NCBI GenBank assembly: GCA_945898055.1
Contig: CAMDGV010000035.1
Span: 1-43,872, forward strand
Reading direction: 5' to 3'
Length of the DNA stretch: 43,872 nt
Source of the DNA: Akkermansia muciniphila
GTDB taxonomy: Bacteria; Verrucomicrobiota; Verrucomicrobiia; Limisphaerales; UBA9464
Shown: piece by piece, positions 1-43,872 of the stretch
Position numbering within the stretch: position 1 is the stretch's first letter
Layout of the letters: the number at the start of each line of letters is the position of its first letter
Made by a program: the position numbers and the translations under genes
The notes under the pieces: model-generated
The model's input: only the letters and a program-made list of their open reading frames with translations
Database searches by the model: none
Told to the model about the DNA's origin: nothing

Positions 1-246
1 AGTCGAGCGGGAGAAATGGCCGCCTTTGGTTTGCGGATGAACGCCGGATGGCCGTTCGACACTTTTCTCTCTCAAACCGGTTTCGATTTACGAATAGAGT
101 GGGTCACGGAAATGGCTCTACTGATTCAGAAAGGGTGGGCAGAACAAACAGCGACCCACTTCCGTCTTACCCGTTCCGGATTGCGCTTTGCTGATTCCGC
201 AGCCCAACTGTTCCTCCGACTCGCTCCGACTGAACTCCAAACCTGA
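1..246 (+). CDS. HemW-like radical SAM protein, C-terminal fragment
   Basis: The reading frame is open from base 1 to a TGA at 244-246, so the gene starts outside the window. About 81 residues are visible. The pattern LRMNAGW, then F..TGFD, then LIQKGWAE, then FRLTRSGLRFAD resembles the HemN C-terminal domain of HemW/coproporphyrinogen-III-oxidase-like proteins, in which an LRL..G segment is followed by a small winged-helix-like part ending in LT..G. HemW is a radical SAM haem chaperone rather than a true coproporphyrinogen oxidase, and the fragment cannot tell these apart. The radical SAM CxxxCxxC motif lies outside the window. The next gene is convergent. Confidence 0.65.
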   Translation, partial: SRAGEMAAFGLRMNAGWPFDTFLSQTGFDLRIEWVTEMALLIQKGWAEQTATHFRLTRSGLRFADSAAQLFLRLAPTELQT

Positions 247-371
247 GTGGTCGCTAAAAGCCCGCGAATCATGCTGCCTCAGGCAACCTTTCATCAACTG
301 AAGTGACAAACGAAGTTTAAGAGGCTGTCTCCGGTTCCACTTCCACTTTCCACCATGCCCACTGGACGCGC

Positions 372-740
372 TCACCCATTCATTGGCCACCCGGCCAACA
401 CCAAACCCTTGTACCCCCCGATGAGGGAACTTACCTTTGAATAACCCATTTTCTGTGCGGCATCGCAGGTCAAGGCACTGCGAAAACCACCGCCGCAGTA
501 CATCACCAATTCTGTCTCTTTATTGGGAAATCTCGCTTCTAAATCTCGCTCCAAAATTCCTTTTCCGAGATACGCTGCTTGGACGGCGTGGCCCGCTGCC
601 CACTCACTTTCCTCACGCACGTCGAGAAGCACTAGCTGAGGATTCTCGTCCAATCGCACTTTTAGTTCATCCATAGAAATTTCCCGAATCCGGGATTTGG
701 CATCAGTGACTAGATTCAAAAATCCAAGGGCGTGTTGCAT
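372..740 (-). CDS. Rhodanese-like domain protein
   Basis: A single rhodanese domain of about 122 residues. The substrate-binding loop has the catalytic cysteine in MYCGGGFRSAL, and the CH2A-like region reads LLDVREESEWAAGHA. Such single-domain proteins move sulfane sulfur to thiophilic acceptors, but the substrate here is unknown. The frame is open up to a TTG at 830. I prefer the ATG at 738-740 because the protein then begins MQHALGFLNLVTDAKSRI, the usual start in this family. No clear Shine-Dalgarno site precedes it. There is no signal peptide, so it is probably cytoplasmic. It is convergent with the HemW-like fragment and lies downstream of the PQQ-propeller gene on the same strand. Confidence 0.85.
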   Translation of the reverse strand: MQHALGFLNLVTDAKSRIREISMDELKVRLDENPQLVLLDVREESEWAAGHAVQAAYLGKGILERDLEARFPNKETELVMYCGGGFRSALTCDAAQKMGYSKVSSLIGGYKGLVLAGWPMNG

Positions 741-857
741 CAAGTAAGCGTGTTGAAAACAATCCTCGAGGTGAAGCGGAATAGAGTATTTCCCACAAAA
801 ACCAAGATGCTCTCTCAGTTCCTCGAACAAAACAGTCTCGCAAGCATCCCTGAATAA

Positions 858-2159
858 TTACTTTGCTGATCCCAAGATACAGAAAAGGTGTTTGTCCCCG
901 CGCAGAAATAATCGATCAGCAGCCGGCACCGGCGTTGCAACAATCCGTTCTCCCATCGGGTTTTCTGATAGAATTTTGAAGGTTTGCCCCACCCGCGCCG
1001 CAAAGACCACGCCATCTTCACGAGCCGCATATAGGATCCCATTGGCCACCACGGGGGAGGCATAGTACGGAGCACTTGTCTTAGGAAATACTCCCGTCCA
1101 AAGGGTTTTTCCCGTCGCCGGGTCGAGACAAACCACTTCGCCGCGATGCCGCAACAAATACACTCTCCCCTCAGCCACCGCGGGTGCGGCAACAAAGACG
1201 CCGATATCGTGCCGCTCCCAAATCCGGTGAGATTGACTCACATCCCCCTGACCTCCCAGACGGACACCATAAAGGTTCGCCTGACCACTACGGTCGTCAC
1301 GGCCCACAGGCACAATGAGAATATCCCCATGGACCACGGGCGAAGCGATCGCCGGCCAGAATTCGGTCCCTGCCGGATTGAAGCCGCCTGCGCTCCACAC
1401 CAACTGTCCATCGCTAACGGTATGTGCCGTAACCCGATCAGAACCCCAAACGATCGCGACCGCCTTGCCAGCCTGCTCGATCAGCAGCGGTGTTGAATAT
1501 CCATTGTTGTTCTCCGCTGGTGCTGCAAAATTACGAGGCGTTTTCCACTTCACTTCTCCAGTCTTCCGATCAAACCCAGCGACCCAAGACTCGCCATCAT
1601 GAATTCGACTGAGGATCACCAGTTCGCCAGAGATCACTGGAGAGATTCCTGAATCCCAATAGATCTTTTCCGCTCCAAACCGTTCGACGAGATTAATCTT
1701 CCAAAGAATTTTACCGTCGAGATCGACTGCGGCAAAGTGGCCACTCTTAAATTGAGCATAGATCGCCTGCCCATCAGTCACGGGCGAGGCATTGCAGCTC
1801 GAAGCCAATGAGCGATGCTTCGGATCGGCCAAAGGACCAATCCGTGTCTCCCAGAGTTTTCGGCCCTGAAGATCAAAGGCTAAGAAGGCATCTTGGCCCT
1901 CGGCAGGCGAAGTCAGATAAACGCGACCGCCGCCAACAACAGGGGTCGACGTCCCCTTCCCCGGAAGTTCTACTTTCCAAGCCACCGATTCGACGGTCCA
2001 CCGCTCGGGGAACTGCCCCACGGCAACGCTCCCCTGCCCGGTCGGGCCACGCCACGAGGGCCAGTCTCCCTGTGCTGCGAGCAAAGGTAATCCCACTGCC
2101 AACCCTCCGCATCCGAACAAACATCCAAGCAAACATCCAAACGTCTTAAGGGGAATCAT
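858..2159 (-). CDS. Secreted PQQ-like beta-propeller protein
   Basis: A 433-residue protein with a hydrophobic, cysteine-containing signal peptide (about residues 1-29, ending LLAAQG), then WPSWRGPTGQG, a typical start of planctomycete/verrucomicrobial PQQ-repeat proteins. Several propeller blades follow with motifs of the type VYLTS, FDLQGRKLWETRI, VDLDGKILWKI, FDRKTGEVKWKT and LDPATGKTLWTG. The fold is that of BamB and of quinoprotein dehydrogenases. No catalytic dehydrogenase residues can be assigned, so a binding or scaffold role is as likely as an enzymatic one. It is probably periplasmic. Its 3' end lies about 120 bases before the rhodanese start on the same strand. Confidence 0.85.
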   Translation of the reverse strand: MIPLKTFGCLLGCLFGCGGLAVGLPLLAAQGDWPSWRGPTGQGSVAVGQFPERWTVESVAWKVELPGKGTSTPVVGGGRVYLTSPAEGQDAFLAFDLQGRKLWETRIGPLADPKHRSLASSCNASPVTDGQAIYAQFKSGHFAAVDLDGKILWKINLVERFGAEKIYWDSGISPVISGELVILSRIHDGESWVAGFDRKTGEVKWKTPRNFAAPAENNNGYSTPLLIEQAGKAVAIVWGSDRVTAHTVSDGQLVWSAGGFNPAGTEFWPAIASPVVHGDILIVPVGRDDRSGQANLYGVRLGGQGDVSQSHRIWERHDIGVFVAAPAVAEGRVYLLRHRGEVVCLDPATGKTLWTGVFPKTSAPYYASPVVANGILYAAREDGVVFAARVGQTFKILSENPMGERIVATPVPAADRLFLRGDKHLFCILGSAK

Positions 2160-2248
2160 TCAGCGAATCCTAGGAAGCCGTCGACCGATTAGGAAGCTCA
2201 TAAACGAGATTCCACTTGGGCTCGAGCCGAAGGCAAAAAAACATTGCA

Positions 2249-2270
2249 GCCGACTCGTTTTTGAGTCGGC
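2249..2270 (-). terminator. Likely intrinsic terminator after the Gfo/Idh/MocA gene
   Basis: A perfect 8-bp inverted repeat (GCCGACTC at 2249-2256, GAGTCGGC at 2263-2270) encloses a 6-base loop. Read on the reverse strand, the stem is followed six bases later by a run of seven T (complement of 2234-2240). It lies about 36 bases after the stop of the oxidoreductase gene. The T run is not directly attached to the stem, so efficiency is uncertain. Confidence 0.55.
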
Positions 2271-2305
2271 AAACTCACCTCCAGCAGCGGACGCCTAAAA
2301 CACGT

Positions 2306-3586
2306 TTAACTCAGTTTCCAGTTACCACGCATCGGTTGGCTAATATAGGAATTCGCTCTCGGATCATCGATAAACCGCTGTTTCTTGGGATCAAAATGAA
2401 GTGGACGACCGGTCTGGAGTGCAATCTTCGCCAAATTAATCAACGTGCAGGACCGATGCCCATTGACCTCATTTAAAGCGAAGGGATTGCGTGTCTTCAC
2501 TGCTTGAACAAAATCAGTAAGCATCGGCTCTGGATCCGCTAATTCCTTTACCCTTTTTTCAAAATTAGGAATGTTTGTTTTCATTCCTTTCATGATTCGC
2601 CCCTTCGGTCCCTCGATAAAAGCAGCCCCTTTATCTCGGTCCTCACCGTCCAAAATAATTTCCGAGCCATCCGCATATTTAAGTCGGATGTAACGGAAAG
2701 TGCCCACGGCATCCGAATCCTGCTTTGGCGCATCAGATTCAATTTCGATCGGGCTCTCATTATCTTTACCCATAATGTACTGAACAGGATCTAGGTAATG
2801 CTGCCCCATATCGCCAAGTCCTCCCCCATCATAGTCCCAATAGCCTCGGAAAGTACCGTGCACCCGGTGCGGATGATACGGCTTCTCTGGCGCCGGCCCG
2901 AGCCACAAATTGTAGTCCAATTGAGCGGGCACGATCTCTTGCTTTAAATTTGTCCGACCGATCCAATAAAATTTCCAGTCAAACCCAGTGGAGGCATTCA
3001 AAGTCACCTTCAGCGGCCCCCCCAACAGATCGTGCATCACTGCCTTTCGGATGTCTTTTACCGGAACTCCCATACCATAAAAGGAGTCCTTGAAACGGAA
3101 CCAAGTATTGAGACGGAAAATCCGCTTGTACTTTTGCACGGCTGCCACCACCGCTTCGCCTTCTGCAATGGTCCGGGTCATCGGTTTTTCACACCAAATA
3201 TCCTTACCTGCTTTGGCTGCTGCTATCGAAATAATCGCATGCCAATGCGGCGGGGTCGGGATATGGACGATATCAATGTCCTTGCGCTCCAAAACCTCGC
3301 GGAAATCATGGTAACCTTTGCAGTCCGCCCCCCCCTCCTTCACCGCATCCGCTAGATGCACGGAATCAACGTCGCAAACAGCTAGAAGCTTGCACTCCGT
3401 ATTGATCGACTTTACATGCCCCATTCCCATCCCGCCGGTGCCAATGACCGCTCGGGTCAAAATCTCGCTCGGCGGTTTATGCCCAGGCCCTCCCAAAACA
3501 TAACGAGGTACGATGGCCACCGTGGCCATAGAGGCGATCGAACTCTTGAGAAAAGTGCGCCGATTGATCGCGTGACGATAATTCAT
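2306..3586 (-). CDS. Gfo/Idh/MocA family oxidoreductase with Tat signal
   Basis: A 426-residue NAD(P)-dependent oxidoreductase. The N-terminus has a twin-arginine signal (NRRTFLKSS followed by a hydrophobic stretch), which suggests Tat export. The Rossmann fold begins at AVIGTGGMGMGHV and the CEKPMTRTIAEGEAV segment carries the EKP motif of the family. The C-terminal sheet domain contains GGGLGDMGQHYLDPVQYIMG. Exported members in Verrucomicrobiota and Planctomycetota are presumed to act on sugars or cyclitols; the substrate cannot be read here. The ATG at 3584-3586 places the Tat motif correctly. An intrinsic terminator candidate follows. Confidence 0.9.
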   Translation of the reverse strand: MNYRHAINRRTFLKSSIASMATVAIVPRYVLGGPGHKPPSEILTRAVIGTGGMGMGHVKSINTECKLLAVCDVDSVHLADAVKEGGADCKGYHDFREVLERKDIDIVHIPTPPHWHAIISIAAAKAGKDIWCEKPMTRTIAEGEAVVAAVQKYKRIFRLNTWFRFKDSFYGMGVPVKDIRKAVMHDLLGGPLKVTLNASTGFDWKFYWIGRTNLKQEIVPAQLDYNLWLGPAPEKPYHPHRVHGTFRGYWDYDGGGLGDMGQHYLDPVQYIMGKDNESPIEIESDAPKQDSDAVGTFRYIRLKYADGSEIILDGEDRDKGAAFIEGPKGRIMKGMKTNIPNFEKRVKELADPEPMLTDFVQAVKTRNPFALNEVNGHRSCTLINLAKIALQTGRPLHFDPKKQRFIDDPRANSYISQPMRGNWKLS

Positions 3587-3692
3587 AAATGGATAAAAAG
3601 GTCAGGATAAGTGTCACCAAATAGTGACCTTAAACCGTTTCTCTTGGAAAGAACTTCGACAAGAAACAACTCGAAAAAACGGAATCACTCAC

Positions 3693-4871
3693 TCAACCCT
3701 TACGACATCGATCCACCAACTTCGAGGTTCGATCCATCGCAATTTGAATCTGGTCGAAAGCCGTAGCAAAACAACAACGGAGAAACCCCTCTCCACTCGG
3801 ACCAAAGGCCCCACCCGGCACACAGGCCACTTTCTCTTCATTCAACAGTCGAATGGCAAACTCCTTTGATCCCAAGCCTGTCGAACTAATATTGGGAAAG
3901 GCATAAAACGAGCCTCGAGGCAAATGACACGGCAATCCCATGTCGTTTAAAGCTTTCACAATAAAATTACGCCGTAAACGGTACTGGTCGCGCATCGCTG
4001 CAGTCGCCGCTTCGCCGTGAGTCAAAGCTTCAATTGCGGCTTCCTGCGCAATAATACTGGCACACATAATTGCATACTGATGCACCTTCATCATCGCATC
4101 AATCAGATGAACTGGACCACACGCGTAACCAATCCGGAAACCGGTCATGGCGTAGGCCTTGGAAAAACCGTGCAAAAACAAGGTCCGCTCCGCCATTCCA
4201 GCCAATGAAGCAATCGAGACATGCTCCCCTTCAAAGGTCAGTTCAGAATAAATTTCGTCCGTGATAATCAACAAATCATGACGCCGCGCCACCTCCGCGA
4301 TTTCAATCAACTGCGCACGAGTCATCGTTCCTCCCGTTGGATTGGTCGGAAAAGAGAGCATTAACACTTTTGACCTCGGGGTCACCACGGCCTCAATCGC
4401 CTTGGCCGTCACCGCAAATCCATCTTCGGCCCGGCAAATCACGGGCACAGGAACCCCGTGCGAAAGAATAACGCTGGGCGAATAACTCACATAACAGGGT
4501 TCGTGATAAATAACTTCGTCACCTGGATTAAGTGTGGCGCGCAGGGCCAAATCTAAAGCCTCACTGACCCCAACCGCGACGAGCACTTGAGATTTAGGAT
4601 CGTAGCGAACGCCGAACTTAGACTCGACGTAAGTAGAAATACATTCGCGCAGTTTGAGCAGTCCTAGATTGGAGGTGTACTGGGTTCGACCCCGTTCTAA
4701 GGCGTAAATTGCTGCTTCACGAATGTGCCACGGAGTCGCAAAATCAGGTTCTCCGACTCCCAGCGAAATAACGCCGGTGGTGTTTTGAACCAGTTCAAAA
4801 AAGTCTCGGATACCAGAACGTGGAATGCCGGAAACATGGTCTGCAATGAATGTACGCGAAGAATTGAACAT
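3693..4871 (-). CDS. Class I/II PLP-dependent aminotransferase
   Basis: A 392-residue fold-type I aminotransferase. The N-terminus reads ISLGVGEPDFATP. The PLP-binding residues are visible: N177 in PTNPTGG, D205 and Y208 in ITDEIYSE, the Schiff-base lysine K238 in HGFSKAYAMTG, and R246 in FRIGYA. The length is normal for the aspartate/aromatic aminotransferase group. The amino-acid substrate is not predictable. It starts at an ATG (4869-4871) and is divergent from the adenylating enzyme gene, with about 158 bases between them. A short inverted repeat (CGAGAG, 3-base gap, CTCTCG) lies near 4893-4910, but I have no evidence that it is an operator. Confidence 0.88.
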   Translation of the reverse strand: MFNSSRTFIADHVSGIPRSGIRDFFELVQNTTGVISLGVGEPDFATPWHIREAAIYALERGRTQYTSNLGLLKLRECISTYVESKFGVRYDPKSQVLVAVGVSEALDLALRATLNPGDEVIYHEPCYVSYSPSVILSHGVPVPVICRAEDGFAVTAKAIEAVVTPRSKVLMLSFPTNPTGGTMTRAQLIEIAEVARRHDLLIITDEIYSELTFEGEHVSIASLAGMAERTLFLHGFSKAYAMTGFRIGYACGPVHLIDAMMKVHQYAIMCASIIAQEAAIEALTHGEAATAAMRDQYRLRRNFIVKALNDMGLPCHLPRGSFYAFPNISSTGLGSKEFAIRLLNEEKVACVPGGAFGPSGEGFLRCCFATAFDQIQIAMDRTSKLVDRCRKG

Positions 4872-5029
4872 GACGAAGCCAGTTGAATTTACGTCGAGAG
4901 AGGCTCTCGAGAAAGGTCAATTTCAAAGCATCCGCTTCTTACCCGTGAAAAACTCTCTTTGATTTCTGGTCAACTTCGCAGTTTAAAAACGACAAACACA
5001 CAGTAAAGTCTCCCCAGCAACAATACATT

Positions 5030-6112
5030 ATGCCGATACCAACCGTCGCTCCTGAAGCTGTCGCCGCTGCCCAAGCTCAACTCGATTCGCACCTTCGCGA
5101 AATAATCCAGTGGCATTTTAGTCCGGATACGGGCTGCCCGTTCTGGCTCGATTGGGCCAAAAATAACTGGGATCCGCGAAAAGAAGTTCAGTCGTTTTCT
5201 GATCTCTTGAAGTTTCCCCATTTCCAAGATGAATCCCTTCGGGATCTCCAACCCGAGGTTTGGGTGCCGGCGGCATTCAAAGGGAAGCCCTTCAATATTT
5301 TTGAAACTGGCGGTACCACCGGTATGCCCAAACAACGCATCGGTTGGAACGACTACAAAGTTGATTACTCAGAATTTAGCGAAAAAATCAACGACGCCCA
5401 TTTTCCCCGGGGTGGCGCTTGGCTAATGATGGGTCCCACCGGACCACGCCGGCTCCGCCTTGCTATCGAGCATCTGGCCAATGTCCGAGGCAGTTCCTGT
5501 TACTTTATCGATCTCGATCCGCGTTTCGTAAAAAAGTTGCTCTCCAATAAACAATACGAAGTCGCCAAACAATACATGGCGCATGTGGTCGATCAGGCCT
5601 CGATAATTCTTAAGAACCGCAAGGTCACTGGCCTCTTCACCACCCCTAAACTCCTCGAAGCCCTCGCTGAACAGGTTAATCTTTGGGACGCCGGTATTCG
5701 CGGTGTTTTCTGTGGTGGCACCTCAATGAAACCCCAAGAAGTTCGCTTCATCGTTGAAGAACTGCTCGAGGGACGGATCGGGTTCTATCCCACCTACGGT
5801 AATACTCTCATGGGCCTCGCTGCCAGCGTCCCTTTGCAACCGGAAGATGCCTTCAGCGTCACCTACTTCGCCCCCCAACCTCGCGCCGTCCTGCGGGTCG
5901 TTAAAGCCACGAACACCCATGAACTCGTTTCCTACGGGGATTTTGGCCGGGTCGAACTTACCACGCTCACCCAAGAATTCTTTATGCCTCGCTTCCTCGA
6001 ACGTGACGAAGCCATTCGCCGCGCCCCAAGACCTCCCTATGCCTGGGACGGGGTCGGCGACGTTCGCCCCTTCGGTGCCATGGAGAAGACCATTGTCGAG
6101 GGCGTTTACTAA
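5030..6112 (+). CDS. ANL-superfamily adenylate-forming enzyme
   Basis: A 360-residue protein with the ATP-binding P-loop FETGGTTGMPKQR near residues 94-106, as in acyl-CoA synthetases and phenylacetate-CoA ligases. A second core motif region is FYPTYGNTLMG. It is shorter than phenylacetate-CoA ligase (about 430) and ends VEGVY without a recognisable C-terminal lysine domain. In this it resembles compact stand-alone adenylating enzymes of the phenazine-biosynthesis EhpF type (from memory; not searched). Such proteins activate a carboxylic acid as its AMP ester. The ATG at 5030 is the first good start. It is the first gene on the forward strand after the divergent aminotransferase. The substrate is unknown. 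Confidence 0.75.
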   Translation: MPIPTVAPEAVAAAQAQLDSHLREIIQWHFSPDTGCPFWLDWAKNNWDPRKEVQSFSDLLKFPHFQDESLRDLQPEVWVPAAFKGKPFNIFETGGTTGMPKQRIGWNDYKVDYSEFSEKINDAHFPRGGAWLMMGPTGPRRLRLAIEHLANVRGSSCYFIDLDPRFVKKLLSNKQYEVAKQYMAHVVDQASIILKNRKVTGLFTTPKLLEALAEQVNLWDAGIRGVFCGGTSMKPQEVRFIVEELLEGRIGFYPTYGNTLMGLAASVPLQPEDAFSVTYFAPQPRAVLRVVKATNTHELVSYGDFGRVELTTLTQEFFMPRFLERDEAIRRAPRPPYAWDGVGDVRPFGAMEKTIVEGVY

Positions 6113-6272
6113 TCCTCTCAAAGATCCCACCGGAGCAATGGCGACACCTCAGCGCTGTTGCTCCGAGCGTGGTGCCAAAAACTGGAATCACAGACGGACT
6201 ATCAAAATGTAACTGGAGTTTGGCGACTCAATCCTTCACTTTGAGAACACACATTTATTCCTCTTTCCACCC

Positions 6273-7106
6273 ATGAAACTCCAGACATCACCCTCAAAGT
6301 CACACGCCTTTACTCTAATAGAACTTTTGGTGGTGATTGCCATCATTGCCATCCTGGCTGGGATGCTCCTTCCGGCTCTGGCCAAGGCTAAGCTCAAAGC
6401 CACGGGCGCCAATTGTCTGAGCAACCAACGCCAACTCGCTTTGGCATGGAATATGTACAGCACCGACAACCAAGATCGAGTGGTCAACTTTCTCCAAAAT
6501 AAAAATGGCACCGGTGACGTGCCTTGGCGTTACGAGACCGGCCCCATCGCTGCGGTCATTCCTGCCGGAACCAGTAACGAGAGGCGCATTCAACTCTGGA
6601 TCGAAAATGGCTACCGCCAAGGAGCTCTCAATACCTATGCACCGAGTCCGGGCATTATCCATTGCCCCGGTGACACCCGCATTAAACTCAAGGCCGGCAA
6701 AGGCTACACCTACGTCAGCCTTTCTGGCATCGGAACCCTCAACGGCGAGGTCTCCGAAATTCTCAAAATCTCGACTCTCAGCAGTGTCAGTGAACGTTTT
6801 ATCTGGGCCGAAGAAAATGATCCACGCGGAGAAAATGTGGGCTCTTGGATCATGGCTCAAGGCAGTCCTGCCCAAGATTTTAAAGGAGCACAACTCGTTG
6901 ATTCCACCGCCATTTTTCATGGCGATTCCAGCACTTTCAATTACGCCGATGGTCATGCTGAAACCAAAAAATGGATTGATCCAGTGATGAAAGCCTATTC
7001 CGCTAGCATGGATCCAAATAAGTTCGGTAGTGCTCCGAACGATACGAAAGCTCCCAACGACGTGCGTTGGTTGGCTCGCCGTTATCCCTCCAAAATCAAT
7101 CCTTAA
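6273..7106 (+). CDS. Type II secretion pseudopilin-like protein (H-X9-DG group)
   Basis: A 277-residue protein with a short basic leader, then [25 protein letters not shown], the class III prepilin signal and hydrophobic helix with Glu at +5 (E17). The residue before the cleavage point is Ala (A12), not the usual Gly. The C-terminal part contains FNYADGHAETKKW, the motif of the large Verrucomicrobiota/Planctomycetota family of prepilin-like proteins. Members are numerous per genome and mostly of unknown function; a surface or periplasmic role is presumed. The downstream fabD is convergent. A related protein is encoded at 28970-29800. Confidence 0.88.
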   Translation: MKLQTSPSKSHAFTLIELLVVIAIIAILAGMLLPALAKAKLKATGANCLSNQRQLALAWNMYSTDNQDRVVNFLQNKNGTGDVPWRYETGPIAAVIPAGTSNERRIQLWIENGYRQGALNTYAPSPGIIHCPGDTRIKLKAGKGYTYVSLSGIGTLNGEVSEILKISTLSSVSERFIWAEENDPRGENVGSWIMAQGSPAQDFKGAQLVDSTAIFHGDSSTFNYADGHAETKKWIDPVMKAYSASMDPNKFGSAPNDTKAPNDVRWLARRYPSKINP

Positions 7107-7181
7107 ACCACCACCGGACAGCACGGACATCTGCACCCTTTTTCGAGGCACTTTTTTCTAAAAACTTCCAACAAACGGCAA

Positions 7182-8117
7182 TTAAAGGCCCTCTGATAAC
7201 ACCTTCACCGTCGTCTCTAGACTGGCACAGTCAGAGACATTCAAGACCTCGATCGACTTGTCAATTCGGCGCATGAATCCAGAAAGTGCTGTGCCCGGCC
7301 CAAACTCGATAAAGCGGTTCACACCCTCCGCCAAAAGCAGACGCATACCCGCTTCCCAACGGACCGGTGAGGTCAGCTGCTCCACTAGACATTGGGCGAT
7401 CGTTTCCACCGAACCGTGGGGCGCGGCAGTCACATTCGAAATAACCGGCATACCGGTTTGCTGAAATCGGATCCGGGCCAATTCCGCCGCCAAGAGCGGA
7501 CGCGCTGGAGCCATCAGAGGCGAATGATAAGCACCGGCCACTGACAATGGAATCGCCTTGCGAGCGCCCCGTGCTTTGCAGGCTTCAATTGCCGCTGGAA
7601 TCCGCTCGGACGGCCCCGAAATAACGATCTGACCTGGACAATTCAAATTCGCTAAGGTGGTTCCCGTCGCCACACACGCTTCACGACACAACTCCTCGTC
7701 TAATCCAATAATCGCGGCCATCCCGCCTGGGGACGCTTCGCACGCGTCTTGCATAAATCGCCCCCGCAGTCGGGTGATTTCTAGCCCCTCCTCGAACGAC
7801 AACGCTCCGGCTGCTGCCAGTGCGGTGAACTCCCCCAAGGACAGTCCAGCCGCAGCAGCAGCGGTCAATAAAGGGATACGTTCCTGCAGCAATTTCATAG
7901 CAACCCAACTCACCAAATAGATTCCAGGCTGGGCGTTCTCAGTCTTGATCAACTCCGACTCCGGTCCATTAAAACAGATGTTTGAAAGTCCGTAACCCAC
8001 GACAGAATCGGCCGCAGCAAAAAGGGCGCGCGCTTCGGGAAACGCGTCGGCTAAATCTCGGCCCATTCCAACCTGTTGCGCGCCTTGGCCGGCAAATAAA
8101 AATGCAGTCTTGATCAT
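7182..8117 (-). CDS. fabD: Malonyl-CoA:ACP transacylase
   Basis: A 311-residue malonyl-CoA:acyl-carrier-protein S-malonyltransferase of type II fatty acid synthesis, cytoplasmic. It starts FLFAGQGAQQVGMG. The nucleophile is S93 in AGLSLGEF, the malonyl-binding arginine is R118 in RLRGRFMQ, and the catalytic histidine is H198 in GAYHSPLM, matching Ser92/Arg117/His201 of E. coli FabD. The C-terminal FIEFGPGTALSGF is also typical. An upstream in-frame ATG at 8162 exists, but the ATG at 8115-8117 gives MIKTAFLF, the family's normal start. It stands alone on this strand, away from other fab genes, but near the acyl-carrier genes at 9424-12568. Confidence 0.93.
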   Translation of the reverse strand: MIKTAFLFAGQGAQQVGMGRDLADAFPEARALFAAADSVVGYGLSNICFNGPESELIKTENAQPGIYLVSWVAMKLLQERIPLLTAAAAAGLSLGEFTALAAAGALSFEEGLEITRLRGRFMQDACEASPGGMAAIIGLDEELCREACVATGTTLANLNCPGQIVISGPSERIPAAIEACKARGARKAIPLSVAGAYHSPLMAPARPLLAAELARIRFQQTGMPVISNVTAAPHGSVETIAQCLVEQLTSPVRWEAGMRLLLAEGVNRFIEFGPGTALSGFMRRIDKSIEVLNVSDCASLETTVKVLSEGL

Positions 8118-8466
8118 AAAGAAGATAGAAAACCACACCCGCCCTCTGACGTGAAGATCCATTCTTAAGGCCGCTCGCCACTCCGTGGACTCCCCAAGAC
8201 TGCATCAATTCTAATGGAGAAGTCACTGATGGCGTGGGCAGGTTGCGACTTCCAGGGACTGGACCGAAGAGACTTAGTTCGACCGATGGAAAGCGATCCG
8301 TCTCGTTACACGTCGAGTCGCCCGATGAAAGCTCATGAGAGAAAACCAAATCCTAGCTAAGCCCGCATTGCTCACACTGAGCTTGGTGCAACCATGGATT
8401 TCACCTAACCAATAAAAGCCATTCTTGAAGCCAGTGCGGACTCACGTCTAAACTTCCTGACTTGCG
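8118..8466. other. Intergenic region between divergent fabD and ydcF-like genes
   Basis: About 350 bases between two divergent starts. Overlapping open frames here give no recognisable protein. It probably holds the promoters for both genes, but I could not pick a convincing -35/-10 pair. No repeat or RNA gene was seen. Confidence 0.5.
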
Positions 8467-9252
8467 ATGTACTCAACGGCTTTTTTTAATCCACTCGGAA
8501 TTTCTTGGCTAGTTATGATGGCCTTGACGATTTGGCTTTTTAAGAGGGTGAATCGTCGAGGTGCCCTCGTCTTGGGATCGCTGTGTCTTGTCCTTCTTGC
8601 CTTTGGAGGAACCCCACTCTCGGCCTGGCTGGTTACCACTCTGGAAACGCCCCGTTCACTGGATGAACTCCGATCGTTGCCCAAACAGGATGCGGTGGTT
8701 GTGCTTGGCGGAAGTTTTTTGTCCAGTCCGGCCGAACCGAGTGGGTTTAAGGTGAATGCCTCATTTGACCGTATTATAACTGGATTAAACCTCATTGATC
8801 GCCAAATGGCGCCCCATCTGGTTCTGGGTGGGGGTACTCGTATTGGGGATCCAGATCAAATTCACGAAGGTGAAGCATTGCGGCCGTGGTTGCTGCGGCG
8901 GATGCCATTGGATGTTCAGCTTCATGTGTTGCCATCCAGCCAGACCACCCGAGAAGAAGCGGTACATTTTGCCGAAGTAGCAGGTCGGTTAGGGTGGCGC
9001 CGGATTGCTTTGGTCACTTCAGCTTCCCATTTGGGGAGGGCCGTAGCCGTGTTCCAGGCTCAGGGTGTGAGTGTGGAACCAGTTGGGTGCGCTTTTGAGG
9101 GTTTTTCGCGGCTTCGGGACGGGGCCCTCTGGACGATCATTCCAAATAATCGGGATTTACAACTAGCTGGCACATGGTTGCACGAGGTGATTGGTCGAAT
9201 CTATTATCGTCTCCGTGGTTGGGAGACAGTAAAGGCTGGAAAAGCGGCTTAA
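8467..9252 (+). CDS. YdcF/ElyC family (DUF218) membrane protein
   Basis: A 261-residue protein with two N-terminal membrane helices (about residues 10-25 and 34-55), then a DUF218 domain: DAVVVLGGSF near residue 75, HLVLGGG, SSQTTREEAVHF and IALVTSASHLGRAVAVFQAQG. The family includes E. coli ElyC, SanA and YdcF, linked to envelope and peptidoglycan or undecaprenyl-lipid homeostasis. The biochemical activity is not settled. The C-terminal LHEVIGRIYYRLRGW is normal for the family. It starts at ATG 8467 and lies upstream of the acyl/exosortase gene run on the same strand, so a role in envelope polymer production is plausible. Confidence 0.85.
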   Translation: MYSTAFFNPLGISWLVMMALTIWLFKRVNRRGALVLGSLCLVLLAFGGTPLSAWLVTTLETPRSLDELRSLPKQDAVVVLGGSFLSSPAEPSGFKVNASFDRIITGLNLIDRQMAPHLVLGGGTRIGDPDQIHEGEALRPWLLRRMPLDVQLHVLPSSQTTREEAVHFAEVAGRLGWRRIALVTSASHLGRAVAVFQAQGVSVEPVGCAFEGFSRLRDGALWTIIPNNRDLQLAGTWLHEVIGRIYYRLRGWETVKAGKAA

Positions 9253-9423
9253 GGGATGAGGGTTCTTCATAAAGGTCACGGCGAGCAACCCGTACTTTGC
9301 CGTGTTCCTATTTGATCGCTGGGACAGAATCGGTCGACTAAGAGTTTGCCTCCAATCAGGATCTGCTTGCACTAAGGGGCGGAGGATCTTCGTCTGTCAT
9401 AAAAGTGAAATACCGACCGGTCT

Positions 9424-10428
9424 ATGCTTCTGTCTTCATTATTTGCAGTGTTTGAACGATTGGACCGAGGTGAGTCGATCCTCTTGGGAGATGAACAGGA
9501 CGTCGATTTTCCTCAGGGCGGACCGTGGATCGGAGTTCGGTCTTCCGGTTCAACGGGGGTTCCGAAATGGGTCTGGCGTCGATGGAGTGATCTCAAGGCC
9601 GAAGTACGGCCGACCACCGGGGCAACTGGATGGCGTTGGGCATCGCCTTTTCAGGCTCAAAGTTTTGCCGGTGTTCAGGTGGCTTTACAGGCTTGGGCGA
9701 CTGGGGGGGAAGTGGTGTCTATTGATTCCCAGTGGGACCACGTTTGGGACCTAGCTCAGCGTGAACCGTGGCAGGCACTTTCCTGCACCCCCACTTACCT
9801 CGACCTTTTACTTCAGAATCAACCAACTGGATTGTCTCCATTGGATCCCCTTCAAATTACTTTGGGCGGCGAAGTATTGCGCCCGATCTGCGGGGTTCGA
9901 TTTGCTACACGCTTTCCTCGCGCGCGATTCACAGTGATTTATGCCGCCGCCGAGTGGGGGGTGCTTCTTAAAACTCATCGGCTCGATGGGTGGTATGAGG
10001 TAGATTCCTTGGATCGTCGTCGGTCAAAGTGGCGTATTGAACAGGGAATTCTTGAGTTACTGGATGTTTTTGGCGTTTGGCAATCCACAGGGGATGGGAT
10101 CGAACGGGACGGAGACCGAGTGCGAATTTTGGGGCGAGCTGATCGAGTGGTCAATGTGGCAGGCACCAAGGTGCACTTGGACGAGATTGGTCGGATGGCG
10201 GAGTTAGTTCCGGGTGTTCGCCGCGCTCTTGCGCTGGCTGAACCGAATGCTATTACCGGTCAAATTATCGTCCTCCATTATTCACCGGAGTCTGGCATCG
10301 ATCCGCGCGCTCTAGAATCGGTTCTTGCCGGAACCTTGCGCGATCAACTCCCAAAACCAGCTTGGCCACGTCGATGGATCTTAGATAATTTGCCGCCGGA
10401 GAAGAATGCAAAGCGACGGGTGTCGTAG
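9424..10428 (+). CDS. Short AMP-dependent acyl ligase (ANL family)
   Basis: A 334-residue ANL enzyme. The P-loop SSGSTGVPKWV lies near residue 40 and the hinge STGDGIERDGDRVRILGRAD is followed by VNVAGTKVHLDEIGRMAEL. The C-terminus LPPEKNAKRRVS could supply the catalytic lysine. Most acyl-CoA synthetases have 100 or more residues before the P-loop, so this one lacks much of the N-terminal subdomain, as in compact MenE-like ligases. I found no frameshifted piece upstream. It probably activates an acyl group for transfer to CoA or to the ACP encoded at 12326. Next genes: SDR, hexapeptide acyltransferase, ACP, exosortase. Confidence 0.78.
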   Translation: MLLSSLFAVFERLDRGESILLGDEQDVDFPQGGPWIGVRSSGSTGVPKWVWRRWSDLKAEVRPTTGATGWRWASPFQAQSFAGVQVALQAWATGGEVVSIDSQWDHVWDLAQREPWQALSCTPTYLDLLLQNQPTGLSPLDPLQITLGGEVLRPICGVRFATRFPRARFTVIYAAAEWGVLLKTHRLDGWYEVDSLDRRRSKWRIEQGILELLDVFGVWQSTGDGIERDGDRVRILGRADRVVNVAGTKVHLDEIGRMAELVPGVRRALALAEPNAITGQIIVLHYSPESGIDPRALESVLAGTLRDQLPKPAWPRRWILDNLPPEKNAKRRVS

Positions 10429-10627
10429 GGGCTTTTTGCGGATTACTTAGCCCGAACAACTCTGGATTTAACTCGTGAGGGCTTTGAAAGAAACGGACCT
10501 TATTTTTTGGTCTGATTTATCAGTCAGCTTCGGCTGCCGGGGTTCGTCGTGACAGAAGCCGGTCGAGCCTGTTATTGCCGATAAGTAGAACGAAGCCCAT
10601 GCTTACCAAATAAGCGGCACCTAAATT

Positions 10628-11392
10628 GTGTCACTTGTTTTATTTGTGACTAATCACCCCCAAATTAGTTCAGTTCCGCGGCGAGCCTTCCTTACCGGTG
10701 CCTCTCGCGGTCTCGGATTGACCATCGCCGAAGCGTTATTGATTGATGGGTGGGACGTCGTTGGTACCGCCCGCCAGTCTACGGTGGGCTTGGATACCCT
10801 TTTCGCTCGTTTTCCAAATCAGCTCCGATTCCATCCCGCCGATATTTCCATTCCGATCGAAGTGGATCGCCTCGTTAATGCTGCACGCTTTCTCGATGGT
10901 TACGACGCCTTCGTCTCCAATGCGGGCATAGGTATGGACGGTTTGATTACACTGGTTTCCCCCGAAGCCATTCAACAAGGGGTACAGGTGAATCTGGTAG
11001 CTCCGATGCTACTCGCTCGGGCTGCGGTAAAGGGGATGTTAACTCGGGGTGGATCGCTTATATTCATCGCTTCGATTGCGGCGAGGACTGGATTTTCAGG
11101 GTTATCAGCCTACGGGGCCACTAAAGCGGGGTTGGTTGGATTCTCCCGTGGGTTGGCGAGGGAATACGGAGCCCGAAATATCCGCTCTAACTGCATCCTC
11201 CCCGGCTTTCTTGACACTGAGATGACGGTCGGCTTGAACGAATCACGTCAGCACCAATTACGACGGCGTACGCCACTCGGGCGTTTAGGTCATACCACAG
11301 ATATTGTGGGGTCAATCCGCTTTCTTCTTTCGGACGCGGCCTGCCATATCACCGGCACCGAGATCACCATCGATGGTGGTATGACGGCCTGA
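10628..11392 (+). CDS. FabG-like short-chain dehydrogenase/reductase
   Basis: A 254-residue classical SDR, closest in pattern to 3-oxoacyl-ACP reductases. The cofactor motif is TGASRGLG, followed by VSNAGIG (NNAG equivalent). The catalytic serine is in IASIAA and the YxxxK pair is in SAYGATKAGLVGFSRGLA. The C-terminal HITGTEITIDGGMTA is typical. The start is GTG at 10628; a second GTG at 10646 would remove only six residues. Its place between an AMP-ligase and an ACP suggests it reduces an ACP- or CoA-bound beta-keto acyl group, but no ketosynthase is seen in the window. Confidence 0.85.
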   Translation: MSLVLFVTNHPQISSVPRRAFLTGASRGLGLTIAEALLIDGWDVVGTARQSTVGLDTLFARFPNQLRFHPADISIPIEVDRLVNAARFLDGYDAFVSNAGIGMDGLITLVSPEAIQQGVQVNLVAPMLLARAAVKGMLTRGGSLIFIASIAARTGFSGLSAYGATKAGLVGFSRGLAREYGARNIRSNCILPGFLDTEMTVGLNESRQHQLRRRTPLGRLGHTTDIVGSIRFLLSDAACHITGTEITIDGGMTA

Positions 11393-11634
11393 AATGGGGT
11401 AGTTTCTCAACCTTAAGAGGTAAAAAAGTTATCGTTTTAACACCTTTTTTGGACTTTACTGACCATGGTAAGAATCGGTTTAAACTTTTTGAAACTGGTG
11501 CTCTGGATAAAAAATAAATCTCCCCTATTTATGGCCGATGACAATCGATCCTTTTTTGTCTCCACTCTTGATTTTAGGCTTTATTTAGGGTAATTCTTCT
11601 AGCTAGTCGATCCGTGTATCCTACTTGTTAAGAA

Positions 11635-12231
11635 ATGCCCTCGCTTCCCGAAATGTCTGCGGGGCCTCTCCTAGATCCCTCAGTCTTGGCAACCGTCCTT
11701 TGTTCGTGCGGCCGCGGCGTTCGCGTTTTTGCTGGGTGCCGAATTGTTTCACCAGAGCGAATTTCTGTGGGCGACTTTTGTCAGATCGATGAGGACGTTC
11801 GCATTTTTGCTGGCGAGGGAATCACTCTAGGCCGCCATGTCCATCTCGCCTTTGGTTGCAGCATTTCCGGTGGCGGGTTTTGTGATATCGGAGACTTTGC
11901 TGGAATTAGTGGTGGGGTCCGAATTGTAACTGGGGCCGATGAAATCCAAGGGGGACTTACCAATCCCACGGTGCCGATGGAGTTTCGACGGGTAAATCGG
12001 TCGCAAGTTGTGATCGGGGCACATGCATTGATTTTCACTTCTGCAGTGGTTTTTCCAGGGGTTCGTATCGGGGAGGGGGCCGTGGTGGCCGCTGGATCGC
12101 TTGTGCATCGAGATTTGCTTCCTTGGTCAATTTACGCGGGAAATCCCCTCGTTTGTATTGGTCGCCGTGACCCTGAACCCATTCTTGATGCCGCGCGACG
12201 GTTGGTCGAATTGGAGTCAGCAGATCAATAA
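11635..12231 (+). CDS. Left-handed beta-helix (hexapeptide) acyltransferase
   Basis: A 198-residue protein with imperfect hexapeptide repeats (ISVGDFCQI, ITLGRHVHLAFGCSISGGG, CDIGDFAGISGGVRIVTGAD, VVIGAHALIFTSAVVFPGVRIGEGAVVAAGSLV), the left-handed parallel beta-helix of acetyl/acyltransferases. The C-terminal WSIYAGNPLVCIGRR matches the usual ..YAGNPAk.i..R ending. Such enzymes O- or N-acylate sugars from acyl-CoA or acyl-ACP. The gene just upstream of an ACP suggests an ACP-borne donor, but that is inference. The 242-base gap before it is A+T-rich and may hold a promoter. Start ATG 11635. Confidence 0.85.
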   Translation: MPSLPEMSAGPLLDPSVLATVLCSCGRGVRVFAGCRIVSPERISVGDFCQIDEDVRIFAGEGITLGRHVHLAFGCSISGGGFCDIGDFAGISGGVRIVTGADEIQGGLTNPTVPMEFRRVNRSQVVIGAHALIFTSAVVFPGVRIGEGAVVAAGSLVHRDLLPWSIYAGNPLVCIGRRDPEPILDAARRLVELESADQ

Positions 12232-12325
12232 GTTCTTGGGGAGATATTGAACACGAAGATTGCGGTCCTTCGCATCGATTTTGCTGTCTGAATAAACAAT
12301 AAAATAATTAATCTCCAACTAATCG

Positions 12326-12568
12326 ATGGATGCCCGCAAACGAATTGAGTTATTGGTTGTCGCCTTAAACCGCAGGAATGGAGGCGACCTCAGTGGCTTA
12401 GACTTTTCCTTACGACTACTAGATGCACGGATCGGACTTGATTCCCTCGATTTGGCGGAAGTGTTGGTGGACTTGGAACGTGAGTATGGCCAGACGCCTT
12501 TTGATCGACCGAAGCCTCCGCGCACTTGGGATGAGCTCGCCCAAATTTTGGAAGCTTCGACGAGATGA
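12326..12568 (+). CDS. Acyl carrier protein
   Basis: An 80-residue ACP. The phosphopantetheine serine is S40 in IGLDSLDLAEVLVDLEREYG, the DSL motif of carrier proteins. The fold length is normal, although the N-terminal half is more basic than the housekeeping ACP. Its last four bases overlap the start of the EpsI-like gene (ATGA at 12565-12568), so translation is probably coupled. The position between a hexapeptide acyltransferase and an exosortase suggests a specialised carrier for an envelope polymer rather than bulk fatty acid synthesis. Proteobacterial exosortase-A loci are known to carry an acyl-CoA ligase and an ACP. Confidence 0.85.
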   Translation: MDARKRIELLVVALNRRNGGDLSGLDFSLRLLDARIGLDSLDLAEVLVDLEREYGQTPFDRPKPPRTWDELAQILEASTR

Positions 12569-13314
12569 AATCTCTTTTCCTACTTGCCGGATCGGTGGTG
12601 ATGGTTTGGTTATTCCCCCATTTATGGTACACGCGAACGGATAAAACTCAGATTGTCCAATGGTTAACCGAACAGACTCAAGCTCCGGGTTGGTCTTACG
12701 CTGCGGTAGAAATCGATAAATCAGCCGAACGTACTTTAGTCGCGGATCGATTGGTGAACGGAGAATTCTCGCGGGAAGATCGCGGACTACAAGTTGTTAG
12801 GGTCTTTGGGGCGCGTCGTTCGAAGGAGAATCCCAAAGAGATCGGTTTGTTTGTTCACACCCCGGACCGGTGTTGGGTTCAGGCCGGTTGGAATTTGAAC
12901 TCAGTGGATTCGGATTATATCGAAGTCGTTTTGCACGGGCGAAGGATTGGGTTTGAACGTCGTTTATTTTCGGTTCAGGGGAAATCGGAATTGGTCTATT
13001 TTGCTGGATTGGTTGGCGGCCAGACACTGCCCTATCGGTTGGACCATAATTATTCGGTGAGTCGTCGGGTGTTGAAAGCGAAGGCTGATGATCGAATAAA
13101 TAAGGCAAATCGCTGGAATGACTCCGTCCTTTGGAGTCGAGTGATCGAGTCCTTCCTAGCACGACGACCGTTGCTTGGGCCGAAACAATTCCTTCGGATT
13201 TCAACCCCAGTGGCCGACGGTGATTTAGCCGCGGCAGATCGGCGTCTTCAAGAACTTCTCCCATTTTGGTTGAAACCGGAAGATGTAATTAGCCCTAGAG
13301 ATTCTAAGGAATAG
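12565..13314 (+). CDS. EpsI-like exosortase-associated protein
   Basis: A 249-residue protein with an N-terminal membrane anchor (about residues 3-20). HTPDRCWVQAGW near residues 98-109 matches the HxPxxCxPxxGW signature of EpsI/DUF3485 proteins, which are encoded beside or fused to exosortases. In this family the conserved Cys is thought to matter, but the biochemical role is unsettled. The protein would face the periplasm. It overlaps the ACP gene by four bases, and its stop (13312-13314) overlaps the GTG start of the exosortase by one base, which marks a tight operon. No PEP-CTERM substrate was seen in the window. Confidence 0.8.
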   Translation: MKSLFLLAGSVVMVWLFPHLWYTRTDKTQIVQWLTEQTQAPGWSYAAVEIDKSAERTLVADRLVNGEFSREDRGLQVVRVFGARRSKENPKEIGLFVHTPDRCWVQAGWNLNSVDSDYIEVVLHGRRIGFERRLFSVQGKSELVYFAGLVGGQTLPYRLDHNYSVSRRVLKAKADDRINKANRWNDSVLWSRVIESFLARRPLLGPKQFLRISTPVADGDLAAADRRLQELLPFWLKPEDVISPRDSKE

Positions 13315-14231
13315 TGATGATTCATATTGATTGTCGAACCGTACCTCTTCGGTGGTCTGCTTTGGGTTTGCTGTTACTTCCGGCTTGGCTAGCCGCTGGT
13401 TGGTTGATTTACCAAACTAGCTGGTATTGGATCCACAATCCGGAGATGAATTTTGGATGGATCGTGGTCCTTCTTTGCGGTTTCATGATCACCGAAGTTA
13501 CACCTGATCTGCCTCCACCTCGAATGCGGTGGACAATTCCATCGGTTACTTTGGTCATTTGCGGGCTCCTATCACTCCTGCTTTTTCAACTTTATCAGGC
13601 AGCCTTCGGAACAATGCCCGCCAGTTTAATGGCCCTCGCTTTTGGATGTATGGCATTGATCACTGCCACTCTTCTTTTTGTGTTCGGGCCGGTGGCTCTT
13701 GGATCTCTTGGATTTGCCTTTTATTTTCTCCTCATTGCTCTCCCCTTGCCCTCAGTGGTTCAATCGTTGATTATTTCTAATCTACAAAACTTCGTCGCGG
13801 CAATGGATGTGGAACTACTTAATCTCATCGGCATTCCTGCACAACGGCACGGCAGCATTATCCAATTGGCCACTGGACTGGTCGGGGTCGACGATGCCTG
13901 TAGCGGATTTCGATCGCTGCAATCATCGATCATGGCCGCAGTGTTCATTGGATTTTTACTCTTTAAATCTTGGGGCTGGCGTCTGGCTTTGGGTGTTTTG
14001 TCGGTGTTGCTGGCTGTCCTTGGCAACCTGGGCCGTACCTTTTATCTTTGCTCTGAGGGGGCATCAAAAGGGATCGATGCTGTCCGAGGGGTTCACGATG
14101 CCGCTGGTTGGTCGGTGATGGCTTTCACTGCAGCAGGCGTGGCCTTTGCCGCTTGGTTAATACTTCGACTGCAAGCGGCTCAAGCGGATTTTGAAACGAG
14201 GTTGGCGGCTGCAAATTCTGGAGATCTTTGA
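13314..14231 (+). CDS. Exosortase (transpeptidase-like membrane protease)
   Basis: A 305-residue multi-pass membrane protein with about eight hydrophobic segments. The catalytic residues of the exosortase/archaeosortase family are all present: C196 in GVDDACSGFRSL, R241 in GNLGRTFYL, and H261 in VRGVHDAAGW. Exosortases cleave C-terminal PEP-CTERM-type signals and attach the protein to the envelope or exopolymer, and they co-occur with EPS genes. Start: GTG at 13314 (overlapping the previous stop) or ATG at 13317; I cannot decide. The C-terminal cytosolic tail is short. The neighbouring sugar transferase, 100 bases downstream, fits the usual EPS context. Confidence 0.9.
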   Translation: MMIHIDCRTVPLRWSALGLLLLPAWLAAGWLIYQTSWYWIHNPEMNFGWIVVLLCGFMITEVTPDLPPPRMRWTIPSVTLVICGLLSLLLFQLYQAAFGTMPASLMALAFGCMALITATLLFVFGPVALGSLGFAFYFLLIALPLPSVVQSLIISNLQNFVAAMDVELLNLIGIPAQRHGSIIQLATGLVGVDDACSGFRSLQSSIMAAVFIGFLLFKSWGWRLALGVLSVLLAVLGNLGRTFYLCSEGASKGIDAVRGVHDAAGWSVMAFTAAGVAFAAWLILRLQAAQADFETRLAAANSGDL

Positions 14232-14331
14232 GGAACACACCGGGAGAAAATAAGGAGAATAGACTCCACGACGAGCACTTCCTCGCCGCATAATCCAATG
14301 TGAACGCATCTTAATTTTGTCTCTAACTAAC

Positions 14332-15045
14332 ATGCGTGAGTCGCTGAGAGTAAATTATAGTTTATCGAGAAGTGCCCCCCCGAACTGGGCTAGTTGGGGG
14401 CAGTATAGGACCTCTGAGGGGTTTCCTCCGAGCAAGCGAATCCTAGATTTTCTGCTGCTGATTCTCTCGTCTCCATGCTGGGTTGCCTTACTGATTTTGA
14501 CCGCTCTCTGTGTACAATGGAGATTGGGGGGGCCGGTGTTGTTCCGACAGGATCGTCCCGGTTTGAAAGGGCGAATTTTTAGAGTGATCAAGTTCCGCTC
14601 GATGACCGATGAACGTGATGCCTCCGATCAACTCTTGCCCGACGCTGTCCGACTCGCTCCTTTTGGGCGTCAACTCCGTTCTACCTCGCTTGATGAGCTC
14701 CCTAGTTTACTCTGCGTACTGAAAGGCGAAATGTCGTTGGTAGGACCTAGGCCTTTGCTACCCCAATATCTAAATCGATATTCCGCAGAGCAAGCCCGTC
14801 GCCATAATTTACCACCGGGTTTGACCGGATGGGCGCAGGTAAATGGGCGTAATGCTTTGGCGTGGGAAGACAAATTTCGACTCGACGTCTGGTACATCGA
14901 GAACGCCAGTGTCGGATTAGATTTATGGATTCTTTTTCACACCGTTTTGAAGGTCGTTCGACCTGACGGAATCTCGGCGGTTGGGGAGGCCACAATGCCA
15001 GAGTTTTTAGGGACATCCCCAAGACCGGACTCATCTCCAAAGTAA
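14332..15045 (+). CDS. Polyprenyl-phosphate sugar-phosphate transferase
   Basis: A roughly 237-residue member of the bacterial sugar transferase family (monotopic phosphoglycosyl transferase, like PglC and the WcaJ C-terminus). It has one membrane-inserted helix (LDFLLLILSSPCWVALLILT), then GGPVLFRQDRPGL, FRVIKFRSMTDERD with the catalytic Asp-Glu pair (D93-E94), and the ending LVGPRPLLPQYL ... RHNLPPGLTGWAQVNGRN. It starts exopolysaccharide repeat-unit assembly by moving a sugar-1-phosphate onto undecaprenyl phosphate at the inner membrane. I prefer the ATG at 14332 to the TTG at 14317. It follows the exosortase gene on the same strand. Confidence 0.9.
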   Translation: MRESLRVNYSLSRSAPPNWASWGQYRTSEGFPPSKRILDFLLLILSSPCWVALLILTALCVQWRLGGPVLFRQDRPGLKGRIFRVIKFRSMTDERDASDQLLPDAVRLAPFGRQLRSTSLDELPSLLCVLKGEMSLVGPRPLLPQYLNRYSAEQARRHNLPPGLTGWAQVNGRNALAWEDKFRLDVWYIENASVGLDLWILFHTVLKVVRPDGISAVGEATMPEFLGTSPRPDSSPK

Positions 15046-15174
15046 CTAGGTCCGAGGAGTCAAAGACTTTCGTCTAGTTAGCTAGACTCAGTCTCCTTTT
15101 GAAAATAAAACCTCGTGGGCTCGGATAGGAGCGAAATCGAACCCTGCCAAGCGTTGCTGCAGATCACCGGGGGA

Positions 15175-16284
15175 TCAAATGGAGTCGGCAAATTTCTGCA
15201 TAGCCTCCTCCTGTTTCTCGATGCTTTCCACCAGTCGAAATTGGGTGCGGGTTCGGTCGAGATTATGTTCCGGTCGATGAACTCGAAAATAGGTATCGCC
15301 GCTCAGATAGTCAGTCAGGAATCGAAGTCCGATCGTGAAGGTAAGCAATTTTCCAGAAAAAGCGATCAAGGCCCGCTCATGACGGTTTAGCATAGGCCCA
15401 GCCGCTTCGATGTAACCGAGGCAAAGCTTGCGGAAAAGAGGCATCTGCATTTCCACTTTGGACAAGTCCCGTTCGTCTTCCACGGTTGGGGTGGTGGTGG
15501 TACGCACCATATCGCCAAAGTCATAAAGCGCACAACCCGGCATGACCGTGTCTAAATCGACGACACATATCGCCTTTTGAGTGACCTCATCGAGCATCAC
15601 ATTATTGAATTTAGTATCGTTATGAGTTGCTCGCTCTGGAATCCGGCCCCGTTCCATCTCTTTGAGAATAATATCGCATATTTTCTCTCGTTTTATGGCA
15701 AAATTGATCTCCGCTGCCGCGCCCGTGACACGTCTGCAGACGTCGGTCTTGATCGCAAGTTGCAGTGCATCATAACGGCGGCGGGTGTCGTGAAAATAAG
15801 GGATAGTTTCGGCCAACCGCTCGCCACTGAGATCGGCTAAGGAGCCCTGGAAAGCACCGAAGGCTTTACCTGCTTCATAAGCGTGGGCGGGTAAAGTTAC
15901 CGATTCATAAGATTTAACTCTCTCCACCAAGATGAAAGTCCTCCAGCAGGCTCCTTCGGTCGTCCGATAATATAAATGACCGGCTCGGGTCGGGATAATG
16001 GTCAGAACCCGACGACTAATATCGGCAACGCCGCTTGCTTCTAGACGCCGTCGCTGATGCTGGGTGGTCCGGTAAATATTTGTCATCACTGCATCCGGAT
16101 TTTTAAACACCTCAGTGTTCAGCTTTTGATGAACATACCGCACCGTAGTACCCCCTTGTTCGTAGGTGGCGAAGTAGGTCTCATTAATATGTCCGATCTT
16201 GCAAGGAGCGACAAATTGAAGGTCACCATAGATCTGAAACTGATGGGAAATAGCAGTAATCTCAGCAGGGTTATATGCGGACAT
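15175..16284 (-). CDS. NahK-like aminoglycoside-phosphotransferase-fold kinase
   Basis: A 369-residue kinase of the APH/choline-kinase fold. The catalytic loop is ATHNDTKFNNVM (H221, D223, N228), and the metal-binding motif is VVDLDTVMPG (D243/D245). These are nearly the motifs of N-acetylhexosamine 1-kinase (NahK) and of the so-called mucin desulfatase group. I infer phosphorylation of an N-acetylhexosamine or related sugar at C1, giving an activated-sugar precursor; this needs assay. The start is ATG 16282-16284. The gene is convergent with the sugar transferase and divergent from the lipoprotein gene, with about 147 bases between the two starts. Confidence 0.8.
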   Translation of the reverse strand: MSAYNPAEITAISHQFQIYGDLQFVAPCKIGHINETYFATYEQGGTTVRYVHQKLNTEVFKNPDAVMTNIYRTTQHQRRRLEASGVADISRRVLTIIPTRAGHLYYRTTEGACWRTFILVERVKSYESVTLPAHAYEAGKAFGAFQGSLADLSGERLAETIPYFHDTRRRYDALQLAIKTDVCRRVTGAAAEINFAIKREKICDIILKEMERGRIPERATHNDTKFNNVMLDEVTQKAICVVDLDTVMPGCALYDFGDMVRTTTTPTVEDERDLSKVEMQMPLFRKLCLGYIEAAGPMLNRHERALIAFSGKLLTFTIGLRFLTDYLSGDTYFRVHRPEHNLDRTRTQFRLVESIEKQEEAMQKFADSI

Positions 16285-16431
16285 ACAATCGCTATACCCT
16301 ATTTGGATGATCGGCTATTTGACAAGCCATCATGCTTAAAATCAGGCGTTTGTGATTCCACTAACCCGACTTTAGGATTTACTATTTGGGGGACTTGCGT
16401 TGTGATCGGTGCCTTAGATAAGCCCTCAAAA

Positions 16432-17670
16432 GTGACCCAAAACCAAAAAAAAAATCACTCTAATTGGAAGTGGTCCGTGATCTTCTTGGGAGCTTTGTCG
16501 CTTTTTGTTTTTGGCTGCCGCTGTACCAGTCCGAGCTCGACATCCACTGCGACCACAGAGGCTGCCCGCCGGGCGCGGATGCCGGGTCCTTCTCATCGTT
16601 TCCCATTAGGTATCTACGGAGTTCAAACTGTCCCCGATCTCGAAGCGGTCAGTGCTGCGGGATTTTCTTTGGTGACGGGTCCCTTAAACCGCGATTTTAT
16701 GGAAACTGCATTGGCCCGAGGCGTCGGAGTTTTTGCGAGTCCTGGTACCTCAGCGGGCCCGAGTTTTGATCCTGTGGCCGCACGCACTGCAATAGGGCAA
16801 TGGGACCGTCATCTGGCATTGTCTGCCTGGTACGTGATTGATGAACCCGATATGGCTGGGTTAGCACCGGACTCCGTAGAATTGGCTCATAATACCCTGA
16901 TAAATGCTGGGGCAACAAAACCAACCGCCTTGGTGGTTTGTCGCGGCCCAAATCTGGCGTTGTTTCATTCGACCGATATTTTAATGGTCGATTTTTATCC
17001 AGTAGGCTGGATTCCCGTTCCCGCTTTTTTTCAACACATGCGTCACGGCGCGACGGCAGCAAATGCGGCTAACAAGAAGTTTATCGCGGTTATTCAGGCG
17101 ATGGATTGGGACGCCTACCGGAAAGATTTCCCTTTCCCTGAACCTTTTCACCCCCGACCGCCCTCCGAGGCTGAACTCCGCAGTATGGCTTGGGGAGCCC
17201 GAGTTCTTGGCGCAGACGGTCTCTTTTTTTATCCTTACCGCGACGGCAATTGGGAGATGACTGAGCGACCCGAGACGTGGAAAGCTCTAACCAATGTGGT
17301 GCAGGAGATCCGGCACTGGGAAACTATCTTCGCCGCCGCCCGATCAGGGTACCCGCCGAGTACCGAAATGGTCTCTGAATATTTTAATGAAGCATTGGAG
17401 GCCCCCATTCTTTGGTCGGTACGAAAAGTTGAGTGCGGTAACGGCCAAGTGGCGCCGGGTAACTACTGGATAATGGTAAACACAACCGAACGAATTCAAG
17501 ACTTTCGAGTTCTCGATACGGAGTGGCAAAACACGAGCCAGCCCAGTCTTTTGACCGGAGAAAAGATGGACATAGACGAAGAAGGTTGGACCGAGGGTTT
17601 GAAGCCCTTCGAAGTACGAGTTTTGGGGCCTGTAATTTCGGCACTGGATTCTTCCAAGGTAACTAAGTGA
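16432..17670 (+). CDS. TIM-barrel-like lipoprotein, possible glycoside hydrolase
   Basis: About 412 residues from the GTG at 16432. The open frame extends to 16057, but that part lies on the kinase gene and is probably not translated. From 16432 the protein has a basic N-terminus, a hydrophobic core and a lipobox-like FVFGC (C29), which suggests a lipoprotein. The body starts FPLGIYGVQ and contains SAWYVIDEPDMAGL (D137, E138), DILMVDFYPVG and VIQAMDWDAY, a pattern of (beta/alpha)8 glycosidase-like domains in which E138 could be the acid. No exact GH family can be named. It sits between NahK-like and O-antigen ligase genes, which supports a carbohydrate role. Confidence 0.6.
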   Translation: MTQNQKKNHSNWKWSVIFLGALSLFVFGCRCTSPSSTSTATTEAARRARMPGPSHRFPLGIYGVQTVPDLEAVSAAGFSLVTGPLNRDFMETALARGVGVFASPGTSAGPSFDPVAARTAIGQWDRHLALSAWYVIDEPDMAGLAPDSVELAHNTLINAGATKPTALVVCRGPNLALFHSTDILMVDFYPVGWIPVPAFFQHMRHGATAANAANKKFIAVIQAMDWDAYRKDFPFPEPFHPRPPSEAELRSMAWGARVLGADGLFFYPYRDGNWEMTERPETWKALTNVVQEIRHWETIFAAARSGYPPSTEMVSEYFNEALEAPILWSVRKVECGNGQVAPGNYWIMVNTTERIQDFRVLDTEWQNTSQPSLLTGEKMDIDEEGWTEGLKPFEVRVLGPVISALDSSKVTK

Positions 17671-17741
17671 ACCTCTTGGCGCTCCTTTGCTCCTCTTAGA
17701 ATGTACCAAGCTCGACTGCCGTCTTTAGAATTCTATTCCCC

Positions 17742-19202
17742 TTGAAGCCTACACCCAAAATTTACCAATGGATGGATACCATTTCGGGTTTGTTGTTGTT
17801 CTCCATGATTGTCTTCACGCCTTGGGCGTGCGGAACCACCACAACCCTGCCTATTTGGACCATGAACACTGGGGGATTCCTCTTAGGCGCTTTCTGGATT
17901 GGTAAATGTTTGTATCGGAGGCTTCATCAATATGCCCCCGTCTGGATTGAAGGATCGATCGGTTCGGTTTGGCCTATCCGTTTTACCGGCGGGGGAACTA
18001 TTTTTCTTTTGGCCTATGTACTGGTCAGCACTCTGAATCCAAATTCAGAGATTCAGTACACCTATGATTTGGACTATGCCGTTCCAACAGGGATTAAGTT
18101 TACCCATTTTTGGAACCCGATTCTTTGGTTGCCCCATAGCTTTGATGGACCGCGTACCTTAAGGGCTTTTTGGAAATATTTAGCGATGACACTCAGTTTC
18201 TGGGCCGCACGAGACTGGCTGTTGACCTGTTCACGGAACGAACGAAAAACCAAACTAGAAGGGGTACTGAAATTTCCAACCGATCGAATTCAAGTTCTTC
18301 TCTGGACTCTATCGATCAACACCGCCGCCCTCGCTCTTGAGGGGATCCTGCAGCGATTAGATAAGACACAACTATTGCTCTGGTACTTCCCTAATCACGA
18401 GAACGCAGGTGACGCGGCCTTTGGGCCTTTTCCTTACCAATCCAATGGGGCTCAGTATCTAAATCTGATATGGCCGGTGATGTTAGGATTTTGGTGGGTG
18501 CAAAGGGGGCGGAATTTGGAAATGCGCGGGCCATCGGCAAAAGGAGGTGGTGAGTCGCATGTAATCCTTCCAGTCCTCATCGGATTAGTTGCTGCGGGAG
18601 TGTTCGTAGCCCAAAGTAAAATTGGCTTTGCGTTGATGGCAGCAATGCTAGCGGTCGGCTTCCTGATCCTTTGGCTTTTCAGTCAACATCAGAGGTCAAT
18701 AAAATTTCTGTTAATGGGGATGTTTGGGGGGTTGGTTGCCTTGGGCGGATGGGTGGGCGGTGAGTCCTTGCGTGACCGGTTTCTAGGGCTTGATTTACAA
18801 ACTTGGAGTGGCAGGAAGGAGATTTATCAACACGCTCGCCAGATGCAGTCTGACTTCCAAGTTTTTGGTTCGGGGGCTGAGACCTTTATGCCTCTCTACT
18901 ATGTTTACCGCGATGAGTCAACTGAGTGGGCCGCCTATGCTCACGACGACTTTATGGAAACGCGGATCACTCTGGGATGGATTGGTTTTGGGACGGTAGT
19001 GTCGATCTTTGGTGCTATTTGGGGCGGGGTGTTTGCAGGGCGCGGAATCGGGGCGCGCCGAGAATTCCTGCTCTTGTTTGGCCTTGCCTTGGGCGGATTG
19101 ATGGCGCATTCAGCGTTTGATTTGCCCTTTCAGATTTACGCTATTCACTTTCAATTTTTGATCCTTTGCGCTCTCGCCACCTGCCTTCGATGGCAGAGAT
19201 AA
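17742..19202 (+). CDS. O-antigen ligase / Wzy-type polymerase family membrane protein
   Basis: A 486-residue multi-pass membrane protein. The Wzy_C region is recognisable by a large periplasmic loop with GSGAETFMPLYYVYRDES followed by YAHDDFMETRITLGWIG, matching the G.G...F ... aHNd.l....e.G..G pattern. Such proteins join or polymerise lipid-linked polysaccharide chains at the periplasmic face. The start is uncertain: TTG at 17742, or ATG at 17772 which would remove ten residues; neither has a clear ribosome-binding site. It lies 71 bases after the lipoprotein gene on the same strand and probably belongs with the sugar transferase at 14332. Confidence 0.8.
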   Translation: MKPTPKIYQWMDTISGLLLFSMIVFTPWACGTTTTLPIWTMNTGGFLLGAFWIGKCLYRRLHQYAPVWIEGSIGSVWPIRFTGGGTIFLLAYVLVSTLNPNSEIQYTYDLDYAVPTGIKFTHFWNPILWLPHSFDGPRTLRAFWKYLAMTLSFWAARDWLLTCSRNERKTKLEGVLKFPTDRIQVLLWTLSINTAALALEGILQRLDKTQLLLWYFPNHENAGDAAFGPFPYQSNGAQYLNLIWPVMLGFWWVQRGRNLEMRGPSAKGGGESHVILPVLIGLVAAGVFVAQSKIGFALMAAMLAVGFLILWLFSQHQRSIKFLLMGMFGGLVALGGWVGGESLRDRFLGLDLQTWSGRKEIYQHARQMQSDFQVFGSGAETFMPLYYVYRDESTEWAAYAHDDFMETRITLGWIGFGTVVSIFGAIWGGVFAGRGIGARREFLLLFGLALGGLMAHSAFDLPFQIYAIHFQFLILCALATCLRWQR

Positions 19203-19339
19203 TCAAGCCCTCTTTTTATCAAAAACCAGCTCAACAGAGCATTGAAAGCTACCGTTTAAAAAATTGAAATTTGTCCTTTCGTTGTTGACTCAGGAACCCT
19301 TTTCTTGAACTTGAAATTCGCCCTCTGTTTTAAAGTGTT

Positions 19340-20875
19340 ATGAGCCTGAACTCGAGTGAACCTGTAATCCGCTTACATCCCGACGATTCTGTTGCTGTGG
19401 CCCGCCGTCGTCTCTTGCCAGGCGAGATTGTTGGTGGATTGACGGTCTGCAGCGCCGTGCCAGCGGCCCATAAAATTGCGCTATTTGATCTGCCAGCGGG
19501 CACGGCAATTCTGAAATATGGACAATTAATTGGGCGTGCCTTAACCGACATCCGCGCTGGATCTCATGTGCATGTTCATAATGTGGATACGGGAGAACTT
19601 TCGACCGCGGGTCATTTCATTTTACCGACCGCGCCATGGCCCCTCTTGCCCGAGGAAGAGCGGCGCACCTTTCAGGGTTTTAGTCGTCCCTGTGGCCGCG
19701 CTGGTACGCGAAACTTTGTGGCGGTGATTTCTTCCGTTAACTGTTCCGCAAGCGTTTCACACTATGTCGCGCGTCGGTTCACGCTCGATGTTTTGCGACA
19801 AGACTTCCCTCGGATTGATGGGGTAATCGCCTTAACTCACAAGGCAGGTTGCGCCACTCCCGATGACACCACGGCGCTACTACAAAGGGTGCTGGCGGGG
19901 ATGGCGCGGCATTCCAATATCGGTGCCTACGTCATTATTGGCTTGGGGTGTGAAACAAATCAGGCGGCGGCAATGGTGCGGCAACAGGGGTTGGACCTAT
20001 CCGAAAATGGAACAGGGTCGCCGATAATCCTCACTATTCAGCAACAGGGCGGAATCGCAAAAACGGTGGAGGAGGGGGTGAAAGCGGTGGCCCGGTTATT
20101 GCCCGCAGTGAATGACTGTCGGCGTTCTTCACAACCGCTTAACCGTTTGTTTGTTGCTTTGAATTGTGGAGGATCTGATGGCAATAGTGGGATCACCGCA
20201 AATCCTGCACTGGGAGTGGCTTCAGATTTAATTGTGCGCCACGGTGGCACAACAGTTTTAGCGGAGACCCCAGAAATTTATGGTGCCGAACATTTATTAA
20301 CTCGACGCGCTATTTCTAAAGAGGTCTCGGATGCCTTATTGGAACGGGTCCGATGGTGGGAGTCGTATGCTCAATTGCATGGAGCTTCCATTAGCAACAA
20401 TCCTTCCGCTGGAAATAAAGAGGGCGGGCTAACCACTATTTTTGAGAAAAGTCTTGGGGCGGTCGCCAAGGGAGGGCAGGCCCCACTCATGTCTGTGCTT
20501 CAATATGCCGAAACTATAAAGGGACCTGGCTTCTGTTTTATGGATACCCCTGGGTATGATCCGGTCAGTATGACGGGACTGGTGGCAGGGGGGTGTAATG
20601 TGGGAGTTTTCACCACTGGCCGAGGTAGCGTTTACGGATGCAAACCGGCACCGTGCATCAAAGTGGCTACCCATACGCCTTTGTATCGATGGATGACCGA
20701 TGATATGGATCTTAATGCGGGAACGATCTTGGATGGCACCGAGTCCATAGGCGAGGTAGGGTTGCGTGTTTTTGAGAGCATTCTGGCAACGGCCAGCGGT
20801 GAGCGGACCAAGAGTGAGTTGGCAGGAATCGGTGACGAAGAGTTTGCTCCGTGGCAACCAGGACCGGTTTTTTGA
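19340..20875 (+). CDS. UxaA family hydrolyase, altronate dehydratase-like
   Basis: A 511-residue protein with an N-terminal SAF-type domain (about residues 10-100, including HVHVHNVDTGEL) and a long UxaA domain: GFSRPCGRAGTRNFVAVISSVNCSA, THKAGCATP, IIGLGCETNQ, ALNCGGSDGNSGITANP, and GCNVGVFTTGRG. Altronate dehydratase removes water from D-altronate to give 2-keto-3-deoxy-gluconate in galacturonate breakdown; galactarate dehydratase is a relative. The length fits a full two-domain UxaA. The conserved cysteines are consistent with the iron dependence of the family. It stands alone, without other uronate genes in the window, so the substrate is tentative. Confidence 0.82.
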   Translation: MSLNSSEPVIRLHPDDSVAVARRRLLPGEIVGGLTVCSAVPAAHKIALFDLPAGTAILKYGQLIGRALTDIRAGSHVHVHNVDTGELSTAGHFILPTAPWPLLPEEERRTFQGFSRPCGRAGTRNFVAVISSVNCSASVSHYVARRFTLDVLRQDFPRIDGVIALTHKAGCATPDDTTALLQRVLAGMARHSNIGAYVIIGLGCETNQAAAMVRQQGLDLSENGTGSPIILTIQQQGGIAKTVEEGVKAVARLLPAVNDCRRSSQPLNRLFVALNCGGSDGNSGITANPALGVASDLIVRHGGTTVLAETPEIYGAEHLLTRRAISKEVSDALLERVRWWESYAQLHGASISNNPSAGNKEGGLTTIFEKSLGAVAKGGQAPLMSVLQYAETIKGPGFCFMDTPGYDPVSMTGLVAGGCNVGVFTTGRGSVYGCKPAPCIKVATHTPLYRWMTDDMDLNAGTILDGTESIGEVGLRVFESILATASGERTKSELAGIGDEEFAPWQPGPVF

Positions 20876-20954
20876 GGCTTAATTCGGCGGAATGACTCGA
20901 TGAACTTAACTGACGCTGGCCTGTGAGGCGGGTTGGATATAGAGTGAATAAATA

Positions 20955-21638
20955 ATGAAGCAAACGTTTGCCGGCCAGGGATTCCCCGGCCGTTTAATTG
21001 CTGTGGAAGGACTCGATGGCTCGGGTAAGTCGACCCAGATCTACCTACTCAAACGCTGGCTTGAAATGCGTGGATTGAAGGTTTTTTTTAGCGAATGGAA
21101 TTCTTCTGCCCTCGTGAAGAGCGCCACTAGTAAGGGCAAGCAACAGAATTTGCTCACGCCCACCACCTTTTCACTAATTCACGCCACCGATTTTGCCGAT
21201 CGGTATGAGCGACAACTGGTGCCCTTACTGAAGGCTGGCTACATTGTGCTCTGTGACCGATATATTTATACCGCCTTTGCTCGAGATGTCGTCCGAGGGT
21301 GTCCACCTGCTTGGGTCCGTGGTGCTTATAGTTTTGCGACCCGCCCAGATATTACCTTTTTCTTCAGATCCCATTTAGAAGTTTCATTGAATCGGATCCT
21401 CGATAATCGCCCCACCTTAAAACATCACGAAGCGGGTATGGATTTAGGGCTATCGACCGATCCTTACGAAAGTTTTCGTCTTTTTCAGGGCCGGATTTTT
21501 GAACAGTATCTGGCGATGAGCACTGAGTTCGACTTTGTGGTCATCGACGCCAACCAGCGCATTGAAGAGCAACAAGGCCTCGTGCGACGCTTGGTGGAGA
21601 GCCGCATTGAACTGGACCAATTTAGCGCAGATAAATGA
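20955..21638 (+). CDS. Thymidylate kinase-like P-loop kinase (first of tandem pair)
   Basis: A 227-residue P-loop kinase with a canonical Walker A, GLDGSGKSTQ (K25), the region LVPLLKAGYIVLCDRYIYTAFARD that carries the DR motif of dTMP kinases, and ATDFADRYERQ. dTMP kinase makes dTDP from dTMP and ATP. The central segment EWNSSALVKSA differs from classical Tmk, so another (d)NMP-like substrate is possible. It lies only eight bases upstream of a homologous gene, and the two share many blocks, so this is an old tandem duplication. Start ATG 20955. Confidence 0.72.
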   Translation: MKQTFAGQGFPGRLIAVEGLDGSGKSTQIYLLKRWLEMRGLKVFFSEWNSSALVKSATSKGKQQNLLTPTTFSLIHATDFADRYERQLVPLLKAGYIVLCDRYIYTAFARDVVRGCPPAWVRGAYSFATRPDITFFFRSHLEVSLNRILDNRPTLKHHEAGMDLGLSTDPYESFRLFQGRIFEQYLAMSTEFDFVVIDANQRIEEQQGLVRRLVESRIELDQFSADK

Positions 21639-21646
21639 CCTGATCT

Positions 21647-22417
21647 ATGGCCCGTCCTAAACGTATTCGTGCAACCGCAGCCGCGGTATTTGTTCCTAAA
21701 GTTACGCCAAAACGTTTCTTTGGTCTTGGTCTTCCCGGAGTTGATATCGAGAAACTGAGCGGCAAACTGATTGTCGTCGAGGGCGCCGATGGTTCAGGGC
21801 GATCTACCCAGATCGCTCGCCTTGTTCAATGGTTGGAAGCATCGGGTCACCATACCGTCCAAGTCGGGTTGAAACAGTCGTCTCTCGTTAGCGAAGAACT
21901 GGAAACAGCTCAACAGGGTAACATTCTCTCTCGCACGACACTTTCGTTATTTTATGCGACGGATTTTGCGGATCAATTGGAGAACAATATCATGCCCGCT
22001 TTGAGGGCTGGATCGATGGTTCTAGCGGACCGTTACATTTATACTCTCATGGTCCGAGATTTAGTTCGGGGCATGGACGAGGGATGGCTTCGCAATCTTT
22101 ATGGCATCGCGCTGGTTCCAGATGCGGTTTTCTATTTAGAGGTGCGCCCCGAAATCTTGGTCCAACGCGTCTTTGCCAAACAACAAGCTCTTGATTACTG
22201 GGAAAGTGGGATGGATCTCGGCTTGTCGCGCGATATGTTTGAAAGCTTTCTCAAGTACCAAAGCCGGATGCGTGAGACCTTCCGTCACCTGCAGTTGCAC
22301 TACGAGTTTGATCTGATTGATGCGGAACGTTCGGCTGACGAAATCAATGAGGATCTGCGTCGCCGGATTGAGGCTGTGTTAGCGGGCGATTCCGGTCGAA
22401 ACCCAGTAGTGAGTTGA
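21647..22417 (+). CDS. Thymidylate kinase-like paralogue with altered Walker A
   Basis: A 256-residue paralogue of the preceding protein. Shared blocks include ATDFADQLE, LADRYIYTLMVRDLVRG and SGMDLGLSRD.FESF. The phosphate-binding loop reads GADGSGRSTQ, with Arg52 where the invariant Walker A lysine is expected (codon CGA at 21800-21802). It also has a basic N-terminal extension of about 37 residues that the neighbour lacks. A lysine-to-arginine change usually lowers ATP turnover strongly, so this may be a regulatory or pseudo-kinase subunit, perhaps pairing with the first protein. It starts at ATG 21647, eight bases after the first gene's stop. Confidence 0.7.
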   Translation: MARPKRIRATAAAVFVPKVTPKRFFGLGLPGVDIEKLSGKLIVVEGADGSGRSTQIARLVQWLEASGHHTVQVGLKQSSLVSEELETAQQGNILSRTTLSLFYATDFADQLENNIMPALRAGSMVLADRYIYTLMVRDLVRGMDEGWLRNLYGIALVPDAVFYLEVRPEILVQRVFAKQQALDYWESGMDLGLSRDMFESFLKYQSRMRETFRHLQLHYEFDLIDAERSADEINEDLRRRIEAVLAGDSGRNPVVS

Positions 22418-22443
22418 TTCTTCGGTTAGAGAATATCCGCAGA

Positions 22444-23907
22444 TCAAGGTTTCGCGTGAATTACCGTCTTCTTTAACGTCGGTTTTCTCCAAAACCAACC
22501 CCAAGCGCGTCCCTCAGCCGTCGTCTCGCTTTTTACGAACCCAAAGAAAAATGAAGACTGAGTTTTACCAGTTTGACTCTCCCGTCGCCATAAATTCCAG
22601 AGCAAAGACTGACTGGCGGCATCGGCCTTGGGGTTTTTCTCCGAACGGTAAAGCGACCATAGAGGTGACCAAGCACGTTGGATGCCCTCGTTATATGGAA
22701 AGGCACCTTCGGCACCGGCCAATAATTGAAGACGTTCACGCCCTTCTCGATCGCGCCAATGATAGACTAGTGGCCAAAGAGAGCGCCGACGGTACTCCGC
22801 CCCACTTTGACGATCTCGCTCTGAGACATCGTTCCAGAGATACAACAGACCGCGGGTGTTTTTTCGCTCGAGATTTTCTGTAACTAGATCTTTACGGGAG
22901 TAAGCCGGCCAAAGAACAAAGAGGCTGGAGACATTGGTATTGGCCGCTCGACCGTAGAGCGGCCAAAAGCGTCGGGCGGATTTACCCTCCCCATTAGCCC
23001 ATCCTATGAAAGGCCACGGAGCACCCCACTCTTCAAACTGTTTCTCGCGGTTAACGGTCTTCGTAAAGAATGGCCAGAGAACAGTAGTATTATCCTGATT
23101 AGGTGATCGTGTGGTGGACAAGAGAGGAAGGACTGCCCGATTAGTCGTCGGATTAGCTGATCCGACTCCTTGGATTTCACTGAGCAAGAAAGGCCAAGCA
23201 AGGAAGCGTTTTTCATGACCTGGCACGATTTCAGGTAGGTCGGTGAGTTTGCTGGTTCGCCGAAGTGGAACTCGGGTTTCCTGTCCGTAAACTGGCCATA
23301 ACTGCCATCCATTGGCCCCGCCGCGTCGTCGGTGGATAAAGGGAGCTAAATAATTGTCGGTAATCACATCTCGCTTGCGCGTTTGCATCCAAAGCGGGAA
23401 GGCTAAAAAACGGATTTCATCTCGGAAAAGTCGGTTTTTTAGGGTGCCGTAAAATGGAAGCAGTGCTTGATACGACTGAGTGGGATCGGTGGAATTTTGC
23501 TGAAAATAAAAGGGGAAAACTGTAAATCGCTGAGCGGTAGTTCCATCAGATCCGGGGCCTCCACCCCAGCTAAGGAATTGCAAAACCTGCCATCGGCCCT
23601 GATCCCCATAGCGGTCATGGGTGACCAAGGGATAGAGAAAGTCGAACTGTGTTCGTTCCACCCCAACCTCGCTTCTATATGAAACGAGGGGGTTGAGCCC
23701 CCAACCGGTTAGGGTGGGGGTTTTCTCCGTCCAAACCAAAGGGCCAATGGCTTCGACCCGATCACCAAGGCTCAGGGTAAGTGCTAAGTCATGGAAGAGA
23801 GGACCCGCCTCGGTACGGCCCGACGGCGAATCAGCTACGCCCAGCGATAGGGAACCAACCGCGAGCAGCGGTAGGTAAAAAGAGGTCAGAAAAGACAGGG
23901 AGCCCAT
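22444..23907 (-). CDS. Secreted aromatic-repeat protein of unknown function
   Basis: A 487-residue protein with a signal peptide (about residues 1-25). The rest is built from short degenerate repeats of the type F-P-F-Y or L-W-P-x-Y-G: TVFPFYFQ, LLPFYGTL, FLAFPLWM, QLWPVYGQ, FLAWPFLL, VLWPFFTK, APWPFIGW, RFWPLYGR, VLWPAYSR, SLWPLVYHW and SPLWSLYR. At least ten copies can be seen, each followed by a charged stretch, which suggests a regular beta-rich structure. I do not know a function. The gene is convergent with the tandem kinases. It is likely exported, possibly to the outer membrane or cell surface. Confidence 0.7.
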   Translation of the reverse strand: MGSLSFLTSFYLPLLAVGSLSLGVADSPSGRTEAGPLFHDLALTLSLGDRVEAIGPLVWTEKTPTLTGWGLNPLVSYRSEVGVERTQFDFLYPLVTHDRYGDQGRWQVLQFLSWGGGPGSDGTTAQRFTVFPFYFQQNSTDPTQSYQALLPFYGTLKNRLFRDEIRFLAFPLWMQTRKRDVITDNYLAPFIHRRRGGANGWQLWPVYGQETRVPLRRTSKLTDLPEIVPGHEKRFLAWPFLLSEIQGVGSANPTTNRAVLPLLSTTRSPNQDNTTVLWPFFTKTVNREKQFEEWGAPWPFIGWANGEGKSARRFWPLYGRAANTNVSSLFVLWPAYSRKDLVTENLERKNTRGLLYLWNDVSERDRQSGAEYRRRSLWPLVYHWRDREGRERLQLLAGAEGAFPYNEGIQRAWSPLWSLYRSEKNPKADAASQSLLWNLWRRESQTGKTQSSFFFGFVKSETTAEGRAWGWFWRKPTLKKTVIHAKP

Positions 23908-24149
23908 GGGATTGTGAAGGATAGGGTTGCCATCTGGCCCCCTAGGGTCAAGGGAGCTTACCGGGTGTGGCGTGTATTGAAAGCAGGATGGAGCTTAGAC
24001 TTGCCTAATCTACCTTCTGTTTTGCACCCCACTTGCTATCACTCGATTCATTCCGTTTAAAAATCGAAAACTCAGTCAAGCTGATCATTTCAACTCGCTG
24101 TGATGAACAACCTAAGTCGCATCTCGGATTAGGCCTGATAACGGCAGCT

Positions 24150-24366
24150 ATCTACTTTATGTTTAATGAGCCGACCCGTTCTTTCGATCCCCAATTACGC
24201 GAAGAGGTTTTGAAAGTGATTCAGACGTTAAGTCAGGATGGAATGACTTTAATTGTGGTGACTCACGAGATGAACTTTACTCGCGATATCGCTGATAGTG
24301 TGCTTTTTTTAGGGCGGTCGGGTGGGCGAATTTGGGCCACCTGAACAGGTTCTGAAAACCCAATAA
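24150..24366 (+). pseudogene. Decayed amino-acid ABC transporter ATPase fragment
   Basis: From 24159 the frame reads MFNEPTRSFDPQLREEVLKV, then LSQDGMTLIVVTHEMNF, which is the Walker B, D-loop and H-loop region of GlnQ-like polar amino acid ABC ATPases. The family consensus is LFDEPTSALDPEL and then GMT...VTHEM. The Walker B aspartate is Asn here. After SVLFLG the frame fails: the matching end (GGRVGEFGPPEQVLKTQ, stop at 24364-24366) lies one frame over, next to a T run at 24304-24310. The upstream two thirds of the ATPase, including Walker A, is missing. It is therefore a C-terminal relic with at least one frameshift. Confidence 0.75.
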
Positions 24367-24628
24367 CTGAGGGTGGAATTAAGGGTCTTAAGAGATCGAC
24401 CGTTTTAAGCAATGAATGACTCCCACGAGTGAGAGTCCGTAACCGTCGTCTTAGATAAGATTAAACACCCTAGAAACCTCGGATTCCTTGCCCTCGAACC
24501 TCAGGTTTCTTCGATTCAAGACGTCCGATATTGTCGCCAAGAAAAACAAGTCAGCCGAAGAGAACTGCATTTCGTCTATTTCGCCGCTCGCTCTTAGCTT
24601 CAGGGCCTGTCAACTTCCCAAGGACTGG

Positions 24629-24880
24629 ATGCAAAAGCCCAATTATCAATACGAAAAGCGCCGCAAGGAATTAGACAAGAAGGCGAAGAAAGAGCAAAAA
24701 CGGCGAGAGAAACTCGCTGCAGGTCGTTCTTCGTCATCAGATACTGCTGAGGATGGAACAGAAGCAGTCGCTACTGACGAGACTCTTGGAACCGATGGTG
24801 CAACTGAGACCGAAGAGACTTCCGAGACGATCGAAGGTGCAGCTGAAAGTCCCGACAGTAACGTTCCGCCTCAGGTTTGA
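24629..24880 (+). CDS. Small basic/acidic two-part protein
   Basis: An 83-residue protein from the ATG at 24629, preceded by AAGGA four bases upstream, a usable ribosome-binding site. The longer frame to 24488 has no recognisable content. Residues 1-31 (MQKPNYQYEKRRKELDKKAK and onward) are very basic and resemble a small widespread protein family with a conserved N-terminal YEKRRKELAKKxKKEEK stretch. The rest is rich in Ser, Thr, Glu and Asp, ending in a low-complexity acidic tail. The function is unknown; a nucleic-acid or ribosome-binding role would suit the basic part, but this is only an inference. It is convergent with the DnaJ-like gene, ten bases away. Confidence 0.6.
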   Translation: MQKPNYQYEKRRKELDKKAKKEQKRREKLAAGRSSSSDTAEDGTEAVATDETLGTDGATETEETSETIEGAAESPDSNVPPQV

Positions 24881-24889
24881 TTCATTCGA

Positions 24890-25636
24890 TTAGCGACCGA
24901 GTGATCGAGTGATGTGAATCGCCGGTCGATAGGTGATGCGCACCAACAGATCGCCACGACCACCCCGCGGTCGCGGTAATCCTTCACTGGGGATGCGTAG
25001 AACCGTCCCTCTGCCGATATGGGCCGGGATTTGCATTCGGAGATGCCCAGAGAGGCCGCGGATCATCTCGGTGCCACCTTGAGTTGCTCGCTCGAGGGAG
25101 ACCTTAAAATCGCAGCGTAGATCAAATCCTCTCACCTTAAAGCGAGGATCTGGGCTGGGCTTCACTCGAACCGTGACGTAACCGCCTTCGAAAATTCCCG
25201 AGCGAGGAACCTTGAACCGCGAACCCGGCGCCGTCTCTGGGGGCATCACCAAGGGGTAGATTTCAGAACCCTCTGGATTGGCTGGATCCTTCACCCTCAC
25301 TTCCAACCGAGCGCCTCGCAGAAATTCATCAGGTCGAAGCAAAACATCTTGAGCGAGGTTTTTTTCTTTCTTTCCAGGCCTCACCGTTTGTGTCGACCGC
25401 GCTTTGTTTTCCACTGAGTCGCATTCCGCATCATAGCTTTTCCGCCGCTCCGGATCCTCGAGCACCGAGTAGGCGGCATTCAGCCCCTGAGTGAAGGCAA
25501 CGGAAGCATCCGAACCTCCGTTAAGATCGGGATGATATTGTTTCGCCAATAATCGATAAGCAGCACGGATCTGGTCAAACGTGCAACGACGATCAAGTCC
25601 GAGCGTCGCGTAGTAATTAGGAGTGGGACTCGACAC
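24890..25636 (-). CDS. DnaJ/CbpA-like J-domain protein
   Basis: A 248-residue co-chaperone. The J-domain is residues 7-70 with the HPD tripeptide at 35-37 in AKQYHPDLNG, which stimulates DnaK. A substrate-binding C-terminal domain of two beta-barrel parts follows, ending GRGTVLRIPSEGLPRPRGGRGDLLVRITY, as in CbpA and DnaJ. There is no CxxCxGxG zinc-binding domain, and the Gly/Phe linker is replaced by a short charged stretch, so this is a type B J-protein. The start is GTG at 25634-25636. It is cytoplasmic. Confidence 0.85.
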   Translation of the reverse strand: MSSPTPNYYATLGLDRRCTFDQIRAAYRLLAKQYHPDLNGGSDASVAFTQGLNAAYSVLEDPERRKSYDAECDSVENKARSTQTVRPGKKEKNLAQDVLLRPDEFLRGARLEVRVKDPANPEGSEIYPLVMPPETAPGSRFKVPRSGIFEGGYVTVRVKPSPDPRFKVRGFDLRCDFKVSLERATQGGTEMIRGLSGHLRMQIPAHIGRGTVLRIPSEGLPRPRGGRGDLLVRITYRPAIHITRSLGR

Positions 25637-25745
25637 AGCTTTCGAAATTACAAATCGCTCACGAATGTGAAAGGACGTAGTTCGAATGAATTTTTTCCAA
25701 CTGCAACTCGACTCCTTGATTCCTGCGTCGACGGGCGGTGATACT

Positions 25746-26651
25746 TTAGACTTTTCTCACATCCATCCACAGTGTCGACCGAAAGGTTTCTCCGGAAGCT
25801 AGCAGGATAAGTTCTCGGTCGTCCGGTCGGCTGAACGTATTCGGCAGAGCGGTCCAAGGCTCGATACAGTAGAAGTTCTCAGTGACGGTCCGAGTCCAAA
25901 GGGCGCAGAAACGGTAGGCTGGAGAGCCTTCCCAATTCAAAACGACCTCAAGACCGGCGGCGGTATCAACGAGGGCAAATTCTCGAGAGGCCAGATCTCC
26001 CGTCATTAGTAGACCGCTTGTGTTCTGCGCTACCGGGACGTCTTGTTCGGGGAAAGGTTCAGTGAAGAAGGCTTCTGAGAATCCAACAGGATTATATCGC
26101 ATACCGCGAGGGCAACGAATCAGACAATCGTTTCTATGACTGCTCGGAGAAAGAGGCAGCCGTAAATAAGGATGGAACCCAGCGGCAAAAGGCATGGGTT
26201 CCGACGAGAGATTTTCGATGACCTGTTCTAAATGTAATCGGCCTTCGTCCAGTCGATAGGTTAATTCGTACCGAAAACGAAACGGGTAAACAGCTCTGGT
26301 CGCATCGGAATCAGTCAATTCCATGGTGACCGATGACGGGGACTGTTTCAGGACGGACCAAGGGGATCGTCTCGCAAAGCCGTGTTGAGGTAGAGGATAC
26401 TGTTTTCCTGCCCATTCGTAGTGATTTTCCGCACCGGGTCGATGGGTGTAGCTAACCACCGGAAACAGGATAGGGTTACCTGCCCACATTTCTTTTGGAT
26501 AGCGCGCGACCACCGCCTCATCGTCGCGCAGCGCCTCCACCAGACCGTGCCCTTCCACCCTTCGTGCATAACGGAGCAACCACCCCCCTAAAGCGGGTAA
26601 AACGGTCGCTTGAGCGCCCGTTGCATCCTGCAGATCAATGCGTTCATTCAT
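25746..26651 (-). CDS. Aldose 1-epimerase family protein
   Basis: A 301-residue galactose-mutarotase-fold protein. The catalytic histidines fit H90 in PLPQHGFARRS and H160 in AAGFHPYLRL, and the catalytic base is probably E264 in YCIEPWTALPN. Mutarotases interconvert alpha and beta hexoses; this branch (with the QHGFAR motif, closer to YeaD or LacX types) may act on a phosphorylated or other modified sugar. The start is ATG 26649-26651. It lies downstream of no co-directional gene except the J-domain protein, and is divergent from the Rrf2 regulator with about 150 bases between. Confidence 0.85.
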   Translation of the reverse strand: MNERIDLQDATGAQATVLPALGGWLLRYARRVEGHGLVEALRDDEAVVARYPKEMWAGNPILFPVVSYTHRPGAENHYEWAGKQYPLPQHGFARRSPWSVLKQSPSSVTMELTDSDATRAVYPFRFRYELTYRLDEGRLHLEQVIENLSSEPMPFAAGFHPYLRLPLSPSSHRNDCLIRCPRGMRYNPVGFSEAFFTEPFPEQDVPVAQNTSGLLMTGDLASREFALVDTAAGLEVVLNWEGSPAYRFCALWTRTVTENFYCIEPWTALPNTFSRPDDRELILLASGETFRSTLWMDVRKV

Positions 26652-26767
26652 GAGGCGAGATTAGGGGGTAAAGTTGGATGGGTACGAGGTAACAAAATGA
26701 AAGTCAGAGAAACTCTTTGGAAGAAATTTAGCCCATGAACGGAATAATTCTCAGCTCAGTTTGAAGC

Positions 26768-26795
26768 TTGATTCATCGCGTCCAGATTATAGAAT
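26768..26795 (+). promoter_or_regulatory. Possible sigma-70-type promoter of the Rrf2 regulator gene
   Basis: TTGATT (26768-26773) and TAGAAT (26790-26795) are spaced by 16 bases. The expected transcription start would be close to the TTG start codon at 26804, which would make the transcript nearly leaderless. Read by eye only. Confidence 0.3.
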
Positions 26796-26803
26796 AAACT
26801 TTA

Positions 26804-27265
26804 TTGAGACTGACGGTTCGAGGCGAATATGCGCTGAGGGCGCTGACCCATTTGGGCCTGCGTTACAGTGCGGGTGTGATTCAGATCCCAGCTATTTCTG
26901 CGGCTGAAAATATTCCAAAACGCTTCCTCGAACAGATTCTCAATCAACTTCGAAACGGTGGATTTGTAGAAAGTCGTCGCGGGGTTTCCGGCGGCTATCG
27001 TCTCGCTAAATTACCTCAGGAAATTTCTTTAGCTGCGATCATCCGACATACCGAAGGAGCATTGGCCCCCATTGGTTGTGTCAGTGAAAACTTCTACGAA
27101 AAGTGCAATTGCCCCGATGAGCTTCGTTGCGCTTTGCGGTCTGTTATGAGGGAAGTTCGGGATTCTATTGCTCAAAAACTAGAGGCCACCACCCTCGCAG
27201 ACTTGGTCGTTCGTGCTAAAAAATTGGCAGTTATCAAGGATATTGAGACGGATTTTATTATTTAA
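26804..27265 (+). CDS. Rrf2-family transcriptional regulator, possible Fe-S sensor
   Basis: A 153-residue winged-helix regulator of the Rrf2 family (IscR, NsrR, CymR). The N-terminus RLTVRGEYALRALTHLG is typical and the recognition helix is in IPKRFLEQILNQLRNGGFVESRRG.SGGYRLAK. Cysteines C92, C101, C103 and C109 (GCVSENFYEKCNCPDELRCAL region) match the cluster-ligand region of IscR/NsrR, so Fe-S sensing of iron, redox or NO is likely. The start codon is TTG (26804), which gives the conserved beginning. The target is unknown; the neighbouring zinc-ribbon SDR, 60 bases downstream on the same strand, is the first candidate. Confidence 0.87.
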   Translation: MRLTVRGEYALRALTHLGLRYSAGVIQIPAISAAENIPKRFLEQILNQLRNGGFVESRRGVSGGYRLAKLPQEISLAAIIRHTEGALAPIGCVSENFYEKCNCPDELRCALRSVMREVRDSIAQKLEATTLADLVVRAKKLAVIKDIETDFII

Positions 27266-27325
27266 CCTTGCTGCCGATCTCTCGCACGTTTCCAGATTTC
27301 ACGGCACATTTTTGACTCGAGACTC

Positions 27326-28885
27326 ATGCCTTTGTCCAATTCATTTCAGTCCCCTACTCCAGTCAATGCCCATAGCCTAACGGACGCCACTGGGATTCTT
27401 GAAGCCATTGTTCACGACCGTGGTTTACTCGCTTTGATGTCTCCCGAAGATCGCACGCGACTCCTCCAAGCAGCAGGGCAAATATTCTGTCCCGAGACTG
27501 GGGATCGGCGCCGTTTAGTTCGCGCCACTCAACGGCAACGTAAGGCGGATAAACAAAAAAAAGACGACTCGATTCTCGCGGAGACAGGCATTCGGAAACT
27601 TCGGCGCCAATCCGTCTTCACCACCCCAAACCTGCCGCCTCCGCCGTTGTTTGCCACTGAAGAGATCAAAGATAACCCCGACTTTCGCGAAGTGGTCGAT
27701 CCACAGAACTGTTACGTTTGCAAAAAGAACTACACCACTGTTCATTCGTTCTACGATCAACTTTGTCCAACTTGCGCCGAATTTAATTTTCTGAAGCGCA
27801 CCGAGACGGCTGACCTGCGTGGTCGGGTCGCTCTCCTCACCGGTGGACGGGTTAAGATCGGCTATCAAGCGGGAATCAAACTCCTTCGTGCCGGTGCTCA
27901 CTTGATTGTCACCACTCGTTTCCCACGCGATTCGGCAGCGCGCTATGCCGCTGAACCTGACTTTGCTGACTGGCAAAATCGTCTTGAAATCTTCGGCCTA
28001 GATCTTCGGCATACGCCGAGTGTGGAAGCTTTTTGCCAACACCTTCTTAGTACTCGTGATCGTCTCGATTTTATTGTTAATAATGCCTGTCAAACAGTCC
28101 GGCGGCCTCCTGGTTTTTATCATCATATGATGGAACTGGAACTCAGTTCCACCGCGGATCTTCAGCCGGATGCCCGTCGTCTACTCGGTGCCTACGAAGG
28201 GCTTCGCGGTTATCATCTCCTTCCAGAAGGCGGCGTTGCGCCCGTCGAACTGGATCGGCGTGTCTCCGAAATCGCCGGTCTTACCCATGCTGCCGCCTTG
28301 TCTCAGGCGGTCCTCTTGCCCGGTGAATTGATCGCTCAAAAAGATATCTTTCCGGAAGGTCGTCTCGATCAGGATCTGCAGCAGTTGGACCTAAGAGATC
28401 GTAATTCATGGCGCATGATGCTCGATGAAGTTCCCTCAGTGGAGCTTCTTGAGGTTCAGTTGGTGAATGCCATCGCTCCGTTTGTCTTAAATGCCCGCCT
28501 AAAAGCCCTCTTGCTCCGCACCCCTGAGCAGGACAAACACATCGTTAATGTTTCAGCGGTCGAAGGGCAGTTCTATCGCCGCTTCAAAACAACTCGTCAT
28601 CCCCATACTAATATGGCTAAAGCCGCCCTTAATATGATGACCCGCACGTCGGCAGCCGATTATCACGCCAGCGGCATCCATATGAATGCCGTCGATACGG
28701 GTTGGGTAACAGACGAAGATCCGGTCCAAATCGCCGCACGTAAAGTAGAAGAACACCGCTTCCATCCTCCGCTTGATATCGTCGATGGAGCGGCGCGCAT
28801 CGTCGATCCTATCCTCCACGGGATTAACTCGGGTAAACCTGTTTGGGGACAATTCCTAAAAGACTATCAGCCCACTGACTGGTAA
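27326..28885 (+). CDS. Large SDR-family oxidoreductase with N-terminal zinc ribbon
   Basis: A 519-residue protein. A four-cysteine site, C129-x2-C132 and C147-x2-C150, in NCYVCKKNYTTVHSF and QLCPTCAEFNF looks like a zinc ribbon. The SDR domain follows with the cofactor loop LTGGRVKIGYQAG (from about residue 171) and DFIVNNACQTVRR. The usual YxxxK site is changed: K432 is present in NMAKAALNMM, but the residue four before it is T428, so the catalytic tyrosine is missing or relocated. Related large SDRs occur in plants and fungi. The substrate is unknown. It lies just downstream of the Rrf2 regulator and upstream of a pseudopilin gene. Confidence 0.8.
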   Translation: MPLSNSFQSPTPVNAHSLTDATGILEAIVHDRGLLALMSPEDRTRLLQAAGQIFCPETGDRRRLVRATQRQRKADKQKKDDSILAETGIRKLRRQSVFTTPNLPPPPLFATEEIKDNPDFREVVDPQNCYVCKKNYTTVHSFYDQLCPTCAEFNFLKRTETADLRGRVALLTGGRVKIGYQAGIKLLRAGAHLIVTTRFPRDSAARYAAEPDFADWQNRLEIFGLDLRHTPSVEAFCQHLLSTRDRLDFIVNNACQTVRRPPGFYHHMMELELSSTADLQPDARRLLGAYEGLRGYHLLPEGGVAPVELDRRVSEIAGLTHAAALSQAVLLPGELIAQKDIFPEGRLDQDLQQLDLRDRNSWRMMLDEVPSVELLEVQLVNAIAPFVLNARLKALLLRTPEQDKHIVNVSAVEGQFYRRFKTTRHPHTNMAKAALNMMTRTSAADYHASGIHMNAVDTGWVTDEDPVQIAARKVEEHRFHPPLDIVDGAARIVDPILHGINSGKPVWGQFLKDYQPTDW

Positions 28886-28969
28886 AGTTTTCTGATCCAA
28901 AGTAGTCTGCCGATTCTCTTGGTAACTTTAACTAAGAGACGGAGTCGTCAGAGGGATACACGTTCTCTT

Positions 28970-29800
28970 ATGATCCAACTTGATCCACTCTTAGAAAGCC
29001 CCCGGTCCCGACGCAGGATCCGGATCTCTTCGGGCGGATTTACCCTCATCGAATTGCTGGTGGTCATTGCCATCATTGCCATTTTAGCGGCAATGCTTCT
29101 GCCAGCTCTCGGTCGAGCCAAGGAAAGTGCGCGTCGTATTCAGTGCACTGGTAATGTTAAACAAATGGGTTTGGCTTGGCTTATTTACGCTCAAGACAAT
29201 CTCGACCGCCTGGTCCCGAATGGCACCGATCTGACTATTCGACCTTCTCCTCTCTGGGTCGCAGGGAGTAGCCATCTTGGCAGTATTCGTAGCTTTACCA
29301 ACACCCTCCTCTTGGTCGATCCACGCCACGCTGCCTTTGCTGCGGTGATTCCCTCTGCCTCCATTTACAAATGCCCCAGCGACCGTGGACTCACTCCCGA
29401 ACGGCGCCTTTATGCCCGAAGCTATGCTCTCAATAGCTTTCTAAATCCGGTCGCGCCATCGGGGCCAATAAACACGGCTTATCGCAGTTTCAAATCAATG
29501 GCAGATATCAATTTAGCAAATCCATCGGGACTCCTCAGTTTTCTAGACGTCGATTGGCCGAGTCTTTGTATGCCAGAATTTCGTTTTGAAATGGGAAGCC
29601 AATCTTACTTTCATCGACCGGGCGCTTATCATAATTCCAGCGGGGTCTTGGGGATGGCAGATGGTCATGTGGAAGTTCGGCGATGGAAGGATCCAACTCT
29701 AGTCCCTAACAATACTCAGGCTAATCGACACGGAGCTTTGTCCCGCTCTCTGGTGGATATCCGTTGGCTCCACGAACGGGCTAGTATCTCCGCTCGCTAA
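28970..29800 (+). CDS. Type II secretion pseudopilin-like protein (H-X9-DG group)
   Basis: A roughly 276-residue protein from the ATG at 28970; the TTG at 28919 would only lengthen the basic leader. The prepilin signal reads [20 protein letters not shown] with Gly before the cleavage point and Glu at +5 (E28), followed by a hydrophobic helix. The C-terminal part has [18 protein letters not shown], the ADGH motif of the family. It resembles the protein at 6273-7106 in plan, with normal Gly at the cleavage site. It converges on the CotH-like gene, with only one base between their ends. Confidence 0.87.
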
Positions 29801-31369
29801 CTACGGGTTCCGTTTATCTTCGGTCGCACTCGGCCTAACCGAACCCTCAGCACGTCCACCACGATTCGGTTCACTAGGCCTGTTCGGTCCACCGGGTCCC
29901 CTTCGCATCCTCATCTTGGCCACGGGCGCCACCCGGCTCCCATCTAACTCTTCGCGTACCCATTTTTCTCTCAATTTCCACCAACCCTGAAACGAAATAT
30001 CATCTCGCATCTCCCCACGAAAGCCTTCACCCGGTCCACCCGGTCCACCCGGTCGGAATTCTGAACTTTCGACTCGAACGTCTTCGTTCCGCCGAGGTTT
30101 CGGTCCCTCCACGGGGTCCTTTGGCTTCGCTTCCTGTTCAATGGCTAAACTCCGACGAAAGGCTACCGTTGCTCGAGGCGACTCTTTGATGACGGCTTCT
30201 CGTACGGTTTTTGAAGTCAAATCCATCATGGTTGTTAGTCGGGTCGGTGAAATTACTTCGGTCATCAATCTGTTCAGTATTCCCCGATACTGATTCGCCC
30301 AAGCTGGATGGGCCAAAGTACGCTCAACTAAACGATTCTGTGACGCCTGCGGTTGGAGTACACTCAAGGTAGCCTGCTCCGCCCGCCCGCCGAGTCCGGG
30401 ATGCCCTCCAAAGGCTTCGTTTAAATCCCATGGAATGAACCGTAACGGCGCGAGGTTCTCCGGTTGAAAAAGGTAATAATTGTGACCCATACCCAAAAAG
30501 GAATCGTAGTTTGCTAACACGGCATTTACCGCGAGAAAAGTGAGAAAATTTTCCACATCAAGGCGTTTTGGTAAATCACTGACGAAATCGGCGTCCGCCG
30601 CATCCGCGATCAATCGGGTCAAGGCGACAAACCGTTCCCTTTCTGCTTTTGTGGAGTCGCCCTTGGGACAATACCGTGCCTCATACGCTGCCCAGTCCGA
30701 ACCCAGAAAGTCTAACCCTTGGATTCGCTCAGGTTTCAATAAAAGTCCTTTTGCTGACCCAAAGCGCTCTTTCAAAAAACCGGATTCGACCGCTTCCACG
30801 ACGGTATACAGACCCAGATATAAATTAGTGCATTGGCCGGAGACACTGAGATGGACTTGAGCAAAAGCTGTTCGGGGTGCTGGAACTCCTGCCGCTCGAA
30901 AAAGTTGGTAAGCCAAGGCCTCGCGGAATTGAGTGCCGTCATTGACGTTATTGTTCAGCAACAGTTCCTTCTGTCCGGCCAGCTTACGACCGGGGTTTCC
31001 TCGGTTAAAATCAAGTTTGAAGGGTCGCTTCCAACTGTTACGCGATAGGTTGTACGACGAGTTGCCTTTGAAGCGTAATCGCAGGTCCGGAAGGGAAGAG
31101 CCTGCTCCAGTAAAGGCGGCTTGGCTCCACGGATACTCTCGTTTCAACTGGCCTGGACCGAACCCCGGTCCTAGCCGTTGTCCGTTGAGTGGGTCAGTCG
31201 GCTGTAAGGCTGCCCATTCCTCGCTTGAGAAGGATAGATGGAAGGCCCAAAGCCGGTCTAGGCCGAAGAAGGCCTCCGCTGGCGGAGTGACTCCCTCTGC
31301 GCCCAAAAGCCTCAGTAAAGGGCAGAGCATCAAGACGTTCCATCTCAAAAAAAGCGGGAGAAGTTTCAT
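29801..31369 (-). CDS. CotH-like kinase family protein
   Basis: A roughly 522-residue protein from the ATG at 31367-31369, with a signal peptide (MKLLPLFLRWNVLMLCPLL). The CotH core is recognisable from FKGNSSYNLSRNSWKRPFKL, LLLNNNVNDGTQFREALAYQ, NYDSFLGMGHNYYLFQ and FIPWDLNEAFGG. CotH of Bacillus is a protein kinase of the spore coat; bacterial relatives outside Firmicutes are often surface proteins of unknown activity. The C-terminus (from about residue 430) is Pro/Gly/Arg-rich with PGGPGGPGE repeats and ends in a charged tail. It is third in a reverse-strand set after the PSD1 and DUF1501 genes. Confidence 0.82.
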   Translation of the reverse strand: MKLLPLFLRWNVLMLCPLLRLLGAEGVTPPAEAFFGLDRLWAFHLSFSSEEWAALQPTDPLNGQRLGPGFGPGQLKREYPWSQAAFTGAGSSLPDLRLRFKGNSSYNLSRNSWKRPFKLDFNRGNPGRKLAGQKELLLNNNVNDGTQFREALAYQLFRAAGVPAPRTAFAQVHLSVSGQCTNLYLGLYTVVEAVESGFLKERFGSAKGLLLKPERIQGLDFLGSDWAAYEARYCPKGDSTKAERERFVALTRLIADAADADFVSDLPKRLDVENFLTFLAVNAVLANYDSFLGMGHNYYLFQPENLAPLRFIPWDLNEAFGGHPGLGGRAEQATLSVLQPQASQNRLVERTLAHPAWANQYRGILNRLMTEVISPTRLTTMMDLTSKTVREAVIKESPRATVAFRRSLAIEQEAKPKDPVEGPKPRRNEDVRVESSEFRPGGPGGPGEGFRGEMRDDISFQGWWKLREKWVREELDGSRVAPVAKMRMRRGPGGPNRPSEPNRGGRAEGSVRPSATEDKRNP

Positions 31370-31447
31370 CGGTAAAAAGAGGTCCACTTGCCACAAATCT
31401 AATATCTTCGAGTTTAAAAGCTGCAGCCCCTAAAATGGGACTGTTCT

Positions 31448-32893
31448 TTAAGCCATCAAAGGTTTTATCAATTCACCAGCCACATCGGTGAGACGAAAAT
31501 CACGTCCTTCAAATCGATAAGTAAATCGCTTATGATCGATTCCCATGAGGTGGAGAAAAGTGGCATGGAGATCATGCATACTCACTGGATCTTCGACGAT
31601 ATTATAGCCAAAGTCGTCGGTTCGACCGAGCACGATACCCGGCTTGATTCCGCCGCCCGCCATCCAGAGGGAGAAACAACGTGGATGATGATCACGCCCA
31701 AAGCTGTCCTTGGAAATATCGCCCTGCGAATAGGCGGTTCGACCAAACTCACCGCCCCAAATAACCAAGGTGTCGTCCAACAAGCCACGTTGCTTTAAAT
31801 CTAAAATCAAGGCCCCACTCGCCTTGTCGGTATTTCGTGTCTGAGTGCGGATTCCGTCGGGTAACCCTCCGTGATGATCCCAGTCGCGATGGCATAACTG
31901 AATGAATCGCACCCCACGCTCGGCCAGTCGACGGGCGAGCAGGCAGTTATTAGCAAAGGACGCCTTTCCTGGAGTTGCACCATAAAGATCTAAAACCTCC
32001 TTGGGTTCTTTTCCGAGGTCCATTAACTCGGGCACGCTGGTCTGCATCCGAAAAGCTAATTCATAATTCTCAATATGGGTTGCGATCTGTGGATCTCCCA
32101 AAATCCCTAACTGTTTGCGGTTTAAAGTCTGCATTGCATCCAGCAATTGCCGACGTGATTTACTGCTTAACCCAGGTGGATTGGAGACATAAAGAACGGG
32201 ATCACCTTGGCTCCGGAGTTGGACTCCTTGATGATCGGCGGAAAGAAAGCCGTTCCCCCAATAACGGGCCTGCAAAGATTGTCCCCCACTACCGCTGACT
32301 AACACCAGAAAGGCAGGAAGATTCGCATTGTCACTCCCCAGACCATAAGCCAGCCAAGCTCCCATCGTCGGCCGACCCGGTTGTTGATTGCCAGTGCCAA
32401 TAAAAGTAACAGCAGGATCGTGATTGATGGCATCGACGTGCAGCGATCGGACCAGAGCAATCTCGTCAGCAACGCCACCGATACCCGTTAAAAGCGAATT
32501 CATCTCGGTTCCGCACCGCCCAAATCGCTTGAACTCAAATGGAGACCCAACACATTTCAGAACGGATTGTCCTGCGGTCATACCGGTAATCCGTTGCCCC
32601 ATACGAACGCTGGGGGGCAACTCTTTTCCGGTCATTTCTTTGAGCTTCGGTTTTGGATCATAAAGATCCAAATGCGAGGGTGCACCGGATTGGAAAAGGT
32701 AAATAATCCTTTTGGCTTTCGGCGCAAAATGCAAGGGGCCGAGAGCACCTCCGGTCTTGGAAATGGGTGCCGCTGAACCGAGCAACGAGGGTTGTAGCAA
32801 AGAGGCCAACGCGATAGATCCCAGTCCGGTGGTGCTCCGGGTCAGAAAGGCGCGGCGGGTAAGAATCTTTTCGATGTCGAATTGGAGAGACAT
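31448..32893 (-). CDS. DUF1501 (Tat-exported) protein
   Basis: A roughly 481-residue protein from the ATG at 32891-32893. The N-terminus LTRRAFLTRSTTGLGSIALAS is a twin-arginine signal. The body has AKRIIYLFQSGAPSHLDLYDPKP and VIWGGEFGRTAYSQG, and ends with HDLHATFLHLMGIDHKRFTYRFEGRDFRLTD, the standard pattern of DUF1501, a sulfatase/alkaline-phosphatase-like fold. These proteins nearly always stand next to PSD1 genes in Planctomycetota and Verrucomicrobiota, as here. The function of the pair is not established. The PSD1 gene ends 50 bases upstream of the start and the CotH-like gene follows. Confidence 0.9.
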   Translation of the reverse strand: MSLQFDIEKILTRRAFLTRSTTGLGSIALASLLQPSLLGSAAPISKTGGALGPLHFAPKAKRIIYLFQSGAPSHLDLYDPKPKLKEMTGKELPPSVRMGQRITGMTAGQSVLKCVGSPFEFKRFGRCGTEMNSLLTGIGGVADEIALVRSLHVDAINHDPAVTFIGTGNQQPGRPTMGAWLAYGLGSDNANLPAFLVLVSGSGGQSLQARYWGNGFLSADHQGVQLRSQGDPVLYVSNPPGLSSKSRRQLLDAMQTLNRKQLGILGDPQIATHIENYELAFRMQTSVPELMDLGKEPKEVLDLYGATPGKASFANNCLLARRLAERGVRFIQLCHRDWDHHGGLPDGIRTQTRNTDKASGALILDLKQRGLLDDTLVIWGGEFGRTAYSQGDISKDSFGRDHHPRCFSLWMAGGGIKPGIVLGRTDDFGYNIVEDPVSMHDLHATFLHLMGIDHKRFTYRFEGRDFRLTDVAGELIKPLMA

Positions 32894-32943
32894 ATTAGTT
32901 GTTCCAAATTTCAAGGCGGCCCCCAAAGAGCTCACCTAGGGTT

Positions 32944-35900
32944 TCAGCGGGTAATCGTTTCGTTTAGGTTTAACAACACATTGGCCACAGCAGTCATTGC
33001 CGCCAATGGAACCGGATCCGCCTTCTCAGGCACCTTGGACTCGCCGACTTTCAGCAAATCGGCGGCCGCCTTGGGATCCTCTTGGAAATGCTTAAGTTGC
33101 TGGAAATAGGTTTGCAGCAAAAGGGCGTGTTCATCGGCTTGAGGTTTGCGCCCAAGTGTGTGACGAAAGGCTCGAATTAAACGACGTTCAACATTAACCG
33201 GTTCTTCGCTAGTCACCCGCTGCGCTAACCCACGGGCTGCTTCCACAAAGGCTGGGTCATTCATCAAGACCAACGATTGCAAAGGGGTCTGTGTCCGCTG
33301 CCGCAGAAAGGTGCACACCTCACGATTCGGAGCATCAAACGTGGCGAAGGCCGGATAATGCGCCGATCTCCGCCAGAAGACATACATGCCTCGCCGATAC
33401 AACGCTTCGCCATGATCCTGTACAAATTGCGAATCTGTCCCATCCCAAAGCCCCGGGGGTTGATAAGGCTTCACGCTAGGACCTCCAATTTTGAGATTCA
33501 ATAATCCAGAGACGGCCAATGCATTGTCTCGGATTAACTCCGCATCGAGCCGAATCCTCGGGCCACGAGTGAACAATCGGTTATAGGGGTCACGCTCCAG
33601 GAGGTGAGGGGTCGTCACCGCCGATTGCCGATACGCCGCACTGGTCACTATCAATCGAACAAGTGCTTTCACGCTCCAAGGCGGAACTATAACTCCGCTC
33701 TTACTTACTGGGTTCCCCGATGGCGAACCTCCAGTAACACCCTCTCGAAAGCGCACCGCCAAAAAGTCCAATAGCTCCGGATGACTCGGCCATTCTCCTT
33801 GCGACCCAAAGTCGTTCACTGTCTTGACAAGTCCGCTCCCAAAAAACAGCGCCCAGTATCGGTTCACTGTCACTCGGGCGGTCAATGGGTTCTCCAACGA
33901 CATCAGCCAACGGGCTAAGGCCAAGCGATTGGTCGGCCCAGATGGCAAGGGCGGCAAGAAGGCGGGTGTCCCAGGAAAGACTCTCTCACCTTTGTTTCGG
34001 AAGTCGCCCCGGACAAACAAATGGGTTTCTCTTGGAGGATCTAACTCCTCCATAATCATCGAAGTCGGAATCTGTTGATAGAAGGCTTCTTTTTTCTTTC
34101 GTGCTTGGACTAACGCTTTGTCGGATCTTAAATAATCATGAGCCTGCGTCTCTTTATAGTACCGCGCCAAATCACTCCGCTCCTCGTCGGATCGGTTTCC
34201 TCGGGATTTAGCGACAGTCGCCAAATACCCCTCGAGCACCAACGCGGTGACTTCTACTTCGGATAAGGGCCGATCGTAGAACCGGACATCATCTATTTGT
34301 CCGCTAAAAAATGTATCCCCGTTGCGGGACCCAAACCTGAACGGCTCATCCGCGACTAACGATCCCTCTAGTTGGTCCTTCTCAATCTCTACCCCTTGAA
34401 TCCGGCCATCGACAAAAAGCGAGAACCCAGCGGCTTTACCTGAGCCGATATAGCTCACCGCTAAGTGGATCCAACGGTTCTGTGGCAATTGATCTTTCAT
34501 CCGTACCTTCAACGCATTGGTGGGCCAATTTTGGATTAAATGCACCTGCAGTCGACGATCAACAATCAGAAGATCAAACCCGCGGAACCCGGGTGCTTTA
34601 CCCATCTGACTCATCAATGCCCCGTCTTTATCGAGACGCACCCACCCCGCGATTCCAAAGGCATTCGTGCGTCCAAAATTAAGGGGTGACTCGCCAAACT
34701 CAGCAAACTCTTTGCCGTCAAGTTTTAGAGCTTGGCCCAAGCGAGCTTCCGAAAATGAAACGCTATTGCTTCCCTTCCACTGCCCCCCGTGACCCAACTC
34801 GCCATCAAAGGTAAACCTCGCCCTCAATCCGTTGGTCGAAACTCTTGCGGGTGGCCGCTCAACGACATCGCGTTCCCACTTTTCCTGAGTCTCACCTAAT
34901 TCATTCGCTCGGTCCTGCAGGGTCTTCTCCGCATCCCGAACCGTGAAGTCGGCCTCGACAAATTTAAGTGCCTGATCGGAGGTCGGCACAGGAAGCCGAG
35001 GGGGCGGGTTGTCCGTTCGAATCCGATCTAACCCTTTCTCCGGCACATTATGAAAGAAAGCGTATAACTGATAAAACTCACGAGTGCTCATGGGATCATA
35101 TTTGTGATCATGGCATTCAGTACAACCCACAGTCATCCCCATCCAGACCGCTCCAACGGTGTTCACCCGATCTACGACGTACTTGTTCAGATACTCATCC
35201 GGATCAGCTCCGCCCTCGTCATTCGTCATATTGTTCCGCACAAATCCCGTCGCTAACCTCTGTTCTAACGTCGCATTGGGCAGAAGATCCCCCGCCAATT
35301 GTTCCACCGTAAATTGATCATACGGTTTGTCCTTATTGAAGGAGTCGATTACCCAATCACGCCAGAGCCACTGGAAACGAACACCGTCAAAGTGATAGCC
35401 ACTGGTGTCGGCAAACCGTGCTAAATCTAACCAATTCTGAGCAAGACGCTCTCCGTAATGCTTGGACTCTAGTAACCGATCTACCAATCGGTCATAGGCC
35501 TTAGCCGAACCATCGGCGAGGAAGGCGTCAACTTCTTCGATCGTCGGTGGCAACCCTGTGAGATCAAGGGTCGCTCGGCGCAGAAGCGTTACACGATCCG
35601 CTTCCGGTTGCGGTTTTAGCCCGTCTTTCTCTAAACGCGAAAGAACAAATCGATCAACTTCATTGTGTCCCCAGCGAGAATCTTTGACCGACGGTAATGA
35701 AGGCTGAATCGGCGGAATGAAGGACCAATGTTTCTGCCACTGGGCACCCTGCTGAACCCAGCGTTTAAGAAGGTCAATTTGAACTAAGCTGAGTGGTTTA
35801 CCCTGTTTGGCAGGCGGCATGAGTTCCTCAGGGTCGGTTGAACTAATCCGCGCCACCAAAGAACTATGCTGAAGGTCGCCGGCGACCAAGGCGCGTTGGC

Positions 35901-36132
35901 CAGATTTTAGTTCGCGAAAGGCGTTCTCTTCCAGATCCAGCCGTAACCCCGCCTTCCGTTTACCCTCATCAGGGCCATGACAAGCATAGCAATGCTCAGA
36001 AAGAATGGGTCGAATTTCCCGATTAAATTCCACACGAACCGGAGTAATCGCTTGAGCCGTTGTGAAAAAGAGAGCGAGGTAGCAAGCGGACTGGGCAACA
36101 AAACGGAAGGATGAATTTGGCCAACGATGCAT
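32944..36132 (-). CDS. PSD1 protein: cytochrome-c, DUF1549, LamG-like and DUF1553 domains
   Basis: A 1062-residue exported protein. Signal peptide about residues 10-30. The planctomycete cytochrome-c domain has the haem site CYACH (C48, C51, H52) followed by LRLDLEENAFRELKSG and EELMPPAKQGKPL. DUF1549 follows (WGHNEVDRFVLSRLEKDGL, LTGLPPTIEEVDAFLAD, RFADTSGYHFDG). A LamG-like/concanavalin domain (about 450-640, with FRFGSRNGDTFFSGQIDDVRFYDRPL) is inserted. DUF1553 is at the C-terminus (NRYWALFFGSGLVKTVNDFGSQG, SAAYRQSAVTTP, DAELIRDNALAVSGLL). It is first in a reverse-strand set with the DUF1501 and CotH-like genes. The function is unknown; a role in polysaccharide breakdown is often suggested. 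Confidence 0.9.
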   Translation of the reverse strand: MHRWPNSSFRFVAQSACYLALFFTTAQAITPVRVEFNREIRPILSEHCYACHGPDEGKRKAGLRLDLEENAFRELKSGQRALVAGDLQHSSLVARISSTDPEELMPPAKQGKPLSLVQIDLLKRWVQQGAQWQKHWSFIPPIQPSLPSVKDSRWGHNEVDRFVLSRLEKDGLKPQPEADRVTLLRRATLDLTGLPPTIEEVDAFLADGSAKAYDRLVDRLLESKHYGERLAQNWLDLARFADTSGYHFDGVRFQWLWRDWVIDSFNKDKPYDQFTVEQLAGDLLPNATLEQRLATGFVRNNMTNDEGGADPDEYLNKYVVDRVNTVGAVWMGMTVGCTECHDHKYDPMSTREFYQLYAFFHNVPEKGLDRIRTDNPPPRLPVPTSDQALKFVEADFTVRDAEKTLQDRANELGETQEKWERDVVERPPARVSTNGLRARFTFDGELGHGGQWKGSNSVSFSEARLGQALKLDGKEFAEFGESPLNFGRTNAFGIAGWVRLDKDGALMSQMGKAPGFRGFDLLIVDRRLQVHLIQNWPTNALKVRMKDQLPQNRWIHLAVSYIGSGKAAGFSLFVDGRIQGVEIEKDQLEGSLVADEPFRFGSRNGDTFFSGQIDDVRFYDRPLSEVEVTALVLEGYLATVAKSRGNRSDEERSDLARYYKETQAHDYLRSDKALVQARKKKEAFYQQIPTSMIMEELDPPRETHLFVRGDFRNKGERVFPGTPAFLPPLPSGPTNRLALARWLMSLENPLTARVTVNRYWALFFGSGLVKTVNDFGSQGEWPSHPELLDFLAVRFREGVTGGSPSGNPVSKSGVIVPPWSVKALVRLIVTSAAYRQSAVTTPHLLERDPYNRLFTRGPRIRLDAELIRDNALAVSGLLNLKIGGPSVKPYQPPGLWDGTDSQFVQDHGEALYRRGMYVFWRRSAHYPAFATFDAPNREVCTFLRQRTQTPLQSLVLMNDPAFVEAARGLAQRVTSEEPVNVERRLIRAFRHTLGRKPQADEHALLLQTYFQQLKHFQEDPKAAADLLKVGESKVPEKADPVPLAAMTAVANVLLNLNETITR

Positions 36133-36558
36133 TCTCAGAGAGTGCCCCCCTCAGCATCATTGAGCAACCCTATGGGTGATAGAAATGCTGGAATTCGAAG
36201 GAGAAGATTAGGAGAGGCCATCCTCTGATCAATCCCGCAAAGCGTTCAAAAAATCAGCAGCGAGGGATTTAAGTTCCTTGACGTGAATTGCTTGAGACAA
36301 CGCCCAATTCTAATCTTTGTAACAGGCGATCCACACAGACCATGCTCCGAAGTAGACGACTACAAGGCTTACCCGATTAGCGAATTGAACGAAGATGACC
36401 AGATTTTCGGCCATCCCTTGGCACATCCTTTGGCACATCCTTTGGCACATCCTTTGGCATATTTCGACTCTTCTGATAATCTATTTCAAGGCACTCAATG
36501 AAAAGCATCCTTGCAGACAAGGCCGAGAATCTCTTTATTCGTCACGCGCTAAAAGGAC
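36133..36558. other. Intergenic region with 12-base tandem repeats
   Basis: About 425 bases between the PSD1 gene start and the tRNA-Cys gene. It holds the 4 x 12-base repeat at 36412-36459. An open frame (36283-36501) reads through the repeat as HPLA units but resembles no known protein, so I do not call it a gene. The PSD1 promoter should lie near 36133-36200, but no clear boxes were seen. Confidence 0.5.
36412..36459. repeat. Four tandem copies of a 12-base unit
   Basis: The unit CATCCTTTGGCA is repeated four times without spacers; only the first copy differs (C for T at base 6). The unit length is a multiple of three, so copy-number change would not break a reading frame. No gene was recognised around it. 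It lies just upstream of the tRNA-Cys and the island. Confidence 0.85.
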
Positions 36559-36634
<76 letters not shown>

Positions 36635-36693
36635 CAGTTTTCCTATTGTTTTCGGGGGTTTTGCGAGGCTCAACCTCCAAAATACTGTTAACT

Positions 36694-36714
36694 GTCAGTA
36701 AAAACGTCAGTAAA
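36694..36714 (+). repeat. Two direct copies of GTCAGTAAA upstream of the recombinase gene
   Basis: GTCAGTAAA occurs at 36694-36702 and 36706-36714, 12 bases apart start to start. Their place between the tRNA and the recombinase start fits integrase-binding sites, but this is only inferred from position. Confidence 0.4.
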
Positions 36715-36785
36715 CGGCCTGCTCCCGAACCCTTGGGTCATACTCCGATGTGCCTACGGCATACTCGTTAACGGAGGTGAGGGCA

Positions 36786-37907
36786 ATGGCCCCACGCTTT
36801 GTAACCAAACCGGTTATGAAGCCAAAATTCCGACTCTTCCGACGCGGAAAAACCTTCTGGTGCGAGGACACCGAGAACGGTCGCCAGCAAACGTTGGGCA
36901 CCAAGAGCAAGGCCGACGCCGTCCGCCTGCTCCACGGCCGCAACGAGGCCCACGCGGTTCCCTTCGTGCATCTCCAGATGGCCCGCGCCTACTTGATGGC
37001 CGCCGACCCCAAGGCGGCCTCGCGCACATGGCGGGATGTGCTCACCGAAATCCTGAAACTCAAGCAGGGCGAAACCCATCGGCGGTGGGTCATTGCCTCC
37101 AAGGACAAAGCATACGCCAATATCATCGACCGTCCCCTGATCGAAACGCGCGCGGAGCACCTGTTGCGGACCATGGAATTGGGGAAAGTCTCGACCAATG
37201 TCTATCTGCGCCGCATCCACAATTTCGCCTTGGACATGAGCTGGCTGCCCGCGCCGATTATCCCAAAGCGTCAATGGCCGACGATTCGGCACCGAGAGCG
37301 GCGCGCCATTACCTTCGATGAGCACCAGAAGATCCTCGCCGCCGAGACCAACCCGGAGCGGAAGGCATTTTACGAACTGGCCTGGCACATCGGCGCGTCG
37401 CAGTCCGATATCGCGTTTCTCAGGACCGAGGACATCGACTGGGCCCAACGGGTGATCAGCTACCAGCGCAAGAAGACCGGCGAATACGCGCTGATCCGCT
37501 TCGACGAGCTCATTGAGGCGATCCTGCGCCGATTGCCCAAAGACGGGCCGTTGTTCCCCTATCTGCGCACCGTTCGGCCCGGCGACCGAGCCACTGAATT
37601 CATGCAGCGCACCCGTGGATTGGATATCAAGGGGGTCTCGTTCCATTCCTACCGCTACGCGTGGGCGGAAAGGGCTCGTTGCTGCGGCTACCCGGAGCGC
37701 TTCGCCCAGGAGGCCCTCGGCCACAATAGCAAAGCAGTGCATCGCGTCTACGCCCGCAAAGCCCAAGTGGTCGTGCCGCCGCTCTCGGCTTACGAATCGC
37801 AGCAGGTGACCGACCTTAGCCGTGAAATCCGCTTCCCTGGTCCAGTGGTGCTAACCAATCCGGCGTCCATCGAACTACCGCCTACCGCAACGGTTGCCAA
37901 CTTATGA
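36786..37907 (+). CDS. Tyrosine recombinase (phage-integrase family)
   Basis: A 373-residue tyrosine recombinase. The ATG at 36786 is preceded by GGAGGTGA, eight bases of near-perfect Shine-Dalgarno, so I use it and not the GTG at 36750. The catalytic domain has the lysine region QRKKTGEYALIRF, H287/R290 in FHSYRYAWAERA, H313 in ALGHNSKAVH and the nucleophile Y322 in HRVYARKA. The usual first arginine (TGLR) is replaced: the segment is IGASQSDIAFLRTEDID with S205 at that place. Integration next to the tRNA-Cys is typical for this enzyme class. The AbiE operon lies downstream on the same strand. Confidence 0.9.
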   Translation: MAPRFVTKPVMKPKFRLFRRGKTFWCEDTENGRQQTLGTKSKADAVRLLHGRNEAHAVPFVHLQMARAYLMAADPKAASRTWRDVLTEILKLKQGETHRRWVIASKDKAYANIIDRPLIETRAEHLLRTMELGKVSTNVYLRRIHNFALDMSWLPAPIIPKRQWPTIRHRERRAITFDEHQKILAAETNPERKAFYELAWHIGASQSDIAFLRTEDIDWAQRVISYQRKKTGEYALIRFDELIEAILRRLPKDGPLFPYLRTVRPGDRATEFMQRTRGLDIKGVSFHSYRYAWAERARCCGYPERFAQEALGHNSKAVHRVYARKAQVVVPPLSAYESQQVTDLSREIRFPGPVVLTNPASIELPPTATVANL

Positions 37908-38018
37908 AATCACCCTTGAATTGCGACGAGCAGGCCGTCCGTCCCGGTGCGACCACCAGGCGCACTCTCCGGTTTGGCTCCGAGGACCGTTCGTTCCCAC
38001 TCGACTCGACATGCGATA

Positions 38019-38038
38019 GGCACTTGCATACAAGTGCC
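38019..38038 (+). promoter_or_regulatory. Palindrome upstream of AbiEi, likely autoregulatory operator
   Basis: GGCACTTG-CATA-CAAGTGCC is a perfect 8+8 inverted repeat with a four-base centre, about 21 bases before the abiEi start codon. A second TTGCAT follows 21 bases after the first one (38024 and 38045). AbiEi antitoxins are known to bind inverted repeats in their own promoter and repress the operon. No convincing -35/-10 pair was found. Confidence 0.65.
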
Positions 38039-38059
38039 GACATATTGCATGTTTGCCGC

Positions 38060-38662
38060 ATGGCGACGATCATCGACTCAAAGCTCCGGCCGCTATTTCG
38101 CAAGAAATCGGTCATCCGGACCCGCGACCTGGCGCGCCTTGGCCTCCCGCGCACGGCGCTGGGGGTTCCGCTGGCGGACGGGATGGTCTCCCGTCTCAGT
38201 CACGGGGTCTACGCCGTCACCGGCTACGACGTTTCCGAACATCACAGCTTCGCCCAAGCCGCTGTCCGAGTGCCGCATGGGGTTGTCTGCCTTCTCTCGG
38301 CGCTCGTGTTCCATGACTTGACCACGCAGTCGCCGCACGAGGTCTGGCTGGCCATCGACCGCAAGGCCCGCCAACCGGCGGAGAGATTTCCGCCGCTGCA
38401 TGTCGTCCGTTTCGGGGGCGAGGCGCTCAGTGCCGGAAGCACCCTCCACCAGATCGACGGAGTCCCCGTTCGAATCACCACCCCCGCCAAGACGGTCGCC
38501 GACTGTTTCAAATACCGGAACAAACTCGGGATCAGTGTCGCGGTCGAGGCGCTACGCGAAGGGTGGACCAAGCGTCGATTCACCATGGACGAACTCTGGG
38601 CCATGGCCCGCGTGTGCCGCATGCACAACGTAATCCGCCCCTACGTGGAATCGCTCGCATGA
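38060..38662 (+). CDS. AbiEi antitoxin (type IV toxin-antitoxin)
   Basis: A 200-residue antitoxin from the ATG at 38060; the open frame continues to 37904, but the palindrome lies inside that extension. The N-terminal winged helix (residues 8-55) includes FRKKSVIRTRDLARLGLPRT and RLSHGVYAVTGYD. The C-terminal antitoxin domain has ITTPAKTVADCFKYRNKLGI followed by SVAVEALREG. AbiEi represses the operon and neutralises the nucleotidyltransferase toxin by an indirect route (type IV). The stop overlaps the toxin start as ATGA (38659-38662), so expression is coupled. Confidence 0.9.
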   Translation: MATIIDSKLRPLFRKKSVIRTRDLARLGLPRTALGVPLADGMVSRLSHGVYAVTGYDVSEHHSFAQAAVRVPHGVVCLLSALVFHDLTTQSPHEVWLAIDRKARQPAERFPPLHVVRFGGEALSAGSTLHQIDGVPVRITTPAKTVADCFKYRNKLGISVAVEALREGWTKRRFTMDELWAMARVCRMHNVIRPYVESLA

Positions 38663-39561
38663 AGACGCCCAATGTAGCCGCCTCGGTGCGTCAACGACTG
38701 CTAACCCTTGCCCGAGCGAAGAACTGGGAATTCAATCGCGTTCTCACCCGTTACGGCGTGGAACGTCTGCTCTGTCGGCTTGCCGCTTCACCGCACGGCG
38801 AACGGTTCCTGCTCAAAGGGGCCATGCTCTTCACGGTGTGGGAAGGAGTGCCTCACCGGGCCACGAAGGATCTCGATCTTCTCGGGCTCCGTCGGCGTTC
38901 CCTGGATGAACTGCTCGCGTTGTTCCGCGAAGTGATCGCGACGCCCGTCGAACCCGATGGGCTTGTCTTTGGTGAAGTGAACGCCGAACCGATCCGGGCC
39001 GCGATGGAAGCGGGCGGCATCCGGGTCATCCTGCGGGCCGAGTTGGCTGCGGCACGAGTGACGGTGCAGGTCGATGTCGGCTTTGGTGACGCCACGGTTC
39101 CCCCGCCCGTGATGGTGGAATTCCCGACGCTGCTGGATACGCCCAAACCGAAGCTCCGGGCTTATCCCCCTGAAACGGTCATCGCCGAAAAGTTGGAAGC
39201 GATGGTGCGCTTGGGCATGGGGAACAGCCGGATGAAGGACTTCTTCGACCTGTGGCACCTTTCTCGGAGCTACGTGTTTGAAGGATCCGTTCTTGCCGAT
39301 GCGATCCGGGCGACCTTTGCCGCCCGCAACACTCCGTTGCCCATGGGTCGAATCACGGCATTGACGGCGGACTTTGCCGAGGACCGGAGCAAGCAGATGC
39401 AGTGGAATGCGTTCGTCCGGCAAGCCGCCGTGGCGGAGCACACACCGGAACTGACGGAAGTTGTCCGATGCCTGCGGGAGTTCCTCGAACCTGTGCTGGG
39501 AGCCCTGCAAGTCAATTACACTTCGCCTGGTCAATGGCAGCCCACGAAAGGATGGCAATGA
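38659..39561 (+). CDS. AbiEii nucleotidyltransferase toxin
   Basis: A 300-residue DNA-polymerase-beta-fold nucleotidyltransferase toxin. The first catalytic motif is LLKGAMLFTVWEGVPHRATKDLDLL with D71 and D73 as the metal-binding acids. A later conserved block is EKLEAMVRLGMGNSRMKDFFDLW (E177 to D197), typical of AbiEii/AbiGii. These toxins transfer nucleotides to tRNA or other RNA, stop growth and give abortive phage resistance. The ATG at 38659 overlaps the antitoxin stop, and the stop TGA (39559-39561) overlaps the next ATG, so three genes are translationally coupled. Confidence 0.9.
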   Translation: MKTPNVAASVRQRLLTLARAKNWEFNRVLTRYGVERLLCRLAASPHGERFLLKGAMLFTVWEGVPHRATKDLDLLGLRRRSLDELLALFREVIATPVEPDGLVFGEVNAEPIRAAMEAGGIRVILRAELAAARVTVQVDVGFGDATVPPPVMVEFPTLLDTPKPKLRAYPPETVIAEKLEAMVRLGMGNSRMKDFFDLWHLSRSYVFEGSVLADAIRATFAARNTPLPMGRITALTADFAEDRSKQMQWNAFVRQAAVAEHTPELTEVVRCLREFLEPVLGALQVNYTSPGQWQPTKGWQ

Positions 39562-40940
39562 ACGCGACATCACAGAAGTCGAAGGAATGGAAGAACAGCC
39601 TAACTGCCTTGAAAGAATCGGGAGTTACGGCAGAGCTGACTCACTTGGATTCCCGGACCAGTTCCGTCACAACGTCATGGGGCGTGAATTGGGACGAGAA
39701 CTACATCGCCCGGGATCTGATGCAGAATTTCTTCGACGCCAACCGCGAGTGTCTTGGAGATGTTCGGCTGCAGGTCCATGGAAATACAGTCGAGATCACC
39801 GCGCCTGCAGAATTTGAATTGGCCCGATTGTTCTATCTCGGCAGTGAAAAAGGCGGCGACGACGTCGGGCAGTACGGCGAGGGATTCAAAGCGGCCGCAG
39901 TGTGCCTGCTTCGAGACCACAACATCGAGCCCATCGTGATATCCGGGGACCAGGTGGTGTATTTGCGGATCGAAAGTGAAAAAGTGGCCGGAACGGAGTT
40001 GCAGCCAGTGGTCTACGACTTCTTTCGCGCGTCTCAGCCTTATCGCGGGGCGATCATGATCCTGCGAGGTTGCTCAAAAAAACTCATTGCGGCGCTGGAG
40101 AGCGGACTCGCCCACTTCTTCTATGAGCACAATCCCATTTTGGGCTCCAAGCTTTGGTCATCTTGGGACGGGGCGTTCGCCGCGTACGCTTCAACGACGG
40201 CCACTGGGCATGTATTCTATCAGCGCCTAAAGCGCGGAGAGATTCCGGATGTTCCCGTGGTGTTGGTGATCAACAAGAGTTTTGAACGCATTGAAAAGAA
40301 GATCCGGTCCGACCGAGACCGCAACGCCTTTGGTGGTGCGCTTATGGACGTGTTCTACCAAATCTTCGCCCGCAGCGGAGTTCGGAGCAATCAAGCAGGC
40401 GAAATGGCTATCGTGACGGCCGCCCGCAATTCCTGGATTCGTGGTCATCCGTTAATAAGTCAAATCGCCGAGTCAGGACATCATCGCACCGGCTCCTGGC
40501 AGCCTGAGGCAGTAAAAAAGGTTTTTGGCGATGGTTACTATGCCATCTGCACCAGCCAGCAGCCGGCCGAGTCGCTTGAATTTGACCACTTGGAACGTCA
40601 GTGGAGGGAACAGGGCAGAAAGGCGCTGCCGGGTTACTTCAAACGCTTTGGAGTTCTCAATGCAGACGCGCACTGCGCCGAACTGAGACGGAAGGCCATG
40701 GAGGAGGAGAAAACGCGCCATCATCGACCTCTATTGAGGACCGAACAGTTGGCACTTTCGATCCTTGGCGAAGCCGTCCGGAATCTAGCCCCGGCGATCA
40801 TGCAGCACTTTGACAAAAGTCGGACGACTTACAGCGTCGCCGAAACCGAAACCATTCTTGGCCAACTAAAGCGCTCAAGAGGTTATCGCGAGCGGGAGAT
40901 TTTCTTGTCGGGCCAAGTATTTATCAGCGATTTTGCGTAG
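39558..40940 (+). CDS. GHKL-ATPase domain protein coupled to AbiE; ends at an in-frame amber
   Basis: 460 residues from the ATG at 39558, which overlaps the toxin stop as ATGA; the frame is open to 39402, but that part lies within the toxin gene. The GHKL (Hsp90/histidine-kinase-like) ATP fold is seen in YIARDLMQNFFDANRE (N57, D60, the N box) and DVGQYGEGFKAAAVCLL (G104 to K111, the glycine-rich lid). The middle part (200-400) is alpha-rich with charged stretches and no known motif. It ends SGQVFISDFA at TAG (40938-40940), directly followed in the same frame by a zinc-protease-like segment, so the native protein may be about 564 residues. The combined architecture is not one I can name. Confidence 0.75.
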   Translation: MNATSQKSKEWKNSLTALKESGVTAELTHLDSRTSSVTTSWGVNWDENYIARDLMQNFFDANRECLGDVRLQVHGNTVEITAPAEFELARLFYLGSEKGGDDVGQYGEGFKAAAVCLLRDHNIEPIVISGDQVVYLRIESEKVAGTELQPVVYDFFRASQPYRGAIMILRGCSKKLIAALESGLAHFFYEHNPILGSKLWSSWDGAFAAYASTTATGHVFYQRLKRGEIPDVPVVLVINKSFERIEKKIRSDRDRNAFGGALMDVFYQIFARSGVRSNQAGEMAIVTAARNSWIRGHPLISQIAESGHHRTGSWQPEAVKKVFGDGYYAICTSQQPAESLEFDHLERQWREQGRKALPGYFKRFGVLNADAHCAELRRKAMEEEKTRHHRPLLRTEQLALSILGEAVRNLAPAIMQHFDKSRTTYSVAETETILGQLKRSRGYREREIFLSGQVFISDFA

Positions 40941-41252
40941 GCTTTGGCCATTTTTCTCCACGAGCACGCGCACATTTTTGGCTATGACGGTAGTCGCGGC
41001 TTCACTGACTGTCTCACCGAAATGCTGGAGACGGTTGTTCGGGAGCGTTCCCAAATTGACCAATATGAAGTCAAGTGGGAACACGCACGCAGACAAGTCA
41101 TCTTGGAGCGGAAGACCTCCTTGGAGCCGAACCAGGAACCAACGTGCGACTCGACGTTAGAAACCATGAGCGCGGAGCAGCTTCGCGACCTCATCCGACG
41201 GCTGCCGTCGTCGGCCGTAAAACGCGCGATGAAACCCATCAGCGAGGATTGA
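40941..41252 (+). pseudogene. Amber-separated HExxH metalloprotease-like segment of the GHKL gene
   Basis: Same frame as the preceding gene with only the TAG between. It reads ALAIFLHEHAHIFGYDGSRG, with the zinc-binding HEHAH (HExxH), then TDCLTEMLETVV, in which an acidic residue may be the third ligand. About 103 codons remain to the stop at 41250-41252, ending with a helical charged tail. The first possible restart is the TTG at 40944, which has no ribosome-binding site and would cut into the domain. Either a nonsense mutation split one gene, or readthrough makes both products. Sequencing error is also possible. Confidence 0.65.
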
Positions 41253-41349
41253 CGGCTCGGCTGAAACATACGCCGTGCCACATCGGAAGCCCGTTCAATC
41301 GCGGCTAGTGAAGGGATCGGCACCGAATCGTCTTCCGTTGCTTCCGGCG

Positions 41350-41367
41350 GCGTGATTAAGGTCACGC
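41350..41367. repeat. Short hairpin near the right end of the island
   Basis: GCGTGA and TCACGC (41350-41355, 41362-41367) form a 6-bp stem with a 6-base loop. No T run follows, so an intrinsic terminator is not supported; it could be part of an attachment or recombinase site. Read by eye. Confidence 0.35.
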
Positions 41368-41492
41368 AACTAAAGCCCCGCTTGAACTATATTGAACCCG
41401 AAAGGTACCGCGTAAAAATTTATTGTTGAGTAATTAATTTAGATGGGCGCCACTCGCCCACTCCCCAAGAAATCTCTTCAGTGTCATAACCT

Positions 41493-43217
41493 ATGCCGAT
41501 GAAGGAAACCGTCCGAATTACTGCTCTATCTCGTCGGGCTCGGAACCGAGATAGATGGATTCAAGGCGCGCTCATTTTTGTCGCTCTCGGTCTTGGCATC
41601 AAATCATTCAGTGACCGCTTCAAACTGGAATCTGTCCGGATACAACTTGAAGAAAATCATCGCATAAAATTAATCGATGAAGCCCGTCGACTCAGTACAA
41701 CTCAGCCAGAGAACTGGTTGAAAGCATCCAAAGATCTTCTTAATTCAGCCCGACAGATTCGGTCCGATTTTATATTACGAACCGCGTGGGCAAGCTGTTT
41801 AGCGAAAGCCTCACCGCTTTCTTTTGAAAGCCCCGCTCCCTGCCAAGTCCTTGATTTTCCGGTGAGCCTGCGCTCTAGAATTCCGGCTCTCCTATTCACC
41901 GCAGACAGCCTTCGCCTGAAGGGTTTTAGCGGCCAACATCAGCTGGAATGGGTTTTAGAAAAAGGCACTAGTCCTCAACTCGAGAACTTTAGTGGTCCCA
42001 CGCCGGAAGCACTGATCTGCGCCCGCCCAACGGGTTCTCGGCTCGAAGTATCGGTGGGGTTGCTTGGGTTCGCAGTCATTCGTGACACCGTGTCCGGTGG
42101 GGTCGTTATGCAACTCTGCGGCCCCAAAAATCTCCACGTCGACACGGTGGCTTGGAGTCCTGATGGCCATTGGATTGCCACGACTGGGTTTCCTGAAAAA
42201 GGGCCCAGTGCGGGTCCTCAGGTCGTTTACCTTTGGAACATGACCGCCCTGCGGACGGGATTAGCGGAGATTAATCTCAATTGGAGCGATGATTCTCCTG
42301 CAGCGTTGTTGGGGCCGACTCTCTTGCCAACCCTGCGTTTTTGGTGCTCGTGGGAGACGTTTGGGTGGATGGCACTTATGGGGATGATCCTTGCGGTGTC
42401 GCTTCATCAGAATCAGACCCAACGTCGTTACCAGAAGGCCGCCAGCGAACGGGTGGACCGTGCTGCAGAATTACAACAATCACTTGCCAAAATGGTTCAC
42501 TCCGAAAACTTGCGCACCCTCGGCACAGTGGCGGCCGGCGTGGCCCACGATCTCAATAATCTCCTCTCTGTTATTCAATTATCTCGACAGATCCTTGAGC
42601 GTAATTCGTCCATCGATGACAAAGCGCGTGAGTACCTCGGCAACATTGGCCAAGCGGTCGAACTGGGACGGTCGATTGTTCAAGGGGTGCTTGGGTACAG
42701 TCGCGAGACGCCTTCGAAAGGCGGTGACTTATCCTTAAGCGCAGTCATTGACGAGACCCTTAGACTCCTCGGGCAACAAATTTTGGGCGGGATTCAGTTC
42801 ACGATTGATGTGGCTAAAGATCTCCCTGAAATGCAGGTGAATTCCCGGCGGTTAGAGCAGATTCTAATTAACCTAGTGTCAAATGCGGTCGACGCGATGA
42901 ATGGGTTGGGTCGTTTGGATCTAACGGTAGGTATGTCAAATGAGATTCTCGATTGTGTCCTCAGGCCGCCCTGTCCCGGTCCTTGGATCAAGATGTCACT
43001 CACAGACACGGGCATCGGTATTGATCCCGAAGTATTCCATCAGATATTCGAGCCTTTTTTCACAACAAAATCCCTGAGCCCCAGCCATGGAACCGGCATG
43101 GGCCTCGCCACAGTTTGGAGAATTGCGAGCGAAGAAGGGCTGGGTCTAAGTGTAAAATCGTCACAGCAATTCGGCACCTGTTTCCAAGTTTTTTTACCGA
43201 TAGTTCAATCCCAATAA
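41493..43217 (+). CDS. Membrane sensor histidine kinase
   Basis: A 574-residue kinase. A membrane helix lies near residues 25-38 and a second near 289-304, so the roughly 250 residues between face the periplasm; they include VDTVAWSPDGHWIATTG and VVYLWNM, a single WD40-like repeat. A coiled-coil linker follows. The phospho-acceptor is H352 in AAGVAHDLNNLLSVI. The ATP-binding domain has QILINLVSNAVDAM (N box), DTGIGIDPEVFHQIFEPFFTTK (G1/F boxes) and GTGMGLATVWRI (G2 box). It should signal to the response regulator encoded 25 bases downstream. The signal is unknown. Just after the island, so it may be chromosomal. Start ATG 41493. Confidence 0.88.
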   Translation: MPMKETVRITALSRRARNRDRWIQGALIFVALGLGIKSFSDRFKLESVRIQLEENHRIKLIDEARRLSTTQPENWLKASKDLLNSARQIRSDFILRTAWASCLAKASPLSFESPAPCQVLDFPVSLRSRIPALLFTADSLRLKGFSGQHQLEWVLEKGTSPQLENFSGPTPEALICARPTGSRLEVSVGLLGFAVIRDTVSGGVVMQLCGPKNLHVDTVAWSPDGHWIATTGFPEKGPSAGPQVVYLWNMTALRTGLAEINLNWSDDSPAALLGPTLLPTLRFWCSWETFGWMALMGMILAVSLHQNQTQRRYQKAASERVDRAAELQQSLAKMVHSENLRTLGTVAAGVAHDLNNLLSVIQLSRQILERNSSIDDKAREYLGNIGQAVELGRSIVQGVLGYSRETPSKGGDLSLSAVIDETLRLLGQQILGGIQFTIDVAKDLPEMQVNSRRLEQILINLVSNAVDAMNGLGRLDLTVGMSNEILDCVLRPPCPGPWIKMSLTDTGIGIDPEVFHQIFEPFFTTKSLSPSHGTGMGLATVWRIASEEGLGLSVKSSQQFGTCFQVFLPIVQSQ

Positions 43218-43242
43218 ATGAATAAATCCCATCACTTCCTTC

Positions 43243-43866
43243 ATGAAAAAAAACAGTGTCCGAGCCCCTATTTTAATTGTCGAAGATGATCCAGTTCAAT
43301 CACGGCTTTACCAACAAGCGATGCCCTATTATGGCTTTGAAGTCGCCAAGGACCGGTCCGAAGCTGTAAGAAAATTTCAGAACAATCAACCGAGTCTGGT
43401 TCTGTTGGATCATGTTCTCCGCTGTGGTGATTGCGGTCTTGATCTCATTCCAGAGTTCAAACGACTCGCAGCCCACGTTCCCGTGATTATCATCAGTGGT
43501 ACCCTCGCCCTAAATCAGCAAATTATAGCGCTCAGTGGTCCCAGTGCAGCTCATTACGTTATCGAAAAGCCGGTGGATCTCAATAGACTGGAAGGAACGG
43601 TCAAGATTGCCCTGCGAGACTGTGGAATGGCTGAGGCTGTGGCGTCTCTTCAGTCGTTAGAACGGTTGGAAATGGTGGCCCATGGAGATCGTGAGCGCCT
43701 GTATTCTGAGCGGCTATTTCGACAACATTCTATCCTCAATCAACTTCGGAGCTCGAAAATTCGCCCAAACATCACCCGACTTGCTGAAGAATTTCATGTA
43801 GATCGTCGAAGTATACGGCGTGATATAGATGACCTAGTTGTGCGCGGCCAAATTCCAGCCCAGTAG
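43243..43866 (+). CDS. Response regulator with helix-turn-helix output
   Basis: A 207-residue regulator. The receiver domain has E14-D15-D16 in LIVEDDPVQ, phospho-acceptor D56 in VLLDHVLR, S85 in IIISGTLAL and K109 in VIEKPVDL. The output part (about residues 165-205) is a short helix-turn-helix of the HTH_11/DeoR type: RPNITRLAEEFHVDRRSIRR, then DIDDLVVRGQI. This is not the OmpR, NarL or NtrC type usual for receivers. It lies 25 bases after the histidine kinase on the same strand and is its likely partner. The stop is six bases before the window end. Confidence 0.85.
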   Translation: MKKNSVRAPILIVEDDPVQSRLYQQAMPYYGFEVAKDRSEAVRKFQNNQPSLVLLDHVLRCGDCGLDLIPEFKRLAAHVPVIIISGTLALNQQIIALSGPSAAHYVIEKPVDLNRLEGTVKIALRDCGMAEAVASLQSLERLEMVAHGDRERLYSERLFRQHSILNQLRSSKIRPNITRLAEEFHVDRRSIRRDIDDLVVRGQIPAQ

Positions 43867-43872
43867 TTCGAT

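Follow-up and report, generated by a model that had tools for sequence, protein, structure and literature searches.

A verrucomicrobial exosortase locus associated with genes of a predicted N-acylated amino-sugar pathway

Among described systems, the XrtA/PEP-CTERM loci of proteobacteria resemble the locus analysed here in carrying an exosortase, an EpsI-type partner, a sugar transferase and an AMP-ligase, which in those loci belongs to family TIGR03098. In the portion of PMC7468200 on which this comparison draws, the exosortase acceptor is described as an unidentified compound. The same portion reports that type IX secretion attaches sorted proteins through their C-termini to a modified sugar, and its authors speculate that a comparable compound may serve exosortases. 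The Wbp/Vim pathway for that linking sugar is thus a parallel for sorted-protein C-termini, but its enzymes and sugar are different, an amino acid is attached rather than a hydroxyacyl group, and PorU is a member of the gingipain family and not an exosortase.

Several amino-sugar pathways provide a second point of comparison. In Acinetobacter baumannii KL1, Gdr, QhbB and QhbA are predicted to produce UDP-D-QuiNAc4NR with an acetyl or 3-hydroxybutyryl end, and Acinetobacter loci with these three genes also encode ItrA, a small initiating transferase of about 205 residues (excerpts of PMC3628348). This 4,6-dehydratase, 4-aminotransferase and acyltransferase follow the same logic as the genes discussed below, although a ligase, a carrier protein, EpsI and an exosortase go unmentioned in the excerpts, which also do not say that ItrA uses this sugar. 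The Campylobacter Pgl bacillosamine pathway (PglF, PglE, PglD, PglC) shares PglF-like, aminotransferase and PglC-like parts with the present block; its product is N-acetylated, whereas here the acyl group would be delivered by a carrier protein and an exosortase lies in the block. The solved acyltransferase closest by profile to that of the locus is presumably AntD of D-anthrose biosynthesis. AntD uses acyl-CoA and a dTDP sugar, and we know of no exosortase in its pathway. Anthrose synthesis has been tied to 3-hydroxy-3-methylbutyryl-CoA (PMC8141488, in the section drawn on here). In the mostly open-access literature searched, no paper joining exosortases to an N-acylated amino-sugar pathway was found; the exosortase-related locus treated in the consulted part of PMC7293339 is of another kind.

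The window, positions 1 to 43,872 of contig CAMDGV010000035.1 of assembly GCA_945898055.1 (uncultured; GTDB order Limisphaerales of Verrucomicrobiota), encodes a block of seven genes in one direction and, outside this tight block, one further gene:

9424..10428, + strand: short AMP-forming acyl ligase of the ANL superfamily, 334 aa (Pfam AMP-binding, E 5.7e-8)
10628..11392, + strand: FabG-like short-chain dehydrogenase/reductase, SDR (Pfam adh_short_C2, E 2e-49)
11635..12231, + strand: candidate AntD-like hexapeptide acyltransferase, HEX (Pfam Hexapep, E 2.5e-7; profile A2 against the PDB)
12326..12568, + strand: acyl carrier protein, ACP, with a DSL motif (translation; weak TIGR00517 match)
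12565..13314, + strand: EpsI-like protein, DUF3485 (PF11984, E 5.1e-7; 18-member alignment A4)
13314..14231, + strand: exosortase of the upstream-EpsI subtype (PF09721, conserved residues, tree)
14317..15045, + strand: PglC-like phosphoglycosyl transferase, GT, Bac_transf (PF02397, E 4.7e-56; PDB profile match; DELP and GPRP motifs)
17742..19202, + strand: O-antigen ligase/polymerase-like membrane protein (Wzy_C, E 9e-11)

The initial annotation had described an exosortase locus coupled to an acyl-carrier module, with seven co-directional genes and overlaps of 1-4 bases from ACP through EpsI to exosortase, and its account agrees with the gene content, Pfam matches, positions and strand found here. 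The ACP and EpsI genes overlap by 4 bases (ATGA) and the EpsI and exosortase genes by 1 (TAGTG), with gaps of 199 bases between ligase and SDR, 242 between SDR and HEX, 94 between HEX and ACP and 85 between exosortase and GT. Promoter- and terminator-like sites in the block occur at chance level, so that the common direction stands and a single transcript is only putative. Homologues of the O-antigen ligase/polymerase-like protein (cluster 9) occur in the fetched stretches of five other exosortase loci, and it is possibly an accessory to the block.

The exosortase matches PF09721 (Exosortase_EpsH) well above the family cut-off (127.6 bits versus 25.7, E 7.3e-37) and TIGR04178 at 44 bits against a cut-off of 23; Cys196, Arg241 and His261, which we take to be its active-site residues, are invariant in all nine aligned sequences. 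Curated cut-offs exclude both XrtA and XrtD: the enzyme reaches 98.3 of 208 bits for TIGR03109 and 90.3 of 400 bits for the VPLPA-CTERM enzyme XrtD (TIGR04152), and EpsI is here a separate gene. EpsI begins, by reading, with a hydrophobic helix. Among the structures listed, its model (pLDDT 80) matches DcrB (Z 8.8), SciW (Z 7.9), a PsbP-like protein (Z 7.8) and others at lower scores, which tentatively suggests a Mog1/PsbP/DcrB-like fold; the assignment is kept tentative because these Z values lie near the warning level of the tool and Foldseek returned no match to the model under E 0.001.

Conservation of the neighbourhood, which the initial annotation had proposed as a check, is evident among relatives. 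Of 18 distinct loci with a short ligase, 16 carry an exosortase of this type at most 9 kb away; of the two exceptions, one contig ends inside EpsI and the other, an 11.7 kb contig of genome G102, carries ligase-SDR-HEX unlinked to an exosortase. Other families within the order also have the block, and the protein distances of its genes are correlated with one another (Mantel tests: ligase-exosortase, r 0.64, n=16, p 0.0005; SDR-exosortase, r 0.77, n=15, p 0.0005; lowest among the 15 pairs, r 0.37 for HEX-GT, n=10, p 0.05), so the block is more than a chance association. At least one of GT, CapD, DegT, ligase and HEX lies near the exosortase in 22 of 25 upstream-EpsI loci, compared with 1 of 16 other focal-like loci and 1 of the 16 scorable loci (out of 22) of other exosortases, the remaining six, which lack a match to the window exosortase at 1e-3, being uncounted (22/25 versus 2/32, Fisher p 1.5e-10). 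The loci of other exosortases come mostly from the same genomes and mostly have flanks of about 5 kb, where the focal type has up to 10 kb; in all 22 positive upstream-EpsI loci one of the five genes is already found within 4 kb. For weaker exosortase matches the subtype was checked in part of the genomes, with G121, whose match is split in two, left out.

The block is also variable. The ligase is absent within 9 kb from 8 of the 25 upstream-EpsI loci, the aminotransferase from 16 and the dehydratase from 13, several contigs being short; SDR and HEX are missing from L054, and the AntD-like enzyme from L080 and L081. Three loci, L047, L051 and L057, have no member of the five-gene set at the thresholds applied; the L047 contig is 4.8 kb long and holds a HEX fragment, and L051 begins 1.8 kb before the exosortase. 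Alternative acyl-supply genes stand upstream on the same strand in L048 (FabH-like synthase, SDR and PglD-type enzyme), L056 (full-length ligase and another SDR) and L060 (full-length ligase with LuxE-LuxC).

These observations bear directly on the reading of the locus as a plain exopolysaccharide cluster, in which the acylated sugar would belong to the repeat unit and the exosortase would merely reside in the locus without using it. According to the part of PMC1569441 consulted, epsH is nearly always found among exopolysaccharide genes and PF02397 transferases are among the families correlated with it, and both the ligase-free loci and the unlinked set of G102 fit such a reading. It is nevertheless considered rather unlikely, as the short ligases concentrate near one exosortase type, the other exosortases are almost devoid of the five genes, the protein distances correlate, and most block-bearing loci have EpsI and exosortase flanked by the acyl genes on one side and the transferase on the other, as in the order CapD-DegT-ligase-SDR-HEX-ACP-EpsI-Xrt-GT of L079 and L092.

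The ligase contains SGSTGVPK and GRADRV motifs. Since its eight aligned homologues measure 344-380 residues (nine-member alignment A1) and its predicted structure (pLDDT 88) resembles ANL enzymes, it is not taken as a fragment; nearest to the model in Foldseek are the OSB-CoA ligase 3ipl, the short 4gs5 and 4-chlorobenzoyl-CoA ligase. With 20.6 bits against a cut-off of 592, it does not belong to TIGR03098, the family of exosortase A-associated ligases, whose model of 517 residues is about 180 longer. The link to an acyl-carrier module made in the initial annotation stands; neither the exosortase nor the ligase is of the kind named for the exosortase-A loci with which it was compared. In a phylum-wide sample of 387 genomes that took in few order-mates, 26 gave ligase matches, at best 149 bits besides the window's own genome and mostly in frames of 413-616 residues (two of 316 and 351); these are read as other ligases.

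Alternatively, ligase and ACP might carry an amino acid that gives the sugar a free amine, a parallel to D-alanylation and to the linking sugar of type IX secretion, which is amino-acylated (PMC7468200). The amino acid adenylation domain TIGR01733 is the best NCBIfam match of the ligase (48 of 317 bits), and peptide synthetase and DltA are its best PDB matches by profile. Against this, acyl and aryl ligases come first in the structure search, with DltA at rank 14, and Ala82, invariant in nine of nine sequences, occupies the place of the Asp in the DltA FDLS stretch. This Asp is presumably the residue that binds the amino group. As the SDR and the FabH-like alternative also suit hydroxyacyl groups, an amino-acid relay appears improbable. 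The best NCBIfam match of the SDR is 3oxo_ACP_reduc (E 8e-53, under its cut-off). The ACP has no Pfam match and only the weak TIGR00517 match in NCBIfam (E 0.004), yet the DSL phosphopantetheine motif is present in all eight translations (window and seven homologues).

The profile of HEX matches PDB 3vbi and its variants, which we take to be AntD, at E 5e-35, with the next entry at 1e-11, making it a candidate acyltransferase acting on an amino sugar. By homology, GT is a PglC-type phosphoglycosyl transferase, with PglC 8e37 as its best PDB match (E 3.6e-57, residues 40-232) and WbaP at 3e-28. Blocks of relatives add a PglF-like dehydratase (CapD) and a 4-aminotransferase (DegT) to the AntD-like and PglC-like enzymes, a set in which they differ from XrtA loci. 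CapD of L055 matches PglF (WlaL, 5bju) at E 8e-85, and the window's own genome encodes a 625-residue homologue of it (E 2.8e-199) outside the window on contig C28, supplying the 4,6-dehydratase of a bacillosamine-type pathway. In L092, DegT scores against the LegC family at E 8e-98, under its cut-off; that of L045 is about equally close to perosamine synthase and to entries presumed to be PglE. In the own genome, the module-type aminotransferase is represented only by two 74-residue C-terminal pieces at the ends of contigs C27 and C47; these were taken as the candidate in preference to two longer DegT matches, whose nearest relatives are WbpE in one case and 7b0d, 2oga and QdtB in the other, enzymes that we take to differ in reaction type from the module 4-aminotransferase.

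Taken together, the genes read as a pathway for a lipid carrier-borne, N-(hydroxy)acylated 4-amino-6-deoxy sugar. Because dehydratase and 4-aminotransferase widen the gene set in relatives, the acyl group most probably occupies the 4-amino position of the initial sugar, the one linked to the carrier; the acylated glycan of the initial annotation is retained as the best reading of the predicted product. That a small lipid or secondary-metabolite module stands beside the exosortase by chance, as might be imagined from N-acyl amino acid synthases, which in other bacteria reportedly often adjoin PEP-CTERM/exosortase genes (Craig 2011, as cited in the consulted part of PMC7293339), is very improbable, given that a Pfam search of the window block revealed no condensing enzyme, that HEX matches what is presumably a nucleotide-sugar enzyme and that its companions in relatives are a dehydratase, an aminotransferase and a PglC-like transferase.

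Sorting signals, also proposed as a check, were found in the own genome, where eight PEP-CTERM sites exceed the cut-off, all with their tails read, and one falls below it. Two other exosortases occur in this genome, so presence alone does not assign these proteins to the enzyme of the block. In 14 control genomes the PEP-CTERM model gave matches at E<=1 in seven, over the cut-off in two and at E<=0.1 in none. All 18 chosen genomes with an upstream-EpsI exosortase have 2 to 29 matches at E<=0.1; assignment by counts was rejected, as each also has another exosortase match (in G115 a weak fragment) and PEP-CTERM proteins occur in genomes lacking the subtype too. To look for a dedicated sorting target beside the block, the window plus 20 loci were screened for PEP-like tails with a hydrophobic stretch and a basic end; of the two matches obtained, neither is convincing.

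A more specific signal form is suggested by the pattern VPEPxxYA, found in 10 of 18 genomes with the upstream-EpsI exosortase and in 0 of 23 without it, and missing from the other eight. The 41 genomes were hand-chosen (18 of 19 with the subtype, G029 being left out, plus 23 others, with no downstream-EpsI-type genomes), and without G000, in which the pattern was first noticed, the counts are 9/17 and 0/23. At least 17 of 45 matches, in five of the ten genomes, coincide with listed PEP-CTERM sites (at least four in G000, eight in G020, three in G101 and one each in G003 and G116); restricted to genomes confirmed in this way, the contrast is at least 5/18 versus 0/23 (p 0.011). Single matches can be due to chance, since the reversed control pattern gave nine matches, spread over 7 of the 41 genomes and over both groups. 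A looser form, VPEP[ST]T, is likewise present with and without the subtype (14/18 versus 12/23, p 0.09), and G022, which lacks the subtype, has tails APEPSTYA and TPEPSTYA. Among 97 sites hand-picked from the best listed, 17 shifted or unreadable ones were dropped and 80 were usable (37 with and 43 without the exosortase); Tyr at the third place after PEP was seen in 9/37 (four from G000) versus 2/43, and Trp before the basic run in 6/37 versus 1/43, the latter feature resting almost on one genome because five of the six come from G000.

On balance, it is moderately probable that the locus couples an exosortase and its EpsI partner to the synthesis of an N-acylated 4-amino-6-deoxy sugar on which a glycan is begun. 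Starting from UDP-GlcNAc, the membrane dehydratase (PglF/CapD) and a LegC/PglE-type aminotransferase would yield a UDP-4-amino-4,6-dideoxy sugar. A carboxylic acid would be activated by the short ligase and loaded by it onto ACP, the FabG-like SDR would set a 3-hydroxyl group, and the AntD-like HEX would transfer the acyl group to the 4-amino group. The PglC-like transferase would then place the sugar phosphate on the lipid carrier, and the exosortase would cut PEP-CTERM proteins, perhaps of the VPEPxxYA form, and hand them to the glycan built on this sugar, so that proteins may become attached to the acylated sugar or its glycan. A bolder and unlikely proposal is that the carrier-linked N-acylated amino sugar is itself the long-sought exosortase acceptor, with transfer to a group of the acyl chain (e.g., the 3-hydroxyl) or to the glycan; the locus would then encode a sorting enzyme together with its own linking sugar, and the exchanged acyl-supply sets would be different routes to the same handle.

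The exosortase-acyl link in Verrucomicrobiota is built from other enzymes than those named for exosortase A. With an exosortase inside a predicted pathway for one definable starter sugar, and a candidate signal form, a concrete chemical candidate for the acceptor is obtained, and the question of what exosortase-sorted proteins attach to becomes directly testable at this locus.

All seven genes of the block, encoding an AMP-forming ligase, an SDR, a hexapeptide acyltransferase (HEX), an ACP, EpsI, the exosortase (Xrt) and a PglC-like transferase (GT), lie on the plus strand where the initial annotation had placed them, with the 4-base and 1-base overlaps that it described, and its gene names agree with the domain searches, weakly for the ligase and just marginally for the ACP. 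Motifs that we presume to play their familiar roles were present in five of the products: the ligase has SGSTGxPK, the ACP DSL, the SDR TGASRG, the exosortase a Cys-Arg-His set, and the transferase DELP and GPRP. The ligase is short, with 334 residues compared to 344-380 in eight aligned relatives and 358 in the solved short ANL-type enzyme 4gs5, and its predicted structure resembles the ANL fold. The model of EpsI (window 12565-13311) tentatively adopts a Mog1/PsbP/DcrB-like fold also found in SciW, a protein solved with a bound transmembrane domain, and this modelled likeness may hint at a role for EpsI in holding the PEP-CTERM helix. Three genes downstream of the block, an O-antigen ligase/polymerase-like gene (17742-19202) has homologues at five other exosortase loci, and an adjacent pair of thymidylate-kinase-like genes, recognised by reading the translations by eye, occupies 20955-22417.

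The exosortase of the window matched proteins in 74 of 146 genomes of the order Limisphaerales, with a clear step separating short enzymes from long fused ones, and 34 stretches holding the better matches were fetched. The subtype was defined by EpsI lying upstream, with the rearranged locus L053 added, giving 25 loci: 19 from the window and the genomes of the order, plus six contributed by a ligase-profile scan run separately. In the exosortase tree, 22 of the 25 group in one fork with L061 (support 90/88) and three (L059, L069, L070) fall outside it with weak placement; a single origin of all 25 is possible on this tree. Within 9 kb of the exosortase, a ligase was found at 17 of 25 loci (one, L056, being a different, full-length enzyme), the transferase at 17, the SDR at 15, the ACP and the hexapeptide enzyme at 14 each, a PglF-like dehydratase (CapD) at 12 and an aminotransferase (DegT) at nine, counts that include several short contigs and the near-copies L080 and L081, so that the loci are not all independent. 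The proposed conservation of gene order was borne out, a common arrangement being DegT-ACP-ligase-SDR-HEX-EpsI-Xrt-GT-CapD with parts missing. The window order, in which the ACP adjoins EpsI, is common to L079 and L092, both with CapD and DegT upstream, and L092 also resembles the window in its flanks (a DUF218 gene on the opposite strand with 37% identity, an APH-type gene with 70% and the next gene with 42%). Two module-bearing loci, L086 and L091, are deposited as Omnitrophota and Akkermansia muciniphila, labels that may be wrong.

The same linkage was seen from the side of the ligase. A profile of the short ligase exceeded 150 bits in 12 of the 146 genomes, ten of them with an exosortase within 9 kb; the G122 contig, taken to be L084, stops inside EpsI, and G102 carries ligase, SDR and HEX on an 11.7 kb contig without an exosortase. 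Scanning a collection of species genomes yielded 15 loci, 14 with an exosortase and all with EpsI; eight were already in the tally and L084 is probably the G122 locus, which leaves six new. Both scans combined, 16 of 18 distinct loci link the short ligase to an exosortase. Counted by genome, it occurred in 11 of 19 with a recognised subtype locus versus 1 of 127 others (Fisher p 8e-11).

As to the product, the nearest family of the transferase is PglC by a wide margin, and a relative's dehydratase matches PglF. The aminotransferase is nearest to the LegC type by family model, with a score under the cut-off, and among solved structures perosamine synthase and the PglE entries match it about equally well. 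A profile of HEX placed 3vbi and its variants far ahead of all other solved enzymes; their files are labelled galactoside O-acetyltransferase, and we presume them to be AntD, an N-acyltransferase of anthrose synthesis reportedly described by Kubiak and Holden (2012). The SDR, adjacent to the ligase and ACP, suggests that the acyl group is a 3-hydroxyacyl. The pathway as a whole follows the logic of the predicted route to UDP-D-QuiNAc4NR in Acinetobacter, where acetyl or 3-hydroxybutyryl is the acyl group (PMC3628348). L092 holds a GDP-mannose 4,6-dehydratase gene (4053-5066, E 1.6e-139) inside its module between ligase and SDR, so that locus might instead follow a GDP-sugar route. An amino acid as the cargo of ligase and ACP is unlikely, given that the ligase is missing the acidic residue found in DltA, even with amino acid adenylation models among its best weak matches.

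Returning to the acylated amino sugar, a few loci appear to obtain the acyl group by other means, all on the same strand as the exosortase. L048 has, 6-10 kb upstream, a FabH-like synthase together with an SDR and an acyltransferase of PglD type; L080 has an upstream FabH-like synthase in addition to the ligase set; L056 has its full-length ligase and a different SDR immediately before EpsI; and L060 has a full-length ligase and a LuxE-LuxC protein 4-10 kb upstream. We read this replacement of acyl-supply genes as indicating that the acyl group matters in its own right at subtype loci. The L060 stretch (5418-10664) also includes an iron alcohol dehydrogenase alongside the full-length AMP-ligase and the LuxE-LuxC fusion.

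The draft assembly that contains the window as contig 35 measures 4.63 Mb, is 95% complete and holds three exosortases: that of the window, one on C7 fused to an EpsI-like domain, and one on C43 followed by an EpsI-like gene, the latter two EpsI-like parts being assigned by reading. All three passed the general signature TIGR04178 and none passed the cut-off of a named exosortase type. On C43 (L014:11103-15604), the exosortase and EpsI-like gene precede genes read as lipid-transport permease-, ABC ATPase- and MCE-type-like. The dehydratase lies on a separate contig from the window, with no other module genes within the 14 kb fetched around it. The module-type aminotransferase is represented by just two 74-residue ends, one at the extreme end of contig C27 and one at that of C47, as would result if a repeated gene had broken the assembly; their near-identical 3′ ends (L160 and L161, 96% over 241 bases) suggest at least two copies. 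On C3, a PEP-CTERM gene with a VPEPGEYA tail (L155:3483-4205) has, some 3 kb away, a gene for a WbpE-like aminotransferase (7033-8127, E 2e-134), a class of enzyme that the type IX linking-sugar pathway uses.

The anchoring of proteins envisaged earlier calls for sorting signals, and eight PEP-CTERM sites above the cut-off were found in this genome, four with tails of the form VPEPxxYA and WRRR after the hydrophobic stretch. As a DNA pattern, VPEPxxYA occurred in 10 of 18 subtype genomes (45 sites) versus none of 23 without the subtype (p 4e-5; 9e-5 leaving out the genome of the window), while a reversed control pattern gave nine matches in seven genomes. At least 17 of the 45 sites, in five genomes, coincide with PEP-CTERM sites among the matches listed; counting only genomes with such confirmed sites, the comparison is 5 of 18 versus 0 of 23 (p 0.011). 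Among the 23, 18 have PEP-CTERM matches in other forms, and G022 has APEPSTYA and TPEPSTYA tails. These patterns are suggestive, not proof, that VPEPxxYA is the cognate signal of the subtype exosortase.

Exosortases alongside EPS genes and in Verrucomicrobia are already known (PMC1569441), and one ligase family is named exosortase A-associated; in sources covered in part, a literature search found no description of a subtype exosortase tied to an acyl-amino-sugar starter pathway. The weakest step is the hand-over of PEP-CTERM proteins to the glycan, suggested by analogy with the type IX system, where proteins become attached to a linking sugar that carries an amino acid; the authors describing that system put forward a comparable compound for exosortases as speculation (PMC7468200). 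Tempered by the confirmation of only 17 of 45 VPEPxxYA matches as PEP-CTERM sites, we lean modestly towards a locus that would join an exosortase and EpsI to a pathway for an N-acylated 4-amino-6-deoxy starter sugar, with proteins passed to the resulting glycan.
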